Positions 1 to 64,000 of a DNA stretch of 64,000 nucleotides are shown here, in pieces. Source of the stretch: Armatimonas rosea (GTDB lineage: Bacteria > Armatimonadota > Armatimonadia > Armatimonadales > Armatimonadaceae); assembly GCF_014202505.1 (NCBI RefSeq), contig NZ_JACHGW010000003.1, positions 434,001-498,000 of the forward strand, written 5' to 3'. Below the pieces are notes generated by a model. The model did not search any database and was not told the DNA's origin. It worked only from the letters and a program-made list of their open reading frames with translations. The position numbers and the translations under genes are program-made. Positions within the stretch are counted from its first letter, which is position 1. Every line of letters starts with the position of its first letter.

Positions 1-207
1 GAGGAGATCGACCTGGAGAAGATCTTCAAGAACCGCAACTCCCAGGGCAAGGGAGCGGAGGAAGCCGCCGCTCTCAATAGCAAGCTCAAGCCCGGTGACA
101 TCCTGGAGATTCCTACCAAGGGTGCCAAGCGGCGCGGGTTCAACCTGGGCCTAAACGAGGCGATGATGGGCCTCTCGACCTACCTGATGGTTCGCCAGAT
201 TCGCTAA
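1..207 (+). CDS. Polysaccharide export protein, C-terminal end (partial)
   Basis: The open frame runs in from the window edge and stops with TAA at 205-207, giving 68 residues. The visible part contains the phrase LKPGDILEIPTKG, which resembles the end of an SLBB/ligand-binding loop of Wza/GumB-type outer-membrane polysaccharide export proteins, followed by a short helical tail. It lies 22 bases before a Wzz/GumC-like gene, the usual order in Wzx/Wzy exopolysaccharide operons. The family assignment rests mostly on this context, because the diagnostic Poly_export domain is outside the window. Confidence 0.55.
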   Translation, partial: EEIDLEKIFKNRNSQGKGAEEAAALNSKLKPGDILEIPTKGAKRRGFNLGLNEAMMGLSTYLMVRQIR

Positions 208-229
208 CGTACGGAAATTATCAAGAACT

Positions 230-1774
230 ATGTATCGTCGCACAAACGTTATTTATCGAGTGGTGGATGCGCTGTTTCGGAACCGCAACCTGGTTCTGAT
301 CACCCTGCTGTGTGTCGCGATTCCGGTCGCGCTCCTGCTGATCTTCAAGTCCAAGGGCTACACGGCCACCGCCGCGGTGAGTGTCGCGCAAGAGGGCAAG
401 ATCCTGCGGGAGAACATCGGGGCCAATATCGACCAGTCCGGCTGGAAGAGCGCCGCGGAGGTGCATGTCGCCAACCTCACCACGCTGATGAAGGATGTCC
501 GCCAGGGCGGCTTTGTCGATGAGGTCTTTCAGCGGGCGGCGCTGAGCCACCCGATCTCGCTGGCACCGGGCAGCTACGACAAGCGGGTCGAGGCCTTTCT
601 CAGCGGCTTCACGATCAAGACAGATGGCGACAACCTCTTTACGATCAGCCTGAACTGGGAAGATGGCGACGAGTGCAAGAAGCTGGTGAAGGCGATCCAG
701 GACCAGTACATTGTCGAGACCGTCCGCTCCAAGCAAGTCGCATCGCAGAGCGGGGTGGTCTACTACCAGAAGCAGATCGAGCAGGTCGAGCAGAAGATGA
801 CCGATGCCAATGTGCAGCTGGAGCGCTTTCGCAAGCTGCACCCTGAGCTCGGCCCGACCAGCCACGAGGTCATCACCGACCGCATTGGCCTCCTGGAAGA
901 CCGGCTGCAGCGCGCCAAGCTTGCTCTTGTCGAGGGCGGCGAGCGCCAGACACTGCTCGCACCGCGCCTCTCGCAAGAGAGAAAGTTTATCGAGCCCGAG
1001 AGCCCGTCGGTGGTGGGAAGCACCGACTCGGTCGCCCGAAAGCACCTGCGTGAGCTGGAGGACCGCCGCTCGCAGCTGACCTCGGGAGATAGCCCCTACG
1101 CCACGACCAGCGACACGATCCGCGCCTTAGACCAGCAGATCGACCGTGCGCGCCTCGATGTCAAGCGGGAGCAGCGCGAGAAAGTGAAGACCGGGGGCGT
1201 CACCCGCCGGGTGAACCCTCGCTACGCCGAGCTCGCCGAGGCGACGACCCAGTCCGCGCTGACCGCCAAGACCGCCAAGCTAGAGATCGAGCAGGTCACC
1301 CAGCAGATCGCCGCGGCCAAGAAAGAGCTCAAGGACCTCCCCGCCCTCCAGAACAAGATGAACGATCTTGACTTCAAGGCAACCTCGATCCAGAACGACC
1401 TTGGCAAACTACGGACCGGCCTCCAGAACGCCCTGCAGAAAGATGCCTTGGAGAAGGACCTGGCGAGCCAGACCCTGAAGGCGGTGGGCGAGGTCTATGC
1501 GGCCAGCCTCTCCGGCCCGAAGAAGCGCATCCAGCTCGGGTTTGTGAGCCTGATCCTGGGCGCTGTGGTCGCGGCCCTGATGGTGGCGCTCCGTGAGTGG
1601 GCCGACCCGACCATCCGCTACGAGACCGATATCGAGCAGGCGCTGGACATTCCCGTCCTGACCGGCCTCCCCGAGACCCGCGCCGTCCTGGCACCTAAGA
1701 GCCTCGAAGGAAGCCGCCGCTCCGGAAGCAAGTCCCGCAGGCCCAAGGCCCTGCTGCCTTCCGAGGAACTATAG
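230..1774 (+). CDS. Wzz/GumC-like polysaccharide co-polymerase (chain-length determinant)
   Basis: A 514-residue inner-membrane protein with the PCP architecture: a first membrane segment at about residues 20-40, a long periplasmic part, and a second membrane segment at about 435-454. The periplasmic part is rich in charged heptads (about 170-240 and 300-400) that should form coiled coils, as in GumC/VpsO-type proteins. A basic tail of about 55 residues follows TM2. Such proteins set polymer length with the Wzy polymerase and contact an outer-membrane Wza-like pore. The ATPase partner is the separate next gene (1802), so this is a two-gene PCP-2a arrangement and not a fused tyrosine kinase. 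The start at 230 places TM1 close to the N-terminus; its ribosome binding site is weak. Confidence 0.85.
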   Translation: MYRRTNVIYRVVDALFRNRNLVLITLLCVAIPVALLLIFKSKGYTATAAVSVAQEGKILRENIGANIDQSGWKSAAEVHVANLTTLMKDVRQGGFVDEVFQRAALSHPISLAPGSYDKRVEAFLSGFTIKTDGDNLFTISLNWEDGDECKKLVKAIQDQYIVETVRSKQVASQSGVVYYQKQIEQVEQKMTDANVQLERFRKLHPELGPTSHEVITDRIGLLEDRLQRAKLALVEGGERQTLLAPRLSQERKFIEPESPSVVGSTDSVARKHLRELEDRRSQLTSGDSPYATTSDTIRALDQQIDRARLDVKREQREKVKTGGVTRRVNPRYAELAEATTQSALTAKTAKLEIEQVTQQIAAAKKELKDLPALQNKMNDLDFKATSIQNDLGKLRTGLQNALQKDALEKDLASQTLKAVGEVYAASLSGPKKRIQLGFVSLILGAVVAALMVALREWADPTIRYETDIEQALDIPVLTGLPETRAVLAPKSLEGSRRSGSKSRRPKALLPSEEL

Positions 1775-1801
1775 AGCAAGAGAGCAAGAGGAAGAGACCG
1801 C

Positions 1802-2626
1802 GTGATTACCCAAGACCACCCGCTAGAGCAGCCCACTATGAACGAAGACCACAACGACCTGAGCCTAGAGCGAGTCGCCCCCACGACTAGTGTCACCCTT
1901 GTTCCTGCGGAGGCCCTCCGCCGTGTCCATGTCGCCATCGAGCGCGCCGATGCGGACTTCGCCCAGCTCCACGCCGCCATGGAGTGGCAGCTCGCCGAGA
2001 GCGCCAACTCCAACCACTGGGACCAGGCCGCCGAGCACCTGGAGGACCCGCTTCTGGACACCGACAGTGTCTTTGGGATCACCAGCGCGGTCCCCGGCGA
2101 GGGCAAGACCACGATCGCGATGCACCTTGCCTTTAGTATCGCCCGCAACAGCGGCCGCAAGGTCTGCCTGATCGACTTTGGGATGGGGGACAACGATATC
2201 TGCCGCCGCCTAGGGGTGCGCACCGAGAAGGGCGTGATCGATGTGCTCGAAGGGCGCGACTATGTCATCCGCACCCTCCAGCTCGCCGACTGTGGCGATC
2301 TCTCCGTGATCCCGGCGGGCAAGTTCCCCCGCAACCCGAATAAAGCCGCGCGCTCCCCCGCGGTCACCGAGATTATCGCCGCCGTGCGTGAGATCTACGA
2401 CACCGTGATTGTCGATCTGCCCGCGGTCTCGACCGGCAATGCGCTCCCGATTGCCGAGCACCTCGACAAGGTCATGCTGGTGGTCTGTGCCGGCGCGACT
2501 CCCAAGGATGTCGTGCAGCAGGCCGTGGACCGCCTGGGCCGCCGCCGCGTGCTGGGGGTCGTTCTCAACCGGATGAAGTCGTCGGTGCCGCGCAAGATCC
2601 AGCAGTTCTTCCGAAAGGTCGCGTAA
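1802..2626 (+). CDS. CpsD/CapB-like P-loop ATPase of the polysaccharide co-polymerase
   Basis: A 274-residue cytoplasmic MinD/BY-kinase fold protein. Walker A is SAVPGEGKTT (residues 95-104), the Walker A' region is VCLIDFGMGD (121-130) and Walker B is VIVDLPA (202-208). It follows the Wzz-like gene by 27 bases. In bacterial tyrosine kinases the A' motif normally reads as hydrophobics-DxDxR and the C-terminus carries a tyrosine cluster. Here A' is DFGMGD and the C-terminus (KIQQFFRKVA) has no tyrosines, so autokinase activity is doubtful while ATP binding looks intact. The start is GTG at 1802; an in-frame ATG at 1838 would remove 12 residues and is also possible. Confidence 0.8.
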   Translation: MITQDHPLEQPTMNEDHNDLSLERVAPTTSVTLVPAEALRRVHVAIERADADFAQLHAAMEWQLAESANSNHWDQAAEHLEDPLLDTDSVFGITSAVPGEGKTTIAMHLAFSIARNSGRKVCLIDFGMGDNDICRRLGVRTEKGVIDVLEGRDYVIRTLQLADCGDLSVIPAGKFPRNPNKAARSPAVTEIIAAVREIYDTVIVDLPAVSTGNALPIAEHLDKVMLVVCAGATPKDVVQQAVDRLGRRRVLGVVLNRMKSSVPRKIQQFFRKVA

Positions 2627-2636
2627 GGAACGCTTC

Positions 2637-3950
2637 ATGAGCGAGCTCTACTCCGCATTTACCTACACCTGCCTGACCGCCTGGATGGCGCTCGGGCTGG
2701 CGACTCTGGGCAGCAGTGCCTACCTCGCCGGCCTGATGGGGCGTGCCGCGCTGCGTCAGAAGAAGACCCAGGCCAAGCTCTCCACCAGCGCGGTTCCTCA
2801 GCTGGTGGTGGTGATCCCCGCCCACGACGAAGAAGTCGTGATCGCGGCGACTCTGGAGAGCCTCGCTGCGCAGAGCTATCCCCACACTGCCTACGAGCTT
2901 GTCGTGGTGGCGGACAACTGCACCGATACGACTGCTGCCCTGGCACGTGCTGCCGGCGCGACCGTCCTAGAGCGCACCGACACCGAGCGGCGGGGCAAGG
3001 GCTACGCGCTGGAGTGGGCTATCGAGCAGCTCTGGAGCCGCACCAGCAAGCCCGATGCGGTCGTGATTGTCGATGCCGATACCAAGGCCGCTCCTGACTT
3101 TCTGGAAGTACTTTCTGGAGAGCTCTTTGCGGGAGTTGGCCCCGAGAGCTGGGCCACCCACCGCCGCGCGATCCAGGGCCGCTACGGGGTCCTCAACGGC
3201 GGCGAGTCCTGGCGCGCCGCGCTGATGGAGGGTGCCTTCGAGCTGGTTAACCATGTCAAGCCACTGGGGCGCAGTGTCCAGGGCTTCACGGTCGGGCTCA
3301 AGGGCAATGGGATGGGCTTTACCCGTGCGGTGCTGGAGGCGGCTCCCTGGAGTGGCAATAGCATCACGGAAGACATCGACTACGGGCTGGACCTTCTGCT
3401 CAACCATGGGCTCGTGGTGGGCTACGCCCCCGAGGCGGTGGTGCGGGCGCAGATGCCCAACACGAGCCAGCAGGCAGCATCACAGCGGGCACGGTGGGAG
3501 CGGGGGCGCTACCGCCTGCTCCGTGAGCGCGCCCCCCAGCTCTTTACGGCGGGGATGAAGCGGGGCGACTCCCGCCTGGTCGATGCGGCGCTCGACCTGG
3601 TGATCCCGCCCCTCGCGGAGCTCGCGGCGCTCCATGGTGCCTGGCTTGGGCTCACCGCCCTGTGCTTTAGCATGGGGGTCCTGGTGCCGGTCTGGGTGCT
3701 CCTCTGGCCCCTCTCGCTGGCGCTCTACGGTGCCTATATCTTCGGTGGCCTGAAGGTCTCGGAGGCGCGCCCCGAGGTCTACAGCGCCCTGGTCCGTGCC
3801 CCATTCTACGCGCTCTGGAAGTTTGCCCTCTACGCACTGGTTCGTCTGAAGGGCGGACAAAAGACCAAAAATGGGTCCCTAGAGTGGGTTCGGACCGAGC
3901 GCACACCCATGGGGGACGAGTCTAAGAAGCCCTTGGAGGACGCGGCATGA
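2637..3950 (+). CDS. Processive family 2 glycosyltransferase (BcsA/IcaA-like)
   Basis: A 437-residue membrane glycosyltransferase. An N-terminal membrane segment (about 12-36) is followed by the GT-A domain with all four hallmarks of processive beta-glycan synthases: the UDP-binding Asp in VADNCTD (D93), DAD (D146/D148), TED (residues 244-246) and QRARW as the QxxRW motif (283-287). Two further hydrophobic blocks lie at about 320-370. The QxxRW/TED set is typical of cellulose, chitin and hyaluronan synthases and is not found in ordinary single-transfer GT2 enzymes. This suggests a polymer made of, or containing, beta-linked hexoses. The start at 2637 lies 10 bases after the ATPase stop. Confidence 0.85.
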   Translation: MSELYSAFTYTCLTAWMALGLATLGSSAYLAGLMGRAALRQKKTQAKLSTSAVPQLVVVIPAHDEEVVIAATLESLAAQSYPHTAYELVVVADNCTDTTAALARAAGATVLERTDTERRGKGYALEWAIEQLWSRTSKPDAVVIVDADTKAAPDFLEVLSGELFAGVGPESWATHRRAIQGRYGVLNGGESWRAALMEGAFELVNHVKPLGRSVQGFTVGLKGNGMGFTRAVLEAAPWSGNSITEDIDYGLDLLLNHGLVVGYAPEAVVRAQMPNTSQQAASQRARWERGRYRLLRERAPQLFTAGMKRGDSRLVDAALDLVIPPLAELAALHGAWLGLTALCFSMGVLVPVWVLLWPLSLALYGAYIFGGLKVSEARPEVYSALVRAPFYALWKFALYALVRLKGGQKTKNGSLEWVRTERTPMGDESKKPLEDAA

Positions 3951-4084
3951 ACCTGGTGATCGGCGCGGTCTTTGGGGCGACCCTGATGGGGCTATTTGTC
4001 CCGCGCTGGCAGCTCAAGCACGGGCTGATCCTGGCGGGCTGGATGTGTCTGGTTCTGGTGGTGTTTTACTTTAAGAATCGGTAG
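3947..4084 (+). CDS. 45-residue two-helix membrane peptide
   Basis: This small frame starts with the ATG inside the ATGA overlap that ends the GT2 gene and stops with TAG at 4082-4084. It encodes 45 residues with two hydrophobic stretches (about 3-19 and 26-42) separated by a short basic stretch (RWQLKH), so it should form a helical hairpin in the membrane. The start/stop overlap and position between the synthase and the glucanase argue that it is a real translationally coupled gene. No family is recognised. A role as a small accessory subunit of the glycan synthase is possible but only inferred from position. Confidence 0.6.
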   Translation: MNLVIGAVFGATLMGLFVPRWQLKHGLILAGWMCLVLVVFYFKNR

Positions 4085-4099
4085 TAGGTAGAAGCTGAG

Positions 4100-6475
4100 A
4101 TGATCAATGCTATGTCCACGACACCTGTACGAGAGCTAACAGAAGAGGAGCGCCGCCGCCGTGCCAAGGCACGCGCCGCGCGCCGCCGCCAAGAAGAGGC
4201 CGCCCAGAAACAGCGGCTTCGGCGCGAGCGGATCGCCTTCGCGGTCCTAGGGAGTGTCGGCAGTGTGGCCGTGCTGGCCGGGGTCTGGGGCATCAAGCGC
4301 GTCAAAGAGGCGGGCGGGCTCCGGGAGAGCGCCAAGGGCCTGGTCAAGAGCTTCGCCACGACCACGGGAATTGGCCCCAAGGGCCTGATCCCCGTGGCCC
4401 CCACCGAGCGCGCCGACGAGCCGATCGTGGTCTACCGCGACGGCATGGGGGAGGGCTGGGACGACTGGTCCTGGGCGACCCGGGATAAGGCATCCGCGGC
4501 GATGGCGGCCAATGGGATCAATGGGATCGCCATGACCCTCAAGGGCAGCGAGGGGCTCTACTTCCACCACACCGCGTTTCCCGCCGATGGCTACGGCTCA
4601 CTAGAGTTTCTCTACAAAGGCGCGCCCGACACGGTGATGGCGACGGTCTTCGACGAGTACGCAAAGCCGCGCCGCCAGCTCAAGCTGGGGAGCTACGTGG
4701 TCAATGGGGCGGTCGGGCTCAAAGACGGCTGGCAGAAGATCAGCATCCCTCTGAAGGCGATGGGGGTGGGGGTCGGGGATAAGATCAGCGGGGTCGTGCT
4801 CCAGTGCGCGATGCCATCGGCGAGCGGTCAGGTGGGCTTCGACGATATCTCGCTCATGCCCGATACTAGCCTCCCCGAGGCACCCAAGGCGCTGACGATT
4901 CCGGTCGCTGTGGACACGCAGGCGGGCAAGCACGCGATCAGCCCGACGATCTACGGGGTCGCCCACGCCAGCAAGCAGGAGGCCGAGGCACTGGGCGCGA
5001 CCCTCAACCGCTGGGGCGGCAACCCCAACTCGCGCCACAACTGGGTGAGCAATCTCTGGAACTCCGGGAGCGACTGGGAGTTTCGCAACCACGCGGGCGA
5101 GAAGCCCCAGACCAAGGCGGGCGGTGCCGCCGATGCCTTTGTCCAGGACAACCGTGCGCTGGGGATCACGAGCTACATGACCGTCCCGACCCTGGGCTGG
5201 GTGGCCAAGAACGGCAATATCCAGGTCAAGTCCGAGAATGTTCCCTGGAACACCGGCCCCGGTGTCTCGGGCTGCGACGGCCCCATTGCGGGCTACGACC
5301 CGACCGAGAACCGCAACCGCACCAGTGTCCGCTCCGTGGCGCGCAAGAACAAGCCCTTTGAGCTCTACCCCGCGCCCGGTGACACGGTCTACCAGGACGA
5401 GTGGATCAACCACCTGGTCAAGCTCCATGGCAATGGCGCGGGCAGCGGGGTGAAGTACTACGCGATGGACAACGAGCCCGATCTCTGGTCCCACACCCAC
5501 CGCGATGTGCACCCGGCGCAGATGGGCTACGACGATACCTTCAAGAACTTTACGGACTACGCCACGGCGGTGAAGGCGGTCGATCCCACGGCGCTGGTCG
5601 CGGGGCCGGCGGTCTCGGGCTGGATCAGCTACTTCTACTCCGCGCTGGACCGGGGCACCGACGACTTCCGCACGGGGGCGGACCGCCGCGCCCACGGCGA
5701 CACGCCCTTTATTCCCTGGTTCCTGCAGCAGGCCAAGGCCTTCGATGCCAAGCGCGGCAAGCGGACCCTCGATGTGCTGGATATCCACTACTACCCCCAG
5801 GGTGAGAATATCTACAGCGATGCCAAGGACCCTGCGCTCCGGGCGCTGCGGATCCGCTCGGTGCGGAGCTTGTGGGACAAGGACTACCGCGATGAGTCCT
5901 GGATCGCCAATACCGGCGATGGGCCGAGTGTGCGGCTGATCCCGCGCATGAAGGACTGGATCGCGCAGTGCTACCCCGGAACCAAGCTGGCGATCGGGGA
6001 GTGGAGCTTTGGCGCGGAGGGCGATATCAGCGGGGGGCTCGCCGCTGCCGAGGCGCTGGGGGTCTTTGGGCGCGAGGGGGTCGATGTGGCCTGCTTCTGG
6101 ACCCGGCCCAAGCTCTTTACGCCCGCTGCGGCCGCCTTCCAGCTCTTCCGGCGCCCTGAGCCAGGGCAGGCGGGCTTTGGCGATAGGGGCTGTCAGAGCA
6201 CGTACGGCCAGGGCGAGCGCCTCGCGGTCTTCTCCGCCACGGAGAGCAAGACGGGCGCACTGACCCTGGTGCTGATCAACAAGACCCCCAAGGCGACCAT
6301 CACCGTGCCTCTGAGTATCACGGGCCACGACGGCGGAGCGAGCAGGCTCTGGCGCTTCTCCGCGGAGAAGCCCAACCAGCTGAGCGCCGAGGTGGGCCCC
6401 AAGGTGAGCGGAGGGAAGGCCAGTATCAGCCTGCCCCCGTACTCCGCGACCCTCGTGCGGATAGGGGGGAAGTAG
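4100..6475 (+). CDS. Membrane-anchored glycoside hydrolase family 44 (endo-beta-glucanase-like)
   Basis: A 791-residue protein with a very basic cytoplasmic N-terminus (about 10-45), one membrane segment (about 48-66) and an extracytoplasmic part. A beta-rich region at about 100-255 looks like a carbohydrate-binding jelly-roll. The GH44 barrel follows at about 270-700, with GGNPNSRHNW, the acid/base motif MDNEP (E459) and the nucleophile motif IGEWSFG (E634), and then a C-terminal beta domain. GH44 enzymes cleave beta-1,4-glucan, xyloglucan or related polymers. Placed directly after a BcsA-like synthase, it most likely trims or edits the exported polymer, as BcsZ (GH8) does in cellulose operons. 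An alternative start is ATG 4112. Confidence 0.85.
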   Translation: MINAMSTTPVRELTEEERRRRAKARAARRRQEEAAQKQRLRRERIAFAVLGSVGSVAVLAGVWGIKRVKEAGGLRESAKGLVKSFATTTGIGPKGLIPVAPTERADEPIVVYRDGMGEGWDDWSWATRDKASAAMAANGINGIAMTLKGSEGLYFHHTAFPADGYGSLEFLYKGAPDTVMATVFDEYAKPRRQLKLGSYVVNGAVGLKDGWQKISIPLKAMGVGVGDKISGVVLQCAMPSASGQVGFDDISLMPDTSLPEAPKALTIPVAVDTQAGKHAISPTIYGVAHASKQEAEALGATLNRWGGNPNSRHNWVSNLWNSGSDWEFRNHAGEKPQTKAGGAADAFVQDNRALGITSYMTVPTLGWVAKNGNIQVKSENVPWNTGPGVSGCDGPIAGYDPTENRNRTSVRSVARKNKPFELYPAPGDTVYQDEWINHLVKLHGNGAGSGVKYYAMDNEPDLWSHTHRDVHPAQMGYDDTFKNFTDYATAVKAVDPTALVAGPAVSGWISYFYSALDRGTDDFRTGADRRAHGDTPFIPWFLQQAKAFDAKRGKRTLDVLDIHYYPQGENIYSDAKDPALRALRIRSVRSLWDKDYRDESWIANTGDGPSVRLIPRMKDWIAQCYPGTKLAIGEWSFGAEGDISGGLAAAEALGVFGREGVDVACFWTRPKLFTPAAAAFQLFRRPEPGQAGFGDRGCQSTYGQGERLAVFSATESKTGALTLVLINKTPKATITVPLSITGHDGGASRLWRFSAEKPNQLSAEVGPKVSGGKASISLPPYSATLVRIGGK

Positions 6476-6476
6476 C

Positions 6477-8171
6477 TTGGCCAGTCGTCACGAGCGGGCC
6501 TTCCGCGCGTCCAATGTCCTCGGGCTCCGTGAGGTAGAGCAGCGGCAGCGCCGGCAGCAGGCAATCCTGGGAGGGATCGCCGGGCTGCTAGCGCTGCTTG
6601 CTGGCATCTCCTATGTCCTGGTCGAGCCCACCACCTTGCTCGTGCCGATTCTCTTGCTGAGCGCGACCCTGCTTCCGGCGGTCTTCTGGTACTACCCGCG
6701 CATGGCTCTCTTTGGTATCTTTGGCTGCGCGATCCTGTTTGAGGTCTTCCAGACGGTCCCCAAGGAGCAGGGCCTCACCGATGCCGTGCCGTTCTTCTGG
6801 AACATCAACACGATGTTCGATAAGTTCCTAGGAAGCAACCCCAAGGCCGCCCCGATCAACTTCTTCGAGCTCATCCTGATTGTCTTCTCGGGCATCATGC
6901 TCCTGAGCTTTGCGACCCGGCAGCGCACCCAGCTTCGTGTTGGCTCGCTCTTCTGGCCGATTGCGATCTACCTGGGCTTTGTGGTGGTCGGGTTTCTCAA
7001 TGGGATGTCCACCGGAGGAAACCTCAACGAGGCGCTCCAGGAGACCCGAGCGCAGTTCTACTTTGGCATCATGTATGTCATGGCGGTGAATGCGATCCGG
7101 GACCGGAAGCATGTCGATAGCCTGATCTGGCTGAGCGTGATCTGTATCGCCTTCAAGGCCTTTAACTACATCTACCGGCACTTTGCGCTCTTCCATGCGG
7201 AGATTCAGGACCAGGGAGTGGGCTCGCACGAGGAGGCATTCTTCTTCATGTCCTTTGTGATGCTGCTCTCGGTGCTCTCGTTCGCCAAGGTGCAGCAGAA
7301 GCTCCAGGTGCTGATGTGGACCCTGCTGCCCTTTGTCTTCTTTGCCAACCTGACCACCAACCGCCGCACCGCCTACGCCGCGCTGACAATCGCGCTGCCG
7401 ATCTTGCTGCTGGCGGCCTACAAGGGCTTTCCCAAGGCACGGCGCTCGGTGCTGACCGTGCTGGTGAGTATCGCGGTGCTCTTCCCGCCGTACTTTATCG
7501 CCTTCAAGGACAAGGATGGCGCGATTGCCGGGCCAGCGCGTGCGATCAACTCCGCGATCTCGCCCAACCAGCGCGACTCGGACTCGGACACCTACCGCCG
7601 CAACGAGAACTACGACCTGATGTTCACGATGCGGGCTACGCCGGTGAGCCAGGCGATTGGCTACGGCTACGGCAAGCGCTTCTACACCCCCGCCAAGCTG
7701 GACTCGATCAAGGATATCTACGCCTGGTACAACCTCCTGCCCCACAACCAGATTCTCTGGGTCTGGATGCGCCTGGGGACCCTGGGTTTTCTCGCTTTCT
7801 GGGGGATGGTCTGCTCGATCCTGGTCTATGCCTGTCGGGTGATCCGCTTCCAGGAAAGGGAGACTCTGAAGCCAAAACCGGGGGATATCTATCCGCGGCT
7901 CGTGGCGTTCTATGCCCTGATTGAGGTGGTTCTGCTGATGGTCTTTGGCCTGCTGGACCTGCAGCTCTCCAACTTCCGGGACATGGTCTTTGTGGCGGTC
8001 TGGGTGGGGGCGCTGGCGGGCCTAGCCCCCGGCGCGATGGCCCTCAACGACCCCGAGAAGCGTGTCCGTCGCCCCGGAGTGAGCGCCGCGCCGCGCCGCC
8101 GCCTGCCCGAGGAGCCCCGCCCCCAGCGTCGCCCACGGCCCCAGCCCACGCGCCCCCGGAGCACCCGATGA
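6477..8171 (+). CDS. O-antigen polymerase/ligase-like membrane protein (Wzy-like)
   Basis: A 564-residue polytopic membrane protein with roughly ten hydrophobic segments from about residue 25 to 520 and a basic, proline-rich cytoplasmic tail (about 525-564). A large hydrophilic loop at about 345-430 contains the RRNENYDLMF stretch followed by YGYGKRF. This layout matches the Wzy_C/O-antigen ligase superfamily, which polymerises or transfers undecaprenyl-linked glycans in the periplasm. The start is TTG at 6477, one base after the glucanase stop, so translation is probably coupled. Its last four bases overlap the flippase start (ATGA at 8168). Sequence alone does not separate polymerase from ligase; the operon favours polymerase. 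Confidence 0.75.
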   Translation: MASRHERAFRASNVLGLREVEQRQRRQQAILGGIAGLLALLAGISYVLVEPTTLLVPILLLSATLLPAVFWYYPRMALFGIFGCAILFEVFQTVPKEQGLTDAVPFFWNINTMFDKFLGSNPKAAPINFFELILIVFSGIMLLSFATRQRTQLRVGSLFWPIAIYLGFVVVGFLNGMSTGGNLNEALQETRAQFYFGIMYVMAVNAIRDRKHVDSLIWLSVICIAFKAFNYIYRHFALFHAEIQDQGVGSHEEAFFFMSFVMLLSVLSFAKVQQKLQVLMWTLLPFVFFANLTTNRRTAYAALTIALPILLLAAYKGFPKARRSVLTVLVSIAVLFPPYFIAFKDKDGAIAGPARAINSAISPNQRDSDSDTYRRNENYDLMFTMRATPVSQAIGYGYGKRFYTPAKLDSIKDIYAWYNLLPHNQILWVWMRLGTLGFLAFWGMVCSILVYACRVIRFQERETLKPKPGDIYPRLVAFYALIEVVLLMVFGLLDLQLSNFRDMVFVAVWVGALAGLAPGAMALNDPEKRVRRPGVSAAPRRRLPEEPRPQRRPRPQPTRPRSTR

Positions 8172-9625
8172 GCGGCATGAGCGCCCGCGTGGCGAAGAAT
8201 ATTGTCGGCACCCTCGGGACCCAGCTCCTGACCTTTGCCATGGCCTTCCTGGTCAACCTCTACCTGCCGCGCTATCTCGGGCCGGAGGGGACCGGCAAGC
8301 TCGCCATTATCGCCAGCTGGGTGACTGTCCTAGGGGTCTTTGTGCCGCTGGGGACATCGCAGGTGATCGTCAAGGAGGTCGCCCGGGACCGCACGAAGGC
8401 AGGCGCACTCTTGGCCAACGGCCTGGCCCTGCGCCTCCTGATGGGGATCACCGCCGTGCCGATCGCCTACCTGGTTGCCTGGGCGCTGGGCTACTCGCGG
8501 GAGATGTTGATCCTGCTACTGGTGAGCGTCCCCGGCATGGTGGTCTTTGTGCTCAGCGATGTCTTTGCGACCATCTACCAGGGCCGTGAGGAGCTGGCCC
8601 GCTTCAACCGGGCGACCCTGCTGGATAAAGTGGCCTACGGGCTCGCGGTCCTGCTCCTGGTCGCCTTCAAGGCGCCGCTCTGGATGATCGCGGGGGTGGC
8701 GATCCTCTCGGGGCTGCTGACCTTTACGTTCTATGCGGTGGGGCTGCGGGATGTCCTCAAGACCCTAACGCTGCCCCGCTGGGCGGACCTGAAGTCGCTG
8801 GCGGTGGCGAGCCTGCCGTTTATGGGGCTGCTGATCTTCCGCACCCTCTACGGCCAGACCGATCCGATCGTTCTTGGGGCCGTCGCCACCAAGGTCGAGG
8901 CGGGCTGGTACGCAACCGCCTTTAAGCTGGTGGGCTCGGCGATGTTCTTTCCGATGGCGCTGGTCTTTGCGCTCCTACCCACCCTCTCGCGCCTGCACGG
9001 CAGTGGGGACCACGCGGGCTTCCTCTCGCTGGCGCGCCGGGCACTGGATATCTCCCTCTTGGTGGGGCTTCCCATCTCCGCCGCCGCGATCTTTCTGGCG
9101 AAGCCGATTGTCCAGCTTCTCTATGGCCCGAGCTTTGCCGGTGCCGCTCCCGTGCTCGCCGTGGGGGGCTTTGGGATGCTGCTATACTTCGTGACGGCGG
9201 TGCTGGGCCTGCTAGTGATCTCGCTGGACCGGCAGCTCGTCCAGACCCGGAGTGCGCTGATCGCCTGTCTCTTTGGCATCCCGCTCTGCATTCTCTTCTC
9301 CTGGGGCGGCCACCAGCTCTGGGGCAACGCCGCGCTGGGGGCGATTGTCTCCGATGTGCTGGTCGAGGTCTATCTGGGCGTGGTCTACTGGAAGGCGCTC
9401 CCCGCCGAGCTCTTCGACACGGCACTGGTCTCGCGCGCGGTGCGCTACACGCTCTCGGCGCTGCTGATGGTACTGGGGCTCTGGCTCTCGCTAGGGACCA
9501 GTCTGGGGCTCTGGGGCATCCTTCCCTGCATGGTTGTCTACCTCGCCGCCTGCGTGCTTCTGCGCTGCTGGAGCCCCGCCGAGCTCCGCGACCTGCGCGG
9601 GATGCTCGTCCGCCGCCCCGCGTAA
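8168..9625 (+). CDS. Lipid-linked oligosaccharide flippase (Wzx-like, MOP superfamily)
   Basis: A 485-residue integral membrane protein with about 12-14 hydrophobic segments and the N-terminal pattern of polysaccharide_synt/MATE-like flippases: NIVGTLGTQLLTFAMAF, then NLYLPRYLGPEGTGKLA and, later, YGQTDPIVLGA in TM7. Wzx proteins move undecaprenyl-PP-linked repeat units across the inner membrane. The gene starts within the ATGA overlap at the end of the polymerase gene, so the two are translated together. It is the last gene before a fold-back repeat (9644-9798), which may separate two transcription units of the cluster. Confidence 0.85.
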   Translation: MSGMSARVAKNIVGTLGTQLLTFAMAFLVNLYLPRYLGPEGTGKLAIIASWVTVLGVFVPLGTSQVIVKEVARDRTKAGALLANGLALRLLMGITAVPIAYLVAWALGYSREMLILLLVSVPGMVVFVLSDVFATIYQGREELARFNRATLLDKVAYGLAVLLLVAFKAPLWMIAGVAILSGLLTFTFYAVGLRDVLKTLTLPRWADLKSLAVASLPFMGLLIFRTLYGQTDPIVLGAVATKVEAGWYATAFKLVGSAMFFPMALVFALLPTLSRLHGSGDHAGFLSLARRALDISLLVGLPISAAAIFLAKPIVQLLYGPSFAGAAPVLAVGGFGMLLYFVTAVLGLLVISLDRQLVQTRSALIACLFGIPLCILFSWGGHQLWGNAALGAIVSDVLVEVYLGVVYWKALPAELFDTALVSRAVRYTLSALLMVLGLWLSLGTSLGLWGILPCMVVYLAACVLLRCWSPAELRDLRGMLVRRPA

Positions 9626-9643
9626 GACGGATCGCCCGTTTTA

Positions 9644-9798
9644 GATCGCTCCCATGAACGGGAGCGTCTTACAGTCCTCGTGCCTCGGACACAAAGGGCT
9701 TCGCCCATCCCGATCCGCGTTAACGCGGGTATGGCCGAAGGCCTTCGTGTCGGAGCCTGCGACGACAGCAAGACGCCCCCCTCCAACGGGGGCGAGCC
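9644..9798. repeat. Fold-back dispersed repeat, copy R1
   Basis: A roughly 155-base imperfect palindrome between the flippase and the first acyltransferase. Each end is a GC hairpin (CGCTCCC/GGGAGCG at 9647-9666; CGCCCCC/GGGGGCG near 9774-9794). The two arms carry related inverted sequences (CCTCGGACACAAAGGGCTTC and its mirror GAAGGCCTTCGTGTCGGAG) around a small central palindrome (CCCGATCCGCGTTAACGCGGG region, 9709-9729). The same element occurs in inverse orientation at 34858-35014 and as a half copy at 38197-38278. The rest of the 242-base gap (9799-9867) shows no gene. Confidence 0.85.
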
Positions 9799-9867
9799 AA
9801 ACCGAAGCAATCGAAAAAGTTTAGTAACTTCGTCACGTTGGCACAAAACTTGTAAGACTAAAGCAAC

Positions 9868-10392
9868 ATGACTCTCACACAACTGATCCGTAGCGATATC
9901 GCCGCGTGGGCGAGTATCTGGAAGAGCAAGCCCAGCGCGGCGTTTGTCTTTCACTACTGCGGGCTCCGGGCCACGGTCCTCTACCGGATCAGCCATGCGC
10001 TCTGGAAGAGCCGTGTGCCGCTTCTTCCGGGGATGCTCTTTCGGCTCAATATCACCCTGCATGGCTTCGATGTCCCCCCGGCGACCGCCATTGGCCCGGG
10101 CCTCTATGTCCCGCATCCCGTGGGCACCGTGCTCTCCGCGGAGCGCATCGGGGCCAATGTCACCCTCATCTCCGGGATCACAGTGGGGATGCGCGGTGAG
10201 GGCGAGTTCCCCATTATCGAGGATGGCGCGTTTATCGGGGCGGGGGCGCGGATCTTGGGCAAGGTGACGGTCGGGGCGGGGGCGAAGATCGGGGCCAATG
10301 CGGTGGTCCTCAAGGATGTTCCTGCAGGCGCGACCGCAGTCGGGGTGCCGGCACGGATTCTCGGGAGCTCGTCGGAGAAGGTAGCCGCATGA
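9868..10392 (+). CDS. Serine O-acetyltransferase-like hexapeptide acyltransferase
   Basis: A 174-residue protein related to CysE/colanic-acid acetyltransferases. A helical N-terminus (about 1-60) is followed by a left-handed beta-helix from about residue 70, with hexapeptide turns (IGPGLYVPHPVGTVL, IGANVTLISGITVG, GAFIGAGARILGKVTVGAGAKIGANAVV). It uses an acyl-CoA donor; in this setting the acceptor is more likely a sugar of the exopolysaccharide than free serine, and the residues that separate the two were not tested. It begins the second half of the cluster; the 75 bases before it contain TTGGCA (9838) and TAAGAC (9853), which do not make a convincing promoter. Its stop overlaps the next start by four bases. 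Confidence 0.75.
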   Translation: MTLTQLIRSDIAAWASIWKSKPSAAFVFHYCGLRATVLYRISHALWKSRVPLLPGMLFRLNITLHGFDVPPATAIGPGLYVPHPVGTVLSAERIGANVTLISGITVGMRGEGEFPIIEDGAFIGAGARILGKVTVGAGAKIGANAVVLKDVPAGATAVGVPARILGSSSEKVAA

Positions 10393-10922
10393 GACACAAG
10401 CTACAGACACTCTGGGTGCTCGTCACCAGCCTGGTCAAGACCCGAAACTGCACGCAGCGCGGCAAGCTTATCCGGGTCTGGGGGCAGCTCCAGGTCAGCG
10501 GCGATGTGCGCCTCGGGGAGCGGGTGCGGGTCCGTGCCACACACGTGCCTGTCGAGCTGGCCGCCGGACCGGGCGCGTGTATCACGATTGGGGAGAGTAG
10601 CTTTATCAACTCCGGGGTCTCGATTGGAGCCCAGGAGCAGGTGACGGTCGGTAAGAACTGCGCGATTGGCAACTACACCCTCATCATGGACTCCGACTTC
10701 CACAACCCCTACGACCACACGCTCCCTGGTGCCGCCGCGCCGGTGGTGCTCGAAGACGATGTCTGGCTGGGGGCGCGGGTGACCGTGCTCAAGGGGGTTC
10801 GTATCGGGCGCGGAGCCGTGGTCGCTGCGGGAGCCGTGGTGACACGCGATGTCGCTCCCTATACCTTGGTAGGCGGTGTCCCCGCACGCGTGATTCGCAC
10901 GCTGGAGAAACTGGACCGATGA
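10389..10922 (+). CDS. Hexapeptide (LbH) acetyltransferase, WbbJ/maltose-acetyltransferase type
   Basis: A 177-residue cytoplasmic acyltransferase with a left-handed beta-helix from about residue 50 to 165. The catalytic-type histidine lies in MDSDFHNPYDH (about residues 104-114), as in NodL/LacA/WbbJ-like O-acetyltransferases. The C-terminal segment DVAPYTLVGGVPARVIRTL is the family signature. It is second in a run of three acyltransferases, coupled by ATGA overlaps at both ends (10389 and 10919). It probably decorates an exopolysaccharide or its lipid-linked repeat unit; the substrate cannot be read from sequence. Confidence 0.8.
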   Translation: MRHKLQTLWVLVTSLVKTRNCTQRGKLIRVWGQLQVSGDVRLGERVRVRATHVPVELAAGPGACITIGESSFINSGVSIGAQEQVTVGKNCAIGNYTLIMDSDFHNPYDHTLPGAAAPVVLEDDVWLGARVTVLKGVRIGRGAVVAAGAVVTRDVAPYTLVGGVPARVIRTLEKLDR

Positions 10923-11521
10923 TCGAGAAGACAATGCCACAGCGCGAGCCCGTGCGAAACCGGGTCTTGACCGCCCTTGCGGAGGAGCTGGGAGTCACGA
11001 GCGTCCCCTGGCGCCTCGTGGTAGCCCAGACCTGCCTGCGTGGCATCCCCGAGGACATGGCAGGCCGCTGGCGTGCGCTGGTCTACCGCCGCGCCGGGAT
11101 TCAGATCGGTCCCCGAACCCTGATCCGTGGCATCTTGCGCCTGCGCGGGGGCCGCGATGCGGTGCGGAACCTGACTATCGGGAGCGACTGCCTGATCTAC
11201 CCGCCGGGCTCGATCGACTGCTGCGCGCCGGTTCGGGTGGGAAACAACGTGACCTTTGGCCCCCATGTCACCATTGTCACGGGGACCCATGAGCTGGTCG
11301 ATCCCTGCCACCGTGCGGGGGCGCTGGTGCCCAAGCCGGTGGTGATCGAAGACGGTGCCTGGCTTTGTTTAGGGGTGATTATCCTCCCCGGCGTGACGGT
11401 TGGTAAGGGCGCGGTGGTGGCGGCGGGCTCGGTGGTGACCCGCGATGTGCCGCCCCACACGCTGGTCGGGGGGAGCCCGGCACGAGTGATCCGGTCACTG
11501 GAGACGGAGGTACGGGTATGA
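10919..11521 (+). CDS. Hexapeptide (LbH) acetyltransferase
   Basis: A 200-residue protein with a helical N-terminal extension (about 1-60) and a left-handed beta-helix (about 65-190). The catalytic-type histidine sits in TGTHELVDPCHRAG (about 121-134), and the end reads DVPPHTLVGGSPARVIRSL. It differs from its upstream neighbour in the N-terminal helices but shares the fold and the C-terminal signature, so the two could be old paralogues acting on different positions. ATGA overlaps tie it to the previous acyltransferase and to the GT4 gene (11518). Confidence 0.8.
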   Translation: MIEKTMPQREPVRNRVLTALAEELGVTSVPWRLVVAQTCLRGIPEDMAGRWRALVYRRAGIQIGPRTLIRGILRLRGGRDAVRNLTIGSDCLIYPPGSIDCCAPVRVGNNVTFGPHVTIVTGTHELVDPCHRAGALVPKPVVIEDGAWLCLGVIILPGVTVGKGAVVAAGSVVTRDVPPHTLVGGSPARVIRSLETEVRV

Positions 11522-12762
11522 AGCGTGTTTTGTTCCTACAGTCGCAGACCTTCTTTGGTGCGGACTCGGCGATCCATGCCCAGCTCATGCAGCACCTCAA
11601 CCACGATGAGGTCGAGGTCCATGTGGCGTGTAACCGACGTCAGGATGCAAATGTCGCGATGACGGCGCTGGAGCGCATCCAGCAGATCAAGGGGATCAAG
11701 GTCCGGCCCACGGAGTTCGGCCCGACGGTCTTCTCCCGGCCCCTCTGGGAGCGGCTCTGGATGTCGCTGACCCAGGGGCCGCTGGTTCCCTTGCACCTGC
11801 TCGCGCTGGCTGCCTACATCAAGCGGGAGGGGATCCAGGTGATCCATGGCACCGAGAAGCCGCGTGATGCCTTCTATGGTGTCCTGCTGGGCAAGCTCAC
11901 CGGTGCAAAGAGCGTGATTCACATGCATGTCCGCTACGCCAACTGGCTCAGCCCGACCGTCCGCTGGGCCCTGCGCAACGCCGATGCCGTGGTGGGGGTC
12001 TCCGCGTTTGTCTCCAAGACCGTGGTTGAGGCCGGGATTCCCGCCGAGCGCGTGCACACCGTGGTCAATGCGCTGGACACCTACGACTCGACCTGGGAGC
12101 CCCGCACCGATGCCGCCGAGGTCCGGGCAGAGTTTGGGATCGCCCCCGATGCCGTACTGATCGGGGTCTGCTCGCGCCTCTTCCGCTGGAAGGGCCAGAA
12201 GGAGCTGATCGAGGCGGTCTCACGGCTGCTCCCTCAAGTGCCGCAGGTCCACCTGATGATTGTCGGGGAGGACGACTCCCGCGCCAACCCGGGCGGCGGG
12301 AGCTTCTGCGAGGAGCTCAAGGCCCAGGTCGCCCAGCTCGGGATGACCGATAAAGTCACCTTCACCGGCTTCCGCCGCGATATCCCCCGCCTGATGAATG
12401 CCTTTGATATCTACGCCATGCCCAGCTTTGAGGAGCCCCTTGGCATGGTCTATCTCGAGGCGATGGCGCTGGGAAAGCCGGTCGTGGCCTACAACAATGG
12501 GGGGGTCCCCGAGGTTGTGGAAAATCACCTAACGGGTTTCTTGACAGAACCCTACGATATAGACGCTTTGGCACACTCGTTGCTTACATTAGTCAGTAAT
12601 CCGGGACGACGAAAACAGATGGGAGCCGCCGCGCGAGAGCGGGTGCTCCGAGAGAGTACGCCGGAGCAGATGTGCTCGCGGATGGAGCTGGTCTACCGTG
12701 CGGTCCTCACCGGCTGCCGAGAGACTGAGGCGATCCCCGCAGTCAAGCTGGAAGCGCAGTAA
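11518..12762 (+). CDS. Family 4 glycosyltransferase (GT-B)
   Basis: A 414-residue retaining GT-B enzyme. The N-terminal Rossmann half begins KRVLFLQSQTFFGADSAIHAQL. The C-terminal half carries the donor-binding signatures GVCSRLFRWKGQKELIEAV (about 218-236) and the E-x7-E motif in MPSFEEPLGMVYLEAMALGKPVVA (about 301-324), followed by GGVPEVV. It would add one sugar from an NDP-sugar to the lipid-linked repeat unit in the cytoplasm. The start overlaps the preceding stop by four bases. Base composition falls slightly towards AT near 12520-12600 without breaking the frame. Confidence 0.85.
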   Translation: MKRVLFLQSQTFFGADSAIHAQLMQHLNHDEVEVHVACNRRQDANVAMTALERIQQIKGIKVRPTEFGPTVFSRPLWERLWMSLTQGPLVPLHLLALAAYIKREGIQVIHGTEKPRDAFYGVLLGKLTGAKSVIHMHVRYANWLSPTVRWALRNADAVVGVSAFVSKTVVEAGIPAERVHTVVNALDTYDSTWEPRTDAAEVRAEFGIAPDAVLIGVCSRLFRWKGQKELIEAVSRLLPQVPQVHLMIVGEDDSRANPGGGSFCEELKAQVAQLGMTDKVTFTGFRRDIPRLMNAFDIYAMPSFEEPLGMVYLEAMALGKPVVAYNNGGVPEVVENHLTGFLTEPYDIDALAHSLLTLVSNPGRRKQMGAAARERVLRESTPEQMCSRMELVYRAVLTGCRETEAIPAVKLEAQ

Positions 12763-12770
12763 GGCGAGAG

Positions 12771-13841
12771 ATGAGAAGTGCAATGCCGTTTCTAAGTGTG
12801 GTCATTCCAACCTACAACCGCTGTGAGAGCCTGCGAGTAACCCTGGAGGCACTCAAGCGTCAGGAGCCGGTTACCGGCGGCTTCGAGGTGGTCGTGGTCT
12901 CTGATGGGAGCACGGACGGTACGGACGCGCTCCTGGTGGGCTGGCTGGCGGCACGGCTGCCCTTCACGCTCCGGGTGATCCGGCAGGAAAACGCCGGACC
13001 GGCACGGGCACGCAACCGCGGCGTCCAAGAGGCGACGGGCGAGGTCATTGTCTTTCTGGATGACGATGTCGAACCGCAGATGGGCTGCCTACAAGTGCAC
13101 GCCCAGCGCCACCTGGCAGAGAAAGACTTAGTCCTGATCGGCCCGATGTCGCCCGATCCGGAGCGCCGGCGTGTCGAGCCGGTCTGGATCGCTTGGGAGC
13201 ACGCGATGCTCCAGAAGCAGTACAGCTCCTGGAAGAGCGGGACCTGGGCGGCACACGAGTGCGGTCCTCATAACTTCTACACCGGCAATGCATCGGTGCG
13301 GCGCGCGTTTATCCTGGCGGTGGGGGGCTTCGACGAAGGCTTCACGCGCCAAGAGGATGTCGAGCTGGCGACTCGGATGGAGCGGACCTGCGGTGTCTAC
13401 TTCCGCTTTGAGCCCGCGGCGGCGGCCTTTCACCGGCCCCACCGTAGCTTTGAGTCCTGGCTGCGCGTCCCCTATGCCTATGGCAAGCTCGATGTGATCC
13501 GTGCACAGCGTGGCGATGCGAGCTGGGAGGTCGTGCGGCACGGGTATGCGTCACGCCAGAAGGCGACACGTCTTCTCGCGGACCTGGCACTTCCTCGCAC
13601 GGGGGTGGGAGAAGCGCTGCGTGGTCTGCTCCGCATAGGAGCAGAGGCGGTCTATGCGCTCCCGCTGGGGGGAGCGCGGCGCGCGGGCCTGGGAGCCCTG
13701 AGCGCCCTCTACAATCTTCATTATCTAGAGGGGGCACGAGACGAGCTGGGATCGTGGGATGCCCTCCATCAGGTGTTGCGTGCAAGCACTACTTCGGCCT
13801 ACGGGGATTCGAAAACAGAAGTCAAAGAGAGAGCGGCATGA
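12771..13841 (+). CDS. Family 2 glycosyltransferase
   Basis: A 356-residue GT-A glycosyltransferase. The start of the fold is PFLSVVIPTYNRCESL, the nucleotide-binding Asp is in VVSDGSTDGTD (about residue 47) and the DxD-type motif is FLDDDVEP (about 97-104), followed by the GGFDEGFTRQEDVELATRM acceptor region. It lacks the QxxRW motif of the cluster's other GT2, so it is expected to make single transfers. A hydrophobic stretch near 285-305 may touch the membrane. The ATG at 12771 lies 8 bases after the GT4 stop; an alternative ATG at 12783 starts directly at the conserved fold. Its stop overlaps the next gene's ATG. Confidence 0.82.
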   Translation: MRSAMPFLSVVIPTYNRCESLRVTLEALKRQEPVTGGFEVVVVSDGSTDGTDALLVGWLAARLPFTLRVIRQENAGPARARNRGVQEATGEVIVFLDDDVEPQMGCLQVHAQRHLAEKDLVLIGPMSPDPERRRVEPVWIAWEHAMLQKQYSSWKSGTWAAHECGPHNFYTGNASVRRAFILAVGGFDEGFTRQEDVELATRMERTCGVYFRFEPAAAAFHRPHRSFESWLRVPYAYGKLDVIRAQRGDASWEVVRHGYASRQKATRLLADLALPRTGVGEALRGLLRIGAEAVYALPLGGARRAGLGALSALYNLHYLEGARDELGSWDALHQVLRASTTSAYGDSKTEVKERAA

Positions 13842-14314
13842 TGACGAGTGGATTAACAACGGGTGGTTTGACAACGAGTGGTGTGCTCAATCGTAAGGTG
13901 TCGGACACGGCATCGGATTGGCGCGAAGGACGACGGCTGCGGGCGCTGGAGCTCTACCGACAGGGCTGGAAGCAGAAGCATATCGCCGAGGCACTGGGCG
14001 TGACCTGCGGTGCCGTGAGCCAGTGGGTAAAGCGAATTCGCGAGGTGCCCGACGAGAGCGCGGTCGAGGTTCTCCGCCGCCGCAAGCCCACCGGGGCACC
14101 GTCGCACCTGACCGCCTGCCAGCGCCAGGAGCTCTCGGACCTGCTGAGCCGTGGCGCACGCGCGTGGGGCTACAGCGACGATATCTGGACCTACCGCCGT
14201 GTGGCGGAGACCATCGAGCGGGCCTACGGGGTGCGCTACCACGAGAGCTATGTCGGGCGCCTGCTCAAGGCCTGTGGCATCGAAGTCCGCCACTCCAGCC
14301 AGGTGCTCAGCTAG
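13838..14314 (+). CDS. Transposase-type (IS630/paired-like) helix-turn-helix protein, no catalytic domain
   Basis: A 158-residue protein starting at the ATG that overlaps the GT2 stop (GCATGATG). After an odd Thr/Gly repeat (SGLTTGGLTTSG, encoded by a direct repeat in DNA) it has two helix-turn-helix units: about 40-72 (RALELYRQGWKQKHIAEALG, then VTCGAVSQWVKRIRE) and about 118-150 (WTYRRVAETIERAYGVRYHE). This is the bipartite DNA-binding head of IS630-like transposases, but there is no DDE domain and no inverted repeat downstream. It may be a transposase remnant or a domesticated regulator of the polysaccharide cluster. Coupling to the upstream gene favours retention as a gene. Confidence 0.7.
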   Translation: MMTSGLTTGGLTTSGVLNRKVSDTASDWREGRRLRALELYRQGWKQKHIAEALGVTCGAVSQWVKRIREVPDESAVEVLRRRKPTGAPSHLTACQRQELSDLLSRGARAWGYSDDIWTYRRVAETIERAYGVRYHESYVGRLLKACGIEVRHSSQVLS

Positions 14315-14317
14315 CCC

Positions 14318-15436
14318 CTACCCCGAGAGGTCTTTGGGAGCCTGCCAGAAGATATCGAGCATGCGCTTCCAGAGGCCTCGGATGGTCAGGGTCGCCGCCA
14401 CAAGGTAGAAGGCGGGGACAAAGATCCAGAGCCAGGCGGGCCAGTCGTGGGGCGCAGAGGTCATCGACAGCACAATCGCGGCGATGGGATTGAAGATATT
14501 GGGAAAGCCCGCCAGCCAGGGAAACCACGCGGGCGGGTTAAAGCTCGTGTTCATCAGGCTCGCCATCAGCGCCGGTGCGGCGTAGGTGATGGCGGTCAGG
14601 CCGGGCAGCCCAAGGAGCGGCACGATCGCCCAGCCTCCGGCGTTGCCCGATGCCTGCTGGCTCTTCTTGCTGGTGAGCGAGCAGTAGAGCGACAGGGTGA
14701 CATTGAGCAGGGCAGTCACCAGGATGATCACCTGCGATGCCAAGAAGTTGGTCCAGGACATCCCCGTCCCGGTTGCGGTGATCGCCAGCGCGGGAAGCAT
14801 TCCCGCATAGAAAAGCCCGATCGGCCGGAGCGTCCCCGCCGCCTTGCCCGCGAGGATCTGCAGGGGCGAGTTGCGCGAGAGCAGCAGGGCGTTCCAGGTC
14901 ATCTTCTCCCGCTCCCCCGTGATCGAGGTCGCGGCTTGGAGCGGCATGGCCAGCATCAGCACGAGCCCCTGGAGCACGACCAAGAAGCCATGCATCCCCC
15001 AGAAGTACCCCTGCTGAACCGACTGAGGTAGCGGCACTGCGAGCGAGATAAGGTAGAACATCCCCGCGTAGAGCCCTAGGATGCCAAGAATGCCGAGGGT
15101 CTTCTCCGTGGTACGGGTCGCGGACTGCTTCTTCTCCGCCGTCCGCCTCTGCGAGAGGAGCTCTTTCTGGAAGATCGGGTTGGTGGTGATCAAGTGCGCC
15201 CACCACTCGGGGAGAGAGAAGGTCGTGGGGGGAGGGGCGAGGTGCTGTGGGGGGGTAGTGAGTGTCGGGAGGACCCGCTCTCCTCCCGTGAAGGTCTCCC
15301 CGCTCCGTAGCCGCGAGAGAAAGACCTCGTCGTCGGCGCTCAGGGTTGCCGCAGTGGGCTGAGGAGGAGCAGGGGGGCGTACGGGCGGAACCTGCTTTTT
15401 CTGTTCTTCATTTTCTTCTTGCGTGACTTTAAGCAT
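14318..15436 (-). CDS. ABC-2 type permease protein (last gene of the A2M operon)
   Basis: A 372-residue membrane protein. A proline-rich cytoplasmic N-terminus of about 100 residues includes WWAHLITTNPIFQKELLSQRR, which resembles a segment in its paralogue at 15485. Hydrophobic segments follow from about residue 128 to the end. The motif SITGEREKMTWNALLLSRNS between the second and third segments is the cytoplasmic gate loop of ABC-2/CcmB-like permeases. The start ATG 15436 has a good Shine-Dalgarno (AGGAG, 7 bases upstream); a longer frame to 15457 lacks one. No ATP-binding subunit is encoded nearby, so the energising partner must lie elsewhere. Confidence 0.75.
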   Translation of the reverse strand: MLKVTQEENEEQKKQVPPVRPPAPPQPTAATLSADDEVFLSRLRSGETFTGGERVLPTLTTPPQHLAPPPTTFSLPEWWAHLITTNPIFQKELLSQRRTAEKKQSATRTTEKTLGILGILGLYAGMFYLISLAVPLPQSVQQGYFWGMHGFLVVLQGLVLMLAMPLQAATSITGEREKMTWNALLLSRNSPLQILAGKAAGTLRPIGLFYAGMLPALAITATGTGMSWTNFLASQVIILVTALLNVTLSLYCSLTSKKSQQASGNAGGWAIVPLLGLPGLTAITYAAPALMASLMNTSFNPPAWFPWLAGFPNIFNPIAAIVLSMTSAPHDWPAWLWIFVPAFYLVAATLTIRGLWKRMLDIFWQAPKDLSG

Positions 15437-15484
15437 AACAACTCCTACAGACAACAACTCAGTATAGCGCGAATATTGTCCTAT

Positions 15485-16363
15485 TTACCCGGAAAAATCC
15501 TTGGGCGCATCCCAGAGCGAGCGAAGCATCCGCTGCCAGACACGGCGTGCGGCGAGCACGACGACGAGGCAGTAGAGCACGGGGACAACCCAAAGCGCGA
15601 GAGGAAGGTGCCCAAACAGCATCACAACCGTCAGGAGACAGAGCAGAAAGGCCAGAAAGTTCAGCCCTCCCAGCCGCCACATGCTCTTGCTACTTGCTTC
15701 TTTGAGGTTCTTGCTCCAGAGGGAGATCTCGACCCCCACCAGCACCGAGAGCAGGGTGTTGGGCAGGAGCACCAGCGGCAAGAGAAGCAGCACGGCGGGG
15801 GAGATCACCCCACGCGCCACGAGTGCCAGCCCTATCGTAAACAGACCGGACAGCGCCAAGAGCGAGACCCGGAGCACATTGGCGATCTTGCCTCCCAGGA
15901 TCTGCGCGGGGGTAAGGCGAGAGAGGAGCAAGGCATTCCAGGTGCGCTTCTCCCGCTCTCCGACAATGCTGCCACTCGTGAGGGCGGTGGAGATAACGAG
16001 CCCACTGATGAGCGGGCCGATTAGCCCCCCTCCACCCCCACGGTTGAGCCAGGGAAGGAGTATCGGAATCAGGGCGTAGGCTATGCCAAAGAGAATCAGA
16101 TAGGGGCGTGTCCGACGCCATGCTTTCTGTTGCGGCGGCAGGGCCTCCCACTTGTCTTGGGCGGCACGGAGCTTGGCACGGTGGGCGTCGGCTTTCTCCG
16201 GGGAGTAGCTCGCGGGGATCTGGATCGCATGGGACTCGCGCTGGTAGACAGGGTTCTCGGTGATGATCTCGCGCCAGAGGGCGGCCAGCGACGACTCGAC
16301 CGGGGCGGTTGCGGTTGTGGGGGGCGTTGCGTGCTCGCGCTGTTGCTGGGTGGAGAGTGCCAT
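15485..16363 (-). CDS. ABC-2 type permease protein, paralogue of the 14318 gene
   Basis: A 292-residue membrane protein. The cytoplasmic head contains WREIITENPVYQRESHAIQIP, comparable with the neighbour's NPIFQKE segment. About six hydrophobic segments follow from residue 95. The gate-loop motif SIVGEREKRTWNALLLSRLT is almost the same as in the downstream permease, so the two probably arose by duplication and may form a heterodimeric channel. The start at 16363 is preceded by AGGTAGGT. A short AT-richer gap (15437-15484) separates it from the next permease. Confidence 0.75.
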   Translation of the reverse strand: MALSTQQQREHATPPTTATAPVESSLAALWREIITENPVYQRESHAIQIPASYSPEKADAHRAKLRAAQDKWEALPPQQKAWRRTRPYLILFGIAYALIPILLPWLNRGGGGGLIGPLISGLVISTALTSGSIVGEREKRTWNALLLSRLTPAQILGGKIANVLRVSLLALSGLFTIGLALVARGVISPAVLLLLPLVLLPNTLLSVLVGVEISLWSKNLKEASSKSMWRLGGLNFLAFLLCLLTVVMLFGHLPLALWVVPVLYCLVVVLAARRVWQRMLRSLWDAPKDFSG

Positions 16364-16404
16364 ACCTACCTATCTACGACGGAATTTCCCCGCGCCGGTT
16401 GCGG

Positions 16405-16815
16405 CTATTCGTCCCCTTCTTTTTTCCGAAAGCGTGCGGGGCGCAGGTTGGTCAGCCCCCAGATTGTCAGCACGCCGCTCACGCCGAGGGTGGGCATGCA
16501 GAGCACCAGTGTCTCCCAGAGCTTGGAGAGACCATGCAGAGGGTCTCCGCTCACGGCCAGCCAGCCCCAGACACCAGGTGGCACCAGCCCAAGGAGACCT
16601 CCCAAGAAGCAGCAGAAGGCACGTCGCCCCCCGACCGGTACGCGCAAGGCCCACTCGGTTGTTGTGCCCAGGAGAAGTCCCGCCGGCACCGCCTGGAGCA
16701 AGACCACCGCCCAGACAATCTCTCCCGCGGTCTGCGACCCAAGCTGCGTGTGGTAGTACGCGGTCGAGGCACCTAAGGCAAGTGCCCCTAAGAGTCCGCC
16801 CCAGAGTCCCTTCAT
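16405..16815 (-). CDS. Small membrane protein of unknown function
   Basis: A 136-residue protein with four hydrophobic segments (about 4-18, 29-49, 66-86, 100-121) and a short basic-acidic tail (RFRKKEGDE). Its ATG overlaps the stop of the upstream 110-residue protein, and AGGAG stands 7 bases before the start, so translation is coupled but also independently supported. I do not recognise a family. Its place between an alpha-2-macroglobulin and two ABC-2 permeases suggests a part in the same envelope process. Confidence 0.65.
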   Translation of the reverse strand: MKGLWGGLLGALALGASTAYYHTQLGSQTAGEIVWAVVLLQAVPAGLLLGTTTEWALRVPVGGRRAFCCFLGGLLGLVPPGVWGWLAVSGDPLHGLSKLWETLVLCMPTLGVSGVLTIWGLTNLRPARFRKKEGDE

Positions 16816-17144
16816 TTGCTTTTCTCCTGTTCTCTCGGCTCACGTGGCTTCTCGTCGAACTCGTACCACACCCGGATAAACTGGTACCAGTGGTTGTAGT
16901 GTGAGATTCCCTCGTAGGTGGCGACACTTCCCTCCATCGTGGCTTCCTCGGTCACGGGCTTCTCTCTCTCCAAGATATTGGGCAGGACAACGGTCTCGAT
17001 ATTCAGGACCTTGACCTGGTGGTCGCGTACCCAGAGATTTGCTTGTAGAACCGCGTCCATGAGGTTATCGAACTCCGCCGACTGGAAGAAGCCCGCGGGC
17101 CGCTTCTGCTTGGGGGCGAAGTCACGAAAAGCAAAATGAGTCAT
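16812..17144 (-). CDS. Soluble protein of unknown function
   Basis: A 110-residue protein without signal peptide or membrane segment. It begins MTHFAFRDFAPKQKRPAGFF and has a central stretch VRDHQVKVLNIETVVLPNIL followed by an aromatic-rich segment HYNHWYQFIRVWYEF and a highly charged tail. The pattern suggests a small alpha/beta domain, but no family was recognised. It starts 18 bases after the alpha-2-macroglobulin stop and overlaps the next start by four bases, so it belongs to the same transcript. Confidence 0.6.
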   Translation of the reverse strand: MTHFAFRDFAPKQKRPAGFFQSAEFDNLMDAVLQANLWVRDHQVKVLNIETVVLPNILEREKPVTEEATMEGSVATYEGISHYNHWYQFIRVWYEFDEKPREPREQEKSK

Positions 17145-17162
17145 AGTATCTTAGTCGGCTTT

Positions 17163-20100
17163 CTACCGGATTTCCAGTACCTCACCCGCCGACTCCGCGC
17201 GCACGTTTGCGCTGTACATCGGGGTGACTGCGCTGGGGAGAGCATGGCTCTTTCCCCGTGTCTGCGCCCGTAGATGGTACTCGTAGACATGCTTGCCCGG
17301 TGCCAGGTGCCGTGCAAAGAGCGCGACCCGGTCGTCCCGAACATCGATATGCGAGTACCAGAAATTCCAGCTACCGTAGGTATCGTCTTCCTCAAGTGTC
17401 CCACGGGCATTGGGCTCAAACCCGGCGGGGAAGCGGTCCTCCAGCAAGACAAACTCCTGCGCCTGAGTCGCCTCGACAATCAGCCGGACGCGCACGGTCT
17501 CCCCCTGCGGGAAGCTCGTGCTGGCTGCCTCGGGGAGGAGGCCCTTGGGCCCCGATGCCAGCCGGACATACTCGCGGCGTATTTTGAGCCCCTTGGCATC
17601 CAGCGGCGCGAGTGTCTCCGTGCGAGTGGTCTGGCGCAGAGTGGCGATTGCATAGCCGCCCGTCGCCTGGAGCGTATTGGATCTGGGCTGGAGCGCGGTG
17701 GCGGGGATAGTCGCCTCCCGTAGCTTGCCCCGTGGCGCGAGGGGGATCGGCTTGCCATTGAGGGTCAAAGACGGTGCCACGCTCGCGTTGTTGGACTCTG
17801 GCAGGAGGCAGAGGGTGGAGATCACGAAGGCGGTGTCTCGGGTGTTGCCGAAGTAGCTCTCGGTCTGGGTGGAGAGCAGGTAGGTGGTCGCCTTGGAGAG
17901 CACGGGGCTCTGCGGGAGGGTGGTGAGCAGGGCGCGCAGGGCTAGGGCCGTGGTCGTGCGCTCGCTCCCATCGCCCCAGTGGGCAAAGGCACCGTCGACC
18001 ACCGCTTTTTTCTCCAGTGCCGTCGCGTAGGCAAGGGGATCGAGGCCCGCGCTCTTGCAGAACAGGACGAGCCAGGCGAGGGTATCGGCGCGCTTGGCGC
18101 TCGGCTCGCCGAAGCGGTGGAGCAGGGCGGGGGCGAGTGCGCGGGCGCGGGCGGGATCGACCCGGCTGGCGGCGTAGAGTGCGAAGGCGGTGTCAGGGAC
18201 GGGGGTAAGGGGGGCTTCCAACAGTGCCCAGAGCGGCTTGGTGCCTCGGGTGAGGAGCTCGTCGGGGACCGCATAGCCCGCATCACGCGCCTCGGCGAGG
18301 CCCCAGACCGCGTAGGCGGTGTGCCAGAGATCAAAGTTGTCTCTGTACCACCAGCCCCAGCCCTTATCGCCCTGCTGCATCCCGGCGAGGTGCAATACCC
18401 CCTCCGCGACCAGGGCTTTGTCGGCGACACCCGCTGCGATCAGCGGGACAAAGCGGCTGACCGTCTGCTCGACACAGCCATAGGGGTATTTTCGGAGGTA
18501 GTCGGTCGCCTCGGTGATGGTTGTCTTTAGGCTGGGAGCGATCCGCACGGTCAGCGACGAGCGCTCGGCAATCGCGCCTTCGGGGACGGTGAGAGCGAGC
18601 GCACCCTGCGGATCGAAGCCGTAGTTGGTGACTGTCTCCCGGGCAAAAGGGCGCACGGTGAGCGGGAGCTTGACCCCATCGGTGAGGCGCGTCTCGGTCC
18701 AGCCCTCCAGGATCAGCTCCGTGGACTCGGGCATCCCTCCCGGAACCGTCCAGCTCCAGGTCGCCTCCCCGATCGTCCCCGTGGCCACCGTCAAGGTCTT
18801 CTCCGGCTCGCTCAGACCGGCGGCCTTGAGACGCAGGTGCGCGGTCTGCGACTGCCCACTGTTGTTGTGGACGAGGCCGGTGAGCTTTACCTGGTCGCCC
18901 TCCACCACAAAGCGGGGCATGTCCAGGCGCACGAAGAAGGGGCGGTTCACCAGGATCTTTGCCCGTGCGTAGCCGACTGCAGTCTGGTCGCTCACGGCGT
19001 GCGCCACGGCCCGCCAGGTGGTGAGGTTGTCGGGGAGGGGAAAGGTCACGGTCGCCTTTCCCTCGGCGTTGGTGCGCACCTCGGGGTTCCAGTAGGCGGT
19101 ATCGACAAACTTCTCGCGGGTCTTGACCTTGATGCCGTCCTTGCCATCGCCTGCCAGGTAGAGAATCTCAAACGAGTGCCGCGTGCGGACATCGCTGGTG
19201 CGGTGCGGGTAGAACGCCTTCCGAAGCGCCTTGGAATCGTCTTCCTTGAGCGCGTAGATAGCCTCATCGGCGACCGAGAGCGCGAGCTCGGTGGCGACCG
19301 GCTTGCCCGCGCTATCGGTCACGGCGACCTCGAAGCGGGCGGGCTGGCCGGGCTCGTACTGGGGCTTGTCGGGGGTGAGGGCGATACTCAGGGTCTTGCG
19401 GGGCAGGGTGACACGCAGGGGGGTCTCGGTCTGCTGGAGCTGCTTGTGGGCGACATAGACCGCGCCGAGCGAGACATTGGGGCCGTACTCTTCCAGGACA
19501 GGAACCGCGATCCGGGTGACACTCTGGCGAACGGGAACCGCGATTGCCTTGTAGAGCCGCTCGCCCTCGATCGTGAGCAGTACGGTCTGGCCGGTCTCCG
19601 CCGCGCCAATCACGACCTGTGCGGTCTCGCCGGGGGCGTAGCTGCGCTTGTCGGTGGCGAGGGTCAGGCCCGCGAGCCGGGTGCTGTCCTCGGCGACCTC
19701 ATCGCGTGGGGTCACCCAGAGGGTCTGGTGGGTCTGGGCCTCGCGGCCGGCGCTATCGCGTGCGGTGGCTATCAGATCGATATCGCCGCTCTTCGGGAGC
19801 GTGATCGTGAGGGTCGTGCGCCCGTCCTCGCCGCTCTTTCCGGTGAGCGGGGCCATGACCGCGACCGGGCCTTTCTTCTCCTGGTGCTCGACTCGCAGGG
19901 TGACCGGGGCGTTGGCGACCGCCTTGCCCTCGTGGTCGCGGACCGTGATAAAGAGGCGGGTAGGCTGTCCCGCGCGGGCGAGATAGCCCTCGGGGGTGAG
20001 AGCCACTTTGACATCGGCGGCGGTGACACTCACATCCGCGGACTGCTCCACCTCCCGCTCGGCGTTGTCGGTGACATAGGCGGTGAGCTTGTAGCGCTCG

Positions 20101-21785
20101 GTCTGGGCGGGGAAGTGGGGGCGTGTGGGCTCGTCGCTGTCCTCAGCCTCTTCTTTGGGCTCGGGCTTCTCGGGCTCGGTGGGCAGCGAGAGGCTCAGGT
20201 GCCCGGTGTCATCTAGCCGCCCCTCACCATCGGCGACCAGGCTCCCCGAGCCATAGTCCTCCCCGGCGAGGTCCTCTTCCATCCCCGGCCAGCCCGTGTT
20301 GTCGTAGTCGGCGGACCAGTCGGTCTCCCGGGTGAGGCTCCAGCGGACCTTGGCATTTGCGACGGGTGCTCCAAAGTAGTAGGTCGCCGCGATCGTTGCG
20401 TCCAGGCGGCCGCTTCGCAGGAGCCGTAGCTGCTTGGGCGTGACACTCACCGAGAACTCGGGCTTGCGGTAGGAGGCGATCTCGATACTCTGGAGATGCC
20501 GCTTCCCCGCAACCTCCACTTTTAGGTCGTAGAAGCCGGTCTGGCCCTCGGGGTTGACCGTGAACTCCCCGATCACCGCGCCACTGGCAGTGACGGTCTT
20601 GGTCTCTTTTTGGAGCTCTAGGCCGTTCGGGTCGGTGAGCGTGACGACGGCAGGCTCGCCGGCGGGCAGGCGGTAGGCGGTCGCGTTTCCAGGAGTCGGG
20701 CGGCGTAGGATGGTCTTGTAGTGGACGGTCTGGCCGGGGCGGTAGAGCGGGCGGTCCGTGATCGTGTGGCCCACCAGCGCCTCGTGGTCGTCTTCTTGCG
20801 CCCCCCGCGCCTCGTAGATCATCGTCTCATCGTCGCCGACCCGTGCCAGGGTGGCCGAGCCGCTGGCAGTCACGCCGCGCAGCGTCGCGAGGCCCTGGGC
20901 ATCGGTCGTGCTCTCGGCGACCACACTGCCCGCCAGAAACTGCTGGACACGTGCTCCCGCTCGGGGCGTCCCCCGCTCGATATCGACCACAAAGGCGAGA
21001 AGGCTCTTGTCGCTCGGGGAGTAGTGGGTCACCAGGGCCGTGTCGGTGAGCTGCACCCAGGACCAGACCGTCTGCTTGGCGTGGGTCAGGCGGGCGAAGT
21101 AGAGGCCGGGCTTCTTCTCGAGGCCGCGCAGGGGCAGGCGCAGGGTAAAGAACCCCTCTCGGTCCACGCGGGAGATCGCCTCCTGGTTCTCGACGATCGG
21201 TGTCGTGCAGAGCGGCTTGAGCGCGGTGGGCAAGGTGCTGGTCGCCTCGCTCCACGCGTTTCCGATACGCCCCAGTGCCTCGGCGCGCTCGGGCTTGCTC
21301 AGGACCTCCGAGAGGCGCGCACGGTAGAGGGAGACCCCGATCTTCTCCCCAGCACTGCCCAGCCCGGTGAGCGCGAGTGTTGGCGTCTCATGCGTTCCAA
21401 AGGTCCGCTGCTGGGTGTAGGTAAGCTCCAGTGCCGCGCCATTGGGCTCCAAGGCGGGCTCGGTGTGGGTGGTGGTGGCCTCACGGACCTGGAGGTCTTT
21501 GACGGTGCCATGGTGGTGCTGCGCCTGGGGAGAGAGCGAGTAGGTGCCCACCGGGATGTGTGAGAGAGAAAAGTGGCCGCGTGAGTCGGTGTGGGCCCGC
21601 CAGCGGCGCCGGTCGCTCTCCGCCTCGGGCACCAAGACCACGGTCGCATCGGCGAAGGGCTTCTTGGTCGTGGCAAAGGTGACCGTGCCGTCGACCGTTC
21701 CCACGGGCTCGCTCTGGGCAAAGAGCGCCCCAAAGCCGAGCAGGATCAGCAGGACCGCGAGGGTGGGAGCAAGGGCTGTCTTCAT
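17163..21785 (-). CDS. Alpha-2-macroglobulin family protein with thioester motif
   Basis: A 1540-residue exported protein. The N-terminal signal peptide (about 1-22, ending LFAQS) has no lipobox cysteine. A carboxypeptidase-regulatory-like beta domain follows (about 25-95), then repeated macroglobulin domains, the A2M core (WNPEVRTNAEGKATVTFPLP then TTWRAVAHAVS) and a thioester domain with PYGCVEQTVSRF. The thioester Cys is residue 1104 and the Gln is residue 1107 (codons near 18465-18476). Such proteins trap proteases covalently or guard the envelope. The E. coli paralogue YfhM pairs with PbpC; no such penicillin-binding protein is adjacent here. ATG 21785 has GGAGG six bases upstream and overlaps the preceding stop (ATGA); a longer frame to 21824 is less likely. 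Confidence 0.88.
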   Translation of the reverse strand: MKTALAPTLAVLLILLGFGALFAQSEPVGTVDGTVTFATTKKPFADATVVLVPEAESDRRRWRAHTDSRGHFSLSHIPVGTYSLSPQAQHHHGTVKDLQVREATTTHTEPALEPNGAALELTYTQQRTFGTHETPTLALTGLGSAGEKIGVSLYRARLSEVLSKPERAEALGRIGNAWSEATSTLPTALKPLCTTPIVENQEAISRVDREGFFTLRLPLRGLEKKPGLYFARLTHAKQTVWSWVQLTDTALVTHYSPSDKSLLAFVVDIERGTPRAGARVQQFLAGSVVAESTTDAQGLATLRGVTASGSATLARVGDDETMIYEARGAQEDDHEALVGHTITDRPLYRPGQTVHYKTILRRPTPGNATAYRLPAGEPAVVTLTDPNGLELQKETKTVTASGAVIGEFTVNPEGQTGFYDLKVEVAGKRHLQSIEIASYRKPEFSVSVTPKQLRLLRSGRLDATIAATYYFGAPVANAKVRWSLTRETDWSADYDNTGWPGMEEDLAGEDYGSGSLVADGEGRLDDTGHLSLSLPTEPEKPEPKEEAEDSDEPTRPHFPAQTERYKLTAYVTDNAEREVEQSADVSVTAADVKVALTPEGYLARAGQPTRLFITVRDHEGKAVANAPVTLRVEHQEKKGPVAVMAPLTGKSGEDGRTTLTITLPKSGDIDLIATARDSAGREAQTHQTLWVTPRDEVAEDSTRLAGLTLATDKRSYAPGETAQVVIGAAETGQTVLLTIEGERLYKAIAVPVRQSVTRIAVPVLEEYGPNVSLGAVYVAHKQLQQTETPLRVTLPRKTLSIALTPDKPQYEPGQPARFEVAVTDSAGKPVATELALSVADEAIYALKEDDSKALRKAFYPHRTSDVRTRHSFEILYLAGDGKDGIKVKTREKFVDTAYWNPEVRTNAEGKATVTFPLPDNLTTWRAVAHAVSDQTAVGYARAKILVNRPFFVRLDMPRFVVEGDQVKLTGLVHNNSGQSQTAHLRLKAAGLSEPEKTLTVATGTIGEATWSWTVPGGMPESTELILEGWTETRLTDGVKLPLTVRPFARETVTNYGFDPQGALALTVPEGAIAERSSLTVRIAPSLKTTITEATDYLRKYPYGCVEQTVSRFVPLIAAGVADKALVAEGVLHLAGMQQGDKGWGWWYRDNFDLWHTAYAVWGLAEARDAGYAVPDELLTRGTKPLWALLEAPLTPVPDTAFALYAASRVDPARARALAPALLHRFGEPSAKRADTLAWLVLFCKSAGLDPLAYATALEKKAVVDGAFAHWGDGSERTTTALALRALLTTLPQSPVLSKATTYLLSTQTESYFGNTRDTAFVISTLCLLPESNNASVAPSLTLNGKPIPLAPRGKLREATIPATALQPRSNTLQATGGYAIATLRQTTRTETLAPLDAKGLKIRREYVRLASGPKGLLPEAASTSFPQGETVRVRLIVEATQAQEFVLLEDRFPAGFEPNARGTLEEDDTYGSWNFWYSHIDVRDDRVALFARHLAPGKHVYEYHLRAQTRGKSHALPSAVTPMYSANVRAESAGEVLEIR

Positions 21786-23113
21786 TTCTGCCTCCGCGCG
21801 AGGGCGTAGCCGATCCCAAGACACACGGCCCAGGCAAGCACCAGCTCACCCGTGAGGAGTAGCCGATCCAGGCGGGTCTTGCTGGCGAGGGGAGCGAGGT
21901 GCCCCAGGAGCTGTGCGAGGGCGGTGGCCACTCCCAGCGAGTAGAGCGGTGCAAGCGTGAGCTCTCTCTCCGTGGCCGCGCTCCAGAGCTGCCCGGCGAG
22001 CAGCCCGAGGACAAGGGTCAGGCCCGCGGGAGCGCCGTAGAGGATGCAGAGGACAGTCGGGGCAACAAGCAGGGTCGCTCCCGCGGCGAGGGGGCCCGGG
22101 AAGCCGCTCGCCAGCCGTGGCAAGAGCCCCCCCAGGAGCAGGCCGAGGAGAAGGTACTGCTCATGGAGGCCAAAGCCGTGTGCCCCGTCGAAGCGCTGTG
22201 CGACCAGCCGCCAGAGCGCCGCCAGCGCCGCCGCGACCAGGCCAGGCAGGAGGACCTCGGTCTTCTCCGTGAGCAGGCACAGCAGCCCCAGACCAATCGC
22301 CAGCAGAGCGACCGCGTAGCCCTGTCCCGTATGGTTGGCCGACGTGATCGCAAGGACAATGAGGAGCGCACTCAGGGCTCGCTTTTCAGTCTGGTGGAGC
22401 CAGAGGAGCATCAGAGTGAGGGGGAAGGCTATCGCTGCGGCGGTCAGGACACCGACATTTTTGAGCGGCCCGATGAGCGTGAGGGCAAGGGGCCGTGTCG
22501 CGAGGAGGGCGTAGACGAAAAATCCGACAAGCCCTATGATGGCTCGCATGTCCTTGTCGCGCGCCTTGATGTGTCCCTGCACACTGGCGATCACGAGCCC
22601 TCCGACCGCAAAGAGCGGGGCAAAGGCCAGCCAGCCGCCGCGGATCGCCGCCCCGCCCCGGAAGGTGCCCAGCGCCGCCGCCGACCCAACCCCGACCGTG
22701 AGCGAGCCGACAAGGGTGAGCGACGGTACGCTCTCGGGGTGGCGGAGCCCTGTCAGGCAGAGTGCGGCGAGCAAGCCCAGTGTCGCACCAAGCAGGTTCT
22801 CACGGGGGAAGCTCCCGTGCTGCATCAAAAAGAGGAACAAGGGAGCCAGCGCCAGCCCTGCGGCGGCCGTGGGCCTCTCTTGCAGGACAAGCCAGGCTGC
22901 GAGTGCCCCAAAGATGCCTCCAATGAGCACACCTAGCCCTAGCGCCTGACCTGGGGCGAAGCTCCCCGAGGTGGAAAGGGAGAGAAGAAAGGCGACAAGG
23001 GCAGGGAGCGCGCTCTGCCAGGGTAGCGCGACAGCTCGTCGTGGCGGCAGAAAACCAACCCCTCCCGTGAGTAAACTCAACACCAGCGCAACAACCAGCA
23101 GGCCACGTTCCAT
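21782..23113 (-). CDS. Polytopic membrane protein of unknown function
   Basis: A 443-residue protein composed almost entirely of hydrophobic segments (about 14) with short polar loops; many segments are Leu/Gly/Ala-rich (for example LVAFLLSLSTSGSFAPGQALG). It is the first gene of the minus-strand operon. The start ATG 23113 has AGAGGTG upstream and a TATAAT at 23135-23140 (minus strand). An upstream extension to 23320 would run through the divergent gene and is not supported. No family is recognised; it could be a transporter or an envelope scaffold protein. Confidence 0.65.
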   Translation of the reverse strand: MERGLLVVALVLSLLTGGVGFLPPRRAVALPWQSALPALVAFLLSLSTSGSFAPGQALGLGVLIGGIFGALAAWLVLQERPTAAAGLALAPLFLFLMQHGSFPRENLLGATLGLLAALCLTGLRHPESVPSLTLVGSLTVGVGSAAALGTFRGGAAIRGGWLAFAPLFAVGGLVIASVQGHIKARDKDMRAIIGLVGFFVYALLATRPLALTLIGPLKNVGVLTAAAIAFPLTLMLLWLHQTEKRALSALLIVLAITSANHTGQGYAVALLAIGLGLLCLLTEKTEVLLPGLVAAALAALWRLVAQRFDGAHGFGLHEQYLLLGLLLGGLLPRLASGFPGPLAAGATLLVAPTVLCILYGAPAGLTLVLGLLAGQLWSAATERELTLAPLYSLGVATALAQLLGHLAPLASKTRLDRLLLTGELVLAWAVCLGIGYALARRQK

Positions 23114-23134
23114 GAGGCACCTCTTCCACTGTCG

Positions 23135-23140
23135 ATTATA
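23135..23140 (-). promoter_or_regulatory. -10 element of the A2M operon promoter
   Basis: TATAAT on the minus strand, preceded by CCGG. It lies 21 bases before the start at 23113, leaving room for a leader of about 14 bases that includes the AGAGGTG ribosome binding site. No good -35 is seen at 16-18 bases. The CGGTATAAT form matches other candidate -10 elements in the window. Confidence 0.5.
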
Positions 23141-23160
23141 CCGGCTTGAGACCCCCGTGA

Positions 23161-23166
23161 TAGAAT
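23161..23166 (+). promoter_or_regulatory. -10 element with near-zero leader for the DUF5615 gene
   Basis: TAGAAT preceded by TGA (an extended TGn -10 context) ends 5 bases before the ATG at 23172. The transcript would therefore start at or next to the start codon. This agrees with the lack of any Shine-Dalgarno. Confidence 0.4.
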
Positions 23167-23171
23167 TTGGC

Positions 23172-23537
23172 ATGAAACTGCTACTGGACCAAGGCCTCCC
23201 TTTTCGCAACGCGGCGCTCTTGCGGGCGCAGGGAGTCGATGGGGTGCACACCGAGGAGCTCGGGCTGGGGCTGGCACGCGATGAGGAGATCCTTGCCCAC
23301 GCCCGCCGCGAGCAGCGCACGGTCGTGACCCTGGATTCCGACTTTCACACACTCCTCGCCTGCACCGGTGCGAGCAAGCCCTCCGTGATTCGCCTGCGGA
23401 TCGAGGGGCTCTCCGCCGAGGGAGTCGCCGCGCTGGTGCCCCAGGTCCTGGATGGGCTGACGGCGACCCTTCCGCAGGGGGTGGCGGCGAGTGTCGATAG
23501 CCTCCATCAGGTCCGAGTACGCCCACTGCCGCTCTGA
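23172..23537 (+). CDS. DUF5615 PIN-like protein (toxin-like), orphan
   Basis: A 121-residue protein with the DUF5615 pattern: MKLLLDQGLPFRNAALLR at the N-terminus, acidic EELGLGLARDEEILAHARRE, then VVTLDSDFHTLL with the acidic pair of PIN-like folds, and a C-terminal helical part. DUF5615 proteins are usually encoded with a DUF433 antitoxin-like partner; none is adjacent (upstream is the divergent A2M operon, downstream a J-domain gene). RNase function is suggested by the fold but is not demonstrated for the family. Start ATG 23172 has no ribosome binding site. Confidence 0.75.
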   Translation: MKLLLDQGLPFRNAALLRAQGVDGVHTEELGLGLARDEEILAHARREQRTVVTLDSDFHTLLACTGASKPSVIRLRIEGLSAEGVAALVPQVLDGLTATLPQGVAASVDSLHQVRVRPLPL

Positions 23538-23620
23538 TTGCGGGAGAGAGTGGAAAAAAATCGTGAGTCTGCCGATAAGTAAGGGAGGGGAGCGGGTGGG
23601 CTCCCCGTAAGACTACCGGT

Positions 23621-24793
23621 ATGACTGTTAAGTCCTGGACACAATTTAACTGCTACGATGTGCTCAAGGTGGCACCGGGTGCCTCCGAGACCGAGATTCG
23701 CACGGCCTTTAAGCAGGCATCACGGCGCGCCCACCCGGACCGGGGCGGCTCGCACGATGCCCAGGTCCAGGTCAACCTTGCCTACGAAGTCCTGAGCAAC
23801 ACCGAGACCCGCGCCAAGCACGACCGGCACTGGAAGCTCGGGGCGCACGCCGCCGGGCCGATCCTTCCTTTCTTCACCGGCGATGAGGCGGTTCGTAATC
23901 TCTGGACGGGTGTCGGGGGGAGCTCCCGCAAGCTCGCCGATGGCAAGGGCTCGTCGGGGGTGGTGCGTCGGGTAAAAGAGCGGATCAACCGAGACCGGGA
24001 CCGCATCACGCTCGACCGGGAGAACCGCAAGGCCATCCTCGTGGCCGAGTTTGAGAAAAAGCTCCAGAAAGCACGTCTTGAGACCGGCGTCCTCGCGCTG
24101 GCCATCGGGCTCTCGGTGCTGGTGGGGAGTGTCTACACCTTTGGGTTTCTCGGAGTCGCGGGCTTTGGCGCTCTGCTGGCCCGGCGGCTGGGGGGAGTCT
24201 TGGTGCACCCGGAGACCGACCTCAAGCTGGCAGTCCTCGATCCGTTGGCGAAGAAGCACCTCGACGAGGCCGCGGAGCGGCTCTCCCAGGAGTCCGTCGC
24301 ACGGGATCGCGAGCGGCTAGAGGTACACTTCGCCGCCCTGGAGCAGCTCGGGAAGCTGGTCACCACCACCACCAAGGCCACCGACTCCGAGGGGCAGGTG
24401 CTCCGTCGCCTGCTCGCGGTGCTCTTTATCTTGGGCCTCATGCCCACCCGCCACGACTCCGCGGCGCAGCGCGTGATCCTCCAAGGCGAGGGCGAGTGGG
24501 CCGCGCTCTTCTACCGCCACGCCGGAACCCAGCAGCTCGCCACCGCTACCGTGGAGAAGATTATCGCTGCCCGCGCGTCGGTGAACGCCCAAGCGGCCTT
24601 TCTCTACAACCTTGGGGGGCTCTCCCAGAAAGCCGCCGAGCGCGCGGAGAGTGCCTACATCCGCTGGGTCGGGATGCGCGAGCTCAATACCTGGGCCCGC
24701 CAGGTCTGGACCTCCGAGAACGGGGGACCGTCGGGGGATATCCTCCAGCGCCTCGCTGAGTTCAAGGCATTTCTCGATACCCTCCCCAGCTAG
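23621..24793 (+). CDS. J-domain (DnaJ-like) membrane protein
   Basis: A 390-residue protein. The N-terminal J domain (about 8-70) has the HPD motif at residues 38-40 (RRAHPDRGG) and the typical NLAYEVLSNTETRAKHD end. A basic coiled stretch (about 100-150) leads to one or two membrane segments (about 152-190). The rest is a helical cytoplasmic domain without zinc fingers or G/F region. J domains recruit an Hsp70 (DnaK) to a site or client, here probably the inner membrane. It is followed by a cluster of helical-repeat proteins. No clear ribosome binding site is close to the ATG. Confidence 0.8.
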   Translation: MTVKSWTQFNCYDVLKVAPGASETEIRTAFKQASRRAHPDRGGSHDAQVQVNLAYEVLSNTETRAKHDRHWKLGAHAAGPILPFFTGDEAVRNLWTGVGGSSRKLADGKGSSGVVRRVKERINRDRDRITLDRENRKAILVAEFEKKLQKARLETGVLALAIGLSVLVGSVYTFGFLGVAGFGALLARRLGGVLVHPETDLKLAVLDPLAKKHLDEAAERLSQESVARDRERLEVHFAALEQLGKLVTTTTKATDSEGQVLRRLLAVLFILGLMPTRHDSAAQRVILQGEGEWAALFYRHAGTQQLATATVEKIIAARASVNAQAAFLYNLGGLSQKAAERAESAYIRWVGMRELNTWARQVWTSENGGPSGDILQRLAEFKAFLDTLPS

Positions 24794-24838
24794 TCTGTAA
24801 CGCTGTCGTCACGGTAGCTTGTTAATCTAGGAGGCATG

Positions 24839-26095
24839 ATGCAAAACGCTAAGAAACTCGCGCTGGGCTACCTGGCGCAGACACAGGCACTTCTTCCCAA
24901 GGTTGGGATCGATGACCACCCCGGCGACGGCGGCCCCGACTTTGGCAAGCGCACTCGGGATGCAATTCTCCGTGTCTACCTGGGGATGGCCAAGGCGCAG
25001 GACGGGCTGGCAAGCGAGGCGGTGATCAAGAACACGCTCGCCAAGGCCGTGTCGCTGGTCACCGTGGACGGTAAACCCGACCTTGGCCTCGTGGAACTGG
25101 TGGTGGAGGGCTACCTCAACCAGCTCTGGAAGGCAGAGGCACTGGCACTGGTGCAGAAGTACGACTCCGTGGGCTACTTCGCCGCCAATAACCTGCCGTT
25201 TATGCGCGTGATCGACGACAAAGACGCCCCGGCTATTCTGCGAGAGGCACTCAAAAATACGGAGAAGATCCCGCAAATCACCGAGCGTCTCGCCCAGTAC
25301 CTCGCAATCGCCGAAGCCGCGCTGATGAAGGGCTTTGCCGACGAAAAAGACGCGGCACGGGCGGCGGCACTCGCGCTGGCACCACGCGTGGTGCACGACG
25401 GGCGCTTTGGGGCACTGACAGTCTGCCTGGGCATCTCCCAGTCCCTGCCCGCTGATAAGGCCCTCGCGGAGCAGAACCTACGCAAAGAGACCGTCGACGC
25501 GCCCGGGTACCTGGCACTGGGGCTGATCTGGCTGGGGAAAAAGCCGGAGGCACTCGCGGCTCTGGGCAAGCTAACCAAAGACTCGCGCCCGGATGACTTG
25601 CCCCCGCGTATGGTCATATTGCTGGAGGAGAAGGAGTACCTTGCCCATGTCACACGCACCAAGAACTACACCGCCGCATGGCGCGATGCCAAGAACACCA
25701 CTTTGTTTATCGACGCGGAGCGTCGCCTTAATATTGCGCTTCTCGCAGAAAAACTAGACCCAGCCTCAGCGTCGGCACGGGACTGGTACCGGGTCTATCA
25801 AATTGTCCAAGACAACCCCGATATTGCCGGGCGCCTCCTGCCGCAGCTCAAGAAAAAGCTACGCGTAGAGCTAGTCGAGAAAGAGAAATACTGGAAGCAA
25901 AAGGCGTCCACGAGCGAGCTGAGCATGCGTCAAGCGGATATCTCGGAGTATGTTGAGTTCGCCGCCTACGCCGACCCGCCCACCGCGCTCCGGCTCCTTC
26001 CCCGCGTCACCGAGCCACGCTGGCGCATCGACGCCCTCGTCGCGCTGGCACAGGCAGAGAGCATCCGCAGTCGCCCCAAGGGAGATGCGGGGTAG
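24839..26095 (+). CDS. Alpha-helical repeat protein of unknown function
   Basis: A 418-residue soluble, all-helical protein with alternating hydrophobic and charged helices and repeated short phrases (for example RYLARRSV-like helices and LLPRVTEPRWRIDALVALAQ), suggesting a TPR/HEAT-like solenoid. Two in-frame ATGs stand at 24836 and 24839. AGGAGG at 24829-24834 is only one base from the first, so the second is preferred. No catalytic motif is seen and no family is recognised. Confidence 0.6.
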   Translation: MQNAKKLALGYLAQTQALLPKVGIDDHPGDGGPDFGKRTRDAILRVYLGMAKAQDGLASEAVIKNTLAKAVSLVTVDGKPDLGLVELVVEGYLNQLWKAEALALVQKYDSVGYFAANNLPFMRVIDDKDAPAILREALKNTEKIPQITERLAQYLAIAEAALMKGFADEKDAARAAALALAPRVVHDGRFGALTVCLGISQSLPADKALAEQNLRKETVDAPGYLALGLIWLGKKPEALAALGKLTKDSRPDDLPPRMVILLEEKEYLAHVTRTKNYTAAWRDAKNTTLFIDAERRLNIALLAEKLDPASASARDWYRVYQIVQDNPDIAGRLLPQLKKKLRVELVEKEKYWKQKASTSELSMRQADISEYVEFAAYADPPTALRLLPRVTEPRWRIDALVALAQAESIRSRPKGDAG

Positions 26096-26127
26096 CTTAT
26101 TTTTCACGAAGCAAGAAAGGTTAGAAG

Positions 26128-26265
26128 ATGCAAAACCTACCGATCTCGGAGCTGGTGGAGGTGCACATCGCTCTCACCAAGCTCCAGACGCTGATACGGG
26201 TGGCAGGGAAGCCCGACCTCCTGAAAAGCATTGCGGACGAAGCCCGGCAGGAGATGTGGAAATGA
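26128..26265 (+). CDS. 45-residue helical peptide gene
   Basis: This small frame begins at ATG 26128, 13 bases after AAAGG, and ends at TGA 26263-26265, overlapping the ATG of the next gene (ATGA at 26262). It encodes a soluble amphipathic peptide (MQNLPISELVEVHIALTKLQ and a second helix ending RQEMWK). Its first three residues repeat those of the upstream gene (MQN). The overlap and the ribosome binding site support expression; the function is unknown. Confidence 0.55.
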   Translation: MQNLPISELVEVHIALTKLQTLIRVAGKPDLLKSIADEARQEMWK

Positions 26266-28334
26266 ATCGCTTGACATTCCTAGGAGGTTTGGGAGGCAGT
26301 CTTGGCAGTGCCGTTCTTGCCCAACCCCCGACAAAAGACGAGGAGCAAAAGAAAGTACGCGAGGAGCTCGCGAGCCTCACGAAGCAAATCGATACCCATC
26401 GTGAGAAAGAAAGAAACGAGGCCGATTCGCGTAAGCGAGCGGAGCTACAAGCCGATCTCGCACGCTGGTACAACCTTCGCGGGACCTTGTGGATGGAACT
26501 CGAAGAGTGGCAAGCCGCTCTGCTGGATTTTAGCGACTCTCGAAGATACTACAGGCTGCCAGAAAAATACTTCATTACCGACAACGGCTGGTTGGAAGCG
26601 ACACTGAACTATGCAGAAATGCACTGGAGGCTGGGGCACTTCGACGATGCCGTCCAGTACGCGAAAGATGCCCGAGCCAAGGGCAAAAGAACCGCAGATG
26701 CCGACTTTATCTTGGCACAGGCTTATGCCGCTCTTGGGGATCTCTCTAGTGCGGCGGTGGCGGCCTCGAACTGCTTTGTCGCTCGTAGCGGTGATAAGAC
26801 GGTCGATTCCAAGAAACTGGCCAACACGGAGCGGCTACAGGGCATGATTGGCTATCTTCAGGGAGAGCTGCCTCTCGCACAGGCGCACTGGCAAGCGGCG
26901 GCGGCACGCGACGGGCGCTTCGGCACGATCGATCCCTTCGATCCCAAACAAGCAGCTCTGAACGGCGCGATTGCCAAGAACCCAAAAGACTTCACGGCAC
27001 GGCTGGCACGGATTATCTACTTTCGAGAGCGCGCCGCCTTCCAACAAGAAGAGAAACGGATTCGGGCAAAAGCAAGTACGGATCGCACGCCCGACGAGGT
27101 CGCCTTGCTCCGAAACTCCGTTGGGGCTGCCAAAGGGGGCTACATCAACCTGCTGAACATCCGAAGCCCGCTCCCCCACTCGTTCGAGGAGGCGGCGCTG
27201 CTGGATTTGAAGGTGGCACTGAACCTTCAGCCGAAGAGCAACGCGGTCTACTTCGAGTGGTTCGTAGCGCTGACCAACTACAACAGAAAAGCTCCCAAAC
27301 TAAGTATCAAAGAGGGAGTTATTCGGCAACATCCGAACCTCTACTTCCTTCTGGCGGCGCACTACGCCCGTCAAGACCCCGAGGTTCTCTATGTGATGGG
27401 CGCGCAGTCGGGAGGCCTCGTGACACCCGGTACGGCTGTTGGGTTTCTCTCGCGGGGGCTGCTCCTCGCTCCTACCCACCCCTTCGCCGACGCAGCACGG
27501 AAGCTGCGCGATGAGACGGTGAAAAAGCTACCCTGCGCGACGCTACCCAGCCCGCCCCCCGGCTCTCCCAAGACGGCGCTGGAGTGGAAGGAGCGCGGCA
27601 ATGCCTTCAACGCGGGCGGCGACTGGCGCAACTCCCTAGAGTGCTATGAGAAAGCCGTTGCCCTCGACCCCAAGTTCGCCGACGGCTACAACAACATCGG
27701 AGGAGTCTACCAAAGCATCGGCTGCTACGACAGAGCCATGGAGGTACTGGACAAGGCCATCGCGCTGGCTCCACAGCACAGATTCGCCTACCTCACCCGT
27801 GCCCGAGTAGGAGTTACCGTGGGAGGCTACGACAAGGTCCTCGCCGATGCCGAAAGGGCCGCTACCTACGGGGCGACTCCCAGCGCCAAGGCAGAGGCGT
27901 CTAGTGTCAGAGCCGAGGCCTTGCTACGCCAGTTCCGTGCGGACGAGGCACTAAAGGCGGCGACCGAGGCGACGACGCTCGATGCCAACAACACGGGGGC
28001 CTGGGCGCGACGGGGAATCGCGGAGCTGTACCTGGGAAAAGACGCGGTGAGTGCGTTTGATCGGGCAGGAACGAATCCCTACACTCGACTGCTGCGCTGC
28101 CTTGCCGTGATCTTGGCCGTCCCCGAGGGAGGTGAGGTCTACCCGGAGCAGAACGGCAAGGGGGGCTGGAAAGCTCTAGAAACCGAGAAGATCTCCAACG
28201 AGTTCGACCAGATGATGCTTTTTATACTGGTCTGGCAGGAGAGCGAGCTTGCGCCCAAGCCAGGATCGACGCGTGCGAGGCGGCTCGCGAGCTTCTACCA
28301 CGATATCTTCCTTGCGCGAAATCCCGCCTCGTAG
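26262..28334 (+). CDS. Exported TPR-repeat protein
   Basis: A 690-residue protein. A probable signal peptide (MNRLTFLGGLGGSLGSAVLA, cleavage before QPP) is followed by a charged helix (about 25-55) and TPR units across the protein. The clearest are at about 430-540, for example GNAFNAGGDWRNSLECYEKA and FADGYNNIGGVYQSIGCYDR. TPR solenoids bind peptides or partner proteins. The start was chosen at the ATGA overlap with the 45-residue gene; a longer frame from 25950 runs through the upstream genes and is not real. The target is unknown. Confidence 0.75.
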   Translation: MNRLTFLGGLGGSLGSAVLAQPPTKDEEQKKVREELASLTKQIDTHREKERNEADSRKRAELQADLARWYNLRGTLWMELEEWQAALLDFSDSRRYYRLPEKYFITDNGWLEATLNYAEMHWRLGHFDDAVQYAKDARAKGKRTADADFILAQAYAALGDLSSAAVAASNCFVARSGDKTVDSKKLANTERLQGMIGYLQGELPLAQAHWQAAAARDGRFGTIDPFDPKQAALNGAIAKNPKDFTARLARIIYFRERAAFQQEEKRIRAKASTDRTPDEVALLRNSVGAAKGGYINLLNIRSPLPHSFEEAALLDLKVALNLQPKSNAVYFEWFVALTNYNRKAPKLSIKEGVIRQHPNLYFLLAAHYARQDPEVLYVMGAQSGGLVTPGTAVGFLSRGLLLAPTHPFADAARKLRDETVKKLPCATLPSPPPGSPKTALEWKERGNAFNAGGDWRNSLECYEKAVALDPKFADGYNNIGGVYQSIGCYDRAMEVLDKAIALAPQHRFAYLTRARVGVTVGGYDKVLADAERAATYGATPSAKAEASSVRAEALLRQFRADEALKAATEATTLDANNTGAWARRGIAELYLGKDAVSAFDRAGTNPYTRLLRCLAVILAVPEGGEVYPEQNGKGGWKALETEKISNEFDQMMLFILVWQESELAPKPGSTRARRLASFYHDIFLARNPAS

Positions 28335-28344
28335 ATGATCGGAC

Positions 28345-28557
28345 ATGGTGCGGGTGCATGTCTTCCCCGACGGCTTCACAAAGCTCCTTTGTGCCCAGGA
28401 CTTCAACGACAGCTCCAGTAGCATCGCTGCCACCACGGTTGAGTTCAGCCGCGACAAGCGCGGACTACTTATCGTCAGCGAGAGCTACTCGGAGCGCGAG
28501 GGGGGCGGGCACACGACCGATTACTTTTGGACAGGGCATCGCTTCAAAGAAAAATAG
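28345..28557 (+). CDS. Small hypothetical protein (possible fragment)
   Basis: A 70-residue frame 10 bases after the TPR gene. It looks protein-like: strands such as GLLIVSESYSERE and the end TDYFWTGHRFKEK. This ending resembles the beta-strand tail of small exported beta-sandwich or heavy-metal-like binding domains, but no family is recognised. There is no signal peptide and no clear ribosome binding site, so it may be a remnant of a larger gene. Confidence 0.45.
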   Translation: MVRVHVFPDGFTKLLCAQDFNDSSSSIAATTVEFSRDKRGLLIVSESYSEREGGGHTTDYFWTGHRFKEK

Positions 28558-28605
28558 CGGGTGTTCGTCACGCTGTGTTCACGCAAGCCCCGTAGCATAG
28601 CGGGC

Positions 28606-30270
28606 ATGCGAACTCTTTCTCGTTTTAGCTCTCTCGCCCTCGCGCTGACTCTCTCTGTCGGCGCAGCACAGGCACAGTACATCGCGCGTCGGCTCAGCAC
28701 GCCCAGCTTTCCCCAAGCCGTCAGCTCCGTGAGTGGCAACCGGGCGGTCGGCACGTTTGGCTCATCGAGCACCCGCAACCGTGAGGACGCCATGCTCTGG
28801 GACATCCGTGTCGGCACGCCCACTTTTCCCGAGAGCCCCGTCAATAGTGCCTACCAGCAGATCAGCGGCGACTGGGTGATCCAGAGCCAGTTTGACTTTA
28901 GCGTGATCCAGGTCACCAGCAACCGGACCTACACAGCGAAGAACCTGGTCACCAACCAGACAGTCAGCCTCGGAATCTCCGCCTCGGCGAACAACTCCCA
29001 GACCTACACCAGCACGGTCCCAAATCTCCGCGAGGGCTGGGCCTTTACCAACACGGATGTGCGAAGCATCGCTATCGGGCCCTACAACACCTACTCGTCA
29101 ACGGCGTTCAACCTCGCGACAGGGCAGCAGTATAGCTTCACCTGGGGGCCACTGTTCTCGTCGTTTCCGCGCCAGATCCTGGATATCAGTGGCACGAATG
29201 TGCTAGTGAACCTGACGGGAACGGGCTTTGGCTTTCTTGACCTCCCGACCGGCAATATCACCAACCTCAGCACTGGGCTCTCGTCGGTGCGCGGCATGAG
29301 CGGCAACTATATCGTGGGGACCAGCACGGCGACTGGCGCGGTGGCGGTCTATGAGATCGCCAGTGGGACGACGCGCAACCTGGGGACGATCGGCTCACTG
29401 ACCGGGGCGAGCACCGTGATGGTGGGGGCAAACCAGACGGTCGGGACGGCGCAGCAGGCGGGGAGCAACCGCGCGGTGCTGTGGGACAACGCGACGGGCG
29501 CAGGGACCAACCTACACGGCTATCTCCCGAGCGGCTACACCAGCTCCAGCGCGATCGCAATCGACAAGAACTTCGCCGACGGTCCGCTCCTGCTCAATGC
29601 CTTCAACAACCTCGGTCAGTCCGATACCTACGCATTGCGCCGCTTCGGGGGCGCAACGGTTGAGATCGACACCCCGGAGATCGCGACTTTCGATAGAGAC
29701 TACACCCAGAGCGGCGGTGGTGTCTCTAATGCGGGGACGATCCAGTGGACGAACCCATCGGGGATCTACACCCTGAGCGGTGGGGGCTACCTCTACAGCA
29801 CGGGGAGCATCCTGGGGGGCATTAGCAATGGTGGCGGGACTCTCTCCGGTGGCCTGGGCAGCGGGGGCAGTGGCGGCGGGATCGGGGCGTTCTCGGCGAC
29901 CGGGGGCTACGCACAGGGCAGTGGGGGAACGCTCCTGCTCAATATCGGCGGGGGAAGCTCCTTTGACACCTTTAGTTTTGGGGGAACCGCAACCCTGGGA
30001 GGGACGCTGGAGATCGCACTGTCAGGCGGCTTCCTCCCCGATGTAGGCCAGGGCTTCCTGTTCTTCTCCGCTCCCAATCTCAATGGCAGCTGGGAGCGGA
30101 TTGTCTCGCCAGGCTACCTCTGGGACGTCACCTACACGCCCACGGGTGCCACGGCAATCTTCCGAGGCCCCCTAGCCGGTGGAACCTCCGCTCCGGAGCC
30201 CTCCACACTCGCGCTTATTTCCCTCGCGCCACTGGCTCTCCTCATCCGCCGCCGGTACAATCGGGCCTAG
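28606..30270 (+). CDS. PEP-CTERM sorting domain protein with beta-propeller-like repeats
   Basis: A 554-residue exported protein. The signal peptide is at about 1-22 (LALALTLSVGAAQA, then QYI). The middle has repeated W/G-rich strands (DWVIQSQ, GNYIVGTST, NQTVGTAQQAGSNRAVLWDN) like a kelch or HAF-type propeller. A Gly/Ser-rich region follows at about 390-470. The C-terminus APEPSTLALISLAPLALLIRRRYNRA has the Pro-Glu-Pro motif, hydrophobic helix and arginine cluster of PEP-CTERM substrates. Exosortase cleaves such tails during export; no exosortase gene is in the window. The start at 28606 gives a proper signal peptide. It is probably surface-exposed or released. Confidence 0.8.
   Translation: MRTLSRFSSLALALTLSVGAAQAQYIARRLSTPSFPQAVSSVSGNRAVGTFGSSSTRNREDAMLWDIRVGTPTFPESPVNSAYQQISGDWVIQSQFDFSVIQVTSNRTYTAKNLVTNQTVSLGISASANNSQTYTSTVPNLREGWAFTNTDVRSIAIGPYNTYSSTAFNLATGQQYSFTWGPLFSSFPRQILDISGTNVLVNLTGTGFGFLDLPTGNITNLSTGLSSVRGMSGNYIVGTSTATGAVAVYEIASGTTRNLGTIGSLTGASTVMVGANQTVGTAQQAGSNRAVLWDNATGAGTNLHGYLPSGYTSSSAIAIDKNFADGPLLLNAFNNLGQSDTYALRRFGGATVEIDTPEIATFDRDYTQSGGGVSNAGTIQWTNPSGIYTLSGGGYLYSTGSILGGISNGGGTLSGGLGSGGSGGGIGAFSATGGYAQGSGGTLLLNIGGGSSFDTFSFGGTATLGGTLEIALSGGFLPDVGQGFLFFSAPNLNGSWERIVSPGYLWDVTYTPTGATAIFRGPLAGGTSAPEPSTLALISLAPLALLIRRRYNRA
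30256..30261 (+). promoter_or_regulatory. Possible -10 element for the SARP-like gene
   Basis: TACAAT preceded by CCGG and ending 11 bases before the ATG at 30273, inside the last codons of the PEP-CTERM gene. It would give a leader of about four bases. No -35 is evident, so coupling to the upstream gene remains an alternative. Confidence 0.3.
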
Positions 30271-30272
30271 AG

Positions 30273-32768
30273 ATGCTCTGGAGAGTTCGTTTACTGGGGG
30301 GGCTGGCGCTAGAGCGGGATGGGTTTCCCCCCGTGACGCACTTTCGGAGCCGTAAGACCGCGGGCTTGCTGGCCTACTTCGCCCTCTTTCCGGGCCAGCA
30401 CTCCCGCGAGCGGCTGATCGACCTGTTCTGGCCCGACGACCCCTTGCCGCAGGGGCAGCAGAGCCTCCGCGCCGCGCTGACATCACTACGCCGCCAGCTA
30501 GAGCCGCCGGAGCTGCGGGCGGGCAGTGTCGTGCTGGCGACGAGGACCCATGCGGGGCTCCATCCCTCGGCGATTCAGACCGATGTGGCCGAGCTGGAGG
30601 CGGCGCTCAAGGCGGGCGACCGAGCACGGGCCGAGCGCCTCGCGCTGGGGCCACTCCTCCCCGATTTCTACGACGACTGGGCGATCACGGCCTCCGAGGC
30701 CCTGACCGCGCGCCTGGAGCGTGTCGGGCTGGGGGAGCCCGGCGCAGCTCCTCCGCCCGTTGCGCCACTCTCCCGCACCCACAAACGCCTCGGCGTGCCG
30801 CCGTCGCTGGACCGCTTCTTTGGGCGTGAGGCGGAGCGGGCGCAGCTTCAGGAGCTCCTGCTCGCCGGCGTTCCTGTGACCCTGACCGGCGCGGGAGGCA
30901 GTGGCAAGACACGTCTCGCCACGGAGCTTGCGCTTGGGTGGGAGGGGACCAGTGTCTTTGTAGCGCTGGCCGATGTCCACGACACAAGCGAGCTGCCCGA
31001 GCGCCTGGCACGCCTGCTCGATGTACGCGCTGAGGGCATCACGGCGGCACTGGAGGCGGAGAGTGCCCCCTTGCTCGTGCTGGACAACACGGAGCACCTG
31101 ACGGGCGCGGCGCTCAAGGCCTTTGTGCTCTCCCTGCGAACGGCCCTTCCCCCGCTACGCCTGCTGATCACCTCACGCCAGCGGGTCGGGTTTCCGGGGG
31201 AGCGGCTCCTGCCCCTGGCCGCGCTACCGCTGCCGAACTCGGATGCCGAGCTCGCCAGCCTGGCGAGTGTCCCGAGTATCGCGCTCTTTGTGGACCGGGC
31301 ACAGGCCTGCCGCGGGGACTTTCAGCTCACCCTGCGCAACGCCGGAGCGCTCGCCGAGCTGGTGCAGACCCTGGAGGGCGTGCCGCTTGCTATCGAGCTG
31401 GCAGCCTCGTGGACGGGTGTCCTGACCCCGAGCCAGCTCTCGGAGCGGGTGCAGGCGTCGCGGCTGGCGCTCCCCGCGCGGCGGGGGCGTGCGGGGCGGC
31501 ACGACTCGCTCTGGGCCGTGGCGCACAGTAGCTACACGCTGCTCTCGCCCGAGCTCCAGCGGCTCTTTCGGCTCCTCGCGGTCTTCCGTGGGGGCGCGAC
31601 CCTCGCGGCGATTGCGGCTGTCGCCGAGGAAAAACAGGTCGAGGAGGCCGTGCTGCGGCTCAGTGAGCGCTCGCTAGTTCGCCAGACCCTCGGGGAGACG
31701 CCGCGCTTTGCGCTGCCCGAGGCACTCCGGGAGTTCGCCGCCGAGCGCTTGAGCGAGGTGGCTGAGGAAGAAGCAGCGCTGGGGCGTCACGCGACCTTTT
31801 TTATGGCCCACGCCGAGGGGCTGGAGAGCGAGCTCGCCACCGAGCGCCAGGGCCAGGCACTCGCCCAGAGCGACAGGGAGTTCGACAACTTCGCCGCCGC
31901 CCTTGCCCACGCCGATGCGGAGCAGGCGCTACGGCTCAGCAGTGCGCTCTGGCGGTTCTGGGAGTCGCGGGGGCGCTTGCGGGAGGCGGAGCGCGCGCTC
32001 ACCGAGGCGCTGGCCCACCCCGATTCCAGCGCGCCCGCCCTCCTCGATAGCCGGGCACGGGCGCTGGGGGGCCTCGGGGTCGTGCGGGTCCGGCAGCGCG
32101 ACTACGCAGGGGCACTCGTGGCGCAAGAGGCGGCGCTGGCGATCCGCCGCGAGCAGGCCGAGCCTGTCGGGATCGCGGTGGCACTCTACAACGTGGGGAT
32201 GGTCGCCTCGGCATCGGGGGACTTTGAGCGGGCGGGGGGCCTCTACGACGAAGCCCTTCTGCTCTTACGGCCCACCGGCGACACGCACCGGCTCTCGACC
32301 ATGCTCATGGCGCGGGGCAATCTGGAGGTGCGCCGCAAGCAGCCGCTCCTGGGCCTGCCGTATCTGGAGGAGGCGCGGCGTGTCCAGACCGACACCGGCA
32401 ACGTCATGGGCTTGATCTACACCCTCATGGCCCTTGCGGCCCTGCGCTACGAGCTGGGGGAGCTAGACACGGAGCTTGGGCTCTACGAAGAGGTGCTCCC
32501 GCTCTGTGTCGCGATCAACGACGTGGTCAACGGGGCGACTGCCCTTCTCAACATGACCGAGACACTGATGGAGCAAGAGGCCGACCCCGAGCGGATTGTC
32601 TTTCTGGCGGCGCTGGGGGAGAGCACGCGCCGCAAGCACGGCATCCCCCTGCTCCCCGCCGACGACGAGCGCCGCGCCAAGCTCGCGCCCCTCCTGGAGC
32701 AACCCCGCTACGCCCTCCTCTGGGCACGCGGCGAGGCTACCGACTGGACCCAGTGGGACTCCCCATAA
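30273..32768 (+). CDS. SARP/BTAD-type transcriptional regulator with NB-ATPase and TPR domains
   Basis: An 831-residue AfsR-like regulator. The N-terminal winged-helix/BTAD module (about 1-150) contains RSRKTAGLLAYFALFPGQHS and ERLIDLFWPD. A STAND-type ATPase follows, with Walker A TGAGGSGKTRLA (about 202-213), Walker B-like PLLVLDNTEHL (about 267-277) and TSRQRVGFPGERLLPL. C-terminal helical/TPR repeats span about 520-800. Such proteins are inactive until a ligand allows ATP-driven oligomerisation. The start is two bases after the PEP-CTERM stop, with no ribosome binding site. The targets are unknown; adjacency suggests the PEP-CTERM gene or the following oxidoreductase gene. Confidence 0.8.
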   Translation: MLWRVRLLGGLALERDGFPPVTHFRSRKTAGLLAYFALFPGQHSRERLIDLFWPDDPLPQGQQSLRAALTSLRRQLEPPELRAGSVVLATRTHAGLHPSAIQTDVAELEAALKAGDRARAERLALGPLLPDFYDDWAITASEALTARLERVGLGEPGAAPPPVAPLSRTHKRLGVPPSLDRFFGREAERAQLQELLLAGVPVTLTGAGGSGKTRLATELALGWEGTSVFVALADVHDTSELPERLARLLDVRAEGITAALEAESAPLLVLDNTEHLTGAALKAFVLSLRTALPPLRLLITSRQRVGFPGERLLPLAALPLPNSDAELASLASVPSIALFVDRAQACRGDFQLTLRNAGALAELVQTLEGVPLAIELAASWTGVLTPSQLSERVQASRLALPARRGRAGRHDSLWAVAHSSYTLLSPELQRLFRLLAVFRGGATLAAIAAVAEEKQVEEAVLRLSERSLVRQTLGETPRFALPEALREFAAERLSEVAEEEAALGRHATFFMAHAEGLESELATERQGQALAQSDREFDNFAAALAHADAEQALRLSSALWRFWESRGRLREAERALTEALAHPDSSAPALLDSRARALGGLGVVRVRQRDYAGALVAQEAALAIRREQAEPVGIAVALYNVGMVASASGDFERAGGLYDEALLLLRPTGDTHRLSTMLMARGNLEVRRKQPLLGLPYLEEARRVQTDTGNVMGLIYTLMALAALRYELGELDTELGLYEEVLPLCVAINDVVNGATALLNMTETLMEQEADPERIVFLAALGESTRRKHGIPLLPADDERRAKLAPLLEQPRYALLWARGEATDWTQWDSP

Positions 32769-32821
32769 ACGAGGAAGGAAATCCACCGCCTTGCACCGAA
32801 GTGAGAGGGCGGAGGACTGTC

Positions 32822-33904
32822 ATGACCAAGGACGGCAAGGTTGCGGTTGGGATTATTGGGTTTGGGGGGATTGCGCGGGGAGCGCACCTGACGAGCGGGT
32901 ACCGGAAGCTCCCGGACTGGTGTGAGGTGGTGGCGGCGGCGGATATCCTGCCGGAGCGCTGTGCACAGGCAAGTGGGCAGTTCGGGATTCCCGAGACCTA
33001 CGCGACGCACACGGAGCTCTTGGCGCGCGACGATATCGACGCGGTCTCGGTGTGTACGGGCAACTACGCCCACGCGCCGATCACCATCGATGCGCTGCGG
33101 GCCGGCAAGCACGTGCTCTGTGAGAAGCCCATGGCGATGAACGCCGAGGAGTGCAAGGCGATGATCGCGGCACAAAAAGAGACAGGCAAGAAGCTTCAGA
33201 TCGGCTTTAACATGCGCTACTCGCCGGGAGCGCAGAGCCTCAAGCGCGCGGTGGAGGCCGGGGAGTTTGGCGAGATCTACCACGCCGCCGCCCGTGCGAT
33301 CCGCCGGCGCCGTGTGCCGTCGCAGGGCGTCTTTATCAACAAGAAGCTCAATGGCGGCGGGCCGCTGATCGATATCGGGGTCCATATCACCGACATGACC
33401 CTCTGGCTGATGGGGCACCCCAAGCCGGTCGCGACTGTCGGAAGCGCGGTCTGCAAGATGGGCAAGACCCCCGGCCTCGTGGCGGAGTGGGGGGCTTGGG
33501 ACACCGAGGCCTACACGGTCGAGGACTTTGCAAGTGCCTACGTCCGCTTCGAAGACGGCCGCACAATGACCTTGCTAGCGTCGTTCTTGGCCAATATCGA
33601 CGAAGAGCACTTCGATACCCAGCTCTTTGGGACGGGCGCGGGCGCGTTCTTCGATGCCAACGCGGGCAAGTACAAGCTCTACCGCGAGGAGTTCGGCACC
33701 CTCACCGATACCACGACGGGCTGGCTCCCGAGTGTCGCCAGCACGCACGGCAAGGAGATCGAGATGTTCCTCAAGGCGATCCGCGAGGACATGACCATCG
33801 ACGAGGTCGGGGCCGCGACCGGCGAGCAGGCGCTGATGGTGACCCAGATCATGGACGCGATCTACAAGTCTAGCGAGACCGGCGGCGAGGTCGCTATCTC
33901 GTAA
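32822..33904 (+). CDS. Gfo/Idh/MocA family NAD(P)-dependent oxidoreductase
   Basis: A 360-residue soluble enzyme. The N-terminal Rossmann fold begins VAVGIIGFGGIARGAHL (dinucleotide-binding GFGGIA), and the family motif EKPMAMNAEECKAM (about 103-116) carries the EKP lysine. The C-terminal alpha/beta domain contains NKKLNGGGPLIDIGVHITDM with the catalytic Asp and His (about 177-196). The family oxidises or isomerises sugars and cyclitols. ATG 32822 begins the fold directly; a longer frame from 32753 overlaps the regulator gene and adds a non-conserved leader. The substrate is not predictable here. Confidence 0.88.
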   Translation: MTKDGKVAVGIIGFGGIARGAHLTSGYRKLPDWCEVVAAADILPERCAQASGQFGIPETYATHTELLARDDIDAVSVCTGNYAHAPITIDALRAGKHVLCEKPMAMNAEECKAMIAAQKETGKKLQIGFNMRYSPGAQSLKRAVEAGEFGEIYHAAARAIRRRRVPSQGVFINKKLNGGGPLIDIGVHITDMTLWLMGHPKPVATVGSAVCKMGKTPGLVAEWGAWDTEAYTVEDFASAYVRFEDGRTMTLLASFLANIDEEHFDTQLFGTGAGAFFDANAGKYKLYREEFGTLTDTTTGWLPSVASTHGKEIEMFLKAIREDMTIDEVGAATGEQALMVTQIMDAIYKSSETGGEVAIS

Positions 33905-34832
33905 GGGGAACCGCACACGGGGCGAGGGTGGGCTGGTTGTAGGCCCGCACTCGCCCCACGTAGACTGTCAGGCCCTTATCGCCATCGTCGTAGGCATCGG
34001 CAGGGTGCGCGGGGTCGTCCCACACAACGGTGGTGTTGTGAAATCCTTGGAGGCAGAAGCTGGAGAGCCCCAGGAAGTTATCCGGTGTCAGGTGGAGCGT
34101 GCCCGCCTCAAGACGTGCCCCCACCAGCCGTTCGACCACGGCGCTGTCCCACGCCGGGCAGCTCTCGCGCGGCGCGTCGAAATCGCCCGCGTCGAAGCAC
34201 GCTTGCACACTCTCGTCCGCGAGGGGCGGCGGCGTGAGCCCCCGCCAGCGCAGGGCCTGGCAGTGCGCCACCAGCCGGGTGAGCCAGGGGTCGCTACAGT
34301 CGAAGAGAAGCCGGTGCTCCGACGACCACCGCTCCAGAAGCTGCACTTGCACGGCGGCGGGGCGTGGCTCAAAGAACCAGCGTGTCGCGCTCTTAAAGGC
34401 ATCGTCCTCCGTGGCCGCGCGTCCCAGGGTGAAGTTCCGGGAGACCACCATATCGGGTGGCAGGTGGATCAGGAGATCGTCTAGGGGCGGCGTGCAGCGG
34501 TGCACCCAGCCGGTCGGGCTCTCGCCGTTTTTCTCGCTCCAGCGCGGCGTCAGCTCCACAAAGACCGTCTCCGACGAGGGATTGCGGATCAGGAGCGAGA
34601 CCACGACGGTGCCGTCTGGGGCCACAAAGCTATCCTGAACCAGCTGCAGCTCCGAGAACTCGGCCCGTCCGTAGAGGCTCGTGTGGCTAGGCCGCCAGTG
34701 GCCATCGGTGGGGAGCACGGGCTCGCCATCGGAGGCAATGGTGAGTGTCAGCGCCTCCGTCCCCCAGCTCTCCTGGGAGAAGGGGCGACGGAGCAAGTCA
34801 TTGAGGCCAGCGTAGCGTGGGTCGAGGATCAC
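33894..34832 (-). CDS. Hypothetical protein, beta-rich, divergent from cdaA
   Basis: A 312-residue protein without signal peptide or membrane segment. It begins VILDPRYAGLNDLLRRPF and has alternating beta segments in the first half (for example VVVSLLIRNPSSETVFVELT) and a helical segment (SDPWLTRLVAHCQALRW) in the middle. The layout recalls the beta-sandwich plus helical part of some (alpha/alpha)6 glycosidase-type proteins, but no catalytic motif can be named. The GTG at 34832 was chosen because the frame upstream, to 35015, is made of repeat R2. A TAGAAT lies 7 bases before it. Its 3' end overlaps the oxidoreductase end by 11 bases, tail to tail. Confidence 0.55.
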   Translation of the reverse strand: MILDPRYAGLNDLLRRPFSQESWGTEALTLTIASDGEPVLPTDGHWRPSHTSLYGRAEFSELQLVQDSFVAPDGTVVVSLLIRNPSSETVFVELTPRWSEKNGESPTGWVHRCTPPLDDLLIHLPPDMVVSRNFTLGRAATEDDAFKSATRWFFEPRPAAVQVQLLERWSSEHRLLFDCSDPWLTRLVAHCQALRWRGLTPPPLADESVQACFDAGDFDAPRESCPAWDSAVVERLVGARLEAGTLHLTPDNFLGLSSFCLQGFHNTTVVWDDPAHPADAYDDGDKGLTVYVGRVRAYNQPTLAPCAVPLTR

Positions 34833-34839
34833 GGGACTG

Positions 34840-34845
34840 ATTCTA
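34840..34845 (-). promoter_or_regulatory. -10-like element next to the GTG start of the 33894 gene
   Basis: TAGAAT on the minus strand in the context TCGGGTAGAAT, 7 bases before the GTG at 34832. It mirrors the TCGGGTATACT on the plus strand before cdaA, at the opposite end of repeat R2. No -35 is apparent. Confidence 0.35.
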
Positions 34846-34857
34846 CCCGATGACCGA

Positions 34858-35014
34858 GAGATCGCCCCCGTTGGAGGGGGGCGTCTATCTGTCGTCACGG
34901 GCTCCGACACGAAGGCCTCCGGCCATACCGAGTTTACTCGGGAGGTATGGGCGAAGCCCTTTGTGTCCGAGGCACGAGGACGTAAGACGCCCCCCTCCAA
35001 CGGGGGCGGTCTCA
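34858..35014. repeat. Fold-back dispersed repeat, copy R2
   Basis: A roughly 157-base imperfect palindrome in the divergent gap between the unknown 33894 gene and cdaA. Its ends are two copies of the hairpin GCCCCC...CCAACGGGGGC in inverse orientation. The arms carry GGCTCCGACACGAAGGCC and GGGCTT-like mirrors (GCCCTTTGTGTCCGAGGCAC) around a central CCGAGTTTACTCGG palindrome (34928-34941). It is R1 (9644-9798) in the opposite orientation. The sequence just outside both ends is also mirrored (TCATCGGGTAGAAT / TCATCGGGTATACT). The 205-base gap contains no other gene. Confidence 0.85.
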
Positions 35015-35019
35015 TCGGG

Positions 35020-35025
35020 TATACT
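35020..35025 (+). promoter_or_regulatory. -10-like element for cdaA
   Basis: TATACT in the context CGGGTATACTGGTA, ending 12 bases before the cdaA ATG. The leader would be only about five bases, which agrees with the absence of a Shine-Dalgarno. No -35 is found because the region upstream is the hairpin of R2. A near-identical TGTATACTGGTA occurs at 50115-50126. Confidence 0.4.
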
Positions 35026-35037
35026 GGTAACTATCCC

Positions 35038-35898
35038 ATGTCTGCCTTGCTTGCCAGCATCCGCTCTATTGACTTTAAGTCGCTCGCGTTGGCCGCGCTG
35101 GATATTATCGTTGTTGCCTATATCCTCTACCGGCTGATCGTGCTCGCCAAGGGCCGGCGTGCGTGGCAGATTCTGATCGGGATTGGGGTCTTTTTTCTGC
35201 TGGTCCTGCTCTCCAACTGGCTGGGACTGGTAACCCTCAACTGGCTCCTGCAGTCCATCACGCCTCTGGGCCCCGTGGCGATTGTGATCTTGCTCTACCC
35301 CGAGCTGCGGGAGGTGCTGGAGCGCTTGGGGCGGCTGGACTTCTGGGGCGCGCCGCTGAGTGTCACGCGCCAGGAGAATATCACCGGCACGATCGAGGCG
35401 ATTGTCACGGCCGCCACCCTGCTCTCCGCGCGTAAGACCGGCGCGCTCATCCTCATGGCGCGTGAGACCGGCCTCGACGATGTCATCGCCACGGGGACCG
35501 TCCTGAATGCGACCGTCACCCCCGAGCTCCTGACCACGATCTTCTACTCCGGCACCGCCCTCCACGATGGCGCGGTGATTGTCCGGGACGGCTTTCTTGT
35601 GGCGGCGGGCTGCACGCTTCCGCTCTCGGATGCCCCCAATATCGCCACCAATGTCCACATGCGCCACCGTGCGGCCATGGGCGCGTCGGAGAGCTCGGAT
35701 GCGGTCGTGGTGATTGTCTCGGAGGAGACGGGGACGATCTCGATCGCTATCGGGGGCAAGCTGGACCGGGGGCTCAAGCCCGAGCTCCTGCGCGAGAAGC
35801 TCCTCTCTGCCTTTGGTAAGGGAGCGAAGAAGGCCCTGCCACGCCTGAGCCTGACGCGTAAGAACAAAGAGGCGAGCTCGGAGGCACCGACCTCATGA
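35038..35898 (+). CDS. cdaA: Diadenylate cyclase (c-di-AMP synthase)
   Basis: A 286-residue membrane-bound cyclase. Three membrane segments (about 15-95) precede the DAC domain (about 105-260), which has the catalytic DGA (HDGAVIVRDG, about 180-190) and RHR (VHMRHRAAMGASE, about 208-220) motifs. It condenses two ATP to c-di-AMP. The gene order cdaA-cdaR-glmM is the conserved module of Firmicutes, where c-di-AMP synthesis is controlled by the YbbR protein and GlmM. The ATG at 35038 was chosen because upstream codons are repeat R2. Its stop overlaps the next start (ATGA). Confidence 0.93.
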   Translation: MSALLASIRSIDFKSLALAALDIIVVAYILYRLIVLAKGRRAWQILIGIGVFFLLVLLSNWLGLVTLNWLLQSITPLGPVAIVILLYPELREVLERLGRLDFWGAPLSVTRQENITGTIEAIVTAATLLSARKTGALILMARETGLDDVIATGTVLNATVTPELLTTIFYSGTALHDGAVIVRDGFLVAAGCTLPLSDAPNIATNVHMRHRAAMGASESSDAVVVIVSEETGTISIAIGGKLDRGLKPELLREKLLSAFGKGAKKALPRLSLTRKNKEASSEAPTS

Positions 35899-36875
35899 TC
35901 GCTCTCCTGCGCCGCAACTGGGAGTATAAGCTCCTCTCCCTGGTGCTCTCGATCCTTCTCTTTGTGATCGCCAGTGTCCAGCGCAACCCAAGCCGCACCA
36001 GCAGCATGACGGTTCAGCCCGATGTGATTGGTGTCCCGGCGGATCTTGCCGTGAAGGTGCCCCCGCGTGTGGAGCAGGTGACCCTGACCGGAACCACAGA
36101 AGACCTCGAACTGGTGCGCAAGCAGGGGATTCAGGTGCGGGTCAATGCCAATGGAGCCGCAGCGGGCAAGAACGCTCTTCCGGTGGGCTACGAGCTTCCC
36201 AAGGCGGTTCGGGGACGGGTCTCTATCGAGGCTCCGCCCATGCTGGAGGTGGAGCTGGAGGCACGGATCGAGCGCAGTGTGCCGGTGCGGGTGCTCTTTG
36301 AGAACCAGCCCCCACCAGGGTTTGAGTACGAGACGCCACAGGCAACACCCGAACAGGTCACGGTGACCGGGCTCGCCTCGGATGTCGCCCAGGTCGAGCG
36401 GGTAGTGGCGCTCCTTGACAATACAGGAGCCAGTGGCGCGGTGCGCCGCGAGGTGCCCGTGGTCGCCCAGGATAAGAACCAGCAGGTGGTCTCACGGGTG
36501 AACCTGAAGCCGACCCGTGTGGAGGTCGCCTTGCTCCTGCGCCAAGCCCCCGCAACCAAGACCCTCGTGCTCTCCGCCGCGCTGAGTGGCTCGTCTGCGC
36601 CTGGGGTGCGGCTGACCGGCTACCAGTTTGCCCCGAGCACGATTGTCGTCCGCGGGGAGCCCACGACACTGAGTAAGCTCTCGTCGTTGCTTGTTCCCGT
36701 GAGCCTGAGTGGGCTGGCCACGGCAGAGACACGCAAGGTTTCCCTGACACCGCCGCCGGGAACTGTTTTTGCGGGACCTCGGGATGTCCAGCTGACCCTG
36801 AGTGTGGAGGGGGCCACGGGGCCGCCGCCTACACCGACGGCATCCCCCAATCCACCGGTCCCACCGAAGGGGTAG
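35895..36875 (+). CDS. cdaR: YbbR-domain regulator of diadenylate cyclase
   Basis: A 326-residue protein with one N-terminal membrane segment (about 8-28, YKLLSLVLSILLFVIASVQ) and three YbbR-type beta domains outside the membrane (about 30-110, 115-200, 210-305). A proline/threonine-rich tail follows (PPPTPTASPNPPVPPKG). CdaR binds and modulates CdaA in Firmicutes. It overlaps cdaA by four bases and precedes glmM by 9 bases. Three domains rather than the four of B. subtilis YbbR would make it a short form; the count is from visible repeats only. Confidence 0.87.
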   Translation: MIALLRRNWEYKLLSLVLSILLFVIASVQRNPSRTSSMTVQPDVIGVPADLAVKVPPRVEQVTLTGTTEDLELVRKQGIQVRVNANGAAAGKNALPVGYELPKAVRGRVSIEAPPMLEVELEARIERSVPVRVLFENQPPPGFEYETPQATPEQVTVTGLASDVAQVERVVALLDNTGASGAVRREVPVVAQDKNQQVVSRVNLKPTRVEVALLLRQAPATKTLVLSAALSGSSAPGVRLTGYQFAPSTIVVRGEPTTLSKLSSLLVPVSLSGLATAETRKVSLTPPPGTVFAGPRDVQLTLSVEGATGPPPTPTASPNPPVPPKG

Positions 36876-36884
36876 TAGAGAAGA

Positions 36885-38192
36885 ATGGCACTCAAGTTTG
36901 GCACGGATGGAGTACGGGGGATCGCAAACACGGAGCTGACTCCTGAGTTTGCCCTGGCACTCGGGCGGGCGGCGGCCCAGAGCCTTGGTGGAGGGCGCTT
37001 TGTGATCGGGCGGGACCCGCGGCGCTCGGGCGACTTGCTGGAGGCGGCACTCACCGCCGGGCTCCTCTCCCAAGGCGCCGATGTGCTCTCGCTGGGCGTG
37101 GTGCCGACTCCGGGTGTCTCGTTTGTGGCGCGCACCACGGGGGCGAGCGCAGGTGTCGTGATCTCGGCCTCCCACAACCCGATGCAGGACAATGGCATCA
37201 AGTTCTTCGGCCCCGATGGCAAGAAGCTCCCCGATGCCACCGAGGCGCAGATCCAGGCAGCACTGTCCAATGAATTCTCTCGTCCCGCTGGTCCCGGAGT
37301 GGGGCGCCTCACCCACAACAGCGGTCCCGTGGACAACTACGCCGACTTTCTGGCCGCCACTCTGGGAGAGACGACGCTCGCGGGGCTCAAGCTGGTGATC
37401 GACGGTGCCAATGGGGCGGCGAGCTACTTGGCAAGGCCGCTACTGGAGCGCCTGGGGGCCGAGGTGGTCGCGATCCACTGCGAGCCCGATGGGGTCAATA
37501 TCAACGAGGGCTGCGGCTCGACCCACCCCGAAGAGCTGGCGGCACGGACCAAGGCCGAGGGCGCCGATGCGGGCCTTGCCTTCGATGGCGATGCCGACCG
37601 GGTGATCCTCGCCGACCGCCACGGGCGTATCTTCGATGGGGACCGGATTCTCTTGACGGGCGCGCTCTGGTGGAAGCTGGATAGCGTCGTAGGGACCGTG
37701 ATGAGCAACATGGGCCTGGAGCTGGCGCTGCAAGCCGCCCAAGTCCGGCTAGAGCGCGCCAGTGTGGGGGATCGGTATGTCGCCGAGCTCCTGGAGAGCA
37801 CCCGCGCGCGGCTGGGCGGTGAGCAGTCCGGGCACATTCTCTTCCCCGAGCTCTCCCCCGCGGGCGATGGCCTACTCACCGCGCTCCAGATCCTCAAGAT
37901 TGTCCAAGACTCCGGCCGCGACCTCGCCACTTGGTACGACAACATGACCACGCTCCCGCAGAAGCTGGTCAATGTCGCCGTGCGGGAGCGCGATGGCTGG
38001 GAGGCCGATCCCGCGATCACCGCAGCGATTGCCGAGACCGAAAAGGCCCTCGCGGGTCGTGGCCGCCTGCTCGTGCGCGCCTCCGGCACCGAGAAACTGA
38101 TTCGGGTCATGGCCGAGGCTCCCACCGAGACCGAGGTCGCCCAGGTCTGTGACCAGGTCGCCGCCGTGATCCGCGAGGTGCGCGGTGCCTGA
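36885..38192 (+). CDS. glmM: Phosphoglucosamine mutase
   Basis: A 435-residue cytoplasmic enzyme of the alpha-D-phosphohexomutase family that converts GlcN-6-P to GlcN-1-P for UDP-GlcNAc. It starts KFGTDGVRGIAN (GlmM signature). The phospho-serine loop is VISASHNPMQDNGIKFFG (S96), the metal loop is DGDADR (about 235-240), the sugar-specificity loop is GGEQSGH (about 313-319) and the phosphate site is VRASGTEKLIRVM (about 397-409). GEQSGH points to GlmM and away from ManB. Its place after cdaA-cdaR fits control of c-di-AMP synthesis by GlmM. The length is typical (about 445). Confidence 0.93.
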   Translation: MALKFGTDGVRGIANTELTPEFALALGRAAAQSLGGGRFVIGRDPRRSGDLLEAALTAGLLSQGADVLSLGVVPTPGVSFVARTTGASAGVVISASHNPMQDNGIKFFGPDGKKLPDATEAQIQAALSNEFSRPAGPGVGRLTHNSGPVDNYADFLAATLGETTLAGLKLVIDGANGAASYLARPLLERLGAEVVAIHCEPDGVNINEGCGSTHPEELAARTKAEGADAGLAFDGDADRVILADRHGRIFDGDRILLTGALWWKLDSVVGTVMSNMGLELALQAAQVRLERASVGDRYVAELLESTRARLGGEQSGHILFPELSPAGDGLLTALQILKIVQDSGRDLATWYDNMTTLPQKLVNVAVRERDGWEADPAITAAIAETEKALAGRGRLLVRASGTEKLIRVMAEAPTETEVAQVCDQVAAVIREVRGA

Positions 38193-38196
38193 GCTG

Positions 38197-38278
38197 GCTC
38201 GGGAGGGGCGCGAAGCGCCCTTTGTGTCCGAGGCACGAGGACAGCAAGACGCCCCGGTTCATCGGGGCGGTCTAAAAC
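38197..38278. repeat. Dispersed repeat half copy, R3
   Basis: This is one arm of the R1/R2 element: GCGAAGCGCCCTTTGTGTCC, then GAGGCACGAGGACAGCAAGAC and the hairpin CGCCCCG/CGGGGCG (38250-38269). The following TCTAAAACGGGTG also matches the outer flank of R1. It lies between glmM and the tyrosine recombinase, and the flank includes the recombinase GTG start. The stem differs from R1 and R2 but stays paired. Confidence 0.8.
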
Positions 38279-38280
38279 GG

Positions 38281-39177
38281 GTGGGATCAAACGGGAGTGA
38301 GCTCCTCGCCCTCTTTCTAGAAAGCCATAGCCCCACGACCATGGCGGCGTACCGCCGTGACCTCGACGACTACGCGGCGTTCTGCGGCAGCGAGACGCCC
38401 ACTGCGATCGCGGACCTACTGGCGCTCGCCGCCGGGGATGCCAACCGGCGTGCGCTGGCCTACCGAACCCACCTGCGCCAGCGCAAGCTCTCTCCCGCGA
38501 CTATTAATCGGCGTTTGGCGGCGTTGCGCTCGCTGAGCAAGCTGGCACGCCTCTTGGGACAGACCACTTGGGCGCTGGAGGTGACCAACCTCGCCAGCGA
38601 GGCCTACCGCGACACGCGCGGACCGGGTCGGGAGACCGTCCAAGGGATGCTCGCCCTCGCGGAGCAGAGCCCCCGCGACCACGCGCTCCTGCGCCTCCTC
38701 TACGATCTGGGCCTGCGCCGCGCCGAGGTCTGCTCGCTGGACGTGGCGGACCTGGAGACAACCCGGCTCTGGGTGCTGGGAAAGGGACGACTGGAGAAGA
38801 CCCCGCTGGAGCTACCCGCCCCGACGCGGCAAGCGCTTCTGGACTGGCTCGCCGTGCGCGGGAGCGAGCCGGGGGCGCTCTTTACGAATCAGGACCGTAG
38901 TGGGAAGGGAGATGGGCGGCTGAGTGGGCGCAGTGTGCACCGGATTGTCGGCAAGTACGCCGAGGCGCTGGGAGTCTCCGCGCGGCCCCACGGACTGCGC
39001 CACACCGCCATCACCGAGGCATGCAAAGCGGCGACTGCGGCAGGGATAGGGATCGAGGAAGTGCTCGACTTCTCCCGCCACAAGAGCCTCGCCGTGCTAA
39101 TGCGCTACCGGGACCGAGAGCGCAACGTGCAAGGCAAGCTCGCGGCGCTGGTGGCGGGGGAGCAGCTTGCCCCCTAA
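38281..39177 (+). CDS. Tyrosine recombinase/integrase (XerC/XerD-like)
   Basis: A 298-residue recombinase with a SAM-like core-binding domain (about 5-105) and a complete catalytic domain: Arg in LRRAEVCSLD (R146/R147), Lys in GKG (K168 or K169 region), HGLRH (H237, R240), His267 in SRHKS and the nucleophile Tyr276 in MRYRDRE. The size and lack of extra domains fit XerC/D-like enzymes that resolve dimers at dif, but a role in mobility of the nearby repeats cannot be excluded. The GTG at 38281 starts at the end of repeat R3; the frame upstream (from 38185) encodes repeat sequence and is unlikely to be translated. Confidence 0.8.
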   Translation: MGSNGSELLALFLESHSPTTMAAYRRDLDDYAAFCGSETPTAIADLLALAAGDANRRALAYRTHLRQRKLSPATINRRLAALRSLSKLARLLGQTTWALEVTNLASEAYRDTRGPGRETVQGMLALAEQSPRDHALLRLLYDLGLRRAEVCSLDVADLETTRLWVLGKGRLEKTPLELPAPTRQALLDWLAVRGSEPGALFTNQDRSGKGDGRLSGRSVHRIVGKYAEALGVSARPHGLRHTAITEACKAATAAGIGIEEVLDFSRHKSLAVLMRYRDRERNVQGKLAALVAGEQLAP

Positions 39178-39195
39178 CCCCCGTCCGACGGGGGG
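39178..39195. repeat. GC hairpin after the recombinase
   Basis: CCCCCGTC and GACGGGGG form an 8-base stem with a minimal loop just after the recombinase stop. It has no T-tract. It belongs to a set of C-rich hairpins found at gene ends in this window and could act as a 3'-end stabiliser or weak terminator. Confidence 0.45.
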
Positions 39196-39216
39196 ACAAC
39201 AAGGAGTGTTGCTGAG

Positions 39217-39678
39217 ATGGCTGGCTATTCTTGTACGCTACCCAATGGGGAAGAGACTCGGTTTTCGTCGATGGTGCGCTACTACTATGTCCTGGATCGG
39301 GAGACGTACCAGGCAATTCGGTGCAGCGTGGAGCCGATGTTTTGCAATGCCTGTCAGACAATTGTTGAGGCGGAGAGCTGGATCACCGTGGACGATTTTG
39401 AGCGGCGTATCGCGACCAGTCGTCGGGTAGGAGTGAGCGGGGCTTGGTTAGCCGAGCTTGCGCTTCTTAGAGAGTTCCTCAGAGGGCGCGTCTCGGGAAG
39501 GAAGTGCTTAACGTGTGGCGGCGAAGACTTGGTCGCGGTTCGAGCGAACCTCGATATATTCTTCTCAGGAATCAAATCCTACGCATTTCTAGATAAAGAG
39601 GGGAATGGGATTTCAATAGAAACAAGGGATATCCAGAAATATCTTTTTGCCCAATCAGAGAAGCCCGCAAGTGCTTAG
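39217..39678 (+). CDS. Hypothetical protein with two CxxC pairs (zinc-ribbon-like)
   Basis: A 153-residue soluble protein. Two cysteine pairs, FCNACQ (about residues 47-50) and CLTCGG (about 95-98), are spaced as in a zinc ribbon with an inserted helix. A hydrophobic-aromatic N-terminus (SMVRYYYVLDRETYQ) and a C-terminal helix surround them. The second half (after about 39540) is clearly richer in AT than neighbouring genes, and the gene follows a recombinase, so recent acquisition is possible. AAGGAG stands 13 bases before the ATG. No family is recognised. Confidence 0.6.
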   Translation: MAGYSCTLPNGEETRFSSMVRYYYVLDRETYQAIRCSVEPMFCNACQTIVEAESWITVDDFERRIATSRRVGVSGAWLAELALLREFLRGRVSGRKCLTCGGEDLVAVRANLDIFFSGIKSYAFLDKEGNGISIETRDIQKYLFAQSEKPASA

Positions 39679-39722
39679 GTGAAGAACAAGTTGGGGTCGT
39701 AGAGAATCAACGCGTCTTCGCG

Positions 39723-39824
39723 GCCCCGGGCCGCTTGGCGAAGCCGCCCCGGGTACCCTCTGGGTGGTGGGACCTTCAGGCCCCGGAAAATCATGCATAC
39801 CCCTAGCCCCCGCTTGGCGGGGGC
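39723..39824. repeat. Intergenic hairpins between convergent genes
   Basis: The 159-base convergent gap (39679-39837) contains two hairpins: CCCGGG pairs at 39725-39730 and 39748-39753 with an inner GCTT/AAGC stem, and GCCCCCGC/GCGGGGGC at 39806-39824. They share the GCTTGGCG loop sequence. Neither has a U-tract, but their place at two converging 3' ends suggests a transcript-end function. Confidence 0.5.
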
Positions 39825-39837
39825 CAGAGGACAAGCA

Positions 39838-40356
39838 TTACGCGGCCTGGACGGCGGCGACGGCGGCGGCGTAGTCGGGCTCAGCGGCGACCTCGCTGAC
39901 GATCTCGGCGTAGGTGACGGTATCGTTCTTATCCACGACATAGACGGCGCGGGCGTAGAGGCCCAGCTCTTTTAGGTAGAGCCCCCAGCTCTTGGCAAGC
40001 CCCATCTCACGGTAGTCCGAGAGCATGGTCAGGTTCTTCACGTCCTCCGCCTGGCACCAGCGGCCCTGGGCAAACGGCAGGTCCGCGGAGACCAGAAACA
40101 CCGCGACATCGTCGCCGAATGCCTGGCTCGCATCGCTGAACTTCTTGCCCTCAAGGGAGCAGACACTGGTATCCACCGACGGCACAAAGATAAAGAGCTT
40201 GGTCTTCCCGGCTCCCGCTTCGAGGGGGTTGACGGGAGCAAGCCCCGCCCCGATTAGCGTCGCGCCGGTCGCGGTCGCGCCCACCGAAAGCTCGGGACCA
40301 ACCAGGGTCATCGGGCCGCCCTTAAAGGTCACCACACCACTTCGCTCAACAGACAT
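39838..40356 (-). CDS. tpx: Thiol peroxidase (atypical 2-Cys peroxiredoxin)
   Basis: A 172-residue thioredoxin-fold peroxidase that reduces hydroperoxides with thioredoxin. It starts with the Tpx pattern RSGVVTFKGGPMTLVGPEL. The peroxidatic site is PSVDTSVCSLEGKKF (C66, with T63 three residues before) and the resolving Cys is C101 (GRWCQAEDV). The length is typical (about 165-170). ATG 40356 is preceded by GGAGG (11-base spacing); a longer GTG start at 40374 would put that ribosome binding site inside the gene. A small inverted repeat CTGGGTTCCCAG lies at 40397-40408 upstream and could be an operator. Confidence 0.9.
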   Translation of the reverse strand: MSVERSGVVTFKGGPMTLVGPELSVGATATGATLIGAGLAPVNPLEAGAGKTKLFIFVPSVDTSVCSLEGKKFSDASQAFGDDVAVFLVSADLPFAQGRWCQAEDVKNLTMLSDYREMGLAKSWGLYLKELGLYARAVYVVDKNDTVTYAEIVSEVAAEPDYAAAVAAVQAA

Positions 40357-40420
40357 AGATATCAAATCCTCCACCGTAGAGAACCTAAAACGAGGCTCTG
40401 GGTTCCCAGGTCGGGGGCTG

Positions 40421-40538
40421 GCCGGGCATTAAAATACCCGGCACCAGAAAAAGAGCGTCCCGAGGACGCAGAGAACTCTTCGCTCCCCGCGTCCCCGGGA
40501 CGCTCCCTCTCTTTCAGACGGGTATTTTAATGCCCGGC
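40421..40538. repeat. 118-base fold-back element with 20-base perfect terminal inverted repeats
   Basis: The ends GCCGGGCATTAAAATACCCG (40421-40440) and its exact complement (40519-40538) pair perfectly. Inside, GAGCGTCCCGAGGACGC pairs with GCGTCCCCGGGACGCTC with one mismatch. The whole unit can fold into one long stem. It lies between the tpx promoter side and the carB 3' end; its right end is one base from the carB stop codon. It could be a MITE-like remnant or a large 3' structure. No coding frame is present, and the whole 40375-40539 gap holds no gene. Confidence 0.8.
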
Positions 40539-40539
40539 T

Positions 40540-42105
40540 CTATCCCCCGGACAGATATTCGTCCACGGTGCGGACACCCATTTCCTCGCCGCGGTTGTAG
40601 GACTCCAGGGCGGTGAGCAGGGCGCGGGCGGTATCGAGGCTGGTCAGACAGGGCACCGAGCGCTCGACACTGGCGCGGCGGATCAGGGCACCCTCTTGCT
40701 CGATACGGCGGTCCTTGCTGATCGTGTTGATGAGCAGTCCCACCTCGCCGCTGTAGATCAAGTCGATCAGGTCGGGCTTGCCCTCGCTGATCTTATTGAC
40801 GGGAGTCGCCTCGACCCCATTGGCTGCGAGGAACTTGGCCGTGCCGCCCGTCGCGTAGATCTGAAAGCCCTGCGCCACGAAGTCCTTGAGGAGCGGGAGC
40901 GCCTCGGGCTTGTCGGCATCGGCCAGTGTCGCGAGGACAGCCTTCTTCAGCGGCAGGTTGATGCCGCTGGCAACGAGCGCCTTAAAGAGCGCACGCGGAT
41001 AGTCTAAGTCTTGACCCAAGATCTCACCTGTGGACTTCATCTCTGGCCCGAGGGTGTTGTCCACCCCGACCAGCTTCTGGAACGAAAAGACGGGCGCCTT
41101 CACCGCGGGATTGGCCTGCTCCGGGAAGAGGCCGTTCTCATAGCCCTGGCTCTCTAGCCCCTCGCCCAGAATGCAGCGGGTCGCGGCCTTGACCATCGGA
41201 ATGCCGGTGATCTTAGAGAGATAGGGGACCGTGCGGGAGCTGCGCGGGTTCACCTCAATGACATAGGGAATCTCGCCCTCGCAGACAAACTGGATGTTCA
41301 TGAGACCGACCACGTTCATGGCCTTGGCCAGCTTGATGGCGTACTCGGCGATCAGGTCCTTGGTCTTCTGCGAGACGGTCTGGGGGGGATAGACCGCCAT
41401 GGAGTCGCCCGAGTGGACACCGGCGCGCTCGATGTGCTCCATGATTCCGGGCAAGAGGCACCGCTCGCCGTCGGAGATGCAGTCCACCTCCAGCTCCTTA
41501 CCAATAATGTAGCGGTCCACCAAGATCGGGGCCTTGGGCGAGACATCCACCGCGTACTTCATGTAGCTCGCCAGCTCTTCGTCGCTCTGGACAATCTCCA
41601 TCGCGCGTCCGCCGAGGACATAGCTGGGGCGCACCAGACACGGGTAGCCGATCTCCCGTGCCACTTCCAGCGCCGCCTCGGCGCTCACCACGGCGCGGCC
41701 ATCAGGCTTGGGAATGTCCAGCTCGCGCAGAAGCTTCTCGAACTGCTCGCGGTCCTCAGCAAGATCGATGGAGTCCGCCGACGAGCCAAGAATCTTCACC
41801 CCCGCCTCGACCAGAGGCCGCGCGAGGTTGATGGCGGTCTGGCCCCCAAACTGAACAATCACGCCCTCGATCGGGGACTCGCGGTCGATCACATTGAGGA
41901 CATCCTCTGCCGTGAGGGGCTCGAAGTAGAGCTTGTCGGAGGTGTCGAAGTCCGTAGAGACGGTCTCCGGGTTGTTGTTGAGGACAATGGCCTCGTAGCC
42001 CGCCTCACGCAGCGCCCAGACACAGTGAACTGTGCAGTAGTCAAACTCAATGCCTTGACCGATACGGATCGGACCCGACCCCAGAACCAGAATCTTTTTC
42101 TTCAT
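40540..42105 (-). CDS. carB: Carbamoyl-phosphate synthase large subunit, C-terminal half (split CarB)
   Basis: A 521-residue protein that aligns only with the second half of CarB (about residue 553 onward in E. coli). It starts [20 protein letters not shown] and has the second ATP-grasp domain ([12 protein letters not shown] about 163-174; [16 protein letters not shown] about 223-238; [13 protein letters not shown] about 283-295). It ends with the MGS-like allosteric domain ([13 protein letters not shown] about 404-416; [18 protein letters not shown]). This half makes carbamoyl phosphate from carbamate and ATP and carries the regulatory site. The start ATG 42105 has GAGGT six bases upstream, so the gene is split cleanly and is not frameshifted. 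No carA or first-half carB is nearby. Split CarB is known in Methanocaldococcus and Aquifex. Confidence 0.9.
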
Positions 42106-42156
42106 GCAGACCTCAAAAATGTGGCCCGCCGCGCTGCTAGCCCTGCGAACCCTGAC

Positions 42157-42162
42157 ATTGTA
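42157..42162 (-). promoter_or_regulatory. -10 element for split carB
   Basis: TACAAT on the minus strand in the context GCGGTACAATG, 51 bases before the carB ATG. No -35 fits at 16-18 bases. The leader would be about 45 bases and includes the GAGGT ribosome binding site. Confidence 0.35.
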
Positions 42163-42190
42163 CCGCATCCAATGCCCTGGATTGGAGTAT

Positions 42191-42210
42191 CCCGCCCTCC
42201 AACGGGCGGG
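42191..42210. repeat. GC hairpin after the methyltransferase gene
   Basis: CCCGCCC and GGGCGGG pair around TCCAAC. The loop sequence CCAACGGG is the same as in the terminal hairpins of repeats R1 and R2, so this looks like a solo end hairpin of that family. It lies just 3' of the methyltransferase stop (42214). Confidence 0.5.
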
Positions 42211-42213
42211 ACT

Positions 42214-42849
42214 CTAGCGCATCCAGAGGAGCATGGTGTCGCGCGGCTCGCCGGCCCACACGACCTGCTTTGCCTCTGTGGTGATCTTCCAGCCGTCTCT
42301 CTCGCGCTGCTCGACAAACTCTAAGGCGGCGGGACGGATCGGATCGGAGAGGAGAATGGGCTTGCCGAGGGTCGGGAGGAGCGCGGTGAGGGTGGGGTGG
42401 AGCGTGCGCTCGTAGAGGATATCGGTGCCGATCACGAGGTCAAAGCCCACCAGCTCTGGGGGCCAGGTGCGCCAGTCGCCGGTGCGGACCGTGACATTCG
42501 GGACGTTGTTGAGGCGTGCGTTCTGGCGGCAGAGCTCCAGGCAGTCGGGGTGGTAGTCGGTCTGGATCACTTCGGCAGCTCCGAGGTGCGCGGCGACCAA
42601 GCCGACATAGCCGACCCCCGCCCCGAGCTCCAAGACACGCTTGCCCGCCACGAGAGAGGGCTCGTCGGCGAGGCGAAGCGCCAGTGCGTGCGCCGAGGCC
42701 CAGAGGAGCATCCCAAAGGGAAAGTTGGCCAGGTCCTCGTCGGTCTGGACACGGGCGACCAGTGCGTCTTGGTCCGTGACGCAGCGGAGGTGCCAGGGCC
42801 GGCCCGCGGCGTGGCGGGTCTGGGTAACAAGGGGGTAGCGGTCCAGCAT
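42214..42849 (-). CDS. Class I SAM-dependent methyltransferase (METTL21-like)
   Basis: A 211-residue Rossmann methyltransferase. Motif I is VLELGAGVGYVGLVAA (about 70-85), the acidic end of beta-2 is QTDYHPD (about 96), and the post-motif phrase FDLVIGTDILYER (about 134-146) is typical of METTL21/EEF1A-type protein lysine methyltransferases, which have DxxY there. The upstream phrase FPFGMLLWASAHALAL also fits that group. A protein substrate is therefore likely, but small-molecule substrates cannot be excluded. ATG 42849 was chosen because the longer frame to 42906 has no better signal. A TATCGT preceded by CGG lies at 42905-42910 on the minus strand. Confidence 0.75.
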   Translation of the reverse strand: MLDRYPLVTQTRHAAGRPWHLRCVTDQDALVARVQTDEDLANFPFGMLLWASAHALALRLADEPSLVAGKRVLELGAGVGYVGLVAAHLGAAEVIQTDYHPDCLELCRQNARLNNVPNVTVRTGDWRTWPPELVGFDLVIGTDILYERTLHPTLTALLPTLGKPILLSDPIRPAALEFVEQRERDGWKITTEAKQVVWAGEPRDTMLLWMR

Positions 42850-42900
42850 GGGCTCTAGTGGGGAGAGTTCGGCACCGAAAATGCAGAAGAGAGTCCTGCA

Positions 42901-43095
42901 ATGCACGATACCGTCGATATCTTTCTTGCCGTTGTCGCCGCCGTGGGGCTGGGGGTCTTCTTTGGCATGCCGCTAGGCTCGCCGCGGACAAGCCGACCTG
43001 TGCGTGTGCAGCAGCAAGCCGCCACACACGCACAAAGCCGTCCCGAGCTAGTGGTCGTCGCGCAGGGACGCGCCGTGGCCCAGGATAAACGCTAG
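42901..43095 (+). CDS. Possible 64-residue membrane peptide
   Basis: The frame starts at ATG 42901 with AGAGAG 8-13 bases upstream and encodes one hydrophobic segment (about 7-22, IFLAVVAAVGLGVFFGM) followed by a basic, Gln-rich tail. Its last 48 bases overlap the 3' end of the phosphomannomutase gene on the other strand. It fills the gap between two minus-strand genes. Expression is uncertain. Confidence 0.3.
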   Translation: MHDTVDIFLAVVAAVGLGVFFGMPLGSPRTSRPVRVQQQAATHAQSRPELVVVAQGRAVAQDKR

Positions 43096-44424
43096 CAGGT
43101 CGGCCTCGCGCTCGGCGAGCCCCTCGGGAGTGCGCGCCTCGACATTCAGGCGCAGTACCGGCTCGTTCTGGCTCATGCGCAGGTTGCAGCGCCAGTCCGC
43201 CTCCGCGAGCGAGACACCGTCGATCTGGCTTAGCTCGGCATCGGGGTGGCGTGCCTGGAGCGCCGCAATAATCCCCTTGGCATCGTCGGTGATGAAGTTG
43301 AGCTCCTCACTGGCTGGGTAGTTTTTCTTGTAGCCATCGAGAAGCTGCGAGACCGTCCCGCCGTTTTTGATCTGCTCCGCGAAGATTCCCAGCACGGTCA
43401 GGAACGTGATGATCCCATTGTCGCAGTACCAGAAGTCGCGGTAGTAGAAGTGGCCGGAGTTCTCTCCGCCAAAGATCGCATTGGCCTGGCGCATGGTCGC
43501 CTTGATAAACCCGTGGCCCGTGCGGCTCGTGACCGCGGTACCGCCCCCGGCGGCAGCGGCGGCCTCGGTCGCCCAGATCTGGCGCGGCTCGACCACAACC
43601 GATGCGCCGGGCTCGACCTTGAGGAAGTGCTCGATCAGGACCGCGTTGATGTAGTAGCCAGAGAACGAGCGCCCCTTCTCATCGTAGAAGAAACACCGGT
43701 CCGCGTCGGCGTCCCACGCCACACCGAAGTGGGCTCCCTCGGTGACGATCCGCTCGCTGATCTCCTTGCGGTTGGAGGGGAGCAGGGGATCGGGGGTGCC
43801 CTTGGGGAAGCTGCCATCCTCGTTCCAGTTGAGGCGGATCATCTCGATGGGGTGGCCCTCAATGGCGGCATCGACAAACTTCCCATTGGCTCCAAAGTTC
43901 ACATTGCCCACCAGCTTGAGCTGCGGCAGGCCCTCGGGGACATACTGCTGCAGGTAGGCGGCGTAGTCGGCGAGCAGGGGGGTGGGGGTCACGGTGCCCG
44001 GAGTTGCAGCCTTCTGGGGCGTCGCGGCCTCGATATCGGCGTAGATCTCGCCCAGCTTGCCCTCGCGCACGAGCGGCTGGCCCTTCTTGCCGACAAACTT
44101 AAAGCCATTCCACTCGCGGGGGTTGTGGCTCGCGGTGAGGGCGAAGCCACCGTCGATCTCCAGGGTCCCCGACGCAAAGTACAGCATCTCGGTCGAGATC
44201 ACCCCCAGGTCTAGCACCTCGACACCGAGGTCTACCAGGCCCTGGATCGCGGCGGCCTGCATGGACGCACCACTGGTGCGCACATCCCGGCCCACGGCGA
44301 CTTTCTTTGCGTCCATCACCCGGGCAAAGGCCTGGGCGCAAAGATAGGCAAACTCTTCATTGATCACCGAGGGGTAGATCCCTCGGATGTCGTAGGCACG
44401 GTAAAGGGACTTGTCAAAAGGCAT
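43048..44424 (-). CDS. manB: Phosphomannomutase/phosphoglucomutase
   Basis: A 458-residue alpha-D-phosphohexomutase interconverting hexose 6- and 1-phosphates. The phospho-serine loop is ALTASHNPREWNGFKF (S99), the metal loop is DADADR (about 239-244), the sugar loop is GGENSGHFYYRD (about 319-330) and the C-terminal phosphate site is VRLNVEART-like near residue 430. GENSGH is the PMM/PGM form, distinct from GlmM in this window (GEQSGH). It probably supplies GDP-mannose or UDP-glucose precursors. ATG 44424 has GGAG 9 bases upstream. Confidence 0.88.
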   Translation of the reverse strand: MPFDKSLYRAYDIRGIYPSVINEEFAYLCAQAFARVMDAKKVAVGRDVRTSGASMQAAAIQGLVDLGVEVLDLGVISTEMLYFASGTLEIDGGFALTASHNPREWNGFKFVGKKGQPLVREGKLGEIYADIEAATPQKAATPGTVTPTPLLADYAAYLQQYVPEGLPQLKLVGNVNFGANGKFVDAAIEGHPIEMIRLNWNEDGSFPKGTPDPLLPSNRKEISERIVTEGAHFGVAWDADADRCFFYDEKGRSFSGYYINAVLIEHFLKVEPGASVVVEPRQIWATEAAAAAGGGTAVTSRTGHGFIKATMRQANAIFGGENSGHFYYRDFWYCDNGIITFLTVLGIFAEQIKNGGTVSQLLDGYKKNYPASEELNFITDDAKGIIAALQARHPDAELSQIDGVSLAEADWRCNLRMSQNEPVLRLNVEARTPEGLAEREADLLAFILGHGASLRDDH

Positions 44425-44443
44425 GTTCAATTCTCCGGCATCT

Positions 44444-44449
44444 AGGATA
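44444..44449 (-). promoter_or_regulatory. -10-like element for the phosphomannomutase gene
   Basis: TATCCT on the minus strand in the context TCGGGTATCCT, 19 bases before the ATG at 44424. A weak TTGATG lies 19 bases further upstream. This is one of the GGGTA-type -10 candidates of the window. Confidence 0.35.
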
Positions 44450-44488
44450 CCCGAAAATGACGAATCTCCATCAATCTGGAAGGAAGCC

Positions 44489-44517
44489 TTGACAGCAAGG
44501 AAGGGGCGCGATAGAAT
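44489..44517 (+). promoter_or_regulatory. Consensus sigma-70-type promoter of tRNA-Leu
   Basis: TTGACA (44489-44494) and TAGAAT (44512-44517) are separated by exactly 17 bases. Transcription would begin near 44524, about 48 bases before the tRNA. This is the best -35/-10 pair in the window. Confidence 0.75.
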
Positions 44518-44571
44518 CTCTCTCGCTTGCCTGCGGCCTTAATCTGCTGTGATCAAGCGAAACCCTCAGTT

Positions 44572-44653
44572 GCCCAGGTGGCGGAATTGGCAGACGCGTA
44601 CGTTTGAGGGGCGTATCCCGTAAGGGGTAAGGGTTCAAGTCCCTTCTTGGGCA
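44572..44653 (+). tRNA. tRNA-Leu (anticodon GAG)
   Basis: An 82-base class II tRNA. The acceptor stem GCCCAGG pairs with CTTGGGC (one G-U pair), the D arm has GGCGGAATTGGCAGACGC, the anticodon stem is TACGT/GCGTA with loop TTGAGGG (GAG anticodon for CTC/CTT codons), a variable arm follows, and the T arm is AGGGTTCAAGTCCCT. The discriminator is A and CCA is not encoded. It has its own promoter upstream and a terminator downstream. Confidence 0.93.
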
Positions 44654-44666
44654 TAAAAAAGTCAGA

Positions 44667-44703
44667 GGCTCTCCGTAACAAACGGAGGGCCTTTGGCGTT
44701 TTA
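44667..44703 (+). terminator. Rho-independent terminator of tRNA-Leu
   Basis: GGCTCTCCGT pairs with ACGGAGGGCC (10 base pairs, one G-U) around AACAA and is followed by TTTGGCGTTTTAT. It lies 13 bases after the tRNA. Confidence 0.75.
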
Positions 44704-44725
44704 TAGTTAATCGAAAGAGTTCGGG

Positions 44726-44731
44726 TATAGT
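44726..44731 (+). promoter_or_regulatory. -10-like element for the metalloprotease gene
   Basis: TATAGT in the context TTCGGGTATAGTAAC, 45 bases before the TTG start at 44776. No -35 is recognisable at normal spacing. It shares the CGGGTATA form with the cdaA element. Confidence 0.4.
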
Positions 44732-44775
44732 AACCCAACCTTAGGCTCTAAACCATCAATCTCAGGAGTTTGTCA

Positions 44776-47700
44776 TTGAATCGTACTCTGCCCCTCTCCG
44801 CGCTTGTCTTTGCGCTTACCCTGGCCTCTCACGCGCCGACGCTGGCGCAGCCCCCTGCCCCCAAGACTGCTACCCCGGCTCCGACGCAGCCTCCTGCCTC
44901 CACCCAGAAGATTCTCTTTAGCAACAAGGCCCAGCAAGGCCAGGTGAAGAAGATCAATGCCGTGGCGACCTTTACGGTGGAGGGCCCCAATGGCCAGAAA
45001 GTGACCCTGGAGTTTAAAGAGCAGGATCGAGTCAACTACAACGCGGTCGCGGCAAACGGGGAGATTACCTACGAGACACACACGGACTCGGTGCAGCAGT
45101 TTCTCAATGGCAACAAGCTCCCCGATGACCCCAACATGGGCAAGGATGTCGATACGTATGTCATCAAGCCCGATGGCACCCTGGTGAGCTTTAAGTCCAG
45201 CAAGACCGAGAAGGACGACGACCACAGCGACGAGCGTCTCTACGTGGCGACCTCGGTGGGGTTCTCGGATAAGCAAGTCGCTCCGGGGGAGAAGTGGACC
45301 CGTGAGTACAAGGCCGATGCCAACATGGGGCTGGTCGAGGGCAAGGGCGAGTACGAGTTTCAGGCGCTGGAGGAGAAGAATGGGATTCTCTGCGCGCGTA
45401 TCGGGGTGACCTATACCGAAAACTCGGGGAAGAACCCGATCTCCACCAAGGGCCTGATCTGGATCGAGCCGGCCAGTGGCGATGATGTGGCATCGGATAT
45501 CGTGGTCACCAATATCCCCTTTGGCGATGGCGATGTGGTCACGGCGAGCTTTAAGTCGAACCGTGAGAGTGGCGGCCCCCTGCCTGAGGATATCGTCAAG
45601 AAGGCGCAGGCAAGCCTCAAGGCCGAGCAGAGTGCGATCAAGGCGCAGGCCCCCAAGGTCGAGGCGGCAAAGCCCAAGACCATCGATGAGGTGGTCAAGG
45701 ACTACGAGAAGCTGCCCGGCGTCGTGACACTCTGGCGCAAGCGCGAGGAGAGCGGCAAGGACACGATCTACGCCGAGGTGCGCGAGGACCAGCTCGACAA
45801 GCTCCTCTTGCTCCAGGCGACCTTTAGCACCGGCGATGCCGAGCACGCGATCTCGGGCGACCCGATCGCCGACTTTGTCTTCCAGCTCACCAAGAGCCCC
45901 GATGACAAGCTCTATCTCGCCGTCCCCAACACCAACTACCAGACCCAGGCGGGCACGCCGCTGGAGAAGTCGCTCAAGCGCTCCATGCCCCCGCTCTCGT
46001 TTTTGCAGACCTTCAAGATCGAGGCCAAGCAGGCCGACCGCAAGAGCCTGCTGATCGATCTCTCGGAGTTCTTTAAGTCCGATTTCTTGGGGATTGGGTT
46101 TGCCTTCTCCGGGATGCCGCCGATCCCCGGCCTGATGGCGGGGCCGACCGGGGGCGGGATGGGGCTCGACCGGGAGAAGACCTATGTTCTGTCCGTGAAG
46201 AACTTCCCCGAGAACCTGGTGGTCACCAGCCAGTACCACTTTGTACGCGGCCTCTCGCCCATGATGACCAACACCCCGACCCTGGGTGATCCGCGGAGTG
46301 CACCGGTGCAGGTGACCTTTAATCTCTCCGCGCTTCCGGTGGGCAATGGCTACATCCCGCGCTACTACGACACCCGGATCGGCTTCTTTACCACCGACTT
46401 CCAGTCGCTCGACCGCGACGACAAGCTCGACCTGACCAAGCGCTTTATCACCCGCTGGGACCTGCGCAAGAAGAACCCCGAGGCCGCGGTCTCCGAGCCG
46501 GTGAAGCCGATTGTCTTCTGGCTGGACAACGCGATCCCGGAGGACTACCGCAAGCCGCTGGCCAGTGCGATCCTTTCCTGGAACCCGGTCCTCGAGAAGA
46601 CGGGCTTCAAGGACGCGATCCAGGTCAAACAGATGCCGGACAAGCCCAGCGAGGACGAGGTCAAGAAGGGGCTGGTGCCCACCGACACGGCGGACATGCG
46701 CTTTAATGTCATCCGCTGGGTGGTCTCGCCCAACCCAGCAGATAGCTACGCGGTGGCACTGGCACGCCACAACCCGCTCACAGGGCAGATCCTCAACGCC
46801 AGTATCACGGTCGATGCGGGAATGGCCCAGATTACCAAGGTGGAGCACAAGGACATTGTCTCGCCGGAGGCCGCCTTTGCTCGGATCGCGGAGTACGAGA
46901 ACCACGACGATACCAAACTCGCAGGGCAGAGCAAGCTGCGCTGTGAGTACGGCCACGCGGCCCAGACCAATGCCTACTTTGGCCTGCTCGCCTCTAGCCT
47001 GCTGGCGGAGGGCAAGATCAGCCAGAAGGACTATGTCGCGCAGTTCCTGCAGGATGTGGTCACCCATGAGTTTGGGCATATCTTGGGGCTGCGCCACAAC
47101 TTCGTCGCCTCGACCCAGTACTCCCTGGCCCAGCTCAGCGACCCGAAGGTGGTTCCCAACGGCAAGCCCATCGCGGCATCGGTGATGGACTACAACCCGG
47201 TCAATATCGCCGCCCTCAAGGTCAGCGGGGTTCCCTTCTGGTCGCTGAGCCCGGGTGTCTACGACCAGTGGGCGATCCAGTACGGCTACGGCACGGTGCC
47301 AACCGCCACCAAGCCTGATGACGAGCTGCCGGTCCTCAAGCAGATCGCGCGGCGGAGCGGTGAGCCGGGCCTGATCTACAACACCGACTTCGAGGCCGAT
47401 AGCTTCGACCCGACCATTACGCGCTTTGATAGCACGTCCAACCCGCTGGACTACTGGGAGCGCATCATGCAGACGTCGCAAGAGCTCCTGGGCAAGCTTG
47501 AGTCGCGGGTCAAGCCGGGCGAGAGCTATGTTGAGTTCTCGCGGCAGGTGCAGCTAACCCTGAATATGATGGCCCAGGGCTCCGCGCAGGCGAGCCGCTA
47601 TATCGGGGCCCAGCAGGTGCGTCGTAGCTTCAAGGGCGATGCCGGACAGAAGCCCAACCTCAAGCCCGTGGAGGCGGCGCAGCAGAAGCGTGCGCTGGAC

Positions 47701-48279
47701 CTGCTGGCAAAGTACATCCTGGCTCCCGGGGCGCTCAAGCTCCCGCAGGGCTACCTGGAGAAGATGACGGTCGACCTGGCACCGATTGAGTCTCGCCCCT
47801 CGGAGTTCTTTGTGGGGGAGGTGATCGCCAACCTCCAGAAGTCAGTCGTGCGGCGCCTGCTCTCGTCGCAGACCCTGATGCGGGTCGCCAGCAACGAGTA
47901 TAAGACTGGCGATCCCAGCAAGGCACTGACCCAGCCCCTGCTCTTCAAGACCGTGGCGGATGCGGTCTGGAGCGAGCTGGCGACCAAGCAGAATGTCAGC
48001 TACCAGCGCCGCCATATCCAGCGTCAGCATGTCGAGTCGCTGATCACGCTGGCCAGTAGCAGCGCGACCGACGACAGCCGGATGCTGGCGGCGGCGCACC
48101 TGCGGATGCTCCGGGAGAAGCTCAAGGCCGCTCAGGCGATCCCAACCCTCGATGAGTACACCCGCCTGCACTACACCGACCTCTCGGAGAAGATCCAGCG
48201 CCAGCTCGATGCCAAGGTTAACCTTGGTGGTGGCGGCGGTGGTGGCCTGGGAATGCTCTTTGGCCGCCCTGGAAAATGA
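44776..48279 (+). CDS. Secreted zinc-dependent metalloprotease (DUF5117/DUF4953 type, met-zincin)
   Basis: An 1167-residue exported protein. A signal peptide (about 1-24, ending THAP-like TLAQ) is followed by a Pro/Thr linker, a beta-rich domain (about 40-300), and the DUF5117-like and peptidase parts. The zinc site is THEFGHILGLRHN (H764, E765, H768, H774), the extended HExxHxxGxxH motif of metzincins, with a Met-turn candidate SVMDYNP about 45 residues later. A Gly-rich end (LGGGGGGGLGMLFG) closes the protein. The start is TTG 44776, 7 bases after AGGAG; TTG 44770 is too close to that site. It overlaps the next start (ATGA at 48276). It probably degrades external proteins or processes surface proteins. 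Confidence 0.87.
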   Translation: MNRTLPLSALVFALTLASHAPTLAQPPAPKTATPAPTQPPASTQKILFSNKAQQGQVKKINAVATFTVEGPNGQKVTLEFKEQDRVNYNAVAANGEITYETHTDSVQQFLNGNKLPDDPNMGKDVDTYVIKPDGTLVSFKSSKTEKDDDHSDERLYVATSVGFSDKQVAPGEKWTREYKADANMGLVEGKGEYEFQALEEKNGILCARIGVTYTENSGKNPISTKGLIWIEPASGDDVASDIVVTNIPFGDGDVVTASFKSNRESGGPLPEDIVKKAQASLKAEQSAIKAQAPKVEAAKPKTIDEVVKDYEKLPGVVTLWRKREESGKDTIYAEVREDQLDKLLLLQATFSTGDAEHAISGDPIADFVFQLTKSPDDKLYLAVPNTNYQTQAGTPLEKSLKRSMPPLSFLQTFKIEAKQADRKSLLIDLSEFFKSDFLGIGFAFSGMPPIPGLMAGPTGGGMGLDREKTYVLSVKNFPENLVVTSQYHFVRGLSPMMTNTPTLGDPRSAPVQVTFNLSALPVGNGYIPRYYDTRIGFFTTDFQSLDRDDKLDLTKRFITRWDLRKKNPEAAVSEPVKPIVFWLDNAIPEDYRKPLASAILSWNPVLEKTGFKDAIQVKQMPDKPSEDEVKKGLVPTDTADMRFNVIRWVVSPNPADSYAVALARHNPLTGQILNASITVDAGMAQITKVEHKDIVSPEAAFARIAEYENHDDTKLAGQSKLRCEYGHAAQTNAYFGLLASSLLAEGKISQKDYVAQFLQDVVTHEFGHILGLRHNFVASTQYSLAQLSDPKVVPNGKPIAASVMDYNPVNIAALKVSGVPFWSLSPGVYDQWAIQYGYGTVPTATKPDDELPVLKQIARRSGEPGLIYNTDFEADSFDPTITRFDSTSNPLDYWERIMQTSQELLGKLESRVKPGESYVEFSRQVQLTLNMMAQGSAQASRYIGAQQVRRSFKGDAGQKPNLKPVEAAQQKRALDLLAKYILAPGALKLPQGYLEKMTVDLAPIESRPSEFFVGEVIANLQKSVVRRLLSSQTLMRVASNEYKTGDPSKALTQPLLFKTVADAVWSELATKQNVSYQRRHIQRQHVESLITLASSSATDDSRMLAAAHLRMLREKLKAAQAIPTLDEYTRLHYTDLSEKIQRQLDAKVNLGGGGGGGLGMLFGRPGK

Positions 48280-50171
48280 GCCGATTTTCGCGCGTTGTCC
48301 CTCCTGCCCTGCAGGGGGGACTTCTCTTGTTGCTGGGAACTCTATTTCTCTTCTTTGAGGTTGTTGTCCGTGGCCGGGTCCTCTACTACGGCGATCTGAC
48401 TCTCTACTTCCTCCCCGAGCTAGACTTTCTCCGCGGCGAGCTCCGCGCGGGGCATGTCCCTCTCTGGAACCCCTTTATCAACTGTGGGCAGCCGTTTGTG
48501 GGCAACCCCCAGACCTGGGTGCTGTATCCGTCCACTCTCTTGCTCCTCCTCTTTGAGACCTCACGTGCCAACGCCCTCTCGACCGTGCTGCATGTCTTTT
48601 GGGCGGGGTGGGGGACACTCGGGTTTCTTCGACAGCAGCGCCTCTCTGCCCCCGCCGCGGCTCTGGGGGCGGTGGCGTTTGCCTTTGGGGGGGCGCTGGT
48701 CTCCAAGGCCCAGTTTCCCAACATGCTCCAGGCGATGGCGTGGCTCCCCTGGCTCCTCTGGGCGACCGAGGGCGTGCTGACACAGCGCACGCTTGGGGCG
48801 GTAGGGAGGCTGGGGCTCTGTGTGGGGCTGGCGCTCCTTGCGGCACACGCGCAGGTAACCCTCATGCAGCTCTACTTGTTGCTCGGGTGGGTGGGCTTTC
48901 GCTTGAGGAGCCTGCCCCGCTCCGAGCGCCTCCGGCCGCTGGGCGCGCTGACGCTGGCGGCACTGCTGGGGCTCTGCCTGGCGCTGGCGCAGCTCTTGCC
49001 GGTGGTGGAGTACGCGCTGGCCTCGACCCGGCCGCACCTGAGCCTGGGCGCTGCCAATCGTTTCTATCTGCCTTGGCGGGAGCTGATCCTGCTGGTGGCG
49101 CCCAATGCGCTGGGGAACCCGGCGCTCGCCACGGGCTGGCAGGGCAAGGGCAACTTTTGGGAGCCGTGCTGCTATATCGGGCTGATTCCGCTTGTGCTGG
49201 GCGTGTACTTTGGTTTCGTGCGGCGGCGTGCGACCCGATTCTGGCTCCTCGCGGCAGCTCTCTCGCTCTGGCTGGCGCTGGGGCGCTACGGTGGGCTGTA
49301 CTTTGTGGCGTTCTATGTCTTGCCCGGGGTGAAGCAGTTCCACGATCCCGCGCGCTGGCTCTATCTCACGAGCTTCGCGCTGGCGGTGCTCGCCGCGCAG
49401 GGGCTGGAGCAGGTGCGTCTGCGGGAGAGCGGAAAATGGCTCCTGGTGCTGATAACTCTGGGGGAGCTCGTGTGCTTCTCGCGGACCCTCAACCCGACCT
49501 GTGCCCCAGAGCAGCTTAAGACACTGGTGAGCCGCCCGCCCGCCCCTACCGAGCGTGTCTTTCACCTGCGGCCCTTTCAGGCCTGGAAGCAGCTCGCGCC
49601 CTACAAGCGCTACCCCGAGCCCGCCGTTGCGCTGTCGGGGGCGGGCATGACCCCCAATGTCCCGCTACTGAGCCGAGTCCCGCAAGCGGGGGGCTACGAG
49701 CCGGTGGCACGCCGGGATGTGACGGAGGCGCTGAAGGCGCTGGGGACACTCCCCCCCGACCCAGCCGGGCTGACTCCCACACAGACCAAGCAGCTTGAGG
49801 CGCTGGGGGTCCGCTGGGTCTACGGCAGTCGCGCGACGCGGCGTCTGGTGAGCACCTTGCCACGGATCGCCGGGGCGACACTCCTAGCCGAGCGGCCTGG
49901 CGTGCTGGAGCTTCAGCCCACGGCGAGTGTGGTTGTGGTCCGCGAGACCCATGCCGCGGGGTGGCGTGCTTGGGCCGATGGTATCCCGGTGCCGATTATC
50001 GCGAGTCCCCCTGTTTTTATGGAAGTGAGCGTCCCTGAGGGCACGAAACGGGTGGTTTTTCGCTACGAGCCGCTCTCTTGGCGGGTTGGGGTGTTTATTT
50101 CAGGGGGCGCAGGGTGTATACTGGTAGCACTCATGTTATCGATGTTAAGGAATAAAACGTGGCAGAGCTGA
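48276..50171 (+). CDS. YfhO-like polytopic membrane protein (GT-C-like)
   Basis: A 631-residue protein with about 11 membrane segments in the first 420 residues and a C-terminal extracytoplasmic beta/alpha part. The first loop carries YYGDLTLYFLPELDFLRGEL and VPLWNPFINCGQPFVGNPQT, which are the loop motifs of YfhO family proteins (lipid-linked sugar transferases or lipoteichoic-acid glycosylation in Firmicutes). The end contains RETHAAGWRAWADG, also typical of YfhO. It is translationally coupled to the metalloprotease (ATGA), and its last 13 bases overlap the STAS gene. A sugar transfer role in the envelope is likely but the substrate is unknown. Confidence 0.8.
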   Translation: MSRFSRVVPPALQGGLLLLLGTLFLFFEVVVRGRVLYYGDLTLYFLPELDFLRGELRAGHVPLWNPFINCGQPFVGNPQTWVLYPSTLLLLLFETSRANALSTVLHVFWAGWGTLGFLRQQRLSAPAAALGAVAFAFGGALVSKAQFPNMLQAMAWLPWLLWATEGVLTQRTLGAVGRLGLCVGLALLAAHAQVTLMQLYLLLGWVGFRLRSLPRSERLRPLGALTLAALLGLCLALAQLLPVVEYALASTRPHLSLGAANRFYLPWRELILLVAPNALGNPALATGWQGKGNFWEPCCYIGLIPLVLGVYFGFVRRRATRFWLLAAALSLWLALGRYGGLYFVAFYVLPGVKQFHDPARWLYLTSFALAVLAAQGLEQVRLRESGKWLLVLITLGELVCFSRTLNPTCAPEQLKTLVSRPPAPTERVFHLRPFQAWKQLAPYKRYPEPAVALSGAGMTPNVPLLSRVPQAGGYEPVARRDVTEALKALGTLPPDPAGLTPTQTKQLEALGVRWVYGSRATRRLVSTLPRIAGATLLAERPGVLELQPTASVVVVRETHAAGWRAWADGIPVPIIASPPVFMEVSVPEGTKRVVFRYEPLSWRVGVFISGGAGCILVALMLSMLRNKTWQS

Positions 50172-50503
50172 CGATTCAAACCACGCCGGGGAGTACGTCC
50201 CTGGTGGCGTTTTCGGGAGAGCTGGACGCCTACCACGCTCCACGCGCCAAGACCGAGCTGGAGGCGCAGCTCGCGGCCCAGCCGGAGACCCTGGTGATTA
50301 GCCTGAAGCGCGTGGCCTACGTGGACTCGACCGGGCTAGGGGTGCTGGTGGCGATTCGCAAGCAGGCAGAGGCTGTGGGTGTGGGGCTGCGCCTCGTGAT
50401 GCTCTCCGAGGGAGCCGTGCGGCGGACCTTTACCATCACGGGGCTCCTGAGTGTATTTTCTATTTTTGAGGATGAAGCTGCAGCCCTTGAGGCGGCGGCG
50501 TAA
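50159..50503 (+). CDS. STAS domain anti-sigma factor antagonist-like protein
   Basis: A 114-residue SpoIIAA/RsbV-like protein. The key loop reads VAYVDSTGLGVLVAIRKQ (about 46-63) with the phosphorylatable serine S51 of antagonists. The rest fits the STAS fold (start LTIQTTPGSTSLVAFSGEL). Such proteins are normally phosphorylated by an RsbW/SpoIIAB-type kinase to free a sigma factor; no such kinase is adjacent. The start is GTG 50159 with AAGGAA upstream, overlapping the YfhO end by 13 bases. A TATACTGGTA element (50117-50126) like that before cdaA could provide an internal promoter. Confidence 0.85.
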   Translation: MAELTIQTTPGSTSLVAFSGELDAYHAPRAKTELEAQLAAQPETLVISLKRVAYVDSTGLGVLVAIRKQAEAVGVGLRLVMLSEGAVRRTFTITGLLSVFSIFEDEAAALEAAA

Positions 50504-50521
50504 GTAAGGAAGGATAGCGAC

Positions 50522-51763
50522 ATGCAGAAATTTTCCCGAGCGGCGCTCTTAAAAGCGCTGATTCCTGGTGTGGTTCTCTCCCTGAGTATGGTGGGCTGTA
50601 AAGACCCCAATGCAGGGAACACGACGGGCGGCAGTGGCAGCACGGAGTCCAACTCTACCGCCGCGACCCAAGATACTAGCGGCGATAAGATCAAGGTGGG
50701 GCAGTACGCCTCCCTGACCGGTGAGACCTCGACCTTTGGGGTGGAGTCGAACGCGGGCCTGACCTTTGCCGTGGAAGAGATCAATGCGGCCGGTGGGATC
50801 GATGTGGGCGGCAAGAAGATGCAGGTCGAGGTCGAGACCCAGGACGACCAGAGCAAGCCCGACGAAGCCAAGACCATTGCGGTGAAGTTTGCGGCCGACC
50901 CCAAGGTGGTTGCCGTGATCGGGGAGGTTGCCTCCAGCCGCTCCAAGACCGCGGCCCCTGAGTTCCAGCGTGCGGGGATTCCCATGATCTCCCCGAGCTC
51001 GACCAACCCCGATGTCACCAAGGTTGGAGATTTTATCTTCCGTGTCTGCTTTATCGACCCGTTCCAGGGCTTTGTGATGGCCAAGTTCGCGATCGAGGAG
51101 CTCAAGCTGAAGAAAGTCGCGATCATGCGCGACCCTCAGCAGGACTACTCCGTCGGCCTCGCCGATGTCTTTAAGGACGAGTTCACCAAGATGGGGGGGG
51201 AGATTGTCGCCGATGTCTCCTACAACGCCAAGGACTCGGACTTCCGCAGCCAGCTTGGGCAGATCAAGGGGGCCGGTGCCGATGGTATCTTTATCCCCGG
51301 CTACTACAACGAGGTCGGGACGATCGCGCGCCAGGCTAAGGAGCTGGGGATCACCGTGCCTCTAATGGGCGGCGATGGCTGGGACTCCGAGAAGCTGGTC
51401 GAGGGTGCGGGCGGGCCGGGTAAGGCTCTGGAGGGGGCGTACTTCTCCACCCACTACTCCAAGGACTCGAAAGACACCAAGGTTCAGGACTTTGTGAAGG
51501 CCTTCACGGCCAAGAACGGCAAGGCACCTGCCAGCCTCGTGGCCCAGGGCTACGACGCCATGATGATCCTGGCCGATGCGATCAAGCGCGCCGGCTCCAT
51601 CGAGCGCAAGAAGGTCCGCGATGCTCTGGCCCAGACCAAGGACTACGCCGCCGTGACTGGTAAGATCACGATCGACGGAGACCGCAACGCCAACAAGAGC
51701 GCGGTGGTTCTACAGATCAAGGGCGCAGAGTTTACCTACGTCAAGACGATCGACCCGAAGTAG
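50522..51763 (+). CDS. livJ: Branched-chain amino acid-type ABC transporter substrate-binding lipoprotein
   Basis: A 413-residue type I periplasmic-binding-fold protein. It has a lipoprotein signal peptide with lipobox SMVGC (C26) and a Ser/Thr-rich linker to about residue 60. The ligand-binding fold follows (VGQYASLTGETSTFGVESNA; EVASSRSKTAAPEFQ; SPSSTNPDVT; DGIFIPGYYNEVG), the Peripla_BP_6/LivJ signatures. It would deliver branched-chain amino acids or related small molecules. It starts 18 bases after the STAS stop. A strong terminator separates it from its permease genes. Confidence 0.88.
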   Translation: MQKFSRAALLKALIPGVVLSLSMVGCKDPNAGNTTGGSGSTESNSTAATQDTSGDKIKVGQYASLTGETSTFGVESNAGLTFAVEEINAAGGIDVGGKKMQVEVETQDDQSKPDEAKTIAVKFAADPKVVAVIGEVASSRSKTAAPEFQRAGIPMISPSSTNPDVTKVGDFIFRVCFIDPFQGFVMAKFAIEELKLKKVAIMRDPQQDYSVGLADVFKDEFTKMGGEIVADVSYNAKDSDFRSQLGQIKGAGADGIFIPGYYNEVGTIARQAKELGITVPLMGGDGWDSEKLVEGAGGPGKALEGAYFSTHYSKDSKDTKVQDFVKAFTAKNGKAPASLVAQGYDAMMILADAIKRAGSIERKKVRDALAQTKDYAAVTGKITIDGDRNANKSAVVLQIKGAEFTYVKTIDPK

Positions 51764-51770
51764 AGACAGT

Positions 51771-51809
51771 GCTCACCCAGCGGCTTTTCGCTGGGTGAGC
51801 TTTTATTTG
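51771..51809 (+). terminator. Strong intrinsic terminator between livJ and livH
   Basis: GCTCACCCAGCG pairs perfectly with CGCTGGGTGAGC (12 base pairs) around GCTTTT, followed by TTTTATTTG. It ends only 17 bases before the livH start, so read-through rather than a new promoter must serve the permeases. This allows more binding protein than permease to be made. Confidence 0.85.
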
Positions 51810-51825
51810 TCTTAAGAAGAAATTT

Positions 51826-52785
51826 GTGGATCAGTTTTTACAAAATATAATCAACGGTGTCCAGCTCGGGAGCATCTATGTGCTGATCGCGCTGGGCTAC
51901 ACGATGGTCTATGGGGTGCTCCGCCTGATCAACTTCGCGCATAGCGATGTCTTCATGGTGGGAGCCTACATGGGCTACTTTGCGTCGCGCTGGCTCAAGG
52001 TGAAGCAGCAGACCACGGTCTGGGCGGGGCTGGTGCAGCTCCTGCCCGTGCTGCTGATCTCCATGACGGTCTGTGTGGTGCTAGGCCTGGTCATCGAGCG
52101 GCTGGCCTACAAACCCCTGCGCCGTGCGCCGCGCCTGACAGCACTCATCACCGCCATCGGCATCTCGCTCTTTCTGGAGGGCATGGCACAGCTTCCCTTT
52201 GTCTTTGGGGTGGACCCGAAGTTCTATCCCGAGATCCTCCCCAGCGGCCCGGAGGCGACCCTGCACCTGGGCAACCTGACGGTCTCCCAGAACCAGCTTG
52301 TGCTGGTGATCACGGCGTTCTTGCTGATGGGGATTCTCTGGTTTATTGTCCAGCGCACCAAGATGGGCAAGGCCATGCGCGCCGTCAGCCACGACTTCGA
52401 TGCCGCTGCGCTCATGGGGATCAACACCGATGCGGTGATCTCCTTTACGTTTGGGCTGGGCGCTGCCCTGGCTGCGGCCGGAGGCGTGCTCTTTGGCGCT
52501 CTGACCTTCAAGAGTATCTTGCCCCTGATGGGGGTCCAGATGGGCATCAAGGCCTTTGTCGCCGCTGTCGTGGGGGGGATTGGCTCGATCCCCGGCGCGA
52601 TGCTGGGCGGCCTGCTCATGGGGCTCTCGGAGTCGTTTGTGAAGGGCGCACCCCATATCAAGCTCGGCTCCTATGATTTTGATCCGTCGCGCTGGGTGGA
52701 TGCACTGGCGTTCTTAATCTTGATCGTGGTCCTGCTCGTGCGCCCCGCGGGGCTCTTGGGCAAGAACGCACCGGAGAAGGTCTAG
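51826..52785 (+). CDS. livH: Branched-chain amino acid ABC transporter permease
   Basis: A 319-residue inner-membrane permease with about eight hydrophobic segments. It has the LivH signatures VQLGSIYVLIALGYTMVYG and INFAHSDVFMVGAY near the N-terminus, and the EAA-like cytoplasmic loop AAVVGGIGSIPGAMLGGLLMG (about 246-266) that contacts the ATPase. GTG 51826 is the start, with AAGAAG upstream. It forms a heterodimer with the next gene product. No LivG/LivF ATPase gene follows. Confidence 0.9.
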   Translation: MDQFLQNIINGVQLGSIYVLIALGYTMVYGVLRLINFAHSDVFMVGAYMGYFASRWLKVKQQTTVWAGLVQLLPVLLISMTVCVVLGLVIERLAYKPLRRAPRLTALITAIGISLFLEGMAQLPFVFGVDPKFYPEILPSGPEATLHLGNLTVSQNQLVLVITAFLLMGILWFIVQRTKMGKAMRAVSHDFDAAALMGINTDAVISFTFGLGAALAAAGGVLFGALTFKSILPLMGVQMGIKAFVAAVVGGIGSIPGAMLGGLLMGLSESFVKGAPHIKLGSYDFDPSRWVDALAFLILIVVLLVRPAGLLGKNAPEKV

Positions 52786-52787
52786 CC

Positions 52788-53864
52788 ATGCAAAAAACAC
52801 TCTTAAAGCGCCTGGGCTGGGCGGCGGTCGCACTCGTCGGACTCATGGCGGGCTCGCTGCTCTTCCCGCTCTTTCTTCAGGACGTGGTCTACCGCGTCGT
52901 GATGCTCTGTGGGATCGCGATCATCATGGCGGTCTCGCTGAACCTTATCAACGGCTTCACGGGCCAGTTCTCGATCGGGCATGCGGGCTTCCAGGCGGTG
53001 GGAGCCTATGTGGCCGCCTCCCTGACCGTCTACGGCCACGACAAGCTCTTCTCGTTCGTGCCAAAAGACGGCAACTTCTCCACGATGGTGGTTGGGGGGC
53101 TAAAGCTGCCGATCTACTCCCTGCTCTCCGGGGGACCGGCGATGCTGGCCTCGATGCTGATCGGGGGGCTGGTGGCGGCGGGGATTGGCTATCTCGTGGG
53201 CCTGCCGAGCCTGCGCCTCCGCGGTGACTACCTCGCCATTGTCACCCTGGGCTTTGGGGAGATCATCCGGGTGATTGTGGAGAACCTGGATGTGGTCGGG
53301 GGGCCGCGTGGTTTCTCCGGCGATCTCAAGACGGGCATTCAAGTGCCGGCGCTGACCAACTTTTTCTGGGTCTACGGCACGGTCTTGGTGGTGATCCTGG
53401 TCTCCCGTAACCTGCGCTTCTCCGTGCATGGCCTCTCCTACCTCTCGGTGCGTGAGGACGAGATCGCGGCGCAGGCGATGGGGGTGAACACGACCACGGT
53501 GAAGGTAAAGGCCTTTGTCCTGGGTGCGTTCTTTGCCGGGGTCGCGGGAGCCCTCTTTGCCCACTACGAGCGGACCATCTTAATCACGTCGTTTAACTTC
53601 GTGCGCTCGTTTGATTTTGTCACCATGGTCGTCTTGGGCGGCCTAGGCTCGATCACGGGAGCGGCGCTCGCTGCTGTCGTGCTTACCGCACTCCCTGAGG
53701 TGCTGCGCTACACACTAGGAACCGAGGCAAATAAGTACCGTCTGGTTGTCTACGCCCTTGCCCTAGTGATCATGATGCTGGTGCGCCCCCAAGGGATTTT
53801 TGGGCGAGGGGAGCTTTCCTTTCGTCGGTTTATTAAAAAGAAAGAAGAGGTTCAAACAGGTTGA
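52788..53864 (+). CDS. livM: Branched-chain amino acid ABC transporter permease
   Basis: A 358-residue permease with about nine or ten membrane segments. Signatures are NLINGFTGQFSIGHAGFQAVGAY (about 44-66), GDYLAIVTLGFGEIIRV (about 146-162) and the cytoplasmic loop MVVLGGLGSITGAALAAVVL (about 281-300). GAAGG stands 8 bases before ATG 52788. Its stop is overlapped by the TTG start of an unrelated NYN-domain gene; the ATPase subunits expected here are missing from the window. Confidence 0.9.
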   Translation: MQKTLLKRLGWAAVALVGLMAGSLLFPLFLQDVVYRVVMLCGIAIIMAVSLNLINGFTGQFSIGHAGFQAVGAYVAASLTVYGHDKLFSFVPKDGNFSTMVVGGLKLPIYSLLSGGPAMLASMLIGGLVAAGIGYLVGLPSLRLRGDYLAIVTLGFGEIIRVIVENLDVVGGPRGFSGDLKTGIQVPALTNFFWVYGTVLVVILVSRNLRFSVHGLSYLSVREDEIAAQAMGVNTTTVKVKAFVLGAFFAGVAGALFAHYERTILITSFNFVRSFDFVTMVVLGGLGSITGAALAAVVLTALPEVLRYTLGTEANKYRLVVYALALVIMMLVRPQGIFGRGELSFRRFIKKKEEVQTG

Positions 53865-55141
53865 ATAGACCATTTAACCCCGAATCGGATAGAAGGTTTC
53901 GGGTCGCTGTTTTTGTTGATTTTGAGAATGTAAAGCGCTCGGTCGATGATTTTTTTGAGAATGATCGTGTCGATTTTAAGCTGATTCTAGATGAGATTGT
54001 GCGGATTACCCAGGGACGGATTTTACTAAAGCGGGCCTATGCCGACTGGAGTGTGTTTCGGGACTACCGCGCTGAGCTGCTGGACAATGCTATCGAGCCT
54101 ATCCAGACCTTCCCCCTCACTCCGAAAGGGAAAAACGGCTCGGATATTCGTCTTGCAATCGATGTCATGGAGTATGTCCTACGGCACCCTGAGCTCACCC
54201 ACGTGGTGATTGTCTCGGGCGACTCCGACTACACCCCCCTCGTGGTCAAGCTCCGCGAGCTCGGTGTTCAGGTCCTGGGGCTAGGCGTGCGCTCCAACTC
54301 GGCCAACTACCTCGTCAAGGCCTGCGACCGGTTCCTGTTCTACGATGACCTCAAGGTTGCGCCCGCGCAGGACCCCGCTGCGCTCCTTGTGCGTGCCCTC
54401 AGCGTGATGGGGAACCGCCCGGTCCCTGGCTCTGCGCTCAAGATTCAGATGCGCCGGATTGATCCCAGCTTCGATGAGACACGGCTGGGGTTTGGCTCGT
54501 TTCTAGAGTTTCTCCGGGCCAACCTGCACCTCGTCGATGTCCACAAGCCCTCTGTGGGAGACGTGACAGTGGCACCACAGGGAACCCTGGAAGCGGAGGG
54601 AGAGACCCTCTACACGCCTCCAACACCTGCCGATAAGCTCCGGCTCTGGCTGCGGGAGAACAACTTCCGCTATGTCCCCTGCACCGAGCGCCACACGATT
54701 ATCGCGGGCCTCTACGATATCTTCGTTGCTGCCGAGGCGGAGGGAGGGGTCTCGCTCAAAGAGGCGAAGGATCGCCTGCACGCCTGGGTGGAGGAAGTCC
54801 ATTCAGATATCACCTGGGACGCGGTAAACTCGACCATCTACCACTTGTTCTACACGTGGTGCTTTGAGTTCGACCGGGGCGACGAAGCGGAGAGCAAGCA
54901 GCTCTGGGACCGGCGAACCCGGCTCCAGCCCGATATCACCGATGCCGATGACCTGATCGAGAAGACCGAGCGGGGGATCGCCCGCAAGCTCTGGGAGCGC
55001 GATCGGGACGGTGTGGATGCCGAGGCGCTCAATGAGTGGCTCTACGACGGTAACCCAGAGGACCTGGAGAGTGTCAAAGAGCTAATTGAGATCGTCTCCG
55101 ACCCGGACTACACCACTGTCGGGCGTGTCGGGGGCGGCTAG
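53861..55141 (+). CDS. NYN-domain (LabA/DUF88) putative RNase with OST-HTH/LOTUS domain
   Basis: A 426-residue soluble protein. The PIN-like NYN domain (about 13-165) has the acidic set D20 (FVDFENV), D95 and D101 (GSDIRLAIDVMEY) and D121/D123 (VIVSGDSDYTPLV), which bind metal in NYN nucleases. An OST-HTH/LOTUS domain follows at about 170-250 (LVRALSVMGNRPVPGSALKI), expected to bind RNA. A second helical domain (about 265-340, LRLWLRENNFRYVPC) resembles a further LOTUS-like unit. It would cut or guard specific RNAs. The likely start is TTG 53861, overlapping the livM stop, with AGAGG upstream. Confidence 0.82.
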   Translation: MNRPFNPESDRRFRVAVFVDFENVKRSVDDFFENDRVDFKLILDEIVRITQGRILLKRAYADWSVFRDYRAELLDNAIEPIQTFPLTPKGKNGSDIRLAIDVMEYVLRHPELTHVVIVSGDSDYTPLVVKLRELGVQVLGLGVRSNSANYLVKACDRFLFYDDLKVAPAQDPAALLVRALSVMGNRPVPGSALKIQMRRIDPSFDETRLGFGSFLEFLRANLHLVDVHKPSVGDVTVAPQGTLEAEGETLYTPPTPADKLRLWLRENNFRYVPCTERHTIIAGLYDIFVAAEAEGGVSLKEAKDRLHAWVEEVHSDITWDAVNSTIYHLFYTWCFEFDRGDEAESKQLWDRRTRLQPDITDADDLIEKTERGIARKLWERDRDGVDAEALNEWLYDGNPEDLESVKELIEIVSDPDYTTVGRVGGG

Positions 55142-55152
55142 GAGCCCACAGC

Positions 55153-56067
55153 GTGAGAGCAATAGAGCCACTCGGTGCCGCCAACCAGGCCTGGACCTTC
55201 TGGAAGACCATGAGCGAGGTCTCGCCACGAGTCGTACGCGACGAGATGACGCGAGACTTTCGCCTTAGTATCGTGGGAACCGAGGAAGACCGGCAGTGGT
55301 TTCTGGACCGCCTGATCCCCGAGACCGCCACACGGATCGAGCGGGAGGACGGCAGAGAGCGGCTCTACTTGCTAGATCGCGCCCCGGACGAGGGAGTCTC
55401 GGAGGTCTCCGCGGCGACCTTCTACCTGGCAGGCCCAGACCAGCCCCTCGGGGTTCGCGGTGTGCGGTGTGCGCCGTTTGTGGGTAGCTACGACGAGGCG
55501 ATGGCCTGGGTGGCACAGACCCGTGCGGGTCAAGGGGTGGCCTTTGGACGTTATCTTCCTGGCATGCGGCCTGCGGTTGCCCAGCGGCTGATCCTCAATG
55601 CCAGCGCCAACAACGCGCGCTTTGCCTTCCTCTCCGCACTCCCCTGGATCCTGCCCGTCTCCCTCCCCTTCCTCCCGGCATCGTCGGCGGTGGATGTCTT
55701 TGTGCTCACCAAGAACCAAGCGATGCTGGTCATGCGGCTGGCCGCGGCGCACGGGCAGGCCCCTGGCTACACCCACCAAGTGAAAGAGATCCTGGGGACC
55801 GTTGCCGGAGCGATGGGGTGGCGCTTGCTGGCGCGCGAGCTGGCGGGGATGATCCCGGCGGGAATCGGGGTGGCCGCCAAGACCGCGATCGCGTATTCGG
55901 GGACGATCACGGTGGGGAAGGCGGCGCTGTACTACTACCAGAAGGGCCACCAGATGACCGCCGAGCAGATTCGCAACATCCACAAAGAGAGCGAGGCTGA
56001 GGCAAAGGCCGTGGCGGAGCAAGTGATCTCCAACCCACCAAGCCCGGAGGACCTCACCGAGCTCTAG
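55153..56067 (+). CDS. DUF697-type membrane protein
   Basis: A 304-residue protein. The first 150 residues are soluble and start with a sequence like a degenerate nucleotide-binding or adaptor domain (FRLSIVGTEEDRQWFLDRLI) but have no P-loop. From about 165, a hydrophobic part contains the DUF697 pattern: LPWILPVSLPFLPASSAVDV and NQAMLVMRLAAAHG, with later segments at about 235-265. DUF697 domains normally sit behind Era-like GTPases (YcjF); here the GTPase is absent. GTG 55153 has TAGGAG 8 bases upstream. It is probably co-transcribed with the NYN gene. Confidence 0.7.
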   Translation: MRAIEPLGAANQAWTFWKTMSEVSPRVVRDEMTRDFRLSIVGTEEDRQWFLDRLIPETATRIEREDGRERLYLLDRAPDEGVSEVSAATFYLAGPDQPLGVRGVRCAPFVGSYDEAMAWVAQTRAGQGVAFGRYLPGMRPAVAQRLILNASANNARFAFLSALPWILPVSLPFLPASSAVDVFVLTKNQAMLVMRLAAAHGQAPGYTHQVKEILGTVAGAMGWRLLARELAGMIPAGIGVAAKTAIAYSGTITVGKAALYYYQKGHQMTAEQIRNIHKESEAEAKAVAEQVISNPPSPEDLTEL

Positions 56068-56099
56068 CTGGCACGAATCGTGTGGAAGAGGGCTTCCGT

Positions 56100-57317
56100 A
56101 TGAAGGCAGAGCGACGGTATGCACATGAGGTTCGCCTCAAGAAGCTGGAAGAGCTGGCAGAGCAGAAGCTAGGCTGGGCCGAGGCACGCCCGGAGGCTCG
56201 CGACGCGTGGCTGGCCTATCTCCAAGCCAACGACTACGATCTTGAGACCGTCTTGGTGCGGGCACACCAGCTTGCGCAGCACCCGCCTCTCCTGCTGGAG
56301 TCCCCCGAAACGCTCGCCGAGAAGCTGGCAACGTGGGAGGGGGAGAGTGCGTTTACCCCGGATCTCTCGTCCCCCGAGCGTGCGCTGGTTGCCTACGATG
56401 CGGAGCTCCTCAAGACCCCCTGGGACCCTCGACTGCTCGTGGCCCGGGGCTTCTTCCTGAACCGACTGGGGCGCTTTGCCGAGGGGCTTGCGGCCAGCGA
56501 GAGCGCACTACGGCTCGATCCTGGCAGCGATCAGGCCTTCAATAACCGTGGCTTTGCCCTGACGGGACTGGGGCGCTACGACGATGCCTTGGTGTCGTTT
56601 GCGGAGGCGCTCTGGCTCAATCCTGCCAATGCAAGCGCCTACACCAACCAGGGGACGACTCTCTGTGTGCAGGGGCGCTACACCGAGGCAGTGGCGGCCT
56701 TTGACCAGGCTCTGGTGCACAACCCCGAGCTTGCCGCCGTGCACAACAACCGAGCGGAGGCACTGAACTTCCTGGGGCGCTACGACGAAGCCTTGGCCGC
56801 CGCCGACCGGGCACGTGAGCTTGCGCCTGAGCTCGCCGGTCCTCATGCCGTTCGCGGCTTCTCTCTGTTTTCCTTGCAACGGTTTGCGGATGCCAGCACG
56901 AGCTTTGGGCGGGCGGACCGGCTAGCGCAGCTCAAGAATCCCGTCTACCTCTTGCTCCAGGCGGTGGCCCTGCTGGCGGTGGGCGCTGCGGGGACACGCC
57001 AGGAAGGGATTCGTCTGCTGGCGAGCCCCCGGCTCCAGGGCTTCCAGGGGCACCGTCTCTTGATCCTGCGCACCTACCAGTACCTCCACGCGCTCTCCCG
57101 GCAGGGGCAGCTCGTGCGGCTGGCGGAGCTCAAGAAACTCCTGGACGCGGGCGTTCACTTTCCTTCCACTTGGCAGTTCTCGCTAGAGCCCAGCCTCACT
57201 CAGGCAACCCTCTCGGGCCACGAAGATGCGGGCTGGCTCCCGACCCTGATCGACGTTCTTCTGGCGAGACAGCCCTCCAGTGTGCTGGAGAGCTGGCCGC
57301 TCTGGCAGCAGCTCTAG
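56100..57317 (+). CDS. TPR-repeat protein
   Basis: A 405-residue soluble protein. A helical, charged N-terminus (about 1-90) precedes at least five TPR units from about 100 to 300 (FFLNRLGRFAEGLAASESAL; GFALTGLGRYDDALVSFAEA; TTLCVQGRYTEAVAAFDQAL; EALNFLGRYDEALAAADRAR), then a less regular helical end. ATG 56100 has AGAGGG 8 bases upstream; a GTG at 56082 is possible. TPRs bind partner peptides. It follows the DUF697 gene by 32 bases and converges with the PARP gene 6 bases apart. Confidence 0.8.
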   Translation: MKAERRYAHEVRLKKLEELAEQKLGWAEARPEARDAWLAYLQANDYDLETVLVRAHQLAQHPPLLLESPETLAEKLATWEGESAFTPDLSSPERALVAYDAELLKTPWDPRLLVARGFFLNRLGRFAEGLAASESALRLDPGSDQAFNNRGFALTGLGRYDDALVSFAEALWLNPANASAYTNQGTTLCVQGRYTEAVAAFDQALVHNPELAAVHNNRAEALNFLGRYDEALAAADRARELAPELAGPHAVRGFSLFSLQRFADASTSFGRADRLAQLKNPVYLLLQAVALLAVGAAGTRQEGIRLLASPRLQGFQGHRLLILRTYQYLHALSRQGQLVRLAELKKLLDAGVHFPSTWQFSLEPSLTQATLSGHEDAGWLPTLIDVLLARQPSSVLESWPLWQQL

Positions 57318-57322
57318 AGGCG

Positions 57323-58615
57323 CTAGGCGCTCGGGGCGGCAAACTCCACCAGGTAGCGTGGGCAGATCTGCGCGGTGTCGTAGACAATCATCTCGTTGTT
57401 GGCGACCCCGCTCTTCTCCGCTTGGGCAAAGGTGGAGTCGTAGCCGTCTTTGCGCGGGTCGAGCGTGTGGTTCCAGGTCGGGGGCGTGAAGCTCTTACCC
57501 ATCGCGACATCGCAGAGGAACATGAAGCAGTGGTCCGTGCTGCGGCCCTTCCAGTAGCCGTAGGCGTAGTTGAGGGACTTGGTGCTTTGGTCGGAGAAGT
57601 AGACCCCGTTGCCAAACATCCGCCCCGTGCAGTGCGCCGCCGAGGCGGGGGCGATCACAAAGCCGCTCCGCAGGATCGAGAGGAGGTTGCTCGCCTGGGT
57701 CCCGTGCCAGAGCTCCTGGACATTGCCCACTGTGGCACCGCACTCCTCAAATCGCTGGCGCATCGCAGCGATCTCCACCCGAAAGACCCGCTTGACATCG
57801 AGGTGGGAGCTGGCATGCATGGCCTTTTGCGTGCTCTGGTATTTTCGTCGAATCCGCTCGATCTCCACGTCGTCGGTGACCCGCTCCAGGCGCGCCTCAA
57901 AGAGCTTCGGAGCGGGAGCCGCCTCTTTCTCGCTCTCTTTGTCGGCCTTGAGCACGAGCGCCAGGCTGGCTTCGAGCGCATCGAGGATTCCGTTTTGTTT
58001 TTGGACCGCCTCTAGATCGGGGAAGAGCTGCTTGGGATCGGGCTTGGCGCGCCCGATGTTCTGTGGGATCAGCATCAGGTAGTCGTTGAGGTGGGGGACA
58101 AAGCAGGCATGATCCCAGTCGCCTGTCGCCACAAAGCCCCCAAGCGTCCCCAGTAGAGCACGCGCCTCCGTGAGGGCCTCGCGGGTGACAATTCCCAGGG
58201 GTGTGGAGAACGTCCCCCGGCTCTCGTCGTAGGTCATCGTGGTCGCTTCGAGGATACGGTGCACATTGACGCGGGCGAGGTACTGCACCAGTGCCTGGGT
58301 CTCGGGGGAGCTCGTGATAATCTGCTCCGCCGCCACTTTCGCCAGAGTCTCGCCCTGGAGGTTAGCGCTGCTTGCCGTATTGGCGAGGGTCTTCTGAGGC
58401 CGGTAGCCCTTGCCCTCTTTCTCGCGGCACTTGGCATCGAACTGCCACTCGTTGTAGTGGGGGAAGCTCTTGCGCTGCCCATCCTCCCCGACCCGTCCCC
58501 AGTGCGTCTCACAGGAACCGTCGGCTAGGAGCTTGATGTTCCAGAACTTGTTGTTATTGCCTGCGATATTGGTCAGCACGTACCGTGCTTCTTTCACCAC
58601 GCTCACCGTAGCCAT
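57323..58615 (-). CDS. Bacterial poly(ADP-ribose) polymerase with WGR, regulatory and catalytic domains
   Basis: A 430-residue soluble protein with the core architecture of eukaryotic PARP1. The WGR domain is at about 8-80 (HWGRVGEDGQRKSF at 38-51). The helical regulatory domain is at about 90-222 (STPLGIVTREALTEARALL; YLMLIPQNIGRAKP). The catalytic domain runs from about 240 to 426, with LWHGTQASN (H304), MFGNGVYFSDQSTKSLNY (triad Y339, nicotinamide-stacking Y350) and NNEMIVYDTAQ (E408). The H-Y-E triad for poly-ADP-ribosylation is intact. WGR and the helical domain usually sense DNA breaks. No zinc fingers or BRCT are present. AAGGTGA lies about 10 bases before the ATG. Confidence 0.93.
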   Translation of the reverse strand: MATVSVVKEARYVLTNIAGNNNKFWNIKLLADGSCETHWGRVGEDGQRKSFPHYNEWQFDAKCREKEGKGYRPQKTLANTASSANLQGETLAKVAAEQIITSSPETQALVQYLARVNVHRILEATTMTYDESRGTFSTPLGIVTREALTEARALLGTLGGFVATGDWDHACFVPHLNDYLMLIPQNIGRAKPDPKQLFPDLEAVQKQNGILDALEASLALVLKADKESEKEAAPAPKLFEARLERVTDDVEIERIRRKYQSTQKAMHASSHLDVKRVFRVEIAAMRQRFEECGATVGNVQELWHGTQASNLLSILRSGFVIAPASAAHCTGRMFGNGVYFSDQSTKSLNYAYGYWKGRSTDHCFMFLCDVAMGKSFTPPTWNHTLDPRKDGYDSTFAQAEKSGVANNEMIVYDTAQICPRYLVEFAAPSA

Positions 58616-58697
58616 CTCTCACTTCACCTTGCCTTTCGTCTCACACCGCGTGGTAGGCGGCTTCGTAGAGAGACTCCAGGGGGTGGGCAAAAGGCGG

Positions 58698-58732
58698 AAA
58701 AGAAAAAGCCCCCTACAAGAGTTTGTAGGGGG
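58698..58732 (-). terminator. Intrinsic terminator after the 58841 PEP-CTERM gene
   Basis: On the minus strand CCCCCTACAA pairs with TTGTAGGGGG around a four-base loop and is followed by CTTTTTCTTTT. It ends the scpA-to-PEP-CTERM operon and separates it from the PARP gene. The remaining 58733-58840 shows no gene. Confidence 0.8.
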
Positions 58733-58840
58733 TTCTCGCACGCCTCTTATCCAGGAGGATGGTAGTCATGTAGACCAGCGCGTAGAAAGGTTGCTTCAGG
58801 CACTTAAACGAAGAGCAACCTGCAATTGTTCAGTTTGAAT

Positions 58841-59560
58841 CTACTCTTTTCGGCGGCGGCGGTGGGCAAGCAGCAGGCCACCCAGTGCGAGCAGACCGAC
58901 GGTGCCCGGCTCGGGGGCGTTGGTGAGGGTGACACGTGAGGTGCGAAAGGCTCCACGGGCGGAGGTGGTGTTGTCGCCGAAGAAGAGGAAGTTAGTGGTG
59001 TTGTAGGCAAGCAGGCCCGACGACGAGTAGTTGCGGAGGGCACCGGAGACGACGGAGGTGCCGTTGGCGAGGAGCTGGTAGTTGCTGCCGCTGATCTGCA
59101 AGCTGTAGTTCGTCAGGGCGGCGGTGGTATCGAAGAACCCTTCTTCGGCCTTGGTGAAGCTCGGCCCGGACTGTGCCCAGATGCGGTCTGACCAGAAGCC
59201 CAGCTCGATTCCCATGAGGTCGCTGGTGATCGCAATCACGGAGACACCGGAGCGGTTGGGGCCATTTACCCCATCGTGGGTCTCGCTATCCACCTTGAGG
59301 GTGAAGCCCAACGAGAAGCCTTGCGTGCGGTTGAGGGTCTGGTCAAAGCGGGAGAACCCTGCTTGGGTGCTATTGTCGGGGAGGGTGGTATTGAGGACGG
59401 TCGCGCCCCCGGCGAAGGTCTCAAAACCGGGAGGGAAGACAAGCCAGCCGCCGTATTGGCTAACTCTTTGCCCCCCTGCGCCATCGTAGAGCGTGGTCTG
59501 AGCGACAGCGGGGGCGCTGAGGGCAAGAAGGGGAACGGAGAGAGCAAGTAAGCGTTTCAT
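58841..59560 (-). CDS. PEP-CTERM sorting domain protein
   Basis: A 239-residue exported protein. A signal peptide (about 1-20, LALSVPLLALSAPAVA then QTT) leads to a beta-sandwich-like domain (about 25-205) resembling lectin/glucanase folds in its strand pattern. The C-terminus is APEPGTVGLLALGGLLLAHRRRRKE, a full PEP-CTERM tail. It would be anchored, cut by exosortase and released or attached to surface polymer; exosortase is not in the window. It is the last gene of its operon; its start overlaps the preceding stop (ATGA) and a terminator follows. Confidence 0.85.
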   Translation of the reverse strand: MKRLLALSVPLLALSAPAVAQTTLYDGAGGQRVSQYGGWLVFPPGFETFAGGATVLNTTLPDNSTQAGFSRFDQTLNRTQGFSLGFTLKVDSETHDGVNGPNRSGVSVIAITSDLMGIELGFWSDRIWAQSGPSFTKAEEGFFDTTAALTNYSLQISGSNYQLLANGTSVVSGALRNYSSSGLLAYNTTNFLFFGDNTTSARGAFRTSRVTLTNAPEPGTVGLLALGGLLLAHRRRRKE

Positions 59561-60273
59561 AGGTTTCCTTTGAGGTGGGATTCGAAGTCTTGCCGTGCCT
59601 CTTCGGAGAGGGCCTCGGCGCAGAACCAGGTATCGTCCATGGTCGCCGCGAGGATGCTGTCGGTGAACCAGAAGCGGAGCTCTTGGGGATGGACCAGCGG
59701 CTCGTCGGCGACCGGGCTGAAGAGGCGCGCGGCATCGGCGAGTGGGGTGGGCGTGTCAAGCTCCAGCGGATGATCGGCGCTGGTCACCAGCTCAAAGGCC
59801 AGCGCTTGGGCGGCGAAGTCGCTGAAGTAGGCCGTGGACGGCAGGAGCAAGTACTCGCTTCCCAGGACGCCATCGGCATCCTCGATATAGACCGGCGGGT
59901 TGGCCAGGTGGCTATCGGATTCCAGGACCACCCAGCTGTAGAGGTACTGGTTCTCATCGTAGAGGATCAGCCGGCGCGGGTAGTCCGCCTCCTCGCCCGC
60001 GAGCCCCTCCCCCTCAAGGTCGTCCCAGAGCGAGCACCACTCCAGCTGTGTGTAGGGAGTCAGGTGGAGCTGTGAGCCGGGGTGGTAGAGACGCTCGCAC
60101 TTGCCAACAGCACCGTACCAAGCCCGCACGAGAGCGGGTAGGGGCCGGCCTAGCTCCTGGTTGAGGGCATCGAGCTCCATGGCGCTCAGGCCTTCCTCCG
60201 GAGTGAGGGGGGCACCAAGCCAGGGCTCGACAAGGGAGAAGGCAGTCTTCCAGCTAGGGGGGAGTGTGTTCAT
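59557..60273 (-). CDS. SMI1/KNR4-like (SUKH) domain protein
   Basis: A 238-residue acidic soluble protein. The SUKH pattern appears early: a helix with AMELDALNQELGRPLPALVR then AWYGAVGKCERLYHPGS, followed by the strand/turn RLILYDENQYLYSWVV and later the DxE-rich EDADGVLGSEYLLLPS. SUKH proteins are often immunity proteins to contact-dependent toxins but also occur as general binding modules. Here it sits between a DD-carboxypeptidase and a PEP-CTERM protein with four-base overlaps on both sides, which is unlike a toxin locus. The start at 60273 lies in the DacA stop overlap; a longer frame is not supported. Confidence 0.65.
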   Translation of the reverse strand: MNTLPPSWKTAFSLVEPWLGAPLTPEEGLSAMELDALNQELGRPLPALVRAWYGAVGKCERLYHPGSQLHLTPYTQLEWCSLWDDLEGEGLAGEEADYPRRLILYDENQYLYSWVVLESDSHLANPPVYIEDADGVLGSEYLLLPSTAYFSDFAAQALAFELVTSADHPLELDTPTPLADAARLFSPVADEPLVHPQELRFWFTDSILAATMDDTWFCAEALSEEARQDFESHLKGNL

Positions 60274-61655
60274 TGTGGTTGGGTCGTGTTGCGCGGGAGC
60301 GGAGGCTCGTCGGTGAGGGGCGGGGCGATGGCGCGGCGACGGCGGCGGCGTGCGCGGCGTGCCCGCTCCTGGGCGAGCTGGCGCTGGCGCAGGAGGAGAA
60401 GCAGACCGCCCCCGCCGCCAAGCAGGCCAACCCAGAGCCAGGGGCTTCGCCCGGTTGCCTGCACCACGGAGCGCTTGACGGCGCGGGTCGCCGTGAGAGG
60501 GACTTGGGTGACAGGCTTGCCGTCGCGCAGGACCGTGAGGCTCGCGACCGCCTGGCCTTGTGCGATGGGGGCGGTGTTGGTCGTGGGGGTGACCCGTGTC
60601 TCGATCGTGCTGGGACGCAGGCGGTCCTGAGTGATGTGGAGCGTCTCTGCGACTGTCGCCGCGACCCGCCCCTCCGCCCCGAGGCGTGTCGGGACCCAGG
60701 CCGTGCGCTGGCCACTCACTGCAACCGTCTTGGCGGAGAAGCGCGCAAAGCCCCACTCGATCAAGGGAACCGTGTCCCCGACCGCGTTGCTGGGGGCCGC
60801 CAGAATGACCGCGAGGAGCCGCCTGCCGTTGCGGGTGGCGGAGCCCACAAAGCAGTGGCGGGCGGCGTTGGTGAAGCCCGTCTTAACCCCATCGGCGCCG
60901 GGGACCACATCGTAGAAGCTCTTCTTTGCCTTCGAGGCCACGACCAGGTCCTTAAAGTTGATCGAGCGGCTGATTGTCCGCTTGGGAGTCCCGACAGCAT
61001 CGGCGAAGCGCGGGTTCTGGAGCGCGGCCCGTGCGATCAGGGCGAGGTCGCGTGCGGTGGTGTAGTGGTTGGGGTTGTGCAGGCCATGCGGGTTGACAAA
61101 GTGGCTATTGGTCGCTCCGAGCTCTGCGGCCCGCGTGTTCATCTTCTCCGCAAAGGCTGGCACCGAGCCCGCGACATGCTCCGCGATCACCACTCCCCCG
61201 TCGTTGGCGGAGCGCAGGAGAAAGCCATAGAGGAGCTGCTCGGCACGGAAACGCTCACCGGGCTTGATGCTGAGGCTACTGGGCTCGATATTCACCACGG
61301 TTGGATCGGTGCAGGTGACAATGTCATCGGGCTTGGTGTTCTCCGCAAAGAGTAGCCCCGTGAGGATCTTGGTTGTGGAGGCGGGGTAGCGCTTGATATC
61401 CGCCCCGGACTCGTAGAGCACCTCGCCCGTGTCGTACTCCATGAGCAGGACACTGGGAGCCGAGAGCACCGGGGCCTTGCCTAGGTCGGCTTTGTAGAAG
61501 TAGCCGGGGAGCTTCCCCGCCTTGACCAGCGCGATGTGCTCCGCCTCGGTCTTGAAGGCGAGAGAGGGCTTGGCCCCCTGCTTGCGTCCCGGGCGGGCTT
61601 GGGCCGGCGCAAGTGCCAGCAGGAGCACGGTAAGAGCGAGGAGCCAGTGCCTCAT
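60270..61655 (-). CDS. D-alanyl-D-alanine carboxypeptidase (peptidase S11)
   Basis: A 461-residue penicillin-binding protein of the DacA/DacF type, removing terminal D-Ala from peptidoglycan. Signal peptide is at about 1-20. The active-site motifs are SxxK (S93-TTK, K96), SxN (S149-A-N151) and KTG (258-260). The C-terminal beta domain is followed by one membrane anchor (about 397-416) and a very basic tail rich in Arg, where many DacA proteins have only an amphipathic helix. The ATG overlaps the scpB stop. scpA-scpB-dac order resembles Firmicutes. Confidence 0.9.
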   Translation of the reverse strand: MRHWLLALTVLLLALAPAQARPGRKQGAKPSLAFKTEAEHIALVKAGKLPGYFYKADLGKAPVLSAPSVLLMEYDTGEVLYESGADIKRYPASTTKILTGLLFAENTKPDDIVTCTDPTVVNIEPSSLSIKPGERFRAEQLLYGFLLRSANDGGVVIAEHVAGSVPAFAEKMNTRAAELGATNSHFVNPHGLHNPNHYTTARDLALIARAALQNPRFADAVGTPKRTISRSINFKDLVVASKAKKSFYDVVPGADGVKTGFTNAARHCFVGSATRNGRRLLAVILAAPSNAVGDTVPLIEWGFARFSAKTVAVSGQRTAWVPTRLGAEGRVAATVAETLHITQDRLRPSTIETRVTPTTNTAPIAQGQAVASLTVLRDGKPVTQVPLTATRAVKRSVVQATGRSPWLWVGLLGGGGGLLLLLRQRQLAQERARRARRRRRRAIAPPLTDEPPLPRNTTQPQ

Positions 61656-62215
61656 AGCGCGCTCGCAGCCTCCAGAGAGAGGTGGGCTGCCTCTTGCTCG
61701 GATGCCGTCGGGGCATCGTCGGGGAGGGCCGGGAGCTCGTCGAGGCTGGTCAGGCCGAAGTAGTGTAAGAACGCATTGGTTGTCGCGTAGAGGATCGGGC
61801 GGCCGGGGGTCTGCTTGCGGCCCGCCTCACAGATCAGCTCGCGCTCCTGGAGGGTCTTGAGGACACCGTCGCAGGAGACCCCACGAATCGCCTCGACCTC
61901 GGCCTGGGTGGCGGGCTGGCGGTAGGCCACAATGGTCAGCGTCTCCAGCGCGGGCTTGGAGAGCCGGTTGGCGTGGGGAGCGAGGAGCTTGCCGATCGTC
62001 TCGCCGTACTCCGGGCGGGTGGCGAGCTGGAAGCCGCTGTCGAGCTCGATGATCCGCAGTCCGGAGTCTTGGTCACGGTAGCGCTGGCGCAGCTCTTCTA
62101 GAGCGTCGCGCACCGCGTCCTCGTCCCACTCCGTGGCCTTCACCAAGTCCTTGAGGCTCAACGGCTCACCGGAGACAAAGAGCAGGGCCTCCACCATTCC
62201 TAAAAGGCTACGCAT
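61652..62215 (-). CDS. scpB: Segregation and condensation protein B
   Basis: A 187-residue protein with two winged-helix units typical of ScpB: LLGMVEALLFVSGEPLSLKD at the start, then LETLTIVAYRQPATQAEVEAIRGV (about 93-116) and LLQ/TPGRPILYATTNAFLHYFGL (about 137-158). It dimerises and binds the SMC-ScpA complex for chromosome condensation. It overlaps scpA by eight bases and the DD-carboxypeptidase by four. The C-terminal tail is acidic. Confidence 0.92.
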   Translation of the reverse strand: MRSLLGMVEALLFVSGEPLSLKDLVKATEWDEDAVRDALEELRQRYRDQDSGLRIIELDSGFQLATRPEYGETIGKLLAPHANRLSKPALETLTIVAYRQPATQAEVEAIRGVSCDGVLKTLQERELICEAGRKQTPGRPILYATTNAFLHYFGLTSLDELPALPDDAPTASEQEAAHLSLEAASAL

Positions 62216-63035
62216 CCTCGTCGGTCTCCTCGTCGCTATCGGGATCTACCATCGCGCTGTGGGGGGCGTCACGCTCGCTATCGGGCACAAAGATAAGACG
62301 GATCGGGCCGCAGAACTCGTCTTGCTGGACATCGATGGCGTTTTGCTTGAGGAGCTCCAGCAGTGCCAGAAACAGCAGGATGATCTCCAGGACCTCAAAG
62401 GGTGGGACGGGCAGTAGCTCCACGAGGTCCAAGCCCTCGGCACCGGCGCGCTCCACCTGGCCCAGCACCAGGCGCATCGTCATGCGGAGCGTGATCTTCT
62501 GGCGGCGCACACTGGTGATCGAGCGCTCGCCCGCGCCCACATCGGCGAGGATACGCTCCAGAGCGCGCAGCAAGGCATCGGCGGGGAGCTCACCAAACTT
62601 GGGAGGCAGGGCGTACTCGTTGGAGTAGGGCAGCGGCTCGCGGAAGAACGAGCGGTGGATCTCTCCCTCGCGCTGAAGAAGTGTCTCGGCGATCGCTTGG
62701 TACTGGCTGTACTCCAAGAGCCGCCGTACCAGCTCGGCGCGTGGGTCCTCGCCGACACCCGCTTCGTCTTCGAGCTCGTCTTTGGGGGGAGCGGGCAGGA
62801 GCAAGCGGGACTTGATCTCCAGCAGGGTCGCGGCCATCACCAGAAACTCCCCTGCTACGCCCAGGTCCAGGTTCTCCATGGCGTTGAGGTGGACTAGATA
62901 CTGGTCGCAAAGCTCGGTGATAGGCAGGTCAAAGATATCCATACGACCGTGCCGCACCAGGTGGAGCAAGAGATCGAGTGGACCGTCGAAGTCGTGGATA
63001 TGGACCGTGGGAGGCGGCGCAAGGGCGACCGGCAT
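62208..63035 (-). CDS. scpA: Segregation and condensation protein A (kleisin)
   Basis: A 275-residue kleisin. The N-terminus HIHDFDGPLDLLLHLVRHGR matches the ScpA family signature, with an acidic middle and a C-terminal winged helix (LVELLPVPPFEVLEIILLFL). It bridges the SMC heads. The last 25 residues are very acidic (DSERDAPHS to DEETDEDA). ATG 63035 was chosen at the conserved N-terminus. There is no Shine-Dalgarno; a promoter TTGCGA-17-TACAAT stands 8 bases upstream, so the message appears leaderless. Confidence 0.92.
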   Translation of the reverse strand: MPVALAPPPTVHIHDFDGPLDLLLHLVRHGRMDIFDLPITELCDQYLVHLNAMENLDLGVAGEFLVMAATLLEIKSRLLLPAPPKDELEDEAGVGEDPRAELVRRLLEYSQYQAIAETLLQREGEIHRSFFREPLPYSNEYALPPKFGELPADALLRALERILADVGAGERSITSVRRQKITLRMTMRLVLGQVERAGAEGLDLVELLPVPPFEVLEIILLFLALLELLKQNAIDVQQDEFCGPIRLIFVPDSERDAPHSAMVDPDSDEETDEDA

Positions 63036-63043
63036 AGTAAAGG

Positions 63044-63072
63044 ATTGTACCCAGTGCGACGCCCTGTCGCAA
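63044..63072 (-). promoter_or_regulatory. Promoter for the scpA operon, leaderless geometry
   Basis: On the minus strand TTGCGA (63067-63072) and TACAAT (63044-63049, preceded by TGGG) are 17 bases apart. The -10 ends 8 bases before the scpA ATG, so the transcript should start one or two bases from the start codon. Confidence 0.55.
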
Positions 63073-63098
63073 CGCACGAGGCACGGTGACTTTTGCGG

Positions 63099-63818
63099 CT
63101 ACAACTGGTCGGTGCGGAGGCGATAGCCGACACCTGGGACGGTGAGTAAGTAGCGGTCGCCGGTGATATTGGGCTCCAGCTTGCGCCGGAGGTGGGAGAC
63201 ATGGACATGAACCACGTGCACTTCATCGTAGTTCTCTCCCCAGACAGCGCGGAGCAGGTGGGAGTAGGGCAGGACATGGTCGACATGCAGCACTAGCTCG
63301 CGCAGGAGATCGAACTCAATCTTGGTGAGCTTGATCTCCTCACCGGAGCGCTTGACCTCGCGGCGCAGTAGGTCGATCACAAACGGGCCGATGGTGATGG
63401 CTTGTGCGCGGGGCGGGGCGCTTGCTTGGGCGCGGCGCAGGACCGCGCGCATGCGTGCAACCAGCTCCGCGGTGTGAAAGGGCTTGGTGAGGTAGTCGTC
63501 GGCTCCTAGCTCGAGCGCGGTCACTTTAATCCGCGGCGTGTCTGCCGCGGTCACCAGGATAATGGGGATACTCGACCACTGGCGAACCTGCCGGCAGACC
63601 TCCAGGCCATCTAGCTCCTCGATCCCAATATCAAGGAGCACCAGGTCGGGGGGATGCTGTGCGATTCGCTCCAAGGCGAGCCGGCCGCTGCGGACAACCT
63701 CGATCTCCCAGCCCCGCGCCGAGAGCTGGGACTGGAGGAGCTTCTGTATCGTGAGATCGTCCTCGACAAGAAGGACACGCTCTCCTTCTTGGAGGGGGAG
63801 GGTGAGGAGTGTTTCCAT
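63099..63818 (-). CDS. OmpR/PhoB-family response regulator (KdpE-like)
   Basis: A 239-residue two-component regulator. The receiver domain (about 14-126) has the acidic pair E19/D20, phosphoacceptor D63 (LVLLDIGIEELDG), T90 (ILVTAAD) and K112 (LTKPFH). The winged-helix DNA-binding domain (about 140-236) has LTKIEFDLLRELVLHVDHVL and VHVSHLRRKLEPN, ending VPGVGYRLRTD. Domain details resemble KdpE. It follows the kinase gene by 5 bases on the minus strand, and is separated from scpA by 63 bases with the scpA promoter between. Confidence 0.88.
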   Translation of the reverse strand: METLLTLPLQEGERVLLVEDDLTIQKLLQSQLSARGWEIEVVRSGRLALERIAQHPPDLVLLDIGIEELDGLEVCRQVRQWSSIPIILVTAADTPRIKVTALELGADDYLTKPFHTAELVARMRAVLRRAQASAPPRAQAITIGPFVIDLLRREVKRSGEEIKLTKIEFDLLRELVLHVDHVLPYSHLLRAVWGENYDEVHVVHVHVSHLRRKLEPNITGDRYLLTVPGVGYRLRTDQL

Positions 63819-63823
63819 CTCGC

Positions 63824-64000
63824 CTAGACGCTCTCTCTCTCAGGGGCGGGCTCAGACGCGCTCAGGAGCGTACAGTGTGGTAGCGTCACAGTCACAGTCA
63901 CTCCTCCGAAGGGCTCGTTTTGCGCGGATATCTGCCCCCCATGTCCCTCGACAAGAGTCCGGCAGATCGCGAGGCCGAGTCCGGTCCCCGCGGACATACT
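63824..64000 (-). CDS. Sensor histidine kinase, C-terminal end (partial)
   Basis: The frame enters at the right edge and stops at 63824. It encodes 58 residues with the ATP-lid G2 box SAGTGLGLAICRTLVEGHGG and the closing strand GGVTVTVTLP of the HATPase_c domain, then a short acidic tail. It pairs with the downstream response regulator. The sensor part is outside the window, so the signal is unknown. Confidence 0.85.
   Translation of the reverse strand, partial: SMSAGTGLGLAICRTLVEGHGGQISAQNEPFGGVTVTVTLPHCTLLSASEPAPERESV

Follow-up and report, generated by a model that had tools for sequence, protein, structure and literature searches.

The locus examined here raises the question of how a cellulose synthase-like glycosyltransferase and a neighboring glucanase-like enzyme are related within an exopolysaccharide gene cluster. 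The original prediction had described a BcsA-like GT2, a small membrane peptide, and a membrane-anchored GH44 enzyme that appears to take the place of the hydrolase BcsZ, so that the synthase-dependent and Wzx/Wzy routes would be mixed. The window, that is, the whole stretch of 64,000 nt analyzed from Armatimonas rosea (NZ_JACHGW010000003.1), contains the core of a Wzx/Wzy exopolysaccharide cluster, and all three open reading frames of interest were found at the positions claimed. All features given below lie on the forward (+) strand.

The window begins with the C-terminal end of an OPX (Wza/EpsY-type) export protein (positions 1 to 207), whose gene starts upstream (L062:18301-19707, Poly_export and SLBB). 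This is followed by a Wzz-like polysaccharide co-polymerase (PCP) without a kinase domain (230 to 1774; TIGR03007, E = 3.3e-22; PF02706, 22.7 bits, below the cut-off) and a stand-alone BY-kinase-like protein (1802 to 2626; TIGR03018, E = 1.1e-27), in which a motif scan located Walker A and B and no Tyr-rich tail. The EpsU-type GT2 (2637 to 3950), the 45-aa two-helix membrane peptide (3947 to 4084), and the 791-aa EpsB-type GH44 protein (4100 to 6475) come next. Directly downstream of the GH44 gene are the Wzy polymerase (6477 to 8171; PF04932; NF041870 Wzy_EPS, E = 1.2e-18) and the Wzx flippase (8168 to 9625; PF01943; NF041871 Wzx_EPS, E = 1.5e-21), and then hexapeptide acyltransferases (9868 to 10392, 10389 to 10922, and 10919 to 11521; domain or family matches for the first and last), a GT4 glycosyltransferase (11518 to 12762; domain or family match), and an EpsD-type GT2 (12771 to 13841; NF041875, 435.4 bits, above the curated cut-off of 370). 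Just upstream of the window are OPX, an initiating phosphoglycosyltransferase, and WecG. One locus therefore holds an initiating transferase, Wzx, Wzy, PCP, and OPX, and the expected Wzx/Wzy-type surroundings, with a PCP, BY-kinase-like protein, Wzy, Wzx, acetyltransferases, and glycosyltransferases, are indeed present.

The GT2 had been credited with the full D, DxD, TED, and QxxRW set of processive synthases. All four motifs were located (D97 in NCTD, DAD at residues 146 to 148, TED at 244 to 246, and QRARW at 283 to 287) and were invariant in a 14-row alignment of EpsU-type GT2s from Armatimonadota. This set also occurs in nonprocessive glycosyltransferases, such as ceramide glucosyltransferase, and is thus no proof of processivity. 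The GT2 scored 274.3 bits against EpsU (NF041865, E = 1.6e-81) over nearly the whole profile, versus 26.1 bits against the cellulose synthase CelA (TIGR03030). Both scores are below the curated cut-offs, which are 700 and 699 bits, respectively, so that EpsU is the nearest named family, with membership uncertified, and the CelA/BcsA family is not reached. The structural model of the GT2 (pLDDT 86) places one membrane helix at the N-terminus and about three at the C-terminus, whereas BcsA has eight. The top Foldseek matches of this model included BcsA (TMq 0.60 to 0.63) and hyaluronan synthase, and the model also superposed on a mannosyltransferase. Processive polymerization by the GT2 is compatible with its motifs and predicted fold, neither of which is diagnostic.

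The GH44 protein matched PF12891 (E = 2.2e-60, 204.8 bits), and its catalytic domain (residues 266 to 788; 4895 to 6463) aligned to solved GH44 structures (3fw6/3ii1; E = 3.2e-102 for 3fw6). As had been claimed, both catalytic glutamates are present and in register with these structures, namely, E459 in the MDNEP motif (5474 to 5476; acid/base by homology) and E634 in the GEW motif (5999 to 6001; nucleophile by homology). The pair was kept in every cluster-linked homologue, and no homologue lacking the catalytic residues was found in this position. Against EpsB (NF041873, E = 1.8e-105), residues 108 to 788 matched profile positions 3 to 666 of 671 with 353.8 bits, below the equivalog cut-off of 1250 bits, thereby indicating a homologue and not the named equivalog. 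Hydropathy also supported the type II-like anchor of the original prediction, with a predicted membrane segment at residues 45 to 63 (4232 to 4288; hydropathy 2.07) after a strongly basic N-terminus (charge +8). By hydropathy only, a membrane anchor or signal-like segment was also predicted at the N-terminus of the other cluster GH44 homologues; the one exception was L043, whose start codon was probably mis-called. Between the anchor and the catalytic part lies a beta-sandwich domain (about residues 108 to 255; 4421 to 4864) resembling CBM8, CBM29, CBM30, and CBM11, with an invariant GW-DWSW motif in the alignment. The model of this domain (pLDDT 84) matched a CBM8 structure in Foldseek (7t7y, E = 7.8e-10), which suggests a CBM8-like, beta-glycan-binding domain. 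The full catalytic domain and both glutamates are shared with the GH44 cellulases CelM2 (3fw6), CelJ, and Paenibacillus Cel44, and the protein may act as an endo-beta-1,4-glucanase or xyloglucanase. It differs from these cellulases in its predicted inner-membrane anchor, its N-terminal CBM8-like domain, and its place in a separate, biosynthesis-linked clade. In a plasmid search with the GH44 protein, a single Paenibacillus match was obtained (33% identity, catalytic domain only).

Since most members of GH44 are cellulases or xyloglucanases, the protein could also be a secreted cellulase for nutrient scavenging that lies in the cluster by chance, and both the CBM8-like domain and a second GH44 gene elsewhere in the genome, unlinked to the cluster, would fit this explanation. 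In the tree, however, a single clade (99/96 support) held all the cluster-linked GH44s and the EpsB-type copies from contig ends and split clusters, whereas the 33 Armatimonadota GH44s without such linkage all fell outside it. In several family-level groups, the cluster GH44s are also consistently located ahead of Wzy, and the N-terminal domain is common to M. xanthus EpsB. The tree and the synteny led us to reject a stray cellulase, which we consider very improbable.

Gene order was compared in 19 Armatimonadota genomes carrying the cluster GH44 clade; GT2 matches in G201 to G203, divergent EpsU-like proteins with other surroundings, were omitted from the counts. The gene downstream of GH44 was Wzy in all 17 genomes that could be read, including those with the GT2 at another place, and in the remaining 2 of the 19 a contig edge followed GH44, with a Wzy-like start. 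The GT2 was directly upstream of GH44, with only the peptide between them, in just 5 of the 19 genomes, and it was on a different contig or block in 3. The predicted order of GT2, small peptide, and GH44 was therefore found in five genomes but is not the rule. These counts show that the hydrolase goes with the polymerase, an arrangement like that of PslG in Psl, and that it is not tied to the GT2 in the way that BcsZ is tied to BcsA. Five otherwise similar EpsU clusters (G015, G016, G025, G030, and G043) have no such GH44, which is thus not obligatory.

These results bear on the BcsA/BcsZ explanation, in which the GT2 would be a processive cellulose-like synthase and GH44 its dedicated hydrolase, with two routes combined in one Wzx/Wzy cluster. 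A BcsA/BcsZ operon likewise pairs a membrane GT2 bearing TED and QxxRW with an endo-beta-1,4-glucanase (putative here), and the invariant motifs, the matches to BcsA and hyaluronan synthase, the type II-like anchor, and the adjacency in five genomes all agree with it. However, the GT2 is shorter than BcsA, nearer to EpsU, and has fewer modeled helices, its motif set is common to nonprocessive enzymes, the hydrolase is a GH44 and not a GH8 enzyme and keeps company with Wzy, and neither BcsB nor a full-length CelA was found in the genome. On the basis of the family scores, the gene order, and the absence of BcsB, we rejected this as the main explanation and regard it as improbable. A catalytically intact, anchored GH44 as a conserved part of the Wzx/Wzy cluster is retained from the original prediction, whereas the equation of GT2 and GH44 with BcsA and BcsZ, including the substitution for BcsZ, is not. 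The proposed mixing of routes is likewise not supported: the Myxococcus xanthus pathway, which has homologues of both proteins, was assigned to the Wzx/Wzy type, and synthase-dependent homologues were not found there (PMC7484181).

The open reading frame of the 45-aa peptide overlaps the GT2 stop codon by 4 nt (ATGA), recurs at the equivalent place in other genomes, and had a dN/dS of 0.39, 0.06, and 0.02 for the three pairs that were informative. The peptide is thus a real gene under purifying selection, and its predicted coupling to the GT2 gene was borne out. Its family (roughly 44 aa, two helices) occurred in 29 of 35 EpsU genomes and 0 of 256 others and has no Pfam or NCBIfam assignment. 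Positional recurrence, dN/dS, and this restriction ruled out a chance open reading frame. What is new at this locus is the peptide, a conserved and previously unnamed membrane family. PgaD and IcaD are small two-helix membrane proteins co-encoded with the GT2s PgaC and IcaA. The peptide resembles them by analogy and differs in its length of only about 44 aa, its Wzx/Wzy setting, and having only candidate partners. GT2 and peptide might likewise form a two-component enzyme, processive or not, in which the peptide provides two helices that the GT2 lacks. The peptide mostly overlaps the GT2 or sits within about 2 kb of it, is restricted to EpsU genomes, and stays beside the GT2 when GH44 and Wzy are encoded apart from it (L056 and L057), and the modeled GT2 has fewer membrane helices than known synthases do. 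In G017, however, the peptide accompanies PCP, BY-kinase, and GH44, and the GT2 is found on a separate contig (L106 and L108); in G053, the peptide gene separates GH44 from Wzy. These arrangements make PCP or Wzy as likely a partner as the GT2, and an exclusive tie to the GT2 was not upheld; we consider the two-component enzyme rather unlikely. It could coexist with the Wzx/Wzy explanation given below.

Altogether, the region quite likely forms the central part of an exopolysaccharide cluster of the Wzx/Wzy-dependent type that is homologous to M. xanthus eps, with a GH44 that would trim beside Wzy and the peptide as a putative inner-membrane subunit. Assembly of the repeat unit would begin with the phosphoglycosyltransferase acting on the lipid carrier; on the cytoplasmic side, the EpsU-type GT2 and other glycosyltransferases would attach sugars singly. 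Wzx would then flip the unit, Wzy would polymerize it in the periplasm under the control of PCP and the BY-kinase-like protein, and OPX would export the polymer. GH44, N-terminally anchored in the inner membrane beside Wzy and carrying the CBM8-like beta-glycan-binding domain, may cleave beta-1,4-linked stretches of nascent or mislocalized polymer, as PslG does for Psl, for length control or periplasm clearing. Within the inner-membrane machinery, the 45-aa peptide would serve as a small subunit with two helices. The analysis shows the gene content and its homology, the intact catalytic residues, the linkage of GH44 to Wzy, and the conservation of the peptide with its restriction to EpsU genomes; we infer the enzymatic roles, the substrate, and the peptide partner. 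Supporting family matches are EpsU, EpsB, and EpsD, of which EpsD alone is above its cut-off. Most family scores at the locus, including EpsU and EpsB, are below the curated equivalog cut-offs.

The cluster is a standard Wzx/Wzy-type slime-polysaccharide cluster closely resembling that of M. xanthus; this link rests on NCBIfam models and published papers, and the genome comparison was made within Armatimonadota. The eps genes (EpsU/MXAN_7422, EpsB/MXAN_7450, EpsD, Wzx/Wzy, EpsV, and EpsY) share the GT2 and GH44 families, the Wzx/Wzy logic, a PCP without a kinase domain, and an EpsD-type glycosyltransferase, the one above cut-off here. In contrast, M. xanthus has epsU in one sub-cluster and epsB in another, whereas GT2, peptide, GH44, and Wzy are contiguous here; the BY-kinase-like partner has retained Walker A and B in this locus but is a pseudokinase (EcpK) in M. 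xanthus; and the peptide has no description in the M. xanthus eps literature found. In M. xanthus, EpsU abundance depends on the PCP EpsV (PMC12004946), and reports on the importance of epsB for EPS conflict (PMC7484181 versus PMC4877007). In Pseudomonas aeruginosa, a group-1-capsule-like pathway includes PslG, an endo-beta-glucanase associated with the inner membrane, whose activity aids Psl production (PMC6813494, PMC11912335). GH44 resembles PslG as a membrane-associated endo-beta-glucanase (predicted here) in a Wzx/Wzy-type cluster and differs from it in family (GH39 for PslG) and gene order. To our knowledge, PslG has no CBM8-like domain. A literature search on GH44 within Wzx/Wzy clusters and on Armatimonadota Wzy returned nothing relevant.

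The EpsU/EpsB-type exopolysaccharide pathway, so far studied only in myxobacteria in the literature found, thus also occurs in Armatimonadota, and the genetic coupling of the hydrolase to Wzy makes the disputed role of EpsB/PslG-type hydrolases testable by comparison. The analysis also uncovered a small conserved membrane protein that standard family-model annotation would leave unnamed. Speculatively, and rather improbably, this peptide might be an essential small Wzx/Wzy subunit that joins the EpsU-type GT2, in a PgaC/PgaD-like two-component manner, with PCP, Wzy, and GH44 in one complex; if true, it would represent a class of subunit undescribed for Wzx/Wzy pathways.

The three open reading frames of the original prediction, a GT2 (window 2637-3950, + strand), a 45-aa peptide (3947-4084, +), and a GH44 (4100-6475, +), were present and are followed by Wzy (6477-8171, +). 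The GT2 (437 aa) carried the expected D/DxD/TED/QxxRW set as D97, DAD (146-148), TED (244-246), and QRARW (283-287), which was invariant across 14 aligned homologues except at the x of QRxRW. Processive GT2s carry this motif set, but so do nonprocessive enzymes such as ceramide glucosyltransferase. The predicted model of the GT2 (pLDDT 86) showed one long N-terminal helix, a GT-A domain, and approximately three C-terminal membrane or interface helices, and Foldseek returned a Pyrobaculum mannosyltransferase, BcsA, and hyaluronan synthases at near-equal E-values. The modeled fold is compatible with a BcsA/HAS-like scaffold, from which processivity does not follow.

The original prediction held that synthase-dependent and Wzx/Wzy routes were mixed in this cluster. 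The top NCBIfam model for the GT2 was EpsU of the Myxococcus xanthus EPS pathway (274 bits, versus 26 bits for CelA), and the Wzy, Wzx, and EpsD models of that pathway matched its neighbors, with EpsD exceeding the curated cutoff. Upstream of the window are the export protein OPX, an initiating phosphoglycosyltransferase (Bac_transf, 217 bits), and WecG. The gene set is a complete Wzx/Wzy pathway, and neither BcsB nor full-length CelA was found in the window's genome (6.3-Mb assembly); on these grounds, mixing is unneeded and disfavored. A synthase is also not required for a beta-1,4-glucan backbone, because the cellulosic backbone of xanthan is made by Wzx/Wzy.

Of 291 Armatimonadota genomes, 35 had an EpsU-type GT2 and 70 had a GH44 that matched the EpsB model, a count that takes in unlinked paralogues. 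The neighborhoods of the EpsU genes and of EpsB-type GH44s were then read. The usual order starts with a polysaccharide co-polymerase (PCP), a BY-kinase-like protein, and the GT2, followed by peptide-GH44-Wzy-Wzx in the window's own family (f1) and its order-mate (f2), or by WecG, peptide, acetyltransferase, GH44, and Wzy, with varying details, in three further families (f7 to f9). In an Armatimonadetes MAG, the order was unchanged, with a GH44 80% identical to that of the window and PCP, BY-kinase, GT2, peptide, and Wzy 58 to 82% identical. The predicted GT2-peptide-GH44 order was found in 5 of the 19 genomes with an EpsB-clade GH44 (G000, G008, G014, G020, and G022); WecG, mostly plus other genes, separated GT2 and GH44 in eight, and the GT2 was in a different contig or block in three (G017, G023, and G024); spacing was left unclassed in three. 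Wzy directly followed the GH44 in all 17 genomes with a readable downstream gene, and in the other two (G026 and G053) the contig stops downstream of the GH44 within an ORF having a Wzy-like start. Five EpsU clusters (G015, G016, G025, G030, and G043) had GT2, peptide, and Wzy without an EpsB-clade GH44, and no copy was found elsewhere in these genomes. Because Wzy followed in 17/17, GT2 adjacency was limited to 5/19, and five clusters lacked the GH44, it is GH44 and Wzy that form the stable pair, rather than GT2 and GH44, and the GH44 does not partner the GT2 as BcsZ does BcsA.

WecG/TagA/CpsF genes lie directly 3' of the GT2 in f7 to f9 (loci L042-L044, L047, L049-L052, and L054), mostly ahead of the peptide; in the window's genome, WecG is encoded on the opposite strand, upstream and next to the initiating transferase. 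In G024 (L056 and L104) and G023 (L057 and L105), the cluster is split into transferase-PCP-BYK-GT2-peptide, with a MutS2-like next gene by eye, and GH44-Wzy-Wzx elsewhere. Stand-alone BY-kinase-like proteins (window 1802-2626; L042-L059) kept Walker A (GEGKTT) but no longer have the Tyr-rich tail, and their C-terminus is a conserved amphipathic stretch (P-WLQ-YFS or a similar sequence); they may represent a stage between true BY kinases and EcpK, the Myxococcus pseudokinase. A large bacterial alpha-2-macroglobulin-like protein (MG2, A2M, and bMG10) with a carboxypeptidase-regulatory-like N-terminal domain lies at window 17163-21824 (-). Upstream of the window, two large, mutually similar proteins (L062:4135-6999 and 9448-12264, both -) showed, by eye from translation, an adenylate-cyclase-like N-terminus and an NB-ARC/TPR-like remainder.

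Residues 266-788 of the GH44 (791 aa; PF12891) aligned to GH44 enzymes of solved structure (3fw6, E = 3.2e-102), and the motifs of the two catalytic glutamates were in register; the predicted E459 and E634 were kept in all cluster-linked copies. The refuting outcome named in the original prediction, homologues in this position that lack catalytic residues, was therefore not observed. The proposed anchor was also recovered, as a predicted hydrophobic segment (residues 45-63) preceded by a very basic N-terminus. The top NCBIfam model was EpsB (354 bits), whose match spans residues 108-788 and therefore includes the domain ahead of the catalytic part. This domain (residues ~108-255) contains an invariant GW-DWSW motif, and its model (pLDDT 84) was nearest to CBM8 (7t7y, E = 7.8e-10), then CBM29, and later CBM30 and CBM11, families of beta-glucan and mannan binders. 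In a tree of 52 catalytic domains, 13 cluster-linked and 6 EpsB-type GH44s formed one group, split from all 33 unlinked Armatimonadota GH44s (99/96 support), among which the second copy of the window's genome fell.

The peptide ORF starts within the GT2 stop codon (ATGA). Family members are two-helix membrane peptides of 44 to 46 aa, except for two of 52 and 86 aa; all have a pair of hydrophobic stretches and a basic loop in the middle, and one G is invariant. A profile built from 22 members detected the peptide (E < 1e-8) in 29 genomes, all within the 35 EpsU genomes, and in 0/256 others; two further weak matches sit within long ORFs. The dN/dS values of three informative pairs were 0.06, 0.02, and 0.39. 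Pfam and NCBIfam gave no family assignment, with only isolated single-member weak matches. The family loci (window 3947-4084, L042, L044-L059, L106, L109, and L112) are all EpsU-type clusters. In f1, f2, and G043, the peptide comes immediately after the GT2 and overlaps it by 4 nt or nearly does so; it follows WecG in f7 to f9 and lies between GH44 and Wzy in G053. The GT2, PCP, and Wzy are all candidate partners, since the peptide remains with the GT2 in clusters that lack the GH44 or have both it and Wzy at another place (L056-L059), but with PCP, BY-kinase, and GH44 in G017, whose GT2 is on a different contig.

Most likely, the lipid-linked repeat unit would receive a sugar from the EpsU-type GT2 and then be polymerized by Wzy, and trimming or clearance of beta-1,4-linked polymer next to Wzy would fall to the anchored GH44, aided by its CBM8-like domain; we infer the enzyme activity, substrate, and polymer. 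For trimming, PslG, the GH39 of Pseudomonas aeruginosa Psl, is the working precedent: this inner-membrane-associated endo-beta-glucanase interacts with the Wzc-like PslE and adds to yield, and the need for it in Psl production is disputed (PMC6813494, PMC11912335). The M. xanthus eps locus was characterized as Wzx/Wzy dependent, with EpsU among five GTs and no synthase-dependent homologues found by the authors (PMC7484181). Reports on EpsB there differ: one paper calls it important, though not essential, and the other unimportant (PMC7484181, PMC4877007). EpsU levels drop strongly without the PCP EpsV (PMC12004946), thereby tying EpsU-type GT2s to the Wzx/Wzy complex. The cluster arrangement in Armatimonas rosea is a phylum-level relative of this known pathway, and its new element is the conserved small membrane protein.
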